Part shown: piece by piece, positions 1-35,795 of the stretch
Numbering within the stretch: the stretch's first letter is position 1
How the letters are laid out: each line of letters opens with the position of its first letter
From: Candidatus Gastranaerophilales bacterium
GTDB taxonomy: Bacteria > Cyanobacteriota > Vampirovibrionia > Gastranaerophilales > Gastranaerophilaceae
Direction of reading: 5' to 3'
DNA: 35,795 nucleotides
Assembly (NCBI GenBank): GCA_947630535.1
Contig: CANRHZ010000018.1
Location: 1-35,795 of the forward strand
Notes under the pieces: model-generated
The model's input: the letters and a program-made list of their open reading frames with translations, nothing else
Told to the model about the DNA's origin: nothing
Database searches by the model: none
Translations under genes and position numbers: made by a program

Positions 1-6
1 CCCCCC
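1..6 (+). repeat. Poly-C tract truncated by the window edge
   Basis: At least six C residues directly precede AAGGGATT of the prepilin leader. The same junction follows the ten-C run of the complete paralogue at 34681-34690. The true length cannot be seen because the sequence starts inside it. Confidence 0.7.
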
Positions 7-948
7 AAGGGATTAGGCGGATTTACTTTAGCTGAAGTATTGATAACACTAACGATAATAGGTATCGTTGCAGCGATTACGTTGCCTTCATTATTAGTTA
101 ATGTCAATGACAAAGCTTGGAATGCTCAGCGTAAGGCACTATATGCAAGAATGAGCCAAGCAATAGGGGAGATGGATAGTGTTGCAGGGTACGGGACAAA
201 TGACGGTGAGATAACGGATATGACCGATACAACTTTAAAATCAAGTGCAGCTGAATCGTTCATTATAGATGGGTTATCAAAAGTTTATAGAATACAAAAT
301 GTATGCAATAAAAATAACCTCACGGCATGCGGACTACCTGATGAAATATTAACAATGCAAGGAAATGCCGTAAAATTTCCAAAGACGCTCTTTACAATGT
401 ATAATTATAATTATATCCAAGTTCCAAATACTGATGTTGCAGCATTTGAAACGGTAAACGGAGAATCTATAGCAGTTTATTATAACCCTTTTTGCGAATC
501 CGATGTCAATACCACTGACCGATACACGGGAAGATATGCATGTGCCAATATGGTATACGATTTAAACGGATTAAAAGGGCCTAATGAAACAGGTAAAGAT
601 ATTGGGTTTATGACTGTTTTTTACAGGACAAACAGTGTTGTTGTGGCACCTAATCCATTCCCGAGTGATGCTTCAACATCAAAATTTTCATCATACAGTG
701 ATGATGGAAATGATGCCGCTTCAGCTTGTATTAAACAGGGCGATAACGCAAGAATTCCCGATAAAGACGAGCTTGCATCAATGTTTTTAAATAAATTAAT
801 TACAGGGCCATATTCTGAATTTTATTGGTCAGGCTCCGTTATTTCCCCCGGGGAAACAGGAGAAACATGGCATGTAAATTTTGCCGTCGGACACAGGTAT
901 ATGAGGCCTCGCTCGGAAGCATACTCGGTCAGATGCGTAAAAAGGTAA
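1..948 (+). CDS. Prepilin-like variable surface protein, 5' end cut by window edge
   Basis: Type IV prepilin/pseudopilin-like protein, probably processed by prepilin peptidase and assembled in or displayed from the envelope. The reading frame is open from base 1 and gives PPKGLGG then FTLAEVLITL, a class III leader cut after Gly with Glu at mature +5, followed by one hydrophobic helix. The true ATG lies outside the window; the first in-frame TTG at 40 would lose the leader and is rejected. After the helix comes NVNDKAWNAQRKALYARMSQ, shared by all three family members here. The C-terminal third (ARIPDKDEL ... YWSGS ... VRCVKR) resembles the DUF1566/Lcl C-terminal, C-type-lectin-like fold; that assignment is by eye. 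Even cysteine spacing suggests disulfides. The window begins inside a run of at least six C. A hairpin terminator follows the stop codon. Confidence 0.85.
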   Translation, partial: PPKGLGGFTLAEVLITLTIIGIVAAITLPSLLVNVNDKAWNAQRKALYARMSQAIGEMDSVAGYGTNDGEITDMTDTTLKSSAAESFIIDGLSKVYRIQNVCNKNNLTACGLPDEILTMQGNAVKFPKTLFTMYNYNYIQVPNTDVAAFETVNGESIAVYYNPFCESDVNTTDRYTGRYACANMVYDLNGLKGPNETGKDIGFMTVFYRTNSVVVAPNPFPSDASTSKFSSYSDDGNDAASACIKQGDNARIPDKDELASMFLNKLITGPYSEFYWSGSVISPGETGETWHVNFAVGHRYMRPRSEAYSVRCVKR

Positions 949-965
949 ATTCAACTCTTATCTAT

Positions 966-1001
966 TCTCGCAATTTATTATTTTAAATTGCGAGATTTTT
1001 T
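966..1001 (+). terminator. Rho-independent terminator of the left prepilin
   Basis: A 10-bp stem CTCGCAATTT/AAATTGCGAG (967-976 and 985-994) is followed by ATTTTTTA. It lies 18 bases after the prepilin stop codon. Confidence 0.85.
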
Positions 1002-1053
1002 ATCTTATAATCTGTTTAAAAAAAAGTGTTTTTTTATAACAAACTTTAACTTT

Positions 1054-1087
1054 AAAAATTCCCTTGAAAATAAAAATCAAGGGAATT
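1054..1087 (-). terminator. Terminator of the 773-aa membrane protein gene
   Basis: An 11-bp stem AATTCCCTTGA/TCAAGGGAATT (1057-1067 and 1077-1087) is followed on the - strand by a T run. T-rich sequence also lies on the + side, so it may work in both directions. Confidence 0.75.
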
Positions 1088-1098
1088 ATTTTATATTT

Positions 1099-3420
1099 TT
1101 ACATTACCATCTCAAGGCTCATATCGTAAGGGGAAGATTTTACCATTAATTTTTTCCCTGCGGTTTTTACAATATAGAGCGAATCGGTTTCATTCTCCTG
1201 AGCAAGCTGAGATTCAATATCCGTTTCTTTAACATCCATATCCCCGAAATTATACAAAACGAAAATATCATCTTGAATATACCCTACAAGAGATGTTTCA
1301 CCCTCGAATTTTGCAAGGTATAAGCCCCTTGTTTCGGTTAATTTTGAAGAAGAAACAATGGTTGCAACATCATCATTTTGCTCCAAAGTTTCATCAAGAG
1401 GAGCATTTGATGAGGAGTTTTGAGCATTTTCGTATGATGCGACATAAATGCTTTCGGAATTATAGTAGTTTTGAGGTTGAATAGGAGTATAAAGCTCTTT
1501 AATGACAACATCATCAGGAGTTTTTTCGTTAATTTCAACTTCATTTTCGTTAGATATTGAATCTGAAATGCTATCCATATAGGCATTAAACGCTTGAACT
1601 TTTTGCGCTTCTTCGGGTGTAAGTTCAGGAATTTTTTCAACAACCTGAGGAGTGATTGGCTCTTCTTCTTCCATAGGAACAGAAGGATTGTCAGAAACAG
1701 GGTTTGAAACAGTTTGCGTTTGAGCAAGATTTTCTTCAAGACCGGCTTCAATTTCATCCGATTTATCTTTTGCCTTTTTATTGAAGTAAGCTTTAATATC
1801 CGTATTTTGACCCATCAGGTTGCCTTCCGATAAAACTTGTTCTGCAAGCTTTTTAGCACCCGCACGTTTTGTAACGACGTAGAGAGAAAGCAAAACTATA
1901 AACGAACCTAACAGGTAAATAACGCTTGAATTTCCGCCTGTAGCAGGCTTTGTTTCTTCTTGTTGTTTGGTATCTTCCTGTTTTTTATTTATTGTATCCG
2001 CATTATTTTCATCAACCATAGTCGAAGTTGTTCCAAATTCTACTTCAACGGGCTTATCGGTTACAAGTTCTTTTTCATATTTTTTTGCTTCCTGTTTTTG
2101 CTTTTCACGGTTTGACAAACTTTCGGATTTTACGGGGGAATTTTTCTCACTTTTAGCTATTATATTTTCATTTTGTACTTCTTTTGACTCAAATGTTTTA
2201 GTTTCAACAACTTTAGGCTCTATAGCTTGTTTTTGTTCTTTCTGTTTTATGGTTAGTGCCTGTTTTTGAGGTTGAACTTCTTTTATTTCTTTAGGTTGAG
2301 TTTTTATACCGTTTGTTGTTACGGTTTTATTTTGTTGAAAAGGTTTTGAAGCTAAAAGGGGTTTAGATTGCTCTATATGCCTTATTTGCTTAGCAGGTTG
2401 CACCTTTTGAACGGGTTTTGTAGTTACAGTCGGCTTTTGTGCTATGACGGGTTTAGTTTGTTGAACGGGTTTTGTGACCGCTACAGGTTTTGATGCTACA
2501 ACGGGTTTTGCAGTTACTGTGGGTTTTTGTGCCATGACAGGTTTTTGTGTTGCAGCGGGTTTTGATGCGACAAGCGGTTTAGTTTGTTTGGCCTGTTTTG
2601 TCACATTTGGTTGAACGGTTTTAGAAGTCGTTTTTACACTTTGATTTTGATTTTTATTTAGAGAAGGTGTAACTTTTATTTGTGACTTTGATTTTGTATC
2701 GGATGAAGCAATGACATTAGTTTTAGCCTTTGGCTGCGTCGTTGTTTTAGTCTGCTTTTTAGCTTGTGCCTGTGCCTGATTTTGTTTATTTGTATATTCT
2801 TCAAAAGATTTTGTATTTGTTATAGGGGTTTTTGGTTTTTGCGCTATAACTTCTTGTTTTTTCTGTACTGTAGGTTTAGCCTGATTTTTCGTATTTGAAG
2901 CAATTGCGGTTTGTTTTCTGAATTGTGCAAGAGGAGTTGGGATATCATTATCCGCAAGCCTTTGAGCATATCTTTCAAACGCATTATCAAGTCTTGCAAG
3001 CCTTAAAGGGTCAAGACGGGGTGAAATTGAAGTATCAAGTGTTTTTAGAGAGGTTGATAAATTTACGGGTCTATCCGTTATAATTGCAACCTTTGTATAC
3101 CCGTTTTGCAAGTCTTGCCCCGCATAAGGGTACGATTTAACAAGTATGTTTTTAATTGCGCCTTTTGGGGGCACAGAGGTTATTGAATGGTTGGTTTCAG
3201 GCAAAAGAAAATAATAAATCGTATCCGATTTTTTAATTATTTTAACGGGTTCATTGTATATTTTTTTTGTATAAAGCTCGATATCATAGCTATTATCGCT
3301 AAGCTCATTTACCTCAAGCTTTAAAAGACTGTTTTTATAATCACTGTCTGCCGCATTCAGGCTTTGTGTTCCGAATAAAAACACAAAAAATGCGAGAAAT
3401 ACCGCAAAGAATTTATTCAT
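1099..3420 (-). CDS. Secreted/membrane protein with Lys-Pro-Gln-Thr-rich repeats
   Basis: Function not recognised. The start chosen is the ATG at 3420, which begins a good signal peptide (MNKFFAVFLAFFVFLFG, mature end near NAADSD) and has GAGG upstream; an in-frame TTG at 3450 is less likely. Roughly residues 30-140 look like a beta-rich envelope domain that might be AMIN-like (low confidence). Residues about 160-470 are low-complexity and rich in K, P, Q, T and V, with many irregular copies of a six-to-eight residue unit centred on a KP pair (such as VASKPV or VAQKPT). A hydrophobic helix (VIYLLGSFIVLLSLYVV) follows near residue 500, then an acidic linker and a small C-terminal domain of about 75 residues. 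The Pro/Lys region would suit spanning or binding peptidoglycan, but that is inference. It is divergent from era across a 60-base gap. Confidence 0.8.
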   Translation of the reverse strand: MNKFFAVFLAFFVFLFGTQSLNAADSDYKNSLLKLEVNELSDNSYDIELYTKKIYNEPVKIIKKSDTIYYFLLPETNHSITSVPPKGAIKNILVKSYPYAGQDLQNGYTKVAIITDRPVNLSTSLKTLDTSISPRLDPLRLARLDNAFERYAQRLADNDIPTPLAQFRKQTAIASNTKNQAKPTVQKKQEVIAQKPKTPITNTKSFEEYTNKQNQAQAQAKKQTKTTTQPKAKTNVIASSDTKSKSQIKVTPSLNKNQNQSVKTTSKTVQPNVTKQAKQTKPLVASKPAATQKPVMAQKPTVTAKPVVASKPVAVTKPVQQTKPVIAQKPTVTTKPVQKVQPAKQIRHIEQSKPLLASKPFQQNKTVTTNGIKTQPKEIKEVQPQKQALTIKQKEQKQAIEPKVVETKTFESKEVQNENIIAKSEKNSPVKSESLSNREKQKQEAKKYEKELVTDKPVEVEFGTTSTMVDENNADTINKKQEDTKQQEETKPATGGNSSVIYLLGSFIVLLSLYVVTKRAGAKKLAEQVLSEGNLMGQNTDIKAYFNKKAKDKSDEIEAGLEENLAQTQTVSNPVSDNPSVPMEEEEPITPQVVEKIPELTPEEAQKVQAFNAYMDSISDSISNENEVEINEKTPDDVVIKELYTPIQPQNYYNSESIYVASYENAQNSSSNAPLDETLEQNDDVATIVSSSKLTETRGLYLAKFEGETSLVGYIQDDIFVLYNFGDMDVKETDIESQLAQENETDSLYIVKTAGKKLMVKSSPYDMSLEMVM

Positions 3421-3468
3421 CCTTAAAATTACCTCTTTTTTATTCCCCAAAAAATTTGGATTTCATAG

Positions 3469-3481
3469 TACAATTATACTA
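3469..3481 (+). promoter_or_regulatory. Possible leaderless promoter of era
   Basis: TACAAT (3469-3474) ends six bases before the era ATG, so transcription would begin at or very near the A of ATG. No Shine-Dalgarno sequence precedes the ATG, which fits leaderless translation. No convincing -35 was found. Confidence 0.35.
3473..3478 (-). promoter_or_regulatory. -10 box for the 773-aa gene
   Basis: On the - strand this reads TATAAT, a perfect -10 element, placing transcription start near 3466, about 45 bases before the ATG. No good -35 hexamer is visible. It overlaps the rightward era start region. Confidence 0.5.
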
Positions 3482-4410
3482 TGAATAAACAAAAAATCAC
3501 GGATGTAAATAATGTAACAAGTTATAAAACAGGATTAGTTACCGTCATTGCAAGGCCAAATGTCGGAAAATCAACGCTTGTAAATAAAATAACGGGGCAA
3601 AAAATTGCCATCACAACAAATACTGCCCAAACCACAAGAAAACAAATAAAGGGAATTTATACGGATAGTGAAGCGCAAATTGTCTTTATTGATACTCCGG
3701 GTGTCCATAAACCTAAAAATAAGCTTGGCGAATACTTAGAAAGTCAATCAAAAGATGCCATTGATGACGTTGATTTAATTCTTTTTTTGGCAGATATTAA
3801 TTCCTCTATGGGAAAAGGGGATTTGTGGATTGTACAAAACCTTTTATCTAAGGCTAAATGCCCGATAATTATTGTTTTAAATAAAATTGATACAATAAAA
3901 GATAAAAATAAAGCCGAATTAAATCTTTTAAGTTATAAGACATCTTTTGAAAAGAATTTGCCCACAGTTAAAGTTTCAGCTAAGACGGGGAAAAATATTG
4001 ATAAATTAATTCAAAAAATAAAAGAATTTATCCCCGAAGGCCACCCCCTGTATGACAGTGATACCGTTACCGACCAAAATATGAGAATGATATCATCTGA
4101 AATTATAAGAGAAAAGATAATTTTAAACACAAAAGATGAAATCCCCCATTCGGTTGCAGTTTTGATTGATGAGTACAAAAGTGAAGGAAATATTGATAAA
4201 ATAAAGGCAACAATTTTTGTATCGCAAGAAAGCCAAAAAGGTATTATAATAGGTAAATCAGGTTCCATGCTAAAAAAAATCGGAACCGAAGCAAGAGCCG
4301 AAATTGAAGATATGACGGAAACAAAGGTTTATTTGGAACTTTTTGTAAAAGTTAAAAAGAACTGGCAAAAGGATAAAAGTGCGCTAAAAATGCTGGGGTA
4401 TGAAGAATGA
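3481..4410 (+). CDS. era: GTPase Era
   Basis: Era binds the 3' end of 16S rRNA and helps 30S ribosome assembly. G-domain motifs are visible in order: P-loop ARPNVGKST near residues 25-33, switch I segment TAQTTRKQI, DTPG, NKID and the SAKTG G5 motif. The C-terminal KH domain has IIIGKSGSMLKKIG and ends KNWQKDKSALKMLGYEE, the usual Era tail. Length (309 aa) is typical. The first P-loop residue is Ala where Era normally has Gly (codon GCA); the remaining G motifs are standard. It is the first gene of a tight operon, overlapping the next small ORF by ATGA and leading to prmC. Confidence 0.96.
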   Translation: MNKQKITDVNNVTSYKTGLVTVIARPNVGKSTLVNKITGQKIAITTNTAQTTRKQIKGIYTDSEAQIVFIDTPGVHKPKNKLGEYLESQSKDAIDDVDLILFLADINSSMGKGDLWIVQNLLSKAKCPIIIVLNKIDTIKDKNKAELNLLSYKTSFEKNLPTVKVSAKTGKNIDKLIQKIKEFIPEGHPLYDSDTVTDQNMRMISSEIIREKIILNTKDEIPHSVAVLIDEYKSEGNIDKIKATIFVSQESQKGIIIGKSGSMLKKIGTEARAEIEDMTETKVYLELFVKVKKNWQKDKSALKMLGYEE

Positions 4411-4568
4411 AAAAAGTAATTGATATAAACGAAAAAAAATTTATACGGGATATGGAAAATAAATTTTCTAAAAAAATAGAAAATGCCCCCGTGACAAATT
4501 CCATTCAGGATAAATTTCAATTATTCAGACAAATAAAAGGTAAAATAAGCCCGAAGGATTTATTATAA
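4407..4568 (+). CDS. Small 53-aa hypothetical protein in the era operon
   Basis: A short open frame starts at an ATG overlapping the era stop (ATGA) and runs 53 codons to TAA: it begins MKKVIDINEKKFIRD and ends GKISPKDLL. It is rich in Lys, Ile and Asp, with no signal peptide or membrane segment. The stop-start overlap with era, and the absence of any other use for the 160-base interval before the next gene, argue that it is translated by coupling. Function not recognised; the composition suits a small soluble helical protein. Confidence 0.6.
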   Translation: MKKVIDINEKKFIRDMENKFSKKIENAPVTNSIQDKFQLFRQIKGKISPKDLL

Positions 4569-4571
4569 AAA

Positions 4572-5066
4572 GTGTTTCAGATAAAAAACGTCATTTTTCA
4601 ATCTCTCACCCCAAGGCAAAAAAGTGCGCTTTTTAGCTATTTAAAATCTTTTGTAAAAAAACATTCAAACCTTACAAAAGAAGAAATTAAAAACAAATTT
4701 ATAGAAGATGAAACTTACTATTTTGAAATCAATAACCCCCACTTTGAATTTTTAATTGAAGCCTTTGAAAATGATGAATTTTTAAGGGATATAGACAAAT
4801 ATACAGAGTATCTGCTTTTTGAAATCAAAGAGAAAGAAAAATTAGCGCCCCTGATTGAAAAACAAAAACAGATGGAAAAAGAAAAAAGAAAAAGAATAAG
4901 GGACTATAAATTAAGCAAATTAAAACCCACAAAAAAGCAGCTTTATTACTATGAAAAAATCTCAAAAGCCCACAATGTAAAAATGCACGATACAAAAGAT
5001 GCTACAAGGCTTGATTTAAGAAATTGGATTATGGAGTTAATAGAAGATAAAAACGAAGATGAATAA
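4572..5066 (+). CDS. Hypothetical charged helical protein, 164 aa
   Basis: No family recognised. The start is GTG at 4572, three bases after the preceding small ORF; AAGGA lies about 13 bases upstream. The protein is highly charged and predicted helical: a first half with TPRQKSALFSYLKSFVKK, then a Lys/Glu-rich coiled-coil-like stretch near residues 85-115, then a C-terminal segment (KPTKKQLYYYEKISKAHN ... RLDLRNWIMELIED) that looks like a small helical domain. No signal peptide or membrane helix. It overlaps the prmC start by eight bases, so it belongs to the era-prmC operon; a link to ribosome or translation biology would be guilt by association only. Confidence 0.75.
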   Translation: MFQIKNVIFQSLTPRQKSALFSYLKSFVKKHSNLTKEEIKNKFIEDETYYFEINNPHFEFLIEAFENDEFLRDIDKYTEYLLFEIKEKEKLAPLIEKQKQMEKEKRKRIRDYKLSKLKPTKKQLYYYEKISKAHNVKMHDTKDATRLDLRNWIMELIEDKNEDE

Positions 5067-5895
5067 AAAAAATATTACGGATTATCTTATCCTTGGCGGA
5101 ATTGAGCCAAACGAAGCAAAGGCGGAATGCGACCTTATTCTTGAATACACTTTTTTAAAAACAAAAGAAGAACTTATTTTTACAAACGATTTTGATGAAA
5201 AAAAAATTTTACCCATCCTGAAAGAAAGAGTTGAAACCGGGCGCCCAATTCAATATATCCTAAAATTTGCCCCCTTTATGGGAGAAAAATTTAAAATAGA
5301 TGAAAATGTTTTAATTCCAAGGGATGAAACGGAACTTGTTGTAAAAAAAGCTCAAACCCTTTTATTTGATGGGGCAAAAGTCCTTGATATAGGGGCAGGC
5401 TCCGGAATAATTTCCTGTATGATAGGAAAGTATGCCAACAATAACGGGATAAATGTTCAAATTCTTGGAACCGATATTTCTCTTTATGCGCTTGAAATAT
5501 CAATAGATAATATGAAACGGTTTAACCTTCAAGGAACTGTTATGTTTAGAAAATCCGACGTTTTTTCAAACATAAAAGAAAATGAAAAGTTCGATATCAT
5601 AGTTTCAAACCCTCCCTATATTCCAAAATCTTATAAAGAAAGTATTCAAAAAGAAGTTTTGTTTGAACCCGATATAGCGCTTTATACCGAGGATAAAGAC
5701 GGAATTTACTTTTATCAAAAAATAATAAAAGATGCAAAAAAATATTTAAATAAAGGGGGGTATCTCCTTTTTGAACTTATGGAAGGACAGTTTGATAAGG
5801 TTTTCAACCTTTTTGTTGATAACGGTTTTGTTGAAATTGAAGGTATAGAGGACTTATCCAAAATAAAAAGGGTAATTTGCGCTAAATTTATTTAA
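5059..5895 (+). CDS. prmC: Release factor glutamine methyltransferase PrmC (HemK)
   Basis: PrmC transfers a methyl group from S-adenosylmethionine to the GGQ glutamine of release factors RF1/RF2. Visible features: a small N-terminal helical domain, the segment RPIQYILKFAPFMG before the catalytic domain, SAM-binding VLDIGAGSGIISCMIG near residues 108-123, and the diagnostic substrate-binding NPPYIP near residue 187. The tail has the expected GGYLLFELMEGQ. Length (278 aa) is normal. The ATG overlaps the end of the previous gene by eight bases. Its 3' end overlaps the convergent phosphohexomutase by eight bases, with no terminator between them. Confidence 0.95.
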   Translation: MNKKNITDYLILGGIEPNEAKAECDLILEYTFLKTKEELIFTNDFDEKKILPILKERVETGRPIQYILKFAPFMGEKFKIDENVLIPRDETELVVKKAQTLLFDGAKVLDIGAGSGIISCMIGKYANNNGINVQILGTDISLYALEISIDNMKRFNLQGTVMFRKSDVFSNIKENEKFDIIVSNPPYIPKSYKESIQKEVLFEPDIALYTEDKDGIYFYQKIIKDAKKYLNKGGYLLFELMEGQFDKVFNLFVDNGFVEIEGIEDLSKIKRVICAKFI

Positions 5896-7258
5896 GAATA
5901 TATACATACCCCTCTATAAAATCTTTTATACTTTGAATTTCAGACTTTGAATTTGATTCAATATAAAACCTTAAAAGGGGCTCCGTTCCCGATTTTCTGA
6001 TTAAAATTTTAGAGTATCCGTCCTCAAGGTAAAGTTTTATCCCGTCTATTTTTACTTTATTTGTTATTTTTTGATTTATAAAGGATTCTTCTCTATCAAT
6101 TCTATCTATTATTTCATCCATTTTTTCTTTTGAATTTAGTTCAATATCTACTCTATCTTGAAAGAATTCAACCCCCGCAAATTCAATTATCTCTTTTTGC
6201 AATTCAACAAGAGTTTTATTTGTGGAAGATAGCATTTCCATAATCAAAAGGTTTGCATAAATTCCGTCTTTTTCGCTTATATGTTCGCCTGTGGATAGTC
6301 CGCCCGAATCTTCGCCCCCGATAATAGTCTTATTCATGCGCATTGCTTGCCCTATCCACTTAAAGCCGACAGGGGTTTGTATAATTTCTATGTTGAGTTT
6401 TTTTGCAACAATGTCTACAATTTCGCTAACTCCGACCGTTTTAACCACAACACCTTCCCTGCCCTTTTCTTTTAAATATTTTAAGAGCATGGCTAAAACT
6501 AAATTTGGGGACACGTAATTTCCTGATTCATCTATAACGCCGTATCTGTCTGCATCTCCGTCATTTGCAAGAGTAATATACCCTTCTTTTGTATTTTTCA
6601 TAAATTCTTTTTTGGGCTCGGGCAAAAATCCGCCAAAATCGGGGTCGTATTTGTTATTATAAATTTCAAACTCTATTCCTTTTGATTTTAACAAAGTATC
6701 AAAATATCTGACAGAAGAACTGAAAAGCCCGTCATAGATTATTTTTTTGGGGTTATTTTTAATAACTTCAAAATCTATAATTTTATTTATATGAAGAAAA
6801 TAATCAAAAGAAAAATCTTTTTTTAAGATTGTTCCTTCCTTTTTTTCCAAAGTAAATGTTTTATTTTCGATTATATTTTCTATCTCCGTTGTAATATCGG
6901 TTGTTGCGGGGCCGCCATAGTTTGGTATAAATTTAATTCCAAGGTATGCGCTTGGGTTATGGGATGCGGTGAACATTATTGCACCTGAAGAATTTTTTAT
7001 GGTTTTTGATGCATAAGCAATAACGGGCGTTGGAACTACTCTGTTTGATAAAAGCACATCAAACCCGAAAGATGATAATATCTCGGCTGACATTTTTGCA
7101 TAGTAGTCGGCTTTTCTTCTCGGGTCATAGCCGATTATAACCGTTCCCGTTTTTAAATATTCTCCTATTCCAAGAACAATTTTCCTTACAACATCGTCAT
7201 TAAAATCTTTTCCTATAATTCCTCTGTATCCGTCCGTACCAAATTTAATTTTATTCAT
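5888..7258 (-). CDS. Phosphoglucomutase/phosphomannomutase family protein
   Basis: An alpha-D-phosphohexomutase that interconverts hexose 1- and 6-phosphates for sugar-nucleotide and glycan synthesis. Motifs in order: FGTDGYRGIIG at the N-terminus, phosphoserine loop TASHNP near residue 100, metal-binding DGDADR near 235, sugar-specificity loop GGEDSGG near 315, and C-terminal phosphate-binding RKSGTEPLLRFYIE. The GEDSGG form points to glucose/mannose phosphate rather than GlmM-type glucosamine phosphate, but substrate cannot be fixed from sequence. The ATG at 7258 has AGGA six bases upstream. It is divergent from pheA across 31 bases. Confidence 0.9.
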   Translation of the reverse strand: MNKIKFGTDGYRGIIGKDFNDDVVRKIVLGIGEYLKTGTVIIGYDPRRKADYYAKMSAEILSSFGFDVLLSNRVVPTPVIAYASKTIKNSSGAIMFTASHNPSAYLGIKFIPNYGGPATTDITTEIENIIENKTFTLEKKEGTILKKDFSFDYFLHINKIIDFEVIKNNPKKIIYDGLFSSSVRYFDTLLKSKGIEFEIYNNKYDPDFGGFLPEPKKEFMKNTKEGYITLANDGDADRYGVIDESGNYVSPNLVLAMLLKYLKEKGREGVVVKTVGVSEIVDIVAKKLNIEIIQTPVGFKWIGQAMRMNKTIIGGEDSGGLSTGEHISEKDGIYANLLIMEMLSSTNKTLVELQKEIIEFAGVEFFQDRVDIELNSKEKMDEIIDRIDREESFINQKITNKVKIDGIKLYLEDGYSKILIRKSGTEPLLRFYIESNSKSEIQSIKDFIEGYVYILK

Positions 7259-7276
7259 TTTTTTTCCTGTTTAATT

Positions 7277-7290
7277 TAAAATAACTTATA
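7277..7290 (+). promoter_or_regulatory. Possible leaderless promoter of pheA
   Basis: TAAAAT (7277-7282) ends seven bases before the pheA ATG, with a weak TTCATT (7254-7259) 17 bases further up. No Shine-Dalgarno sequence precedes the ATG. The geometry matches the trkA promoter in this window. Confidence 0.4.
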
Positions 7291-8129
7291 TGAATAATTA
7301 TATTAAAAAAATATTATATTTAGGACCTGACGGTTCAAATTCTCAGTTTGCCGCCCGATTAATGTGCCAAAAACTCGGGCTAAACACTAACATGACGGGG
7401 GTTTCAACCATTACAAAGGTAATTGAGATGTTGGATAACGATACGGATACAACGGCCGCCATCTTGCCTATTGAAAATTCAATAGAAGGAATAGTCAGGG
7501 AAACCATAGATAACCTTGTATGTGTAAAATCAGACCTTTTTATACAGGCTGAAATGCAAATTCCTATATGTCACTGTCTTATTTCAAAAGGCAAAAAAGA
7601 AGAAATTAAAACCATTGTTTCCATTAATCAAGCCGTAAGTCAGTGTAAAAACTATATAACTAAAAATTTTAATTCAAATATTCAAATCCTTTTATACACA
7701 TCAACCTCAGGCGCTGCGGAATATGTAAAAAATAAAGATAATTCTTATGCCGCAATAGCATCCGAATACTGTGCCAAACTTTACGGACTAAACGTTTTGG
7801 ATAAAGGCATAAATGACACAAACGACAACAAAACAAATTTTATTCTGGTATCAAAAAAAGCCTTTTTATATGAAAATAAAAAAAGAACCCTGATTGCTTT
7901 TACAACCGAAAACAAGCCGGGGGCGCTATTGTCGGTGTTAGAAATATTAAAAAAATATAACCTCAATATGGTATATCTTGAATCAAGGCCCTCAAAAAAA
8001 GTTTTCGGAGAATACATTTTCTATATGGAAGTGGATAAACCAAAAGACGACATAAAAGATGCTCTGGCTGAAATCAAGGAAAAATCAACCTATCAAAAGA
8101 TTTTAGGTTCATACATAATTATAGAATAA
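7290..8129 (+). CDS. pheA: Prephenate dehydratase
   Basis: Converts prephenate to phenylpyruvate in phenylalanine synthesis. The N-terminal catalytic domain opens with YLGPDGSNSQFAA and contains LPIENSIEGIVRETIDNL near residues 65-82 and NKTNFILVSKK near residue 180, where most family members read TRF; the catalytic Thr is kept and Arg is replaced by Asn. The C-terminal ACT domain (residues about 195-279) has NKPGALLSVLEI and ESRPSK, the phenylalanine-binding feedback site. It is a monofunctional dehydratase without a chorismate mutase domain. It stands alone, followed by a strong terminator. Confidence 0.93.
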   Translation: MNNYIKKILYLGPDGSNSQFAARLMCQKLGLNTNMTGVSTITKVIEMLDNDTDTTAAILPIENSIEGIVRETIDNLVCVKSDLFIQAEMQIPICHCLISKGKKEEIKTIVSINQAVSQCKNYITKNFNSNIQILLYTSTSGAAEYVKNKDNSYAAIASEYCAKLYGLNVLDKGINDTNDNKTNFILVSKKAFLYENKKRTLIAFTTENKPGALLSVLEILKKYNLNMVYLESRPSKKVFGEYIFYMEVDKPKDDIKDALAEIKEKSTYQKILGSYIIIE

Positions 8130-8165
8130 TTAAGGAAGCCTATTTTTTAGCTTCCTTAATTTTTG
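8129..8165 (+). terminator. Terminator of pheA
   Basis: An 11-bp perfect stem ATTAAGGAAGC/GCTTCCTTAAT (8129-8139 and 8150-8160) with a 10-base loop, followed by TTTTGTT. It starts inside the pheA stop codon and lies against the end of the convergent gene. Confidence 0.85.
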
Positions 8166-10535
8166 TTATTTTTTCCAATTTATTAAAACGTAACCGTTTT
8201 GTCCGTCGCCGCCTTTTCCCGCTCCGTATTTAGCGCTCCATCCGCCGCCGCCGCCGCCTGAGCCTGCTTGACCGAAGGTTCCTGTTCCTTGTGAAATTTG
8301 AGGAGGAATAAATTTGGCGCTTGCACCGTCTGATGTATTAACGGAACAACCTGAATAAAATTCATCTATGTTATATATTTTGATTGTACCGTTTGTATTT
8401 ATGGTAATCGTATTTTGTAGTCTGGAATCTTGTAAAATATTTGTGCCGTCTGAAGAATATAATCCGTCTTTGTTTCCGACAAAAAGTCCTCCGCAGCCTC
8501 CCTTGGAGCCAAGCCCCGAAAAGCCGCCAAGACCGCCTGCGTACGCTAAAGAATTACCTATAGGGTATCTGAAATGTAAGCCGTTATAAACTCTTTGCCC
8601 GTTTATATTGAATCCGTTATAATTGGTATTTGCGGGAACAACCGATATATTACCAAAAATTATGTTATTATTAATGCTATAATCTGAATGACCGCCTGTT
8701 TTATCGAATGTTGATACGTTTGATTTATTGACTTTGGCGCCCGTTTTTACACCGTTATTTCCCGAATTTAATTCAAAGAGTGGTGCATTATTATTTGTCA
8801 TGTATGAGTAAACGAGTCGTCTTGTATTTATACTGTTGTTTGGGGCCGTAGTATTGACATTAGTATTTACTCTGGTTGAAATTGTCTCATCAAAATTGAA
8901 AGAAGTATCGGGGTCTAAAGAGCTTAAAATAACAGGTGTATACCTTGATGATTGAGGCGGATTAGGATATGGAAGGTATGAAGATGCATTATTTGTTGGA
9001 ATACTTGAAGTTGCAGCAGTATTAATTCTTCCGCCGTTACCGCCCACACCGCCTGCAACAAGCAAAATGAGATTGCCGTTTGAATCATATATTGCGCTTG
9101 AAGAACCGCTTAGACCCTCGCCGCCTGTTGTCGGAGTTTTTATATATGAACCGTTTGAATTTATAGTGCCTGATGTGCCGCTATTCCCGCCTTTTCCTCC
9201 GGAGCCTACCGATATTACATATCTTTCACCGGGGATTACGGGAAAATCGGTAACTCTAACGGCAGAACCGCCCGCACCGCCCGAGCCAACTCCTCCCGGG
9301 TTTTCAATTGAAACGGTAGTTTTACCCCCCGCATTTAATTTAAAGGTTTCACCGAGAGATTTAATTCTTATGGAACCTTGGTTCGAACCTGAATCAATTG
9401 CATAGGAAGTGCTTAGCGTACATGTTGTGTTACTATTAGTACAGAGTATATATGAACTGTACCCTCTGCCGCCTGAACCATATTCTCCTTCAATTTGAAG
9501 ATGTTTTCCGCCTTCCTTACCATAGGCAAGGTAGCCTGTACTTATTTGTTTTGAATTTAAGCTGACTGCACTTTGGCCATTTTGTGAGGTTTCTATATTG
9601 GCTATTGGAAGATGGCAATTATTTATTAAGGCATTATTATTGCCTGTGGTTGAATATGTTGCTTGAGTTGAACTTTTATTTTTTGAATTATATAGAAGGC
9701 AAGTTAAATTATTACTTGGGGTTGATGTTGATGCCCCGTCAGCCGTAAAATAGATGGTATAATCGTTAACACTGTCAGGAAATGTTTTTAAAAGCTGAAG
9801 CCCAAGCCCGTTATATGTTGTAAGCGATAGAGAATTAGATGATTTAACCGAATCAAGCCCGCTTTTTCCTATATAGCTTATATTAAGCCTTGAAGCACCT
9901 TCGTTTAAAATGGATGGAACATAATCTTGTGTATGAATCAGGTCGTCTGAAATATTAAAATCAATTATGGCTACACCCGATTTACCTCCGCTTCCTGAAG
10001 GATAAGTGGCAGTTGAAGTGGGAAAGGTTGCGCCTTTTTGCCCTGAGCCTGTTAAATAGTTAATTTTTATATTCTTTATTCTCTCAAGTGCAATGTTACT
10101 AAGTGAGGTAAGACTTGAAAAATTATTACTTTCAGCTGATCTGCCATCTGTTTTTTGAGCCACTTCTTTTTCTAAAACAGTGCTTCCTGCGGCACCTCCG
10201 CCGCCGCCGCCGCCTGCAACAAGAGTTATATCAATTTTATGAACCCCGTCAGGAACAACAAATTCGTATTCTTCGCATTTGCCGTTATCGTTTGTGACAA
10301 TGGTTTGGCTTCCGTTAATTTCTGTAAGATAACAGGGAAAACCGCCATCCTGTACGGCTTTTTGTGAATTAAAATAAAATACCTGAGAAGCTCCCACTTG
10401 TTTATGGCGGTTATTGTCTGCCGCCTTTTTTGTCACAAGGGGTATTGTCATAATTAATATAAGGGAAACTATAAGGACGGATATTAAAACTTCGGCCAGC
10501 GAAAACCCTTTTTTTATACTGTTTTTATATAACAT
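8166..10535 (-). CDS. Giant glycine-rich prepilin-like protein, third in operon
   Basis: A 789-aa prepilin-like protein, the largest of three paralogues in tandem. Leader MLYKNSIKKG is followed by FSLAEVLISVLIVSLI, a class III cleavage site with Glu at +5 and one hydrophobic helix. After about 100 residues comes a run of seven Gly (VAGGGGGGGAAG), then Ser/Thr/Asn-rich sequence broken by Gly blocks such as GGVGSGGAGGSAVRV and SVGSGGKGGNSG. The C-terminus has GGLGGFSGLGSKGGCGG and ends SGGGGGGWSAKYGAG ... NGYVLINWKK. These Gly blocks recur in the same order in all three paralogues and resemble general bacterial glycine-rich surface domains. ATG at 10535 has GGAAAGG six bases upstream, 22 bases after the preceding gene. 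Probable role: pilus-associated or surface adhesin (inference). Confidence 0.85.
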   Translation of the reverse strand: MLYKNSIKKGFSLAEVLISVLIVSLILIMTIPLVTKKAADNNRHKQVGASQVFYFNSQKAVQDGGFPCYLTEINGSQTIVTNDNGKCEEYEFVVPDGVHKIDITLVAGGGGGGGAAGSTVLEKEVAQKTDGRSAESNNFSSLTSLSNIALERIKNIKINYLTGSGQKGATFPTSTATYPSGSGGKSGVAIIDFNISDDLIHTQDYVPSILNEGASRLNISYIGKSGLDSVKSSNSLSLTTYNGLGLQLLKTFPDSVNDYTIYFTADGASTSTPSNNLTCLLYNSKNKSSTQATYSTTGNNNALINNCHLPIANIETSQNGQSAVSLNSKQISTGYLAYGKEGGKHLQIEGEYGSGGRGYSSYILCTNSNTTCTLSTSYAIDSGSNQGSIRIKSLGETFKLNAGGKTTVSIENPGGVGSGGAGGSAVRVTDFPVIPGERYVISVGSGGKGGNSGTSGTINSNGSYIKTPTTGGEGLSGSSSAIYDSNGNLILLVAGGVGGNGGRINTAATSSIPTNNASSYLPYPNPPQSSRYTPVILSSLDPDTSFNFDETISTRVNTNVNTTAPNNSINTRRLVYSYMTNNNAPLFELNSGNNGVKTGAKVNKSNVSTFDKTGGHSDYSINNNIIFGNISVVPANTNYNGFNINGQRVYNGLHFRYPIGNSLAYAGGLGGFSGLGSKGGCGGLFVGNKDGLYSSDGTNILQDSRLQNTITINTNGTIKIYNIDEFYSGCSVNTSDGASAKFIPPQISQGTGTFGQAGSGGGGGGWSAKYGAGKGGDGQNGYVLINWKK

Positions 10536-10557
10536 TTTTTACCTTTCCGTCGTCTTA

Positions 10558-12531
10558 TTATATTTTCCATTGAATCATAACGTATCCGTTCTGGCCGTCA
10601 CCGCCGTTTCCTGCACCGTCTTTAAGACTATATCCGCCGCCGCCGCCGCCTGAGCCTGCTTGGCCCAAAGATGAGGTCTTTGGATTGGGCACAACAAATG
10701 TCGCACTTTGACCGTTCGGGTTATCTATAGTACAGTTATCGTAATAATCAGAAACTCTGTACAATTTTGAATTGATTATAAATTTATTCTTTAACGAATC
10801 GGAACTTGATGAGCCGCTATTAAACAAGCCTTTGAGATTTCCCATAAAATATCCGCCGCAACCTGCCTTTGTTCCAAGCCCCGAAAAGCCGCCAAGACCG
10901 CCAACGTATGCTGATAAGTTTTGATCAATTAAAGTTTTATAGTAAAAACCGTCATAAGCATTATTTAAAGTTGTATCATCATCAATTGTTGCATTTTGAT
11001 AGCCTGTATTGGTACCATTATCAAAACCGTTAAATCCCCCCAATTTGTTATCCGTTGTTCTATTTTTACCATTAATAAAAGTCGTAAACGGTTCATTCGA
11101 AATAAAACTGTATGCTATCCTTCTTGCCTGTGTCTGTGCATTTTGCAAAGTAGGTGTGGCATTTGTGTCTGATACAATATCTGTTTTGTTGTCATCAAAA
11201 AATTTGCCGTTAAGAAAATTACTGTCGCCTGAAGTTAGTGTAGGAAAATATCTTGAATTATCGGTTACAACTCCGTTTAAATAAGGAGTGTTGGTAGAAG
11301 TGTTGCCAGCAGTTCCGCCTTGTCCGCCAATTCCGCCGTTTACCATATAAATAAGGTTATCACCATCATATATAGCACTTGATACACCACCCGCACCTCC
11401 GATACCGCCTGAGGGGCTTGAAGATGATATACCGCCTTTTCCGCCTCTGCCGCCTTTACCTACAACAATTCTATATGTATGTCCGCTTATAACGGGAAAA
11501 CCCGTTATTCTTATCGCACTTCCGCCCGCACCGCCAAAGCCTGCACGCCCTGGGGTTTCTTGTATAACGGTAGCACTAACAAATGCGCTGCCGCCTGTGA
11601 TAGAATTATTTGCAGAAGTTCTGGTTGAAGCACTATAATTGCAAGTGGTACCACTAGTACAAGTATATTTTACGGATGCTCCCATACCGCCTGAACCATA
11701 GCTACCCATTACTCCGTCGGTTTTTCCGCCTGCACCGCCCGCTAGAACCATATTACTATAAACTTTTCCGCTTTCAATAGCCTTTGCACCATCCTTACCT
11801 TCTTTTGAAGGGAAGTAGTTTTTCCCTTCGGTAAGACGACAGGCATCTACGGTTGAACCGCCCGTGCAGGATAGAGCATAGGTGCTTGAGATAGCTATTC
11901 CGTAGAGTTGTGTTAATGATGATGTATTATTACCCTGACCAATTTTAAGAGAAGCATCCGTGCTATTTGCAAGTACATAGCCCGAAGTAGCTGCTGCACT
12001 AAGAGCGTTAGTATATGCCGTACCCCTTAATAAATCAAAAGGAATATCAAAGTCAACTATTGCAGGAGAAGATTTTCCGCCTTTTTGTGGCTGGGGAGTT
12101 GCCGAAGTTGATGTAAATTTGGTACCGTCAGTTCCTTTTGCCGTTAAGAGGTTAATTTTTACCTTTTTTAATAAGTCAAGGTTAATTTGAGTTGAACTTG
12201 CCGCTTGCACAAATTGGCGTCCGCCGCCTGCACCGCCGCCGCCGCCGCCTCCTGCAACAAGAGTAATATTAACTTTATTAACACCCCTTGGGACCGTGAA
12301 GTTGTATTGTGAACAATCACGACTTGAAGTGTTGGTGCCGTTGCTTACAAAAAAACAAAGGTTATTTGTTTGAACTCTGTTACTGTCGTTATATGTAAAT
12401 ACAACACCGTCATTTTGTTTGCCGACTGTTTTATTTGTTACAATAGGTGCAAGCACAATCAGGGCAACCGATAAAATTAATACGGTTATCATAACTTCTA
12501 TTAATGAAAAAGCCGATTTATTTTTTAGCAT
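10558..12531 (-). CDS. Giant glycine-rich prepilin-like protein, second in operon
   Basis: A 657-aa paralogue of its neighbours. The start chosen is the ATG at 12531: it overlaps the upstream stop as TAATG and has GGAG six bases before it; an in-frame ATG at 12543 lacks a comparable site. The leader is MLKNKSA then FSLIEVMITVLILSVAL, so the residue before the cut is Ala, not the usual Gly; Glu +5 is present. Layout matches the family: CSQYNFTVPRGVNKVNITLVAGGGGGGG near residues 75-100, GGAGGSAIRITGFPVISGHTYRI in the middle, GGLGGFSGLGTKAGCGG, and the C-terminal AGSGGGGGGYSLKDG ... NGYVMIQWKI. Translational coupling to the first gene suggests fixed stoichiometry. Function is inferred only as a pilin-like surface protein. 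Confidence 0.85.
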   Translation of the reverse strand: MLKNKSAFSLIEVMITVLILSVALIVLAPIVTNKTVGKQNDGVVFTYNDSNRVQTNNLCFFVSNGTNTSSRDCSQYNFTVPRGVNKVNITLVAGGGGGGGAGGGRQFVQAASSTQINLDLLKKVKINLLTAKGTDGTKFTSTSATPQPQKGGKSSPAIVDFDIPFDLLRGTAYTNALSAAATSGYVLANSTDASLKIGQGNNTSSLTQLYGIAISSTYALSCTGGSTVDACRLTEGKNYFPSKEGKDGAKAIESGKVYSNMVLAGGAGGKTDGVMGSYGSGGMGASVKYTCTSGTTCNYSASTRTSANNSITGGSAFVSATVIQETPGRAGFGGAGGSAIRITGFPVISGHTYRIVVGKGGRGGKGGISSSSPSGGIGGAGGVSSAIYDGDNLIYMVNGGIGGQGGTAGNTSTNTPYLNGVVTDNSRYFPTLTSGDSNFLNGKFFDDNKTDIVSDTNATPTLQNAQTQARRIAYSFISNEPFTTFINGKNRTTDNKLGGFNGFDNGTNTGYQNATIDDDTTLNNAYDGFYYKTLIDQNLSAYVGGLGGFSGLGTKAGCGGYFMGNLKGLFNSGSSSSDSLKNKFIINSKLYRVSDYYDNCTIDNPNGQSATFVVPNPKTSSLGQAGSGGGGGGYSLKDGAGNGGDGQNGYVMIQWKI

Positions 12532-14519
12532 TATCGTCTCCATTCAATCATAACGTATCCGTCCTGACCGTTTCCGCCTGAACCGGAACCGTATAAGATA
12601 TTATATCCGCCGCCGCCGCCGCCTGAGCCTGCTTGCGGTTCAATATTTGTACCTATGGCAGGTATTACAAGTTTTGGACTGTGTCCGTTCGGTGTATTGT
12701 TAGAACAACCTTCGTAATAATCAGTAACGTTGTATGGAACATTATTAATTTTGAATTTATTTATCATGGGAAGTTCTATTTCTGTATTACTCGGAGTGTT
12801 TACTGTCGTTCTTCCGTCAAAATTTCCCATAAAGTATCCGCCGCAGCCCCCTTTAGAACCAAGCCCCGAAAAGCCGCCAAGACCGCCCACATACGAAGGG
12901 AAATTGTTAACAAGCGTTCTATTATAAAAACCGGTTGGAATTGTATAGTCGGCAATATCAAAATAATCAAATCCGCCTGTTCTGTTATCAACAGTGTTGT
13001 TACCGTTCATATTTAATGTTCTATAGGGTTCATTATTAAAAAATGTATAGTTTAAGGCTCTGGCATGGACGCTTTGGCCATTCATCGTTATTGTTGAATC
13101 ATCTCCCAAGGTTAATTTTTCTCTGTCGTATGGGATAGAATTCCCAAATACTTCAGTTAAGTAAATTACTTTTGGGATATTTCTTCCGGATTTGCCTTTA
13201 GCGGTTGTTGCGGCACCCTGACCGCCTGCGCCCCCTGTTACCATATAAACAAGGTTGTTTTCATCATCATATATTGCGCTTGAAACCCCGCTATCACCGT
13301 TTGTGCCGGCCCCAATTGCATGGGCGGACGGTGCCCCTGAATTTCCGCCTTTACCGCCTTTTCCTACATAAATTGTATAAGTATGGCCCGCTTTAACATT
13401 CATTGCAATTATTTTAATTGCAGCCCCGCCGGCACCGCCACCCCCTACATGGGGAGTAGTTACCGTAGTATAAGTAACATCCGCTATACCATTTGTGCCT
13501 GCTTTAGGTGCGGAATATTCTATATATGTACCGTTAGATGCTGCACAAGAGAGGTTATTTTTACTTGAATCATTACATTTTATAAGTTGTAAATCCCCGC
13601 CGCTTCCGCCGTTACCATACACACCGTAAGGAAGTTTGCCGCCTTCACCCCCTTTTATAACAGAACTTATGGGAAGAATTGAAGTTGAAGCCACTGCGCT
13701 TGCGGTTTGTCCTTGAATTGAATTTATAAAGTTTTTATCCTGCAATCTACAGTTATCAATAAAATTATTGATATTAGTACCTAAGGTGTATTGGTTTGTA
13801 CCGATTGTACATGAAACAGTGTATGCACTGCTTGTATTTTGTATGGAATATTTTATGTTGTCTCCTATTGAAATAGAAGGATTTTGGCCGCCTAATATTG
13901 TGATTTTTCCGTCTTTGCTTTCGGAATTTTGTTGAAAAATCGGATTTATGTAGTTATATTTAATATATTCGACAGGAAGCAAAAAGTCGTATATAAGCGG
14001 GGAAGAATTTCCGCCGTTGCCTGCGACTCTTGTTGTTGTATTAACCGCACTTCCTTTTTTTCCTTGCGCCGATAGCAGATTTATTTTAATTGATTTTAGC
14101 ATATCAAGGTTAAACGTTTCGGTTGTTTGAGTTGAAGTTGTATTTGAAATTCTTCGCTCAATATACCTTTCGCCTCCGGCACCGCCTCCGCCGCCGCCTC
14201 CTGCAACAAGAGTAATATTAACTCTATTAACTCCGTTTGGAACGGTAAATGTATATTGTGAACATTCTTTGGTAGGATTGAATGTTTCAGCGTAGTTACT
14301 GTAATTAATATCGGTAAGATAACATCTGTTATCGTTGTTTGTGATGTTATCTGCTTTGTATGTATAAATGACCCCTTCTAATTTGGGCGGAAAAATGCTT
14401 TTTGTTAAAATAGGCGCCATTGCAATCATTAAAAGAGATACAATCAAAATAGACATTAAAACTTCAACCAGAGAAAACCCCAAGTAAGCTTTATTACTTT
14501 TATTATTTATTTCTTTCAT
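12531..14519 (-). CDS. Giant glycine-rich prepilin-like protein, first in operon
   Basis: A 662-aa prepilin-like protein that opens the operon. Leader MKEINNKSNKAYLG is followed by FSLVEVLMSILIVSLLMIAM with Glu at +5. CYLTDINYS and CSQYTFTVPNGVNRVNI precede a Gly run (VAGGGGGGGAGGERY). The middle block (GGGGAGGAAIKIIAMNVKAGHTYTIYVGKGGKGGNSG) and C-terminal block (GGLGGFSGLGSKGGCGGYF, then AGSGGGGGGYNILYG ... DGYVMIEWRR) align with both paralogues, while the Ser/Asn/Thr-rich stretches between diverge. Transcription likely starts near 14560 from a good sigma-70-type promoter; GGA sits nine bases before the ATG. The large C-terminal part is far longer than a normal pilin, so it is more likely a minor or tip-type component or a surface adhesin using the pilin route (inference). 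Confidence 0.85.
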   Translation of the reverse strand: MKEINNKSNKAYLGFSLVEVLMSILIVSLLMIAMAPILTKSIFPPKLEGVIYTYKADNITNNDNRCYLTDINYSNYAETFNPTKECSQYTFTVPNGVNRVNITLVAGGGGGGGAGGERYIERRISNTTSTQTTETFNLDMLKSIKINLLSAQGKKGSAVNTTTRVAGNGGNSSPLIYDFLLPVEYIKYNYINPIFQQNSESKDGKITILGGQNPSISIGDNIKYSIQNTSSAYTVSCTIGTNQYTLGTNINNFIDNCRLQDKNFINSIQGQTASAVASTSILPISSVIKGGEGGKLPYGVYGNGGSGGDLQLIKCNDSSKNNLSCAASNGTYIEYSAPKAGTNGIADVTYTTVTTPHVGGGGAGGAAIKIIAMNVKAGHTYTIYVGKGGKGGNSGAPSAHAIGAGTNGDSGVSSAIYDDENNLVYMVTGGAGGQGAATTAKGKSGRNIPKVIYLTEVFGNSIPYDREKLTLGDDSTITMNGQSVHARALNYTFFNNEPYRTLNMNGNNTVDNRTGGFDYFDIADYTIPTGFYNRTLVNNFPSYVGGLGGFSGLGSKGGCGGYFMGNFDGRTTVNTPSNTEIELPMINKFKINNVPYNVTDYYEGCSNNTPNGHSPKLVIPAIGTNIEPQAGSGGGGGGYNILYGSGSGGNGQDGYVMIEWRR

Positions 14520-14906
14520 CTTGTACTATCCAAAAAGTCTTAATTTACAATTTATAGCTTGATTTTAGTATAACTTATTTTTTACAGTTCTTCAACATAA
14601 ATTAAAGGATGTATGCCCCTATCTTGGCTTAAAACACAGTGTTTGCACACTGTTTTATTTATAAAATTTTATTAACAAATAAAAAGATTTTAATAATTGT
14701 AAAGAAATGTTAAATAAAAAGTATATAAAAAAGCAATATTTTTTTAATATAAAACTTTATATAAGTACAAAGAGAGATTAAGAGAGAATAAAAAAACCAC
14801 ATAAAAAAGAGAGAAAAAAAAGAGAGAAAACCTAAACTAAACCACCAAAACTTAAGAGGATCAAAACAATTTATTAAGCTTCCTAAAACAAGGAAGCTTT
14901 TTTATT
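14520..14906. other. 387-base non-coding gap: operon promoter plus possible small RNA region
   Basis: This is the only gap over 300 bases. It holds the prepilin operon promoter at its left end, a short hairpin (CAGTGT/ACACTG near 14637-14652) with T-rich flanks, a very AT-rich middle, four AGAGAG boxes (14771, 14781, 14808, 14821) on the + strand, and a strong + strand hairpin terminator at 14876-14908. No open frame above 20 codons with a fair ribosome site was seen. Confidence 0.6.
14567..14595 (-). promoter_or_regulatory. Promoter of the glycine-rich prepilin operon
   Basis: On the - strand TTGAAG (14595-14590), a 17-base spacer, then TATACT (14572-14567). The start point would be near 14560, giving a leader of about 40 bases before the first ATG at 14519. 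Confidence 0.7.
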
Positions 14907-14908
14907 TT
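14770..14908 (+). ncRNA. Candidate purine-rich small RNA ending in an orphan terminator
   Basis: Between 14770 and the terminator the + strand has no ATG at all, yet is strongly purine-biased with four AGAGAG motifs and ends in a stable hairpin with a T run. No + strand protein gene precedes it for more than 6 kb. A weak TATAAG (14760-14765) could be a -10 box. This is a structural guess; no known RNA family is recognised. Confidence 0.25.
14876..14908 (+). terminator. Hairpin terminator, best fit to + strand
   Basis: A 9-bp stem AAGCTTCCT/AGGAAGCTT (14876-14884 and 14891-14899) is followed on + by TTTTATTTT. On the - strand it directly follows the htpX stop but lacks a T run, so it may only protect that 3' end. 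Confidence 0.65.
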
Positions 14909-15920
14909 AAAATTTTATTTTATCCAATTTTTCTTTTGGAATTAAAACTTTACCTTTAAATACGTCATTATAGGTTTTAGAATAATCTTTAATATCGGAC
15001 CCTGCCATTTTTTCAAGTATTTCTATTCTTTTTTCTATGGGCGGGTGGGTTGAAAATAAACCGTCAAGAAAATTTTCTTTATCGTTCATAAGGTAGTTAT
15101 GAATGTACATAGTTGAAATTACTTTATCTTTTGTTATTTCGTCTTTTTCGATTTTTTCTGTGTCGTATGAGCTTATTTTTTTTAGGGCGGAAGCCAAAGA
15201 CAAAGGATACCTTGTAAATTGAGCAGAACAAGCATCGGCAAGGTATTCTCTTTTTCTTGAAATTGTAAAATAGAGTATTTTTGAAAGTATGGGCGCAAGT
15301 ATTGATAAAACAATAATAATTAAAAGTGCAACTATTCCCGCCCCGTTTTTTGAAGAATTGTTCATTCTTCTGTTTAAACCGCCTCTTATTATAATTTCAG
15401 AAAGCATTACAATTGCGCCAAAGATAATCCCCGCATACATAAGGTAGAGCGTATCTTTATTTTTAATATGGGATATCTCATGGGCAACAACCCCTTGAAG
15501 TTCATCTCTGTTCAATAAAGATAAAAGTCCGACACTAAGCGCTATTGCGGAATTTTTAGAGTTTATACCAACTGCAAATGCGTTTGGAACCTTGGATGGG
15601 ACTATATAAATTTTTGGAACAAACCCCAAATTTGCAGATATTGCCATTTCTTCAACAACATTTTTAACAACGGGAATTGAATCATCTTCAAGAGGATAAG
15701 CGTTTAATTGGTTCAAAAAAATTTTGGATGATTCTATTCTTGTCCAAAAAATAATGACTATTGCAAAAAATGTACTTATTATAATCCCCGCTATAAGCCC
15801 GTCAAAGCTTTCAGGGTCAATATAAAGCCCTATTAGGGCCCCGAATATAACCAAGAGAGATACAAGAGAAAAAAGCAAAAACCAAGTTTTTCTTTTGTTA
15901 GATTCTATAATAAACCACAT
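14907..15920 (-). CDS. htpX: M48 family zinc metalloprotease HtpX-like
   Basis: An inner-membrane zinc protease of the HtpX/M48 type, involved in membrane protein quality control. Two N-terminal membrane helices (residues about 12-31 and 39-58) are followed by a segment with PNAFAVG (residue 111 region), the zinc site HEISH near residue 145, two more hydrophobic segments (about 160-180 and 195-222), the third zinc ligand in REYLADACSAQFT, and a C-terminal STHPPIEKRIEIL typical of the family. Length 337 aa is slightly over the usual 280-300. The ATG overlaps the lemA stop as TAATG, so the two are translationally coupled; lemA-htpX pairing is common in bacteria. Confidence 0.93.
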   Translation of the reverse strand: MWFIIESNKRKTWFLLFSLVSLLVIFGALIGLYIDPESFDGLIAGIIISTFFAIVIIFWTRIESSKIFLNQLNAYPLEDDSIPVVKNVVEEMAISANLGFVPKIYIVPSKVPNAFAVGINSKNSAIALSVGLLSLLNRDELQGVVAHEISHIKNKDTLYLMYAGIIFGAIVMLSEIIIRGGLNRRMNNSSKNGAGIVALLIIIVLSILAPILSKILYFTISRKREYLADACSAQFTRYPLSLASALKKISSYDTEKIEKDEITKDKVISTMYIHNYLMNDKENFLDGLFSTHPPIEKRIEILEKMAGSDIKDYSKTYNDVFKGKVLIPKEKLDKIKF

Positions 15921-16477
15921 TAGTTGAATTTAACCTTAACAACTTCTTTTTCGTTTTCATCAACCTGAAAATAATCAAAATTTTGAAAATTAAAGATTGA
16001 TGCAACCATATTTGTCGGAAACATTTCTTTTTTATTTGTATAGTGCATAACGGCATCATTGTATGCAACCCTTGCGTATGAAATTTTGTTTTCGGTTGAA
16101 GTTAACTCCTCTTGAAGGGCAAGAAAGTTTTGATTTGCTTTTAATTCGGGATAATTTTCACTCAGGGCAAACAAATTTTTTAGAGCGCCCGTTAATTCTC
16201 CTTCAAGATTGGATTGAACCTTGGGGTCATTTTTAACGGACATTGCGGAATTTCTTGCTTTTATAACGGTTTCAAGGGTACTTTTTTCATATTCCATATA
16301 TGCCTTTGCCGTTTCAATTAAATTCGGAATAAGGTCATATCTTCTTTTTAATTGGGTATCTATTTGTGCCCATGCATTTTTTGTTTCATTCTTTAGGGCA
16401 ACTAAAGAATTGTAAATGCCCGCAATAAAAACTAAAACTATTAATAAAATAACAACGAGGGCTAAAATCTGCGGCAT
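15920..16477 (-). CDS. lemA: LemA family protein
   Basis: A LemA family membrane protein: one N-terminal helix (residues 4-23) followed by a long helical bundle. The hallmark stretch YNSLVALKNETKNAWAQID then LKRRYDLIPNLIETAKAYM lies at residues about 22-65, and the C-terminal half has YPELKANQNFLALQEEL and NKISYARVAYNDAVMHYN-like sequence near 105-145. Length 185 aa is normal. An excellent AAAGGAGA lies six bases before the ATG. It is the first gene of a two-gene operon with htpX. The biochemical role of LemA is not settled; the pairing suggests a link to envelope proteolysis. Confidence 0.93.
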   Translation of the reverse strand: MPQILALVVILLIVLVFIAGIYNSLVALKNETKNAWAQIDTQLKRRYDLIPNLIETAKAYMEYEKSTLETVIKARNSAMSVKNDPKVQSNLEGELTGALKNLFALSENYPELKANQNFLALQEELTSTENKISYARVAYNDAVMHYTNKKEMFPTNMVASIFNFQNFDYFQVDENEKEVVKVKFN

Positions 16478-16506
16478 ATTAATCTCCTTTAATATTATTT
16501 TAACCT

Positions 16507-16534
16507 ATTTTATACAATTTTTAAAAAAAATCAA
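16507..16534 (-). promoter_or_regulatory. Probable lemA-htpX promoter
   Basis: On the - strand TTGATT (16534-16529), 16 bases, then TAAAAT (16512-16507). It lies between the terminator of the S1-protein gene and the lemA ribosome site. Confidence 0.45.
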
Positions 16535-16536
16535 AT

Positions 16537-16570
16537 ATAAAAAAGCCCCGATTGATAGAACAATCAGGGC
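16537..16570 (-). terminator. Terminator of the S1-domain gene
   Basis: A 10-bp stem (16545-16554 and 16561-16570; GCCCTGATTG/CAATCGGGGC on the - strand with one G-U pair), six-base loop, followed by a T run. It lies ten bases past the S1 gene stop. Confidence 0.85.
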
Positions 16571-16579
16571 AAATTAAAA

Positions 16580-17641
16580 TTATTTTTTATCTAAATTCAC
16601 ACTTAAAGAAATTCTCTTATCATCAGGATTGAACTTCAAAATAACGGTGTCTATAACCTCGCCGACATCAAGAATTGTGTTGTGCTCATTTTGATATTGA
16701 ATAACTTCAGCCTGCGGAAGAAGCGCTTCCACACAAGGATAAACTTCTACAAATGCGCCAAAGTGTTTAATTCTTGTTATTTTTCCTTTAACAATTGCGC
16801 CTTCTTGAATTTTTCCTTTTGCTTCAACCCAAGGGTCGGCCTCTAAGTTCTTCAAACTCAAAGATACTCTTTGTTTATCGGTATCAATGCCGATAATTTC
16901 AACATCAATTTTATCACCGATTTTAAGAATATCCGCAGGATGGTCAACCCATCTCCAGCTGATTTGAGATAACGGTAAAAGTCCGTCTACCCCGCCGATA
17001 TCAACAAATGCGCCAAAGTCGGCAATCCTCACAACTTCGCCTTTAACAATTTGTCCGACTTCAAGCTGGGTGAATACGTCTTTTTTAACTTCTTCTATCG
17101 TGTCTGAATATACCTTTCTGTTTGAGAGAATGAAGTTATTTTGCATAGCGTCCATAGATAAAATCTTAAGTTCTATTTTAGAACCGACTATGGATTCAGT
17201 TTCTTTTGTTCTTAAATGGGAAGATGGCACAAACCCTCTTATACCCAAAACTTCGACGAGAATACCGCCTTTAACAACTTGAACTACCGTACCTTCAATA
17301 ATTTTATCCTGTGCTTTAATTTCTTCAAGTTGTTTCCAGTTGTATGCGGAAGCCACTTTCTTATAGGATATTGTAAGGCGCCCCTCGTCATCTTCTTCTT
17401 TTATGATTAAAAACTCGTACTCTGTATTTAATTTAAGAATATCTTGAAGATTATCTTCTTTGTTGAGTTTTGCTTCACGTTCGGGGCAAATTGCATTAGA
17501 CTTTGCGCCAATATCGACAATTGCGCCTTCAGAATCGTATCCTGCTATTGTGCCTTTAACTAAATCGCCTTTTTTGAAACTGTACTGATAATTTTTTAGT
17601 AATTCCTCGTACTGTTCATCCGTAATATTTTGAAACACCAT
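16580..17641 (-). CDS. rpsA: 30S ribosomal protein S1-like, four S1 domains
   Basis: An RNA-binding S1-repeat protein, most likely ribosomal protein S1, which helps mRNA load on the 30S subunit. Four S1 folds are visible at about residues 25-95, 110-180, 193-262 and 280-350; the third and fourth carry the classic GEVVRIADFGAFVDIGGVDGLLPLSQIS and GKITRIKHFGAFVEVYPCVEALLP type signatures, the first GTIAGYDSEGAIVDIGAKSNA. Length 353 aa is shorter than the six-domain proteobacterial S1 and near the cyanobacterial kind. The ATG at 17641 is chosen over an in-frame TTG nine bases upstream, which would sit only three bases from GGGAG; the ATG then has a spacing of 12. Confidence 0.85.
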   Translation of the reverse strand: MVFQNITDEQYEELLKNYQYSFKKGDLVKGTIAGYDSEGAIVDIGAKSNAICPEREAKLNKEDNLQDILKLNTEYEFLIIKEEDDEGRLTISYKKVASAYNWKQLEEIKAQDKIIEGTVVQVVKGGILVEVLGIRGFVPSSHLRTKETESIVGSKIELKILSMDAMQNNFILSNRKVYSDTIEEVKKDVFTQLEVGQIVKGEVVRIADFGAFVDIGGVDGLLPLSQISWRWVDHPADILKIGDKIDVEIIGIDTDKQRVSLSLKNLEADPWVEAKGKIQEGAIVKGKITRIKHFGAFVEVYPCVEALLPQAEVIQYQNEHNTILDVGEVIDTVILKFNPDDKRISLSVNLDKK

Positions 17642-17673
17642 ATTTAACAAACGCTCCCATGAGATTTAAAGAT

Positions 17674-17679
17674 ATTATA
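17674..17679 (-). promoter_or_regulatory. -10 box for the S1-domain gene
   Basis: On the - strand this is TATAAT, placing transcription start near 17667 and a leader of about 26 bases. The -35 is unclear. Confidence 0.45.
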
Positions 17680-17740
17680 CTATTTATAATAACATTTCTT
17701 TACACATTTGTATATCTTTTTAAAAAGAAAAATTAACATT

Positions 17741-17768
17741 TTGTATTGAAACATGCTATCCTTATGAT
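17741..17768 (+). promoter_or_regulatory. Probable promoter of the WYL gene pair
   Basis: TTGTAT (17741-17746), 16 bases, then TATGAT (17763-17768). AAGGTG lies just downstream and 13 bases before the ATG at 17794. Confidence 0.45.
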
Positions 17769-17793
17769 ATAAAAAGGTGATTGATGTGAAAAA

Positions 17794-18708
17794 ATGAAAA
17801 CAACTTTAAACGAAGATTGGATATTAATAACGGGTTTCAGGCTTCTTAAAATCCTTGAGTTGCTAAACAAAAAAGATGCAAAAAAGTCTGAAATAAAAGA
17901 ATATCTTAAAAATATTTTAAATAAAGAGGTCTCGGACGAAACCCTTAAGCTTGATATTAACACCCTTATAAATTCAGGTTTTGAAATTAAAAGGAAACAT
18001 ATAGACAAGCAAACACATTACTGTCTTTCAAATAAAGTAAAGATGTTCAAGCTTACAAAAGAAGAAACTTTTATATTGGATTCAATTAAAAACGCTTCTT
18101 TTGACTTTCTTGAATGGAAAAAAATTCTTTTCTTAAAAGAGTTTTATAAAAGAATATTTGAATTTGCTCAAGATAAAAGGGACTTATTTATCGGGGATTT
18201 TGATTTTTTTGATAGCGTCAATATGGGGCTTGTGGATAAAATCGAAGAAGGAATAAATAAGAAATTATACTGTTACATTTTATACAATTCATATAACAAC
18301 GGAATAAAAGAAGCCCTCGTTATCCCGATACAAATAATTATAAGAAATCATAAGCTCTATATGGACTACATTAAAGACGACTCAAAAGAAGTTTTTACAC
18401 TGAGGTTTGACAACATAAAATCCGCCAAAATAACGGATATTGATGCGTCTTTGGAAATTAAAAAAATCAAAAAAAGTGTTAAGTACAATGTTAAAAAATC
18501 ATATTTTGAAAATAACCCTATGGAAAACTCGGAAAAGGTGCTTAAAAAAACGGCTCTAGTATATGAAATTGAAACTTTAGAAAAGCATGACTTTTTTCTT
18601 GTGCAAAGGCTTTTAACTTTAGGTAAAAATTGTACAAAAATAAGCGACAGTAAAATAAAAAACAAAATTACGGACATTTTAAAAGAAACTTTGGAGGCTT
18701 ATAAATAA
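17794..18708 (+). CDS. HTH-WYL transcriptional regulator, first of pair
   Basis: A 304-aa putative DNA-binding regulator. Residues about 12-70 look like a winged helix (FRLLKILELLNKKDAKKSEIKE ... LKLDINTLINSGFEIKRK), then an insert, then a WYL-type domain near residues 150-230, where HKLYMDYIKDDSKEVFTLRFD stands in place of the usual WYLVGYD...RTFRLDRI. WYL domains bind small ligands or nucleic acid and tune the attached HTH. The core tryptophan is missing here, so the call rests on layout and the FRLD-like motif. The stop codon overlaps the next gene's ATG by one base, so the two paralogues are likely co-translated and may work as a heterodimer, as known for the PafB/PafC pair (analogy only). 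Confidence 0.7.
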   Translation: MKTTLNEDWILITGFRLLKILELLNKKDAKKSEIKEYLKNILNKEVSDETLKLDINTLINSGFEIKRKHIDKQTHYCLSNKVKMFKLTKEETFILDSIKNASFDFLEWKKILFLKEFYKRIFEFAQDKRDLFIGDFDFFDSVNMGLVDKIEEGINKKLYCYILYNSYNNGIKEALVIPIQIIIRNHKLYMDYIKDDSKEVFTLRFDNIKSAKITDIDASLEIKKIKKSVKYNVKKSYFENNPMENSEKVLKKTALVYEIETLEKHDFFLVQRLLTLGKNCTKISDSKIKNKITDILKETLEAYK

Positions 18709-19571
18709 TGTCATCTGTTATAAGTTCAGGCGCAAAAATATTTGATGTAATTGAAGTTCTTTTGTCTAACCCGAAAACAAGAGAAGATGCAACAATGCTT
18801 CTTGAAAAAAAAGGAATTAAGACGGATAAAAATACGATTTCAAAATACATAAGAACCTTAAGGCAATCGGGTTTTGAGATTGATACCAATGAAACATTTA
18901 AAATTCTAAAAACTCCTTTTAAAATCACATTAAATAAAAATGAAGAAAAAGGATATTATTACCTTTTAGAAGCCATAAACTCTCTTTTTGACGGGAATAT
19001 GAAACAAAAAAGCGAGCTTTTTGAAAAAAGAATTGAAAATCTTATAACAAATAAAATCAAAAAAGAAGATGTTAAAATTGACCCTTCAATTTCGGATAAA
19101 ACGCTTTATCTTTTGGAAGAAAACCTTGCAAAGTGGGACTTTGTACTTTTAAAAATAAACTTTTTAGGACACTACTATAAAGTTATCCCGCTTAAATTAA
19201 ATTATAAAACTAACGGCACGTTTTTAAGTTGTTACGATATAAAAGAAAGAAAAAATAAAACCTTAAGGGTTGATTTAATAAAAAATGTTATCTTTGTTAA
19301 AGTTATCAATGAAAATCTTGTAAATCCCTACAATAAAACAGTATTTAAAATTACGGGCAGATTAAAAAAGAATTACATATTAAAATCGGGCGAGGTTGCA
19401 AAATACCTTGATGATGAAGTGATAATAACAAACGTATATGAAGAAAAAGATGAGCTTTTTGACAGGCTTATAAGGTATGGAAAGTATTGCGAGATAATTT
19501 ATCCCGAATCGGACAGAAAAAAATTTAAAAAGAAGCTTGAAGATTTAATTAAGCACTATAATTCAATATAG
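18708..19571 (+). CDS. HTH-WYL transcriptional regulator, second of pair
   Basis: A 287-aa paralogue of the preceding protein. The N-terminal winged helix is seen in KIFDVIEVLLSNPKTREDAT ... TISKYIRTLRQSGFEIDT (residues about 9-60). A WYL-like domain follows near 140-215 with HYYKVIPLKLNYKTNG and FLSCYDIKERKNKTLRVDLI. A C-terminal region with DELFDRLIRYGKYCEIIYP matches the corresponding part of the first protein (FFLVQRLLTLGKNCTKI). Start ATG shares one base with the upstream stop (TAATG). Its 3' end overlaps the convergent TPR gene by 16 bases. Target genes cannot be told from the sequence. Confidence 0.7.
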   Translation: MSSVISSGAKIFDVIEVLLSNPKTREDATMLLEKKGIKTDKNTISKYIRTLRQSGFEIDTNETFKILKTPFKITLNKNEEKGYYYLLEAINSLFDGNMKQKSELFEKRIENLITNKIKKEDVKIDPSISDKTLYLLEENLAKWDFVLLKINFLGHYYKVIPLKLNYKTNGTFLSCYDIKERKNKTLRVDLIKNVIFVKVINENLVNPYNKTVFKITGRLKKNYILKSGEVAKYLDDEVIITNVYEEKDELFDRLIRYGKYCEIIYPESDRKKFKKKLEDLIKHYNSI

Positions 19572-20278
19572 TCCATAAGAATATTCTTTAATTCTTCATC
19601 CTGCGGGTTTACCTGATATGCGGTTTTATAGTAATCAAGCGCAAGCTCCCTGTCATCAAGGAGTTCAAGAATTTTTGCGATATTATAATATGCATCGGCG
19701 CAATAAGGGTTAATTTGAGTTGTATAAATGTATTCATCTGCCGCTTCTTTAAACATTTCCTTTTTTCTTAAGATATCGCCTTTTAAAAAGTGCGAAAGTG
19801 CATTATCGGGGTCAATTTCTATTGCCTCATTTGCAAAAGAAAGCGCCAAATCAAGATTGTTATCGTTTTTAAGTTGAATAGCGCAGGCGAATATAACCTC
19901 TATATTGTTAGGATTTTTTTGATAAATTTCATACAATTTTTCAAAATCAGAACTTCCATAGCTGACTTTTCCGGTTTGAAAAGATATTTCATAGTTTTCT
20001 AAGCAGGGTTTTTGGTTTATTTTTTTTATTTTGCCATAAGGGTTTTTTTGTATATATTCTTTTTCGCCCAACATATTTAAGGGTTTAAAATTAATTGTAT
20101 AGTATAAATCTATAAAGTTCCCGTTCAGTTTGGCTAAATTTTCTTTTACATTATAGAGGGTTTTATCTTCCTTTATTTCAAAATCGTATGAAATTCCCCC
20201 CTCAAACCTTTGGCTTGCAATGGCTTGAAGGTTCATCAAAATCAAAATCAACCCGATTAAGAAAGTCTTTTTTTTCAT
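19556..20278 (-). CDS. Secreted TPR-repeat protein
   Basis: A 240-aa exported protein: signal peptide MKKKTFLIGLILILMNLQAIA, then about 85 residues without clear family, then at least three tetratricopeptide repeats from about residue 110 to 230, best seen in NLDLALSFANEAIEIDPDN, MFKEAADEYIYTTQINPYC and DRELALDYYKTAYQVNPQD. TPRs bind partner proteins. It is the last gene of the mcp-cheA-HD-TPR operon, one base after the HD gene; a scaffold role linked to the chemosensory output or pilus machinery is possible but unproven. It overlaps the convergent WYL gene at the 3' end. Confidence 0.8.
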   Translation of the reverse strand: MKKKTFLIGLILILMNLQAIASQRFEGGISYDFEIKEDKTLYNVKENLAKLNGNFIDLYYTINFKPLNMLGEKEYIQKNPYGKIKKINQKPCLENYEISFQTGKVSYGSSDFEKLYEIYQKNPNNIEVIFACAIQLKNDNNLDLALSFANEAIEIDPDNALSHFLKGDILRKKEMFKEAADEYIYTTQINPYCADAYYNIAKILELLDDRELALDYYKTAYQVNPQDEELKNILMDYIEL

Positions 20279-20279
20279 T

Positions 20280-20876
20280 TCAGCCCTTTATATTAAGTTT
20301 TGTTTTATAGGCAAACTCGAAAAAGTCTTTTTTCTTTTCTAGTGTTTTAAAAACCTCATCGTTCAACATTATATTTTTGTCCAGAGTTAATGTCAAAACG
20401 TAAAGTTGTTTGTCGTATTCAAGGTTGAAATTTTCAACAAGATTTATATGCAGACAATCCATTGCATCCGAAAGCCTAATAATAGAGCCTAAATACAAAA
20501 CTTTTGCTTTGTCTTTTTGATTTAAGCTTTTATAGAGCCTGTGCTTATTTTCATCGGGAAGGCTTTTTCTGTGGTACCTTGCAAGACAAGCTAAAACAGG
20601 TTTATCTTTTTCATCCGTTCCGTCAATATTATGTTCAAGAATAAACTTTGCGCTTGCCTTATGGTGAGAAAGAGAATAGTAATCTTCAAAATAAATGCCT
20701 ATATCATGGAGCATAGCGCCAATTTCAAGAAGGGCTAAATCGTTTTTATTGTCATAGTTTTGAAGAAAAACAAAATCGTGTTTTAATTTATGAAAAAGAA
20801 GCAAAGAAAGCCTTGAAACATTTTTTGAGTGGCTTATATCTTTGTCGTATTTTTTTAAAATTTCTTCAACTTTCAT
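20280..20876 (-). CDS. HD-domain protein, Ppx/GppA C-terminal-like
   Basis: A 198-aa HD-superfamily protein. Metal-site pattern: HSKNVSRLSLLLF near residue 16, AMLHDIGIY near 56, SHHKASAKFILEH near 69-80, ARYHRKSLP near 97 and RLSDAMD near 136. The spacing and LARYHRK match the C-terminal domain of exopolyphosphatase/guanosine pentaphosphatase (Ppx/GppA) without the actin-like phosphatase half. Such stand-alone domains may be phosphohydrolases or regulators; HD-GYP is excluded because no GYP motif is seen. It lies two bases after cheA and one before the TPR gene, so it is co-expressed with the sensory system. Substrate unknown. Confidence 0.75.
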   Translation of the reverse strand: MKVEEILKKYDKDISHSKNVSRLSLLLFHKLKHDFVFLQNYDNKNDLALLEIGAMLHDIGIYFEDYYSLSHHKASAKFILEHNIDGTDEKDKPVLACLARYHRKSLPDENKHRLYKSLNQKDKAKVLYLGSIIRLSDAMDCLHINLVENFNLEYDKQLYVLTLTLDKNIMLNDEVFKTLEKKKDFFEFAYKTKLNIKG

Positions 20877-20878
20877 TG

Positions 20879-23800
20879 TTATTGCCCTTCATTCAATTGA
20901 AGGTTGAGATATTTATTTACCGTTTTAATAAATGACTGTTGTTCAAAGTATTCTTTTTTAATAAATTCCTGAATTCCGAGCCTTAAAAACTCCTCTTTTA
21001 GCCCCGTTTTTTCAATGGATGTTACAACAATAATCGGAATATCTTTTGTGTTCTGATGGGCTTTTAGAATTTTAACAAACTCAATTCCGTTCATATCGCC
21101 CATTTCATAATCGGAAATTATTAAATCGTATTTTTTGGTTTCAAGGAGTTTTAGTGCATCTTTCGGGCTTATTTCAATATCGGGATTATATCCTTGAGAA
21201 GATAAAACATTTTTCATCAATCTTCTTGTTGTAATTGAATCGTCCACAACAAGAATTTTATACTTTGAATTATCTTTAAGCGTGAGGGTTTTTGTTGTAT
21301 TCAATTCGTAAGGGTTAACTTTGTCGTAATTTAAAATATCTGAAATATTTAACAAAAGGCACATTTCGCCGTTTGCAAGAGTTGTAATTCCCGATATATT
21401 TTTAACCCTTAGCATAGGCTCGGGGAGTTTTTTATGAAGAATTTCTTCATCCCCTATTAATTTTTCAATTATGAGCCCTAAAGTGATGCTTTCCGATTTT
21501 AGTACCATTATGGTATATTTATCAATTTCTTCATTTTCATCAATTTTATAATTTAAAATTGATGAAAGCCTGCAAATAGGAATTGCCTCGTTATCGTATA
21601 TAAAATAGTGCCTTCCCTCTCTTTCGTTGATTTCATCGGGGGAAATTCTTAAAACATTATGAATATTCCCCGTAGGTACTGCAAAGAGCTGGTTTTTTTC
21701 TTTTAGAATGAAGGCTTTCATTGTTGCCATTGTGGTTGGCAATTCTAATGTAACGACCGTTCCTTTGTTTTCTTCCGAATATACATCAATTCTTCCGTTC
21801 AACTGTGAGATTTTTGTATGAACAATATCAAGCCCAAGGCCCCTTCCGGATAATTCCGTTACAACTTCACCTGTTGAAAACCCCGGATAGAATATAAAGT
21901 TTGCAAGCTGCTCTTTTGACATATTTTGTGCGGCATCTTTTGTTACAAACCCTTTTTCTATGGCTTTTTGCTTGATTTTTTCTATGTTTATTCCTCTGCC
22001 GTCATCTTTTATGCTTATTAATATTTTATTTTCTTTTTGGGTTGCCTTCAAAATTATGCTCCCCGTTCTTTTTTTGCCAATGCGCTCTCTTTCTTTAGGT
22101 ATTTCAATACCATGGTCAATTGAATTTCTTATAATGTGCATAATGGGGATTTTTATATCTTCAATGATTTTTTTGTCCGCACTGACATCTGCCCCTTCGA
22201 TTGTAAGCTCAATTTCTTTTTCTTTGTCTTTTGAAATATTGTGAACCATCCTCGGAAAAAGGTTAAAAGCGGCGGAAAGAGGCAAAATTCTCATTGATTT
22301 AACCATGTTTTCCATATCCTGGGTGGTCGTGTTTAATTTAATATTGTTTTCCTGCAACTCTTTCATTAAAAAATTCAGATTGTTTAAAATCTCGTTCATT
22401 TTTTCCATATTTGCACTGTGGAATGAAATAAGCTGCTTATTGTATGAAAGAAAAGCGTCTTTTTTTTGGAGAAAATCTACTTCGTTTTTGGTTTCCTGAA
22501 TATATTTTTTTTCATAAAATTTCATATAGTAGCCGATTTTGTGGTAATATTTCTGCAAGTCAATGAGGTTATCCTGCAAAACTTTTACAAGGCTTATGTT
22601 TTCTTGAGATTTTATTCTTGTAACAATTAAGTTACCGATTTGATTAACAAGCTTATCCAGTTTGTCCGAATTTACTCTTAAGGTTTTTATTGAAGTTGTA
22701 TCAAAGCTTTCTGCCCAATCTACGGGTTTTATGGTTCTTTGCGCCCTTTCATATCCTGCGCTCGGGCTTTTTAGTTCATAGTTAATCATTTGTGAAACAA
22801 CAAGCGCCTTTTGATTTAAAAGGTCGATTTCTTCTCCGAAATCAGAATACGTTTTTAAGGCATTAGACTTCGCTTCCGCTATACCCTCACATGAAATCAA
22901 AATTTCTTTTAATGCGCCAAGAGAGTCATCTTCCAGTTTTGAATTACTCTGCTCAAAATTCAAAATAACCGATAAAATTATTTCATATATTTTTTTGAAG
23001 CTATCATCATCAAGTCTTGCTATTATTTCATTTAAAAGGCTTTTTACTTCGGCAAGAGAGTGCTTATTTTTATTAATTTCGCTTATTGTTTCATTTACTT
23101 TATTTACAAGCTCTATAAGTTCTACATTCTTTAATTTTCCTTCATCATTCGGGCTGTCATTTATCTCAAGTCTGCTATCCTGTGTAATCTTATAGGCATT
23201 TTCATAGTAATCTTTAATTTTAATATTGTTCTTTTGCGCAAGAAGGTTAAAGCTTTGTATAAATTCATTAATTTTAACATTAAATTTAAAAAGGGTGTCA
23301 TCATTTCTGTTTTCTTCGTTTACATATTGAGAAGCTAAGTCATTTAATGCAATTGATATGTCAATTAATTCACCGTAGCCGCATTCTTCTATAAGGCTTG
23401 AAAGAGAAGCGGTTATGGAAATTAAATCCTGAAACTGTTCAAAGTTATTGTCAGTTACCGACTTAGAATATATTAAAATTATACTTGTTATATAGTCGCC
23501 GATTTTTTCAAAATTTTTTTCCAAAGCCTGCCTTTTATAAAAGGCCTCGTCGTTTTTGTTTTTTTCATTGCCTTCCTGTTTGCATATAGCATTCAATTTT
23601 TCTATATGAGCTATTGTTTCTTTTGACTTATATTCGCTTTTTTGTTCAATAGTCTTTTTAATTAAAACACCGATAAGCCCGAGAGCGGAAGATATTGTAT
23701 CCGTAATATTTGAATCAACTTTGATTTTTTCTTCTCTTATAAGCCCTAAGACATCTTCAATTTTATGGGCAATATTTTGTATATCGTCAAATCCGAGCAT

Positions 23801-23974
23801 TCTTGCAGAGCCCTTAAGACTGTGGGCATCTCTGAATAAATGCATTGCGATATCGACGCTATTTGGTTTTTTTTCAAGAAGCAAGAGGTTTTTATCCATG
23901 GACTGGAGAATCTCGGTGCTCTCTTGAGAAAATATATTTAAAATTTCATCTAATTCTTCCTGAAGAAATTCCAT
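20879..23974 (-). CDS. cheA: Hybrid CheA histidine kinase with C-terminal receiver
   Basis: A chemosensory histidine kinase of 1031 aa. Domains in order: Hpt at residues 1-120 with phosphoacceptor His51 in AHSLKGSARMLGF; a long helical region (about 150-420); dimerisation helices with KLDKLVNQIGNLIVTRIKSQ; HATPase with HIIRNSIDHGIEIP, DDGRGI and GRGLGLDIVHT; a CheW-like coupling domain from MKAFILKEKNQLFAVPTG; and a receiver (last ~125 residues) with ILVVDDSITTRRLM, ISDYEMGDMNG and a KKEYF-type conserved Lys. The Hpt-kinase-CheW-REC arrangement is the CheA type found in cyanobacterial and type IV pilus chemosensory systems. It follows the MCP gene by 14 bases. No CheR or CheB is present in the window, so adaptation is either elsewhere or absent. 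Confidence 0.95.
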   Translation of the reverse strand: MEFLQEELDEILNIFSQESTEILQSMDKNLLLLEKKPNSVDIAMHLFRDAHSLKGSARMLGFDDIQNIAHKIEDVLGLIREEKIKVDSNITDTISSALGLIGVLIKKTIEQKSEYKSKETIAHIEKLNAICKQEGNEKNKNDEAFYKRQALEKNFEKIGDYITSIILIYSKSVTDNNFEQFQDLISITASLSSLIEECGYGELIDISIALNDLASQYVNEENRNDDTLFKFNVKINEFIQSFNLLAQKNNIKIKDYYENAYKITQDSRLEINDSPNDEGKLKNVELIELVNKVNETISEINKNKHSLAEVKSLLNEIIARLDDDSFKKIYEIILSVILNFEQSNSKLEDDSLGALKEILISCEGIAEAKSNALKTYSDFGEEIDLLNQKALVVSQMINYELKSPSAGYERAQRTIKPVDWAESFDTTSIKTLRVNSDKLDKLVNQIGNLIVTRIKSQENISLVKVLQDNLIDLQKYYHKIGYYMKFYEKKYIQETKNEVDFLQKKDAFLSYNKQLISFHSANMEKMNEILNNLNFLMKELQENNIKLNTTTQDMENMVKSMRILPLSAAFNLFPRMVHNISKDKEKEIELTIEGADVSADKKIIEDIKIPIMHIIRNSIDHGIEIPKERERIGKKRTGSIILKATQKENKILISIKDDGRGINIEKIKQKAIEKGFVTKDAAQNMSKEQLANFIFYPGFSTGEVVTELSGRGLGLDIVHTKISQLNGRIDVYSEENKGTVVTLELPTTMATMKAFILKEKNQLFAVPTGNIHNVLRISPDEINEREGRHYFIYDNEAIPICRLSSILNYKIDENEEIDKYTIMVLKSESITLGLIIEKLIGDEEILHKKLPEPMLRVKNISGITTLANGEMCLLLNISDILNYDKVNPYELNTTKTLTLKDNSKYKILVVDDSITTRRLMKNVLSSQGYNPDIEISPKDALKLLETKKYDLIISDYEMGDMNGIEFVKILKAHQNTKDIPIIVVTSIEKTGLKEEFLRLGIQEFIKKEYFEQQSFIKTVNKYLNLQLNEGQ

Positions 23975-23988
23975 ATTAGATTTTTACT

Positions 23989-25041
23989 CTACTCGCTTAC
24001 TACCGAATTTTTAAACCCTTTATTTATAGAATTGATGTTTTCAAGTTTTTCATATCCGAAATCTACGGTTTTATCCTGTGTTTTAAGATTTATGTTTAAA
24101 TCTTTAACAAAATCATCCGCTTCATCAGCGCCTTTACCTATTTTTCTTGAAATGTAATCAATATCGGTCATGCTTGTTGAAATTTGAGTAATTATTTCAA
24201 TAAGCTTTTCAACATTGCCGCTTATATTGTGTGCAAAATCTATACCGGATTCAATTTCTTTTGTGCCTTCTTCGGTTGCAATAACTGTAGAATTTGTTGT
24301 TTGTTGAATATCCGTAATTAAAGATGTAATTTTGTTTGTTGCCTGTTTCGATTCATCCGCAAGTTTTCTGATTTCACCCGCAACAACGGCAAAACCTTTA
24401 CCGTGTTCACCCGCTCTTGCAGCCTCAACGGCAGCATTCAGCGCAAGGAGATTTGTCTGTTCCGCTATATCTTCAACCGTCCCTATGGTAGATGAAATTG
24501 ATTGAATAAATTCCGACAACTCAAGGATTAATTCGGCTATGGTTTGAATTTTATGCCTTATTGCAAACATTTTATCTATGTTTAATTTAACGGCGGAATA
24601 CTCATCATTTGCCTTATCCAGTGTATCGGATGTCTTTGTTTTTGTTTCCTGAATAATTTTTTCAAGGGTTTCAAGGTTTTCTTTAAGAGCTAAAACATTT
24701 TCTTCCGCATTTTTCAGTTTGCCAAAAGAGTCTTTTATTGTTTCTTTGTGTTCCTTTGTAATATCCTCTAATTCCCTTGTAGTATCGTCAGTTTGGTTTA
24801 GAGAATCAAAAATGATTTTATCAAGTTCTTTTTTATATAGCTTTTTTGTGCTTGAAAAGGCATAATATAAAAGCACCAATAATACCAGCGCAAATGCAAG
24901 AATAGAGAGCAAATCAAGCTCATTTGAGTATTTGCCGAATACCCATGCAAAAAGTATTCCTACAAAAATAATTAAAGTATCCAATGCCTGTTGGATATTG
25001 GATAGTTTATTTACAGTAGTTTTTTTGTACTCTTTTAACAT
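23989..25041 (-). CDS. Methyl-accepting chemotaxis protein without a periplasmic sensor domain
   Basis: A 350-aa chemoreceptor. Two hydrophobic helices (residues about 18-36 and 44-64) are separated by fewer than ten residues, so there is no extracellular ligand-binding domain. A coiled coil leads to the signalling tip, with the highly conserved [20 protein letters not shown] then [21 protein letters not shown] around residues 185-225. It probably senses a membrane or cytoplasmic cue, or another protein. AAAGGTGA lies just before the ATG. It starts the operon with cheA and diverges from the REC-GGDEF gene across 66 bases with overlapping -10 regions. Confidence 0.93.
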
Positions 25042-25044
25042 AAT

Positions 25045-25073
25045 TTCACCTTTTTAAAATAATAATGTATAAT
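25045..25073 (+). promoter_or_regulatory. Probable promoter of the REC-GGDEF operon
   Basis: TTCACC (25045-25050), 17 bases, then TATAAT (25068-25073), giving a leader of about 28 bases. The -35 lies over the ribosome site of the divergent MCP gene, so the two transcription units may influence each other. Confidence 0.5.
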
Positions 25074-25107
25074 GGTTTTGGTATTATTATATTAGATATC
25101 TCGATTA

Positions 25108-26550
25108 ATGGCAAAAAAAGTATTAATAATTGATGATTCAGTTACACAATTGTCCAGCCTGAAAATCTTTTTTAAACGTGAAGGCTTTGAAGTTGACACC
25201 GCAAAAAACGGGGTAGAAGGGTTTATAAAAGTTTATAAAAATACACCCGACGTTATAATTTCTGATGTATTAATGCCGCATCTGGGCGGGTTTCAGCTTT
25301 GCAGACTGCTAAAAAGCAATAAAGAAACTCAAAACATTCCCTTTATAATGTTAACAGTTCTTGACAAAAATTTGGATAAATTTTGGGCAAGCCAATCGGG
25401 AGCGGACATATTTTTAAGAAAAGATTATGAAATGTCGGAAATTGTAAATTCCGCAAAACAAATAATCGAAAAAATGCCCGTTTGTGATTCCGTTAAAGAA
25501 GAATTGGCGGAATATGAAATCGAAGAAGAAGAAATACTTGCCCAGATAAATAAAATTCTTGATGAAGAATTAATGAAAACAACAATTACAAATAAATTCA
25601 GGGAAATTACAAGTTATACAAAAGATGACAAAATAATTGCAGAGAGCATATTTAAAATTTTATCCGCTATAACCGACTACGATATTGCCTGCATTTATTT
25701 TAATTCTCCCGACAGTTCAATCCCAAAAAGAATAATATTCCATGAACAAAAAGTTTTGATTAACGAAGAAATAACAAAAGAAATTTGGCGACAGATGCTT
25801 CCCGATTCAATTAATGACTATACGGAAGAAAAAATTAACTTTGCAAAAGAAAAAAACCTTGAGAGCATAAGTTCAATTGACGATTTCCTCTCCAAAAAAG
25901 AGTTTGATTTTTATTACGAAAATACTCTTATAGGAAAGCTTTCTCTTTACTCAAGAGAAAATCTTCGCTGGAACAAAATGCGCTTTATGCAGACAGTCAA
26001 ATCCGAATTGGATTTATTTTTAAGACTAAGATACCTTTATACAAAAACTTGCTACCTTTCAATAACTGATGAATTAACCCAGCTTTATACAAGACGCCAT
26101 CTAAAATCCGTTCTTGCACAAGAATTTGAACGTGCCAAAAGGTACGGTACCATTGTTACAATTGCTATGGTTGATATTGACGATTTTAAGAAAATAAATG
26201 ACATATACGGACATATGGCGGGTGATTACGTTTTAAAAGAGGTTTCAAAAATATTTATAAAAACTTTAAGAAAAACCGATTTTATATACCGTTACGGCGG
26301 GGAAGAAATATGTATATTAATGCCTGAAACGCTTGTTGAAAAAGCATTTATACCCTTAGAAAGATTAAGAAAAACTATTGAAAACAAGAACTTTCTTTTT
26401 GAAGGAAACAAAATAAATGTAACGGTAAGTATAGGTGCCGCCACCTTCGGAAAAGAGATGAGAGACGCAAACGAGCTCATTGAAAAGGCTGATGCTGCAC
26501 TTTACAAATCAAAACACGGCGGCAAAAATAAAGTAACTATGGATGTTTAA
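25108..26550 (+). CDS. Response regulator diguanylate cyclase (REC-GGDEF)
   Basis: A 480-aa output protein that likely makes cyclic di-GMP when phosphorylated. Receiver at residues 3-120 with IIDDSVTQ, phosphoacceptor Asp in ISDVLMPHLGGF (about residue 52) and conserved Lys in FLRKDYE. A middle region (about 150-300) may be GAF-like. The GGDEF domain (about 320-478) has DELTQLYTRRHL, MVDIDDFKKIND and the active-site YRYGGEEICILMPE; RKTD five residues before GGEE forms the inhibitory I-site, so product inhibition is expected. The CheA-REC encoded divergently is the obvious kinase partner, similar in concept to Wsp-type pathways. Its stop overlaps the next ATG as TAATG. No Shine-Dalgarno sequence is obvious. 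Confidence 0.93.
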   Translation: MAKKVLIIDDSVTQLSSLKIFFKREGFEVDTAKNGVEGFIKVYKNTPDVIISDVLMPHLGGFQLCRLLKSNKETQNIPFIMLTVLDKNLDKFWASQSGADIFLRKDYEMSEIVNSAKQIIEKMPVCDSVKEELAEYEIEEEEILAQINKILDEELMKTTITNKFREITSYTKDDKIIAESIFKILSAITDYDIACIYFNSPDSSIPKRIIFHEQKVLINEEITKEIWRQMLPDSINDYTEEKINFAKEKNLESISSIDDFLSKKEFDFYYENTLIGKLSLYSRENLRWNKMRFMQTVKSELDLFLRLRYLYTKTCYLSITDELTQLYTRRHLKSVLAQEFERAKRYGTIVTIAMVDIDDFKKINDIYGHMAGDYVLKEVSKIFIKTLRKTDFIYRYGGEEICILMPETLVEKAFIPLERLRKTIENKNFLFEGNKINVTVSIGAATFGKEMRDANELIEKADAALYKSKHGGKNKVTMDV

Positions 26551-27554
26551 TGAATAACGCTCTTACAGAATACAAAGAATATAGCTACATATTTTTTTCG
26601 GTAGGGACATTCAACTATGCGTTTAATGCCAGATACGTTCTTGCAATAACGCAGTTAACGGAATTAGAATACCCCGAATCAATGCCTGATTATATTGCGG
26701 GGCTTTTTGAATATAATAATTCAATAATAAAAATAATAGATTTAAGGCATATCCTAAAAATTGAACCCGAAAATTACAGTATAAATTCTAAAATAATTAT
26801 CCTAAAAGCAAAAAATGAAACTTTTGGAGTTATTATAGATGAAATTAAAGACATAAGAAGAATAAATTCCATCTCGTTTAATCCTCCCCCCTATGACAGG
26901 GAGAAATCTTATCTGGAGGCAATTTATACCGACGGTTCTTATTCCGCCACAATCGTAAACATAGAAAACATTGAAGCAAAAATAAACTCTAAAGAAAACG
27001 AGGATATAAAAAGCAATAAATCCGCCTCTTTGTTTCTTCCAAGCGACCTCAATTCAAAAGAAATTCTGCACAGAAGAAAACTTCATTACTTAAAAAAAGC
27101 TAAACAGGGAACTTATGAAATAATAAAAAGCAAAGATGCCTATATAACTTTTCTTTTGGATAAGGATACATGTTGCGTTAAAATTACTCACATTGCGGGC
27201 TTTTACAAACTTATAAACATGAAAATCACAAAAATTCCCTGTACTCCTGATTTTATAGTGGGTGTAGTAAGCATTAAAGGAAGATATATAACCGTTATAG
27301 ACCTTTTAAAATACACCGAAAATAAAAACACCAATATAACAAAAGATACAAACATAATCGTCCTTGAATACGAGGACTATGAAATAGGAATTCTTGCGGA
27401 TTCAATAGGGGAAACCATTGATATAGATGAAACCATATTAAATCAAAAACAGGAAAATTCTTCCTGCCTTACGGAACATGTTATAAACGACAGTATGCAT
27501 CTGTTTTTGGATATTAAAAAATTCTTCGGCGAAGAAAAACTTTACATCAGCTAA
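26550..27554 (+). CDS. Double CheW coupling protein
   Basis: A 334-aa protein of two consecutive CheW-like domains, which link chemoreceptors to CheA. Domain one, residues about 10-150, has YAFNARYVLAITQ, MPDYIAGLFEYNNSIIKIIDLR and FGVIIDEI. Domain two, about 200-332, has VKITHIAGFYKLINM, TPDFIVGVVSIKGRYITVIDLL and YEIGILADSIGETI. These GxxxxxGxxxxVIDL patterns are characteristic. Two CheW domains in one chain is less usual than one and may bridge two array partners. It is coupled by TAATG to the cyclase gene and is presumably made with it. Confidence 0.88.
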   Translation: MNNALTEYKEYSYIFFSVGTFNYAFNARYVLAITQLTELEYPESMPDYIAGLFEYNNSIIKIIDLRHILKIEPENYSINSKIIILKAKNETFGVIIDEIKDIRRINSISFNPPPYDREKSYLEAIYTDGSYSATIVNIENIEAKINSKENEDIKSNKSASLFLPSDLNSKEILHRRKLHYLKKAKQGTYEIIKSKDAYITFLLDKDTCCVKITHIAGFYKLINMKITKIPCTPDFIVGVVSIKGRYITVIDLLKYTENKNTNITKDTNIIVLEYEDYEIGILADSIGETIDIDETILNQKQENSSCLTEHVINDSMHLFLDIKKFFGEEKLYIS

Positions 27555-27575
27555 AAAAACATTAAATGACAAATT

Positions 27576-28166
27576 ATGAAAAATAAACTAATTAAAATCT
27601 TAATTTTATCTTTTACATTTTTATATTCGTTAATTTTGCCCTCATTCGGGGAAGATTTTCAAAAGATATATGACAACCTTGAAGAAGCAGATTTTGAATA
27701 TATATTCGGAATTGACCCCTATCAGGCGGAAGAATACACTCAGTATATGTTTTCTCCTTACCCTCTTTTAAGAACGGGAGTCACTTTTATTTTTAAAGGA
27801 ACAAAAATTCCCCCCGGATATTATCTTTTAACCCCAAGAAAGCATGAAGGAAGAACCTACGTCCTATTTAAAGAACAAGGCAGGGTTAAATATATGGTTC
27901 CAACCTATAATGTCGACATTACAACGGAAGAATTCTATGATGAATACATTCCAAAACCCAAACAAACCAAATGGAAAAAATTCAAAGTTAAAGTTTCAGA
28001 TACAGTTGGCGCTATGTTTCCCAAACAAACCCAAAGAAAACCCATCCCAAAAACTTATATGGAAATAAACGATATAGACGGTGAATTTTTTCAGGTTATA
28101 CTCTATTATGGTACAGGTAAATATTATTTAATTTTCAAACAGGAAGAAGATAAAGAGAACAAATGA
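27576..28166 (+). CDS. Secreted hypothetical protein, 196 aa
   Basis: Family not recognised. A signal peptide (MKNKLIKILILSFTFLYSLIL, ending near SFGED) is followed by a compact, Tyr-rich and beta-looking region with GVTFIFKGTKIPPGYYLLTPR (residues about 68-88) and a C-terminal YYGTGKYYLIFKQE. No membrane helix after the signal and no lipobox cysteine, so a periplasmic or surface-exposed soluble protein is likely. It sits 21 bases after the double CheW gene and overlaps the next gene by four bases (ATGA). Confidence 0.75.
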   Translation: MKNKLIKILILSFTFLYSLILPSFGEDFQKIYDNLEEADFEYIFGIDPYQAEEYTQYMFSPYPLLRTGVTFIFKGTKIPPGYYLLTPRKHEGRTYVLFKEQGRVKYMVPTYNVDITTEEFYDEYIPKPKQTKWKKFKVKVSDTVGAMFPKQTQRKPIPKTYMEINDIDGEFFQVILYYGTGKYYLIFKQEEDKENK

Positions 28167-29017
28167 AAAAACTGTTTAGTGTGTTTTTAATAGTTTTTAC
28201 GATTTTTATAAGTGCCGATATGTGCGCTTATTCAAGCGAAAACAAAGACTATGACAATATTATTAAAATAACAAAAAAAATGCGCAGGCTCTCTGATAAA
28301 AATAAAATAGACGAGCTTATGAAATTTTATTCTAATGACTATAAAAGTTTTGACGGATACAATAAAAACGAGATGGCAGAAATTTTTCTTATGGCATCAA
28401 AACTTTATCCCGAATCAAAAACAAAAGAAACAATTAAAAAAATAGAAAATGACGGCGATTTGATTAAAGTATATATGATGGAAAATTCCAAAACAAAGCT
28501 TGATGCAAAAGGACAGGATGCAATGTATGCCATCAACAATAAAATAAAAGGTCTAATGGAATCTTATGCCGATTACTGCATAATCTATAAAAAAGATGAA
28601 GAAGGCTTCAAAGTTGTGGGAGATGAAATATATGATGAAACCACCTCAATTAAATACGGCGAAGCGCTTGAAACCAACCTTGAGCTTGAAACCCCGAAGA
28701 ACATTAAGCCTAATGAAGAATATACGGTTAAAATGTCAATTGATATGCCCTTTAACAGGTTTGTGGTCGGTTCAATAGGGCATGACAACATTGAATATCC
28801 TCCCAATAAAGTTCCTGACCCCTTTAGAGCCATAAACTCAACGGGTGTATTAGAAAGAGTTATGATAGCAAATTCAAAAGGGAAAAATGAATATGCAAAC
28901 TCATCTTTTGTTTTCTTTGCGCCGTTCACCAAAAAATCCAAAGAAGCTTCAATTTCAGGCATGGGGATTTATATAAAAAGAATTAATACGGCTAAAGAAG
29001 AAAAAAATGAACTGTAA
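28163..29017 (+). CDS. Secreted hypothetical protein, 284 aa
   Basis: Signal peptide MKKLFSVFLIVFTIFISADM, with a Cys soon after (DMCAYSS) that could be a weak lipobox but does not fit the L-[AS]-[GA]-C pattern well. Residues about 25-150 resemble an NTF2/SnoaL-like fold by pattern (helix, MKFYSNDYKSFDGYNKNEM, then strands YADYCIIYKKDEEGFKVVGDEI), a low-confidence reading. A second part (about 165-275) has beta-like sequence with PNEEYTVKMSIDMPFNRFVVGSIG. Overlaps the previous gene (ATGA) and lspA (11 bases), so it is part of a long + operon. Confidence 0.72.
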   Translation: MKKLFSVFLIVFTIFISADMCAYSSENKDYDNIIKITKKMRRLSDKNKIDELMKFYSNDYKSFDGYNKNEMAEIFLMASKLYPESKTKETIKKIENDGDLIKVYMMENSKTKLDAKGQDAMYAINNKIKGLMESYADYCIIYKKDEEGFKVVGDEIYDETTSIKYGEALETNLELETPKNIKPNEEYTVKMSIDMPFNRFVVGSIGHDNIEYPPNKVPDPFRAINSTGVLERVMIANSKGKNEYANSSFVFFAPFTKKSKEASISGMGIYIKRINTAKEEKNEL

Positions 29018-29471
29018 AGACAAAAAAGGCTTTGTTATATACGTTTTAATTTCGCTCGTACTCTGGCAATTGTGTGTAAGCGTTTCTAAAATTTTAAAAA
29101 GCCCTTACTTTATAAACCAATCAAAAGGTGATATTATATCAATTTCAATGACAACAAACAAAGGGGCTGCTTTTGGAATATTAAACGATAATCCTTATAT
29201 GCTCGGCATTTTGGGAGTTATTGTTTTAATCGTTACGGTTTTTTTCGTGTATAAAAAATTAAAATTTGAAGATAAAACAAAAATCCTCTACACTTCAATT
29301 TTTACTTCGGGAATTCTGGGAAATACAATAGAGCGGCTTCAATACGGTTATGTATCGGATTATCTTAAAATTAACCTTTTTGATTTTCCCATTTTTAACC
29401 TTTTTGATGTTTTGATTTGCATTTCTGTTATCTTGTTTATAATTGAAACTTTTAAAAAACGAAGCAAATAA
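29007..29471 (+). CDS. lspA: Divergent lipoprotein signal peptidase LspA-like
   Basis: An aspartyl protease in the inner membrane that cleaves lipoprotein signal peptides after lipid attachment. Length (154 aa) and four hydrophobic segments fit. TTNKGAAFGI matches the NxGAAF motif. The catalytic pair is kept: Asp in GYVSDYL and Asp in FNLFD. Two conserved spots differ: GNTIERL has Glu where GNxxDR is normal, and the N-terminal DQxTK-type motif reads WQLCVSVSK, so the conserved Asp of helix one is Trp. It may be an active but divergent enzyme or a second LspA with a special substrate. It starts inside the end of the preceding gene. Confidence 0.82.
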   Translation: MNCKDKKGFVIYVLISLVLWQLCVSVSKILKSPYFINQSKGDIISISMTTNKGAAFGILNDNPYMLGILGVIVLIVTVFFVYKKLKFEDKTKILYTSIFTSGILGNTIERLQYGYVSDYLKINLFDFPIFNLFDVLICISVILFIIETFKKRSK

Positions 29472-29483
29472 AAGGAAAAAATC

Positions 29484-30443
29484 TTGAAGATAACGGTTGA
29501 TAGTGAAAATATTAATAAAAGGCTCGATTTATTTATTTTAGAGTCTTTTTTTGAAGATTATTTATCAATAACATCTCTAAACCTCTCCCGCTCAAAAGTT
29601 CAAACACTAATTGAAAGGGGACAAATAAAACTCAATCAAAAAACAACCAAACCTTCCTATAAATTAAAAAAGGGAGATGTTGTTGATTTTGAAATAAAAA
29701 AAGAAGAAGATATACCCCTAAAACCTAAGAATATCCCGCTTGATATTGTTTTTGAAGATGACGATTTAATTGTTTTAAATAAACAAAAAGGTTTAATTTG
29801 CCATCCGAGTGCATATAACAGAGAAGATACCCTTGTAAATGCCCTTTTATATCATACGGATAAACTTTCCGATATTGAAGGAAAAGAAAGGCAAGGAATA
29901 GTCCACAGACTTGATGTTAATACATCAGGCCTAATGCTCGTTGCAAAAAATAATCAATCCCATACTTTCTTAAAAAAGGATATTCAAAATAAAAAAACTG
30001 TTCGAAAATACCTTGGAATTTGCCATGGAATTTTAGAAGAAAATGAAGGGATAATTGAAAAACCCCTTGTTCACTATATTAAAGATACCGTTAAAATGAA
30101 AGTTTCAAATGAAGGGCTATATGCCCTTACAAAATACAGAGTCATAGAAAAATTTAAAAATTCAACCTTTGTAGAACTTGAACTCAAAACGGGAAGAACT
30201 CACCAGATAAGAGTTCACCTCTCCTCAATCAACCATCCTTTAATAGGAGATGAATTGTACGGCTCAAACGGTTATAAGATAGGAATTTTTAAAAATTTAA
30301 AAACGGAAGGACAGGTTTTAATGTCTTACTATTTGTCCTTTACACATCCTAAAACTAATGAGATAATGAAATTTGAGATAGATAAAGAAAACTATCATCC
30401 TGATTTAAAAAAAGTTTTGAAATTATTAAGGAGTGAAATTTAA
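29484..30443 (+). CDS. rluD: RluD-type 23S rRNA pseudouridine synthase
   Basis: A RluA-family pseudouridine synthase, most like RluD. An N-terminal S4 RNA-binding domain (residues about 1-75, RLDLFILESF ... SRSKVQTLIERGQIKLN ... YKLKKGDVVDFEI) is followed by the catalytic domain with IPLDIVFEDDDLIVLNKQKGLICHP-type sequence and the active-site HRLDVNTSGLMLVAKN; the Asp after RL is catalytic. LKTGRTHQIRVHLSSINHPLIGD is also typical. The start is TTG at 29484 with AAAGGA seven bases upstream. Which pseudouridines it makes cannot be read from sequence. It belongs to the same + operon. Confidence 0.88.
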   Translation: MKITVDSENINKRLDLFILESFFEDYLSITSLNLSRSKVQTLIERGQIKLNQKTTKPSYKLKKGDVVDFEIKKEEDIPLKPKNIPLDIVFEDDDLIVLNKQKGLICHPSAYNREDTLVNALLYHTDKLSDIEGKERQGIVHRLDVNTSGLMLVAKNNQSHTFLKKDIQNKKTVRKYLGICHGILEENEGIIEKPLVHYIKDTVKMKVSNEGLYALTKYRVIEKFKNSTFVELELKTGRTHQIRVHLSSINHPLIGDELYGSNGYKIGIFKNLKTEGQVLMSYYLSFTHPKTNEIMKFEIDKENYHPDLKKVLKLLRSEI

Positions 30444-30444
30444 T

Positions 30445-30786
30445 ATGGGTACAGTTTGTGTTATTCTTTCGGTTTTAATTACCGTATTTTTACTTATGAT
30501 GGGTCAATATAACGACATATATTTAAATGTTTCCGTTATGTATACCAATCTTCACTATCAAATTTCTTTTCTCGTCTTAACCCTTTTAACTTATGCACTC
30601 GGGATATTGAGCGGGGTTTTATTAATGTTGAGCTCATTTTTTGATGCAAGAAAAAACTATAAAAAATTAAAAAAACAGTATGAAAAATCCGATATAGGTC
30701 AGGAAGATGCCGAACAAAAGGTTGAGCTTCTTGAAAATAAAATTAAAACCCTTGAAGCTGCACTAAAAAAGGCGATGGAAAAATAA
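30445..30786 (+). CDS. Small membrane protein, LapA/DUF1049-like
   Basis: A 113-aa protein with two membrane helices (VCVILSVLITVFLLMMG at about 4-20 and the segment around FLVLTLLTYALGILSGVLLML at 43-63) and a cytosolic coiled coil of about 45 Lys/Glu-rich residues. This layout matches LapA/DUF1049 proteins, which in E. coli relate to envelope assembly. The ATG at 30445 follows AAGGAG by 11 bases; a GTG at 30433 overlaps the ribosome site and is not favoured. It overlaps nothing downstream, and ends the + operon facing trkH. Confidence 0.72.
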   Translation: MGTVCVILSVLITVFLLMMGQYNDIYLNVSVMYTNLHYQISFLVLTLLTYALGILSGVLLMLSSFFDARKNYKKLKKQYEKSDIGQEDAEQKVELLENKIKTLEAALKKAMEK

Positions 30787-30793
30787 AGTTCTT

Positions 30794-32248
30794 TTATTTT
30801 TTAGTCCATAAATCGGGATTAAAAATTACGAGAAACGGCATAATTTCAAGCCTGCCTATAAGCATATTAAAGGCAAAAATAAGTTTTGTAACGGGATGAA
30901 GTGTATCAAAACTCCCGAGAGGGCCTAAAAGTTCACTAAAAGCGGGGCCCGTATTTGATATGGTTGAAATACTTCCCGTTACTGCAATTATTACATCTTG
31001 TTCTATAAATGAAACTATAATGGCACTCAGCGCAAAAAATCCGAAGAAAAACATCATAAAGACTATTATTTGTTGACCAACGTCGGAATTTACCGTGCTT
31101 TGCTCTATTTTTATAGGTATAATGGCACTCGGATGCGCAATTTTGCTTAGTTCTCTTTTTATGTATTTAAAAATATAAATCCATCTCGTAATTTTAATTC
31201 CGCCCGATGCAGATATGGCAGAAGCCCCGATAAACATTAATACAAATAACAAAACTTGCGCCCTGAAAGGAAACTTTGTATAATCGGCGGATGCAAACCC
31301 GCAGGATGTTATGGTTGCGGTTGTTTCAAAGAAAGCATTTTTTATTGCCTCCATAAAACCGTAATTTCCTTCATAGGTTAAAATCAAGGCAATACATAAA
31401 GAAAAAAGAAGTACGATACATAAGTAAGTTTTAAATTCTTCGTTTTTAAACAGTTCCTTGATTTTTCCTTTTATTAAAACTTTATATGTTACAAGGAAAT
31501 TTACTCCGGATAAAAAGGTAAACAGTCCTATTATCCATACTATTTTATCATCCATCCCGATTAAACTTTCAGAATAATTTGAAAAGCCGCCTGCCGATAT
31601 TGTGGAAAAAGAAGCGCATAAAGAATCGTATAAATTCATCCCGTTCATTCTTAAACAGGCAATTTCAACAAGTGTGAGCAAAATATAAATTGACCAGAGC
31701 CAGCTTGCCGTGTATCTAATTCTCGGTGTGATTTTTTCTTCAGTCGGATTTGGAGATTCGGCAAAAAACATTTGACGACCCGCAACGGCAAATTTGGGAA
31801 GAACCGCAACGAAAAAGACTATAATCCCCATACCACCGAACCACTGTAAAAGCGAGCGGTATATGAAAAAAGTTTTGGGATAAAGGCTAAAATCCGATAT
31901 TATGGTAGCACCCGTGGTTGACACCCCCGATATAGATTCAAAAAACGCATTGATGGGGCTCAAGCCAAAAAATAAAAAAGGCACGGTACAGATAAGCCCG
32001 AACACTCCCCAACTCGATAATACAACAACAAACGCATTTGCCCTTGAAATTGTATCAAGGTCTTTTTCTTCAGCATCATTTAAGCAAAAAAGAGCTCCTG
32101 AAATATACGATAAAATCCCCGTTAATAAAAAGGGAAGAATTGAAGAATATTCACTGTAGAAAATTGCAAACAGGATGGGAAAAATAAAAATAAAGCTTGC
32201 ATACTTTAAAATAATTCCCGTTGTATTAAATATGACTTTGAATTTCAT
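30794..32248 (-). CDS. trkH: Potassium uptake protein TrkH
   Basis: The pore-forming subunit of Trk potassium uptake. A 484-aa polytopic protein with around ten hydrophobic helices and the four filter-type loops of the superfamily: SGVSTTGATI near residue 107, FSTISAGGFS near 212, ATITSCGFAS near 307 and ISTISNTGPAF near 430. The third glycine positions are those that line the selectivity filter. It ends WTKK. Partner regulator TrkA is encoded nine bases upstream, so the two form one operon. No TrkE- or sapD-type ATPase is present here. Confidence 0.93.
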   Translation of the reverse strand: MKFKVIFNTTGIILKYASFIFIFPILFAIFYSEYSSILPFLLTGILSYISGALFCLNDAEEKDLDTISRANAFVVVLSSWGVFGLICTVPFLFFGLSPINAFFESISGVSTTGATIISDFSLYPKTFFIYRSLLQWFGGMGIIVFFVAVLPKFAVAGRQMFFAESPNPTEEKITPRIRYTASWLWSIYILLTLVEIACLRMNGMNLYDSLCASFSTISAGGFSNYSESLIGMDDKIVWIIGLFTFLSGVNFLVTYKVLIKGKIKELFKNEEFKTYLCIVLLFSLCIALILTYEGNYGFMEAIKNAFFETTATITSCGFASADYTKFPFRAQVLLFVLMFIGASAISASGGIKITRWIYIFKYIKRELSKIAHPSAIIPIKIEQSTVNSDVGQQIIVFMMFFFGFFALSAIIVSFIEQDVIIAVTGSISTISNTGPAFSELLGPLGSFDTLHPVTKLIFAFNMLIGRLEIMPFLVIFNPDLWTKK

Positions 32249-32257
32249 AAAGCTTTG

Positions 32258-33610
32258 CTATGCCTCGCTATATCCGAAAAATTCTCTTATTTGCTGCGCA
32301 TCATCAGCCATAGAAAAGACAAGGAGCATATCATTTGCCCTTATAAGAGTTTGACCTTTCGGAATTATAATTCTTGAGCCCCTCTGGATTGTTGCTATAA
32401 CCGCACGACACGGAAGTTTTAAATCCATTAAGGTTGTATCTTTAAAGGCACAATCAACCTTTATCTCCTGAACTTTCCCTAAACCCCTTTCAACGGTAGC
32501 AATTATTCCCATTTTTGAATCTATTATCTGGTTTTTTATTTCGTTTAATGCCGCCTGTTTCGGAGATACGGCAACGTCAATTCCGACATTTTCAAAAAGC
32601 GAAATGGTTGCAAGCTGATCAACCCTTGTAATAACTCTTTTTGCGCCCAGCTGCTTTGAAATTAAGGAGCAAAGGAGATTTTTTTCATCACTATCGGAAA
32701 GCGCAATAACAACATCCGAGTTTGCAATTCCTTCCTGAGTTAAAAATTCTGAATTCGTGCCGTCAGCGTTTAAAATCAAGGTTTTAGAGAGTTCTTCCGA
32801 TAAAAATTCACACCTTTTATAGTTGCTTTCAATTAATTTAACTTTTATTTTTGTTTTTTCTAAAAGCTTTGCAAGCTCAAAGCCTACAGTTCCTCCGCCT
32901 ATAATTGAAACGCTTTTAATTGCGGATTTTTCATCTATGAAGTATTTAATCGAAGTTAAATCAAGGCTATCCGGGGTTCCCATAAAAATACATTTATCGT
33001 TGAGTTGAAATTCATCATCCCCGTTTGGAATAAAAAGCCCATCTTCCCTTGCAATACCGACAACAAGAGTTTCTGTATCAAACCCCGCATCTTTTAATTT
33101 TTTCCCTAATAGCGGGGAATTTTCTTTAATTCTGTATTCAAGAAGCCTTGCCCTGCCCTGAGCAAAACTTTCAACATCAACGGCATCAGGAACGGTTAAA
33201 ATACTGTAAATTTCTCTTGTAAGAAGTTCTTGGGGCCAAACAACATAATTGATATTAACATCATCATCTTTTTTGGCATGCTCTCTTATTATTTTTAGAG
33301 AATTTTTGCACTCTTTTCTTGAAACAAAGCAAACCGTCTGTGCACAACTCAAATACCTTGTCATAATACACCCGACTATGTTTGCCTCATCAAGTTCGCT
33401 TGCAGCAATAAAAACATCTGCGTTTTTTATATCCGCATTTGATAAAACATTTATATTTGAAGCATCCCCAACAATCGTTGATAAATCAAGATGCGAAAAC
33501 TGACTTAATTTTTCAGAGTCAGGATCAATTACGATTATGTCGTGATCTTCAAAAAATTCACTGGCAAGAATTGATGTAATATCACCCGCACCGTATATAA
33601 CAATCTTCAT
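32258..33610 (-). CDS. trkA: Potassium uptake regulator TrkA
   Basis: A cytosolic nucleotide-binding regulator of TrkH. Two tandem RCK units: first Rossmann fold from residue 1 (MKIVIYGAGDITSILASEF, Asp after the second strand in VIDPD) with a TrkA-C segment at about 140-225, second from about 230 (SIIGGGTVGFELAKLLEKT) with a TrkA-C segment to the end. In the first fold the third glycine of GxGxxG is Thr (GAGDIT), in the second it is intact. The chosen ATG at 33610 makes 450 aa; an in-frame TTG at 33649 lies in the -35 region of the promoter and would add 13 residues before the Rossmann strand, so it is rejected. Confidence 0.93.
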   Translation of the reverse strand: MKIVIYGAGDITSILASEFFEDHDIIVIDPDSEKLSQFSHLDLSTIVGDASNINVLSNADIKNADVFIAASELDEANIVGCIMTRYLSCAQTVCFVSRKECKNSLKIIREHAKKDDDVNINYVVWPQELLTREIYSILTVPDAVDVESFAQGRARLLEYRIKENSPLLGKKLKDAGFDTETLVVGIAREDGLFIPNGDDEFQLNDKCIFMGTPDSLDLTSIKYFIDEKSAIKSVSIIGGGTVGFELAKLLEKTKIKVKLIESNYKRCEFLSEELSKTLILNADGTNSEFLTQEGIANSDVVIALSDSDEKNLLCSLISKQLGAKRVITRVDQLATISLFENVGIDVAVSPKQAALNEIKNQIIDSKMGIIATVERGLGKVQEIKVDCAFKDTTLMDLKLPCRAVIATIQRGSRIIIPKGQTLIRANDMLLVFSMADDAQQIREFFGYSEA

Positions 33611-33617
33611 AGGGCAT

Positions 33618-33646
33618 ATTATATACGAATTGTTTTTTTTATACAA
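33618..33646 (-). promoter_or_regulatory. Promoter of trkA-trkH, likely leaderless
   Basis: On the - strand TTGTAT (33646-33641), exactly 17 bases, then TATAAT (33623-33618). Only seven bases separate it from the trkA ATG at 33610, so transcription should begin at or one base before the start codon. No ribosome site is present. Confidence 0.65.
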
Positions 33647-33678
33647 CAAGTGCTAAATTTGCAGGTTTTTAAATAAAA

Positions 33679-33709
33679 TCCGCACTTTTAAAAAAGTAAA
33701 AAGTGCGGA
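33679..33709 (-). terminator. Terminator of the complete right prepilin
   Basis: An 11-bp perfect stem TCCGCACTTTT/AAAAGTGCGGA (33679-33689 and 33699-33709), followed on the - strand by TTTTATTTAAAA. It lies 27 bases after the stop codon. Confidence 0.85.
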
Positions 33710-33735
33710 AATAAAAACAAATTAATTTTTATAAA

Positions 33736-34714
33736 CTATCTTTTTATGCAGCGGACACTTAAATTACCGCTTTGTTCTGTTGTTTGGATTTCTCCGTCTC
33801 TTTCATCAATTACCCATGACATTGTTTTTCCGTTTACGGTAGAAGCCGAACCTGACCAATATCCGAGTTCATCAAGGTTGCCAATAAAGACTTTATTTAC
33901 ATAAAGCGACATAAGTTCATATTTATCGGGTAATCTGGTATCTTCATCCTGCTTTACGCATGCACTTGCTGCATCAAGTGTTCCTGAGTCATTTGAATTT
34001 ATCGGAAATTCAGCTCCGCCGTCTAAATCGGAGGATGCGGGAATGGGGGCTGCAACAACCGAATTTGAATTATAAAAAACGGTCATAAAGCCGACATCTT
34101 TCCCCACTTCATTCGGACCTTTCAGCCCGTTAAGGTCATATACCATATTGGCACACACAAACCATCCGATATAATTTCCGGCATACGGGTTTTCTGAAAT
34201 ACAACCGGGATTATAAAATACGGCAATTGATTCACCGTTAACGGTTTCAAAAGCGGCTGCATCGGGATTATAAAAGTGTATGCCCTCACGGTTATCAGAG
34301 TAAATATCAAAGAAATGTTTCGGAAAATCACGACTTTCTCCGTCCATTGTTATTACTGATGAAGGTATGCCGCAAGCTTGCATATTATTTACATTGCAGA
34401 TGTTTTGAACACGGTATACTTTTGATAAGCCTTCAATAATAAAGGCTTCAGATGCATTTCTTGCAGTTTCGTTTTCATCATCAATATTTAATCCATACCC
34501 TGAAACACTATCCATCTCACCAATTGCTTGGCTCATTCTGGCGTATAATGCTTTTCTTTGAGCATTCCATGCTTTGTCATTGACGTTCACAAGTAAACTT
34601 GGTAAAGTTATAGCTGCAACGATACCAATAATCGTTAGTGTTATCAATACTTCGGCTAAAGTAAATCCAATCAATCCCTTGGGGGGGGGGTAACAACTTT
34701 TTCAAAATAGACAT
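33736..34714 (-). CDS. Prepilin-like variable protein with a frame-breaking poly-C tract
   Basis: A member of the same prepilin family as both window-edge genes. The signals for expression are intact: promoter at 34750-34778, GGGAG eight bases before ATG at 34714. Reading from that ATG gives MSILKKLL then prolines from a ten-C run, which shifts the frame; it would stop at TGA 34577-34579 after 45 residues. With nine C it would read MSILKKLLPPPKGLIG and then FTLAEVLITLTIIG, a good class III leader, into the 300-plus-residue body. The body has NVNDKAWNAQRKALYARMSQ, a variable middle, and the YWSGS ... SVRCIKR end. A TTG at 34674 lies inside the leader and would remove the basic residues. So this copy looks OFF in the assembled sequence; a homopolymer sequencing error is the other reading. 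Confidence 0.8.
34681..34690 (-). repeat. Ten-base poly-C tract inside the prepilin leader (phase-variation candidate)
   Basis: On the - strand ten C follow the eighth codon of the prepilin. Multiples of three put ATG in frame with the pilin; ten does not. Such tracts slip readily during replication. It is the only run of this length in an AT-rich window, where G or C runs are otherwise short. Confidence 0.8.
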
Positions 34715-34749
34715 AAAATGAACTCCCATCTATATCCTAGTACAATTTT

Positions 34750-34778
34750 ATTTTATCAAATTGAATTAAACTTTTCAA
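34750..34778 (-). promoter_or_regulatory. Promoter of the complete right prepilin
   Basis: On the - strand TTGAAA (34778-34773), 17 bases, then TAAAAT (34755-34750). The start point near 34743 gives a leader of about 28 bases containing GGGAG. Confidence 0.65.
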
Positions 34779-34783
34779 GGGAT

Positions 34784-34813
34784 AAAAAATCCCGCAAAAA
34801 ATTTTTGCGGGAT
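34784..34813 (-). terminator. Terminator of the right-edge prepilin
   Basis: A 12-bp stem ATCCCGCAAAAA/TTTTTGCGGGAT (34789-34800 and 34802-34813) followed on the - strand by TTTTTATC, eight bases after the stop codon and just above the next prepilin's promoter. Confidence 0.85.
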
Positions 34814-34820
34814 AGTATAA

Positions 34821-35795
34821 TTATCTTTTAACACAACGAACGTAGCAAGAGTACGAAGGAGAATCCATTTCGTGGTAGCCATCGTCCATTTGCAGGTCCC
34901 ATACATAACCGTTCTTACCCGAAGAAACTACAGAGCTTGACCAGTAGTAACCAAGACGGCCATCCCATCCGATTAAAGAACTGTTAATATACATTGAAAC
35001 CAGTTCATCAATATCGGGCAATCTGGCATCATCTCCTTGCTTAGCACAAAGAGAAGCCGCATCATTTCCATCATCACTATAATATGAAAAACCTGATGTT
35101 GAAGCGTTACTTGGAAATGGGTTAGGTGCTACAACAACACTATTGGTTCTATAAAGGACTGTCATAAACCCGACGTCTTTTCCGACTTCATTCGGGCCTT
35201 TTAGGCCATTCAAGTCATATATCATATTAACACATGCTTTTATTTGAGCATATGACGCATTTTTTGTATTATTTGAACTACAGTTTGGATTGTAAAATAG
35301 GGCAATTGATTCTCCGTTTACCGTTTCAAAGGCTGCTGCTTTAGTGTTGAGTGTAAGCTTGTAATTGTCATCTGAATAACCATCAGGGTATGGATATTCT
35401 GTAAAATATGGGTTTAGTTCATTTAAAGTTGTTGGAAATTTTAGAGTAGTTCCGTTTAGTGCAATAATTGATGATGGAATTCCGCATGCTTTTAGATTAT
35501 TTGAATTGCAGGTGTTTTGAATACGGTAAACTTTGGATAATCCATCAATTATAAAGGCTTCTGCTGCACCATCCATAATTTCTGTGTCACTTTGCCCCCT
35601 TGATGAGCCATAACCTGATACACTATCCATCTCTCCTATTGCCTGGCTCATTCTGGCATAAAGTGCTTTTCTTTGAGCATTCCATGCTTTATCATTGACG
35701 TTCACAAGCAAACTGGGTAAAGTAATAGCTGCAACGATACCAATAATTGTTAGTGTTATCAATACTTCAGCTAAAGTAAATCCGCCTAATCCCTT
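34821..35795 (-). CDS. Prepilin-like variable protein, 5' end cut by window edge
   Basis: Third member of the family. From the last base the - strand reads KGLGG then FTLAEVLITLTIIGIVAA, a class III leader with the cut after Gly and Glu at +5. The start codon lies beyond the window, so the frame is open from 35795; a TTG at 35762 falls inside the hydrophobic helix and cannot be the start. The body matches its paralogues: NVNDKAWNAQRKALYARMSQ, AFETVNGESIALFYNPNC, YDLNGLKGPNEVGKDVGFMT, then ARLPDIDELVSMY, YYWSSS and YVRCVKR, a DUF1566-like C-terminus. The last 55 codons use more C-ending codons (TAC, GAC, CAC, GGC) than the rest. The window ends exactly where the poly-C tract sits in the neighbouring paralogue. 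Confidence 0.85.
   Translation of the reverse strand, partial: KGLGGFTLAEVLITLTIIGIVAAITLPSLLVNVNDKAWNAQRKALYARMSQAIGEMDSVSGYGSSRGQSDTEIMDGAAEAFIIDGLSKVYRIQNTCNSNNLKACGIPSSIIALNGTTLKFPTTLNELNPYFTEYPYPDGYSDDNYKLTLNTKAAAFETVNGESIALFYNPNCSSNNTKNASYAQIKACVNMIYDLNGLKGPNEVGKDVGFMTVLYRTNSVVVAPNPFPSNASTSGFSYYSDDGNDAASLCAKQGDDARLPDIDELVSMYINSSLIGWDGRLGYYWSSSVVSSGKNGYVWDLQMDDGYHEMDSPSYSCYVRCVKR

Follow-up and report, generated by a model that had tools for sequence, protein, structure and literature searches.

Three adjacent glycine-rich prepilins with predicted phage-fibre-like heads as a probable type IV pilus binding device in Candidatus Gastranaerophilales

Gastranaerophilales of the gut, relatives of the cyanobacteria, are common in animals, and hardly any of them has been cultured. 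A stretch of 35,795 nucleotides (the window), which is contig 18 of the 1.85-Mb genome of a Candidatus Gastranaerophilales bacterium, carries on its minus strand three very large glycine-rich prepilin genes, here called A, B and C in the order in which they are transcribed. The locus raises the question of what three such proteins, encoded side by side, might do at the cell surface. We favor the reading that A, B and C are probably large minor pilins whose joint role is to bind ligands, as the three parts of one device carried by a retractable type IV pilus. A sequence-only reading of this DNA had proposed a hetero-complex, such as a pilus tip or a distinct surface fibre.

The open reading frames (Table 1) agree with that reading's description of three paralogues of 657-789 residues in a coupled operon. 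Its figure of 657 residues for B equals the length from the likelier start codon, an ATG behind a GGAG sequence, which would couple the translation of B to that of A through the TAATG overlap, and the gap from B to C is only 22 nt. In a relative (locus L038) B and C themselves overlap by TAATG. The claim that the operon has its own promoter gained no support, as a motif scan returned promoter-like matches only at chance level (34 observed, 34.5 +/- 5.8 expected); the region upstream of gene A is 387 nt of intergenic DNA. At its other end the operon appears to be closed by a terminator-like inverted repeat that is common to the convergent gene. No RNA elements or tRNAs were found within the window, and B used as query against the entire genome matched only A, B and C. 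Elsewhere in the window, positions 1099-3450 (minus strand) encode a 783-aa lysine/threonine/glutamine-rich protein without a Pfam match.

Table 1. Positions of the operon features (window coordinates) and of the diversity-generating retroelement (locus L139, contig C30)
Feature	Position	Strand	Basis
Gene A, first in operon: glycine-rich prepilin, 662 aa	12531..14519	-	ORF; conserved in genus
Prepilin leader of A, residues 1-14, MKEINNKSNKAYLG	14478..14519	-	class III motif G↓FSLVEV
TAATG: stop of A overlapping likely start of B (translational coupling)	12529..12533	-	sequence reading
Gene B: glycine-rich prepilin, 661 aa (probably 657 aa, ATG at 12531)	10558..12543	-	ORF
Prepilin leader of B, residues 1-11 of the longer reading	12511..12543	-	class III motif A↓FSLIEV
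Pilin helix alpha-1N of B, residues 12-36, no ordinary pilin head after it	12436..12510	-	DSSP on model
TNF-like plus glycine-rich head of B, residues 43-661	10561..12417	-	matches to ALK/LTK and Bxb1 run from 41-45 to 660-661
Gene C, last in operon: glycine-rich prepilin, 789 aa	8166..10535	-	ORF
Prepilin leader of C, residues 1-10, MLYKNSIKKG	10506..10535	-	class III motif G↓FSLAEV
Inverted repeat TTAAGGAAGC...GCTTCCTTAA, terminator-like, between gene C and convergent plus-strand gene	8130..8159	.	sequence reading
Retroelement, bAvd-like gene	L139:5758-6099		
Retroelement, template repeat	L139:6264-6400		
Retroelement, reverse transcriptase	L139:6429-7643		

All three proteins begin as type IV prepilins do, with a short basic leader, glycine or alanine before phenylalanine, glutamate at +5 and a hydrophobic helix, and their cleavage-site contexts are YLG↓FSLVEV (A), KSA↓FSLIEV (B) and KKG↓FSLAEV (C). 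The Pfam N_methyl model scored above its cut-off for each of them in a genome scan, and for B alone at 23.7 bits (cut-off 21.2), which bears out the leader and helix that had been noticed in each. Prepilin leaders do not, however, separate type IV pili from type II secretion, and leader-level matches to the GspG and ComG families were obtained. Both observations would suit another reading, in which A, B and C would serve as pseudopilins in a piston resembling that of type II secretion, their glycine-rich heads touching secreted substrates or the secretin. Against this, heads of 600-750 residues far exceed known pseudopilins. The machinery encoded by the genome also argues for a pilus: a single locus, on contig C31, combines a secretin and PilC with a PilB that bears an MshEN domain, and two PilT-like ATPases are encoded on C61 and C19 (names assigned from Pfam domains and gene order), a set that fits a retractable pilus, whereas the second secretin sits within a Tad-like locus. 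A type II piston is accordingly improbable in our view. Two observations count against the favored reading. Matches to the tip families GspH/I/J/K or PilVWX lay at the N-terminal end only, all below the equivalog cut-offs, and Glu5, which one tip subunit (GspK type) is usually without, is present in A, B and C. In relatives L123 and L124 this residue is missing from the third large prepilin, as in GspK-type tip subunits.

Beyond the leader, A and C can be aligned to B along their entire length (about 40-44% identity), and the glycine blocks are invariant, in keeping with the conserved block order reported earlier. The first block, TLVAGGGGGGGA, lies near residues 95-105 and is followed in order by GGAGG, VGxGGxGG, SSAIYD, GGLGGFSGLGxK(G/A)GCGG and SGGGGGG...GYVxIxW. 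The Pfam family Gly_rich_2 (PF21722) matched A at 27.6 bits (cut-off 24.3), and B and C below the cut-off at 19.1 and 16.7 bits; its model has 226 positions, and A, B and C carry several hundred residues of insertions besides. No solved structure related to B by sequence was found, and a family profile searched against solved structures gave weak leader matches to pilins only.

The glycine-rich body was then addressed through a predicted structure. An AlphaFold2 model of B (m2845165a0ca6), built from 22 sequences, had a mean pLDDT of 81.8 and a pTM of 0.75, so that the monomer is predicted to fold stably, an outcome on which the sequence-only reading had been made to depend; the greater part of the glycine core has a high pLDDT, which rules out a disordered glycine-rich protein for B. 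DSSP assigned a helix to residues 14-36 and strands from residue 44 to the end. The helix is thus about 23 residues long in the model, compared with the usual ~50, with low confidence at its start, which is a point against the favored reading; it ends at residue 36 and a TNF-like fold begins at about residue 43. The model therefore shows neither the long alpha-1 of about 50 residues nor the ordinary pilin beta-sheet head that would follow it, consistent with the earlier view that these are not simple fibre subunits. For the same reason, together with the great bulk of the heads, a distinct surface fibre is the less likely of the two alternatives originally proposed.

When the B model was compared with the PDB by Foldseek, nothing reached E < 0.001; the tail tip of phage Bxb1 ranked first and the fibre of cyanophage Pam3 ranked 36th. 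We ascribe the non-significant scores to the large insertions. The structural match rests on VIA-align, run against the chains preselected by Foldseek, in which B matched the Pam3 tail fibre gp24 (7ypx) with Z 16.1 and rmsd 4.9 over 223 of 250 residues, the Bxb1 tail tip (9d93_Qa) with Z 11.8 and rmsd 4.2 over 211 residues, and the ligand-binding domain of ALK/LTK with Z 8.4-9.7; all other preselected chains gave Z <= 3.4. A 482-aa relative from another genus (L118), modeled from nine sequences at pLDDT 70.4, gave the same ranking (Z 14.1, 12.8 and 10.6), matched over its residues 107-314. S16-type gp38 phage adhesins carry a polyglycine lattice on a beta-helix domain, and their structure 6f45 was absent from the Foldseek and VIA-align lists, an absence that does not tell against such a resemblance. 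Taken together, the head of B is strongly predicted to be a TNF-like beta-sandwich extended into a bundle of glycine-rich segments, and A and C would share this fold through their identity to B. The 223 aligned residues are spread from residue 19 to residue 661, which suggests that the extra length is mostly insertion between framework segments and that the large size of these proteins reflects long variable loops placed between the glycine segments of a fold of about 250 residues. What the sequence-only reading had missed, if the model is right, is the identity of the glycine-rich body: it would be the fold of phage tail fibres and of the ALK/LTK ectodomain.

Phage fibre and tail-tip proteins gave the best structural matches, and the only Foldseek E-values < 0.001 came from predicted viral structures, several of them annotated as glycine-rich domain or minor tail protein. 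On this basis the heads could be taken to descend from the tail-fibre gene of a phage and to act as decoys or as anti-phage receptors. No relative detectable by sequence was found in phages or viral contigs, however: tblastn against GenBank phages returned none, and none of 600 IMG/VR stretches that matched a peptide pattern was a relative. PHROGs gave only weak tail-fibre and minor tail matches. Because the fold is widespread and also occurs in animals (ALK/LTK), a direct phage origin is not indicated, and we regard decoy heads as a very remote prospect.

We return to the favored reading, three minor pilins on one pilus, and to the prepilins with which they would share it. The genome contains 46 prepilin matches, most of which belong to a separate family of ~320 aa, and apart from A-B-C no row of large, mutually dissimilar prepilins was found in it. 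Among the prepilins of the genome the trio is therefore the strongest candidate, though no more than a candidate, for a tip complex. A chemosensory cluster lies near the trio at window positions 20879-27554 and comprises CheA with a receiver domain, a chemoreceptor-like gene, a receiver-GGDEF protein and a double CheW; a CheA-like neighbor is also found near the trio in L037 and L039. Control of the pilus by this cluster is possible.

The family is conserved across the genus. It was detected in seven of the eight other species, and the eighth genome, without a match, consists of 250 contigs and is 85% complete. Six of the eight same-genus relatives have the full tandem trio, and that of L036 is cut by a contig end (DNA of L033-L039). 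Reading frames are open in the relatives and dN/dS is 0.19-0.33, which indicates that the trio is under purifying selection and rules out a low-complexity artefact or pseudogenes. Scattered and decayed genes, the picture that would have told against the sequence-only reading, are thus not what the genus presents. On the other side, the surroundings of the trio vary between relatives and it is unlinked to the pilus machinery genes, which counts against the favored reading; it adjoins a ribosomal protein S1-like gene (a label read from shared neighbor sequence) in the window, L036, L037 and L039 and lies elsewhere in L033-L035.

Does this conservation concern one device or three separate proteins? 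It could be argued that A, B and C act independently as partly redundant surface adhesins, each borne by a separate pilus or remaining in the membrane, and that gene duplication alone explains their adjacency. In the tree A and B do not separate as orthologue groups, and their 3' ends are identical over the last 166 nt in L034 and 159 nt in L035, as with recent duplicates or gene conversion; these ends are identical within each genome and different between the two genomes, a pattern indicative of gene conversion between A and B. Several other-genus lineages (L040-L045), moreover, have single dispersed copies of about 800 aa. C, by contrast, forms its own well-supported clade (99/97), stands third in all full trios and is usually the largest of the three. 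Sets of three recur across nine genera, and in several of these the sizes are very unequal (404, 359 and 751 aa in L119), unlike recent duplicates. Independent adhesins therefore seem to us rather unlikely.

Comparison of close relatives gave a further indication that the trio behaves as a unit. Between L033 (6799-13632) and L034 (6787-13641) the trio is only 52-54% identical in amino acid sequence (dS 1.2-1.3), whereas three genes on its left flank reach 95-98% identity (dS 0.15-0.30; the dS values are rough because of saturation, and the flank compared is the left side). From this difference we infer that the trio was exchanged as one unit between close relatives. Such apparent replacement points to strong selection on what the trio would bind. 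Within the genes, sequences between glycine segments evolve faster than the segments themselves: in 30-codon windows between L034 and L035, the most glycine-rich mostly had pN of about 0.05-0.2, and the fastest were glycine-poor with pN 0.3-0.4. Positive selection on the loops gained no support, as pN stayed below pS throughout these windows.

A looser form of the three-gene unit extends beyond the genus, so that the search among relatives suggested by the sequence-only reading found it at both levels. Profile A4, made from other-genus relatives, was run over 244 genomes of the phylum with five candidates per genome scored, and gave matches in 44, each of which was listed under either the same genus or the same family; profiles A3 and A4 matched each other with a probability of 99.0 over the first 164 columns. 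Three adjacent glycine-rich prepilin matches were counted by hand, among the five candidates per genome, in 24 genomes of nine genera. Clusters chosen for having several matches, and hence no measure of trio frequency, were read directly. By a motif check, the number of large proteins is exactly three in each of L115-L118, L120 and L124; in these proteins the helix is followed by F-x-P ... V-GGGGGG, and the sequence closes with G-(A/Y/V)-V-x-I-x-W. In L119, L123 and L125 three were seen by eye, of which the strict motif caught two, two and one, respectively. One of the single-copy genes, L040:8965-11364, encodes a 799-aa glycine-rich prepilin with an Lcl_C match (below cut-off) inside its body, which would fit the insertion of a lectin-like domain into one of the loops.

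The separate ~320-aa prepilin family has roughly 35-40 genes in the genome with nearly identical N-termini, and three members lie in the window at 40-948 (+), 33736-34674 (-) and 34821-35762 (-); these repeats at both ends of the contig probably broke the assembly. The template of a diversity-generating retroelement on contig C30 (Table 1) matches, at >= 60% identity, the 3' ends of at least 15 distinct dispersed prepilin genes with Lcl_C-like C-termini, the window gene at 34821-35762 among them. Mismatches were commoner at template A than elsewhere in 15 of 15 targets (pooled Fisher p 1e-14 for the 11 closest, relatedness ignored), and AAx template codons corresponded to 8.0 different residues on average, compared with 3.0 at other codons. 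Targets of such retroelements with a related DUF1566 domain, putative pilins among them, were mentioned earlier (PMC6642488). The targets of this one template are thus many.

How might the trio work? The leaders of A, B and C would be cut by the prepilin peptidase, and their helices would enter jointly a filament assembled by the PilB/PilC/secretin machine of the genome and possibly retracted by the two PilT-like ATPases. The bulky heads could be accommodated only at or near the tip, a position suggested by their bulk and by analogy with ComZ and the minor pilins of S. sanguinis. At the distal end of the glycine bundle, variable loops would then contact a gut receptor or polymer, much as is thought for the distal loops of phage fibres. 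More tentatively, and with considerable doubt, A, B and C could form one heterotrimer through their TNF-like domains, in the way that the Pam3 fibre forms a homotrimer, giving a phage-fibre-like torch at the pilus tip with three unlike loop sets that are swapped between strains as one cassette; a bacterial retractable pilus would then employ the architecture by which a phage tail fibre recognizes its receptor. If the three-part device is real, the pilus binding organ of Gastranaerophilales would be named, the phage-fibre/ALK fold would be extended to bacterial pili, and three proteins would become available for expression and ligand screening.

Minor pilins of large size that carry binding modules have been described before, and so has the glycine-rich fold in phages and animals; in the open-access literature we found no report of glycine-rich pilins or of pilins with a TG head. 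ComZ of Thermus is a large minor pilin at the pilus tip (PMC6561018), and PilA-PilC of S. sanguinis provide a precedent for large minor pilins in that position (PMC9934059). Like A, B and C, ComZ and the S. sanguinis PilB and PilC are unusually large prepilins with a binding module, but they keep the pilin framework and add a beta-solenoid or lectin module to it, whereas in the model of B the pilin head is replaced by the TNF-like/glycine-rich fold, and three proteins of this kind are made together. Modular minor pilins carry an extra module on an intact pilin moiety, and the B model has no separate pilin head; the trio may thus work like a modular pilin while not being one in the strict sense. 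The ALK/LTK TG domain has the TNF-like plus glycine-rich fold in common with the predicted B head, but belongs to the ectodomain of an animal receptor kinase with a cytokine ligand and is without a pilin leader. The closest structural match, Pam3 gp24 (7ypx, 7yfw), has a conserved glycine stem and a variable distal tip. It is a homotrimer of one gene product of 250-280 residues, whereas A, B and C are three paralogues of 660-790 residues, and its helix docks to the phage baseplate where that of A, B and C is proposed to dock to the pilus.

Follow-up and report, generated by a model that had tools for sequence, protein, structure and literature searches.

The cluster lies at positions 19556-27554 of the window, the 35,795-nucleotide stretch of DNA analysed here, on contig 18 of the source genome (G000; 1,851,621 bases in 72 contigs, 98.5% complete). 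The Gastranaerophilales, to which this genome belongs, are non-photosynthetic gut bacteria that form the sister group of cyanobacteria, and the seven closest relatives of the cluster's cyclase (L007-L013, 69-81% identity) all come from Candidatus Gastranaerophilales. In the codes used below g, f, G, L and C denote genus, family, genome, locus and contig, respectively, g1 being the source genus. Open reading frames and Pfam matches reveal two divergent arms: genes for a TPR protein, an HD-domain protein, a CheA with a receiver (CheA-REC) and an MCP on the minus strand, and for a receiver/GAF-like/GGDEF protein (REC-GAF-GGDEF) and a double CheW on the plus strand. They confirm the proposal, made in a sequence-only reading of the same DNA, that MCP, CheA-REC, REC-GGDEF and two-domain CheW genes are grouped back to back. 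Two CheA-side genes within the same coordinates, those for the TPR and HD-domain proteins, were left unnamed in that reading. No Pfam name was obtained for the proteins encoded at 27576-28166 and 28163-29017.

The start codons of the divergent MCP and cyclase genes are separated by 66 bp (25042..25107). As this gap measures 62-66 bp in all five genomes of the source genus, a single control region serving both arms is plausible, and receptor and output may be expressed jointly. The overlapping divergent promoters previously envisaged here are, as stated, unsupported: a promoter scan of the 66 bp yielded three sites, compared to 2.2 ± 1.6 in shuffled sequences, and hence no excess.

The MCP (23989..25041, minus strand, 350 aa) has a canonical signalling tip (PF00015, 1.8e-38) and, by hydropathy, two transmembrane segments at residues 18-36 and 44-62. 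These are only seven residues apart, leaving no space for a periplasmic or ligand-binding domain, and Pfam gives no HAMP match; the earlier view that the receptor has no outer sensor domain is upheld by this hairpin. For comparison, 108 hairpin-MCP loci were annotated, one per genome and with the source window included, from the 121 MCP-positive genomes of the order, the other 13 falling outside the set mainly as they were not among the matches listed. A simple hydropathy rule finds two segments in 80 of 95 hairpin receptors, one in 14 and three in a single case, with a spacing that is mostly 2-9 residues, and the signalling tip is near-invariant across all 95.

Hairpin receptors also differ from longer MCPs at the methylation sites. 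A pattern that we take to be the methylation consensus is present in only two of the 108 but in 20 of 21 longer MCPs from the order, these latter being the ones above 400 aa within the loci collected for the analysis rather than an order-wide survey. Since the consensus is missing from 13 of the 14 hairpin receptors whose genomes do contain CheB, the lack of adaptation looks, at the level of sequence, like a property of the receptor class that goes beyond absent genes. Adaptation is nevertheless sometimes within reach of hairpin receptors, through the genomic CheB at these 14 loci and, exceptionally, in G026, where CheR and CheB are encoded directly upstream of the hairpin MCP.

The CheA histidine kinase (20879..23974, minus strand, 1031 aa) matches the Pfam families Hpt, H-kinase_dim, HATPase, CheW and REC, the receiver being C-terminal. 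Residues H51, K54 and G55 of the Hpt domain and N617 and H621 of the N-box are invariant in 89 of 89 homologues. Beyond it, the HD-domain protein (20280..20876, minus strand, 198 aa) resembles domain III of the Ppx/GppA exopolyphosphatases (PF21447, 2.5e-20; HD, 9.5e-6), with a PDB match to exopolyphosphatase 8jgo (5.3e-11). Its residues H16, H57 and D58 are found in 43 of 43 homologues, and H71, H102 and D137 in 42. The protein is encoded on the MCP strand at 44 of the 108 loci and was rejected as a fixed phosphodiesterase partner of the cyclase, its presence being independent of the latter: g14 and g23 have the HD protein without a cyclase, while g18 has a degenerate cyclase without the HD protein. 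The last CheA-side gene (19556..20278, minus strand) encodes a TPR-repeat protein of 240 aa (Pfam TPR_1/TPR_2) bearing what appears by eye to be a signal peptide. TPR matches on the CheA strand occur at 13 of the 108 loci, 12 of which are in g1, g19 and g27.

On the opposite strand, the receiver/GAF-like/GGDEF diguanylate cyclase (25108..26550, plus strand, 480 aa; Response_reg, 1.1e-20; GGDEF, 4.4e-43) contains receiver residues D9, D10, D53, T83 and K105, the motifs GGEEI and VDIDDF, and an RKTD I-site. Both the GG[DE]EF-type signature and the Mg-binding Asp of active cyclases are found, and the source enzyme looks active on this basis. All 50 homologues examined, degenerate cyclases included, retain D10, D53 and K105 in the receiver. 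An AlphaFold2 model based on 12 sequences (mean pLDDT 84, pTM 0.52) places a receiver first, then a helix, an alpha/beta domain whose elements follow a GAF-like order, and finally GGDEF. Its nearest PDB structures according to Foldseek are those of PleD from Caulobacter (9g86, 2v0n), followed by PA3702 (3bre), which we take to be WspR, and WspR of Pseudomonas syringae (3i5a). PleD is a receiver-controlled GGDEF protein with an I-site that acts in a two-component, non-chemosensory pathway; where it has a second receiver, the present cyclase has the GAF-like domain. This middle domain has no Pfam match in the source protein, and among 24 homologues GAF_2 is matched weakly in six (best 4.9e-4) and SpoVT_C in equally many. 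With the model considered, it is likely a GAF domain, through which extra input may reach the enzyme. When 386 genomes sampled from the phylum were searched with its profile, E <1e-18 was reached in 46, all of them Gastranaerophilales. The plus-strand arm is completed by the CheW-CheW coupling protein (26550..27554, plus strand, 334 aa; PF01584 in two stretches, 3.9e-41), a homologue of which is present at 101 of the 108 loci.

The remainder of the source genome adds little to this set. Its single MCP match and all three of its CheW domains are those of the cluster, and CheB has no match across the genome. The CheR family (PF01739) is matched once, at 57.8 bits, by an unlinked generic methyltransferase (336 aa, L001) whose alignment covers just the first half of the domain (positions 1-91 of 195). 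This protein was discarded as a hidden CheR; among CheB-negative genomes, similar hits occur more often where an MCP is missing (93 of 120) than where one is present (62 of 106). By comparison, the strongest 21 CheR matches of the order (at least 169.5 bits) all belong to CheB-positive genomes and represent 14 of these 15; in the remaining one, G005, a contig end truncates the match (98.4 bits). Outside CheB-positive genomes the best match among the 241 genomes reaches 108.3 bits. Just one of the 20 receiver matches is in a frame shorter than 200 aa. It lies on C20, with a HisKA kinase on one side and an MshEN ATPase on the other, and was dismissed as a hidden CheY; since this sole short receiver adjoins a HisKA kinase, no spare CheY is evident, though cross-talk between it and the cluster may occur. 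The absence of CheR, CheB and CheY originally noted at the locus thus extends to the genome, with no CheB, no convincing CheR and no dedicated CheY evident, and a search for a second, complete chemotaxis cluster found none. As far as protein families show, the cluster is the genome's only chemosensory system.

We consider it rather probable, judging from these components, that the cluster constitutes a chemosensory relay with a single receptor, no adaptation and c-di-GMP as its output, of which the phosphotransfer, signal direction, stimulus and final target are what we infer. CheA proteins hand phosphate to receivers. Here the membrane hairpin of the MCP would act with the double CheW and CheA, and a stimulus sensed through the membrane-embedded hairpin would alter CheA autophosphorylation at His51. 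Phosphate would then reach the REC-GAF-GGDEF protein at its receiver and turn on c-di-GMP synthesis, which inhibition by the product at the RxxD site would limit in turn. The receiver of CheA itself would probably be a phosphate sink or a second branch that ends the signal, replacing receptor methylation.

None of the five sampled genomes of the source genus, G000 included, has a flagellin match, and c-di-GMP is, from its gene content, the visible output there. A genome search, advised earlier, found one PilZ protein in G000 (on C2), and two T2SSE ATPases carry MshEN domains, one on C31 (717 aa, followed by a gene that looks PilC-like by eye) and one on C20. These would be the likely readers, linking the relay to pilus activity or attachment, with type IV pili probably its target in this genus. 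Given nine GGDEF matches in the genome, the cluster's cyclase may not be the main contributor to the c-di-GMP pool. The route from CheA through REC-GGDEF to c-di-GMP, as first proposed, agrees with the source locus, where an intact cyclase with I-site and receiver residues stands beside CheA. As a general account it has against it the strong association of the MCP with flagellin in the order and a cyclase that is degenerate or absent at 64 of the 108 loci.

The closest described parallel in composition is the Wsp system of Pseudomonas, of the ACF class, which comprises WspA, B, D, E and R together with WspC (a CheR) and WspF (a CheB). Common to both are a dedicated MCP, a CheA with a C-terminal receiver, two CheW domains and a receiver-GGDEF output encoded with CheA, and the WspR structures 3bre and 3i5a are among the nearest to the cyclase model. 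Unlike Wsp, however, the source genome has neither a CheB match nor a convincing CheR and its receptor no periplasmic domain; in the cluster, moreover, the CheW domains are fused, REC and GGDEF are separated by a GAF-like domain, the operons diverge, and there are HD and TPR neighbours. Without CheR and CheB it is not a Wsp member and, by analogy, looks like a Wsp-like core with the remainder stripped away. Wsp also offers a precedent for the mechanism: a review (PMC8846402) describes WspE as phosphorylating and activating WspR, and the WspA periplasmic domain as one that can be swapped without losing surface sensing, the transmembrane region being suspected as the sensor; the same review calls the WspA stimulus a mystery. 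The cluster resembles a natural reduced experiment on this point, having hairpin, kinase and cyclase but neither ligand domain nor methylation, and could be rebuilt in laboratory E. coli for a direct test of transmembrane sensing.

Some of these features have precedents. Receivers on CheA, recorded mostly for the F3, F5, ACF and Tfp classes (PMC10782961), and REC-GGDEF outputs are both known; what seems new is their combination in a sole chemosensory system that has neither adaptation nor a sensor domain. Among open-licence titles and abstract openings on Gastranaerophilales, Melainabacteria or Vampirovibrionia with chemotaxis, flagella or c-di-GMP, no description of the cluster was found. Pairing of kinase and cyclase is not unique to the Gastranaerophilales, since a Thermotogaceae locus (L014) encodes a full-length cyclase relative (31% identity) in the same row of genes as CheR, CheA-REC and CheB. 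That locus differs from the cluster in keeping CheR (with a weak TPR match below cut-off) and CheB and in having its genes on one strand; a 261-aa protein without a Pfam match occupies the CheW position, and no MCP is seen by eye in 12 kb.

Within the order, the MCP exceeds its family cut-off in 121 of 241 genomes and CheB in 15. The former count qualifies a statement in Di Rienzi 2013 (PMC3787301), made from few genomes, that gut Melainabacteria lack chemotaxis genes; flagellar and chemotaxis genes are reported in a termite genome paper. The cluster is real and conserved. Its preservation in relatives, suggested earlier as a check, is seen at 102 of the 108 loci, where the MCP stands head to head with either the cyclase or the double CheW, a recurrence that makes it more than chance; CheA is found at 106. 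The six loci without a divergent partner are L156, L163, L157, L158, L164 and L199. Absence of the partner is unsure at the first two, because the MCP is close to a contig end, and in the other four it may be encoded elsewhere. In a 103-row tree built on the CheA core the 26 genus groups require 25 changes, the minimum, although the quick method employed gave SH-aLRT support only, deep forks are weak and the g24, g20, g30 and G012 rows include long branches. Since the CheA sequences follow the genus codes, the tree fits vertical descent of the cluster.

Presence of an MCP of any type is strongly associated with flagellin: across the 241 genomes, which are not independent of one another, both occur in 94, only an MCP in 27, only flagellin in three and neither in 117. 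This association points to an ancestral flagellar link, and it is the main argument for regarding the cluster as a relic of flagellar control, which arose to steer or arrest flagella and is now a remnant in a flagella-less genus, its cyclase a secondary branch. An MCP accompanies 94 of 97 flagellin-bearing genomes against 27 of 144 lacking flagellin, and in family f1 a single MCP match is found in 71 of 76 flagellin-bearing genomes, with CheB over the cut-off only in G138. Yet all five g1 genomes, though flagellin-less, retain intact GGDEF, I-site, receiver and checked CheA residues, which a decaying relic would hardly keep, and the features of the flagellar (F) class are wanting, there being no CheY at the source locus and no CheB or flagellin genome-wide. 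Furthermore, the cluster coexists in families f2-f4, and in the f1 genome G138, with a separate flagellar-type set, consisting of a CheA without a receiver, a single CheW, longer MCPs, CheR and CheB, so that it is not the ordinary flagellar pathway in these genomes. We therefore judge a flagellar relic unlikely and prefer the c-di-GMP relay for the source genus. A second, more distant CheB-CheR type is also present in f2-f5, as a pair in L289-L296 and as CheR alone in L297; it is unlinked to the hairpin cluster and in L296 adjoins the flagellar-type set.

The cyclase is the least constant member of the cluster. Called by the GG[DE]E pattern, it is intact at 43 of the 108 loci, degenerate at 21 and absent from 43, with one further gene cut by a contig end. 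It is intact in all five g1 genomes and in the single g27 genome; the degenerate examples come from g18 (15 of 17 loci, with no cyclase at the remaining two) and g19 (all six loci). These lineages offer a natural series from active through degenerate to no cyclase, with receptor and kinase unchanged. Because MCP, CheA and CheW outlast the cyclase, the core must have another output in the eroded lineages, and perhaps a non-cyclase output in the source lineage too. A broader account built on this is possible, though tentative: the hairpin-only, never-adapting receptor would be the sole chemosensory device for much of the family, the conserved output would be the phosphorylated receiver or a receiver-GAF scaffold, and the cyclase half would have decayed in some lineages while the receiver residues were kept, turning enzymes there into phosphorylation-controlled binding proteins, with the source genus representing the ancestral enzymatic state.

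A droppable cyclase also recalls the Pix/Pil (tax) systems of cyanobacteria, in which PixL is a CheA with a receiver and PixJ1 a photoreceptor. Their response regulators are PixH and the PATAN-domain protein PixG (PMC5812497). On such a scheme CheA and its own receiver would act directly on type IV pili and the cyclase would be an accessory. The lineages are sisters, the Synechococcus elongatus control matches MCP and CheW but, like the source genome, not CheR or CheB, T2SSE ATPases are present in the genome, and CheA-REC survives in g14 and g23 despite the absence of the cyclase. Unlike Pix/Pil, however, the cluster has a hairpin receptor and a diguanylate cyclase, and its ten locus proteins include neither a PATAN-type regulator nor a stand-alone CheY-like protein. 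In g21 the receiver of CheA is itself unrecognisable in 11 of 14 full-length sequences, while MCP and CheA persist, as does CheW at all but one locus, and a purely pilus role is not general in the order because the MCP so strongly tracks flagellin. Direct, Pix/Pil-like control thus appears quite unlikely, and the c-di-GMP relay is again preferred for the source genus.

Mean pairwise identities of receiver and GGDEF domain, respectively, are 63% and 45% in g18, 64% and 64% in g19, 84% and 76% in g1, 72% and 85% in g15 and g16 together, and 58% and 60% in f2-f7. The g18 values are suggestive of a receiver kept better than the GGDEF domain, but such values on their own are a poor gauge of selection, because intact g1 and degenerate g19 break the pattern. 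As we read the CheA tree, the cyclase was lost or decayed at least in g14 with g23, in g21 with g25, in g24 and in g18/g19, and parsimony counts 11 changes of cyclase state, including rows without a divergent partner.

In one genome of the order (G026), genes for CheR and CheB (9991-11828 of the fetched locus L164) are positioned immediately 5' of those encoding a hairpin MCP, the two-TM receptor type lacking a ligand-binding domain, and CheA-REC. Neither the cyclase nor the double CheW was found adjoining these genes in L164, and the layout is possibly an ancestral one. In genus g21, the CheA proteins of L195, L199, L202, L203, L204, L209, L217, L222 and L224, at 871-893 amino acids, lack the receiver while their kinase residues remain intact; the cyclase is absent at each of these loci, and no flagellin match was obtained in the corresponding genomes. 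GAF-like-GGDEF proteins without a receiver (328-352 amino acids) occur in the g28 and g22 genomes behind L269, L270 and L271, none of the three yielding an MCP match.

At the TPR end of the window's chemosensory cluster, and convergent with it, lie two successive WYL/HTH-like regulators (17794-19571; weak Pfam matches), a pair also seen at this end in the window's genus (g1), at several g19 loci and at the single g27 locus.

Elsewhere in the window's own genome, contig C20 carries a stand-alone receiver directly flanked by a histidine kinase on one side and an MshEN-T2SSE ATPase on the other (L276, 6603-10350), possibly a separate phosphorelay acting on a pilus-type ATPase. Within the window, three tandem glycine-rich proteins of 661-789 amino acids (8166-14519) have type IV pilin-like N-termini, with an N_methyl match in the middle protein, the one scanned. 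The proteins near the two window ends (40-948, 33736-34674 and 34821-35762), in which near-identical pilin-type N-termini are followed by divergent C-termini, appear to form a pilin family with variable lectin tips, one of them giving a weak Lcl_C match (23.5 bits against a cut-off of 34.9).
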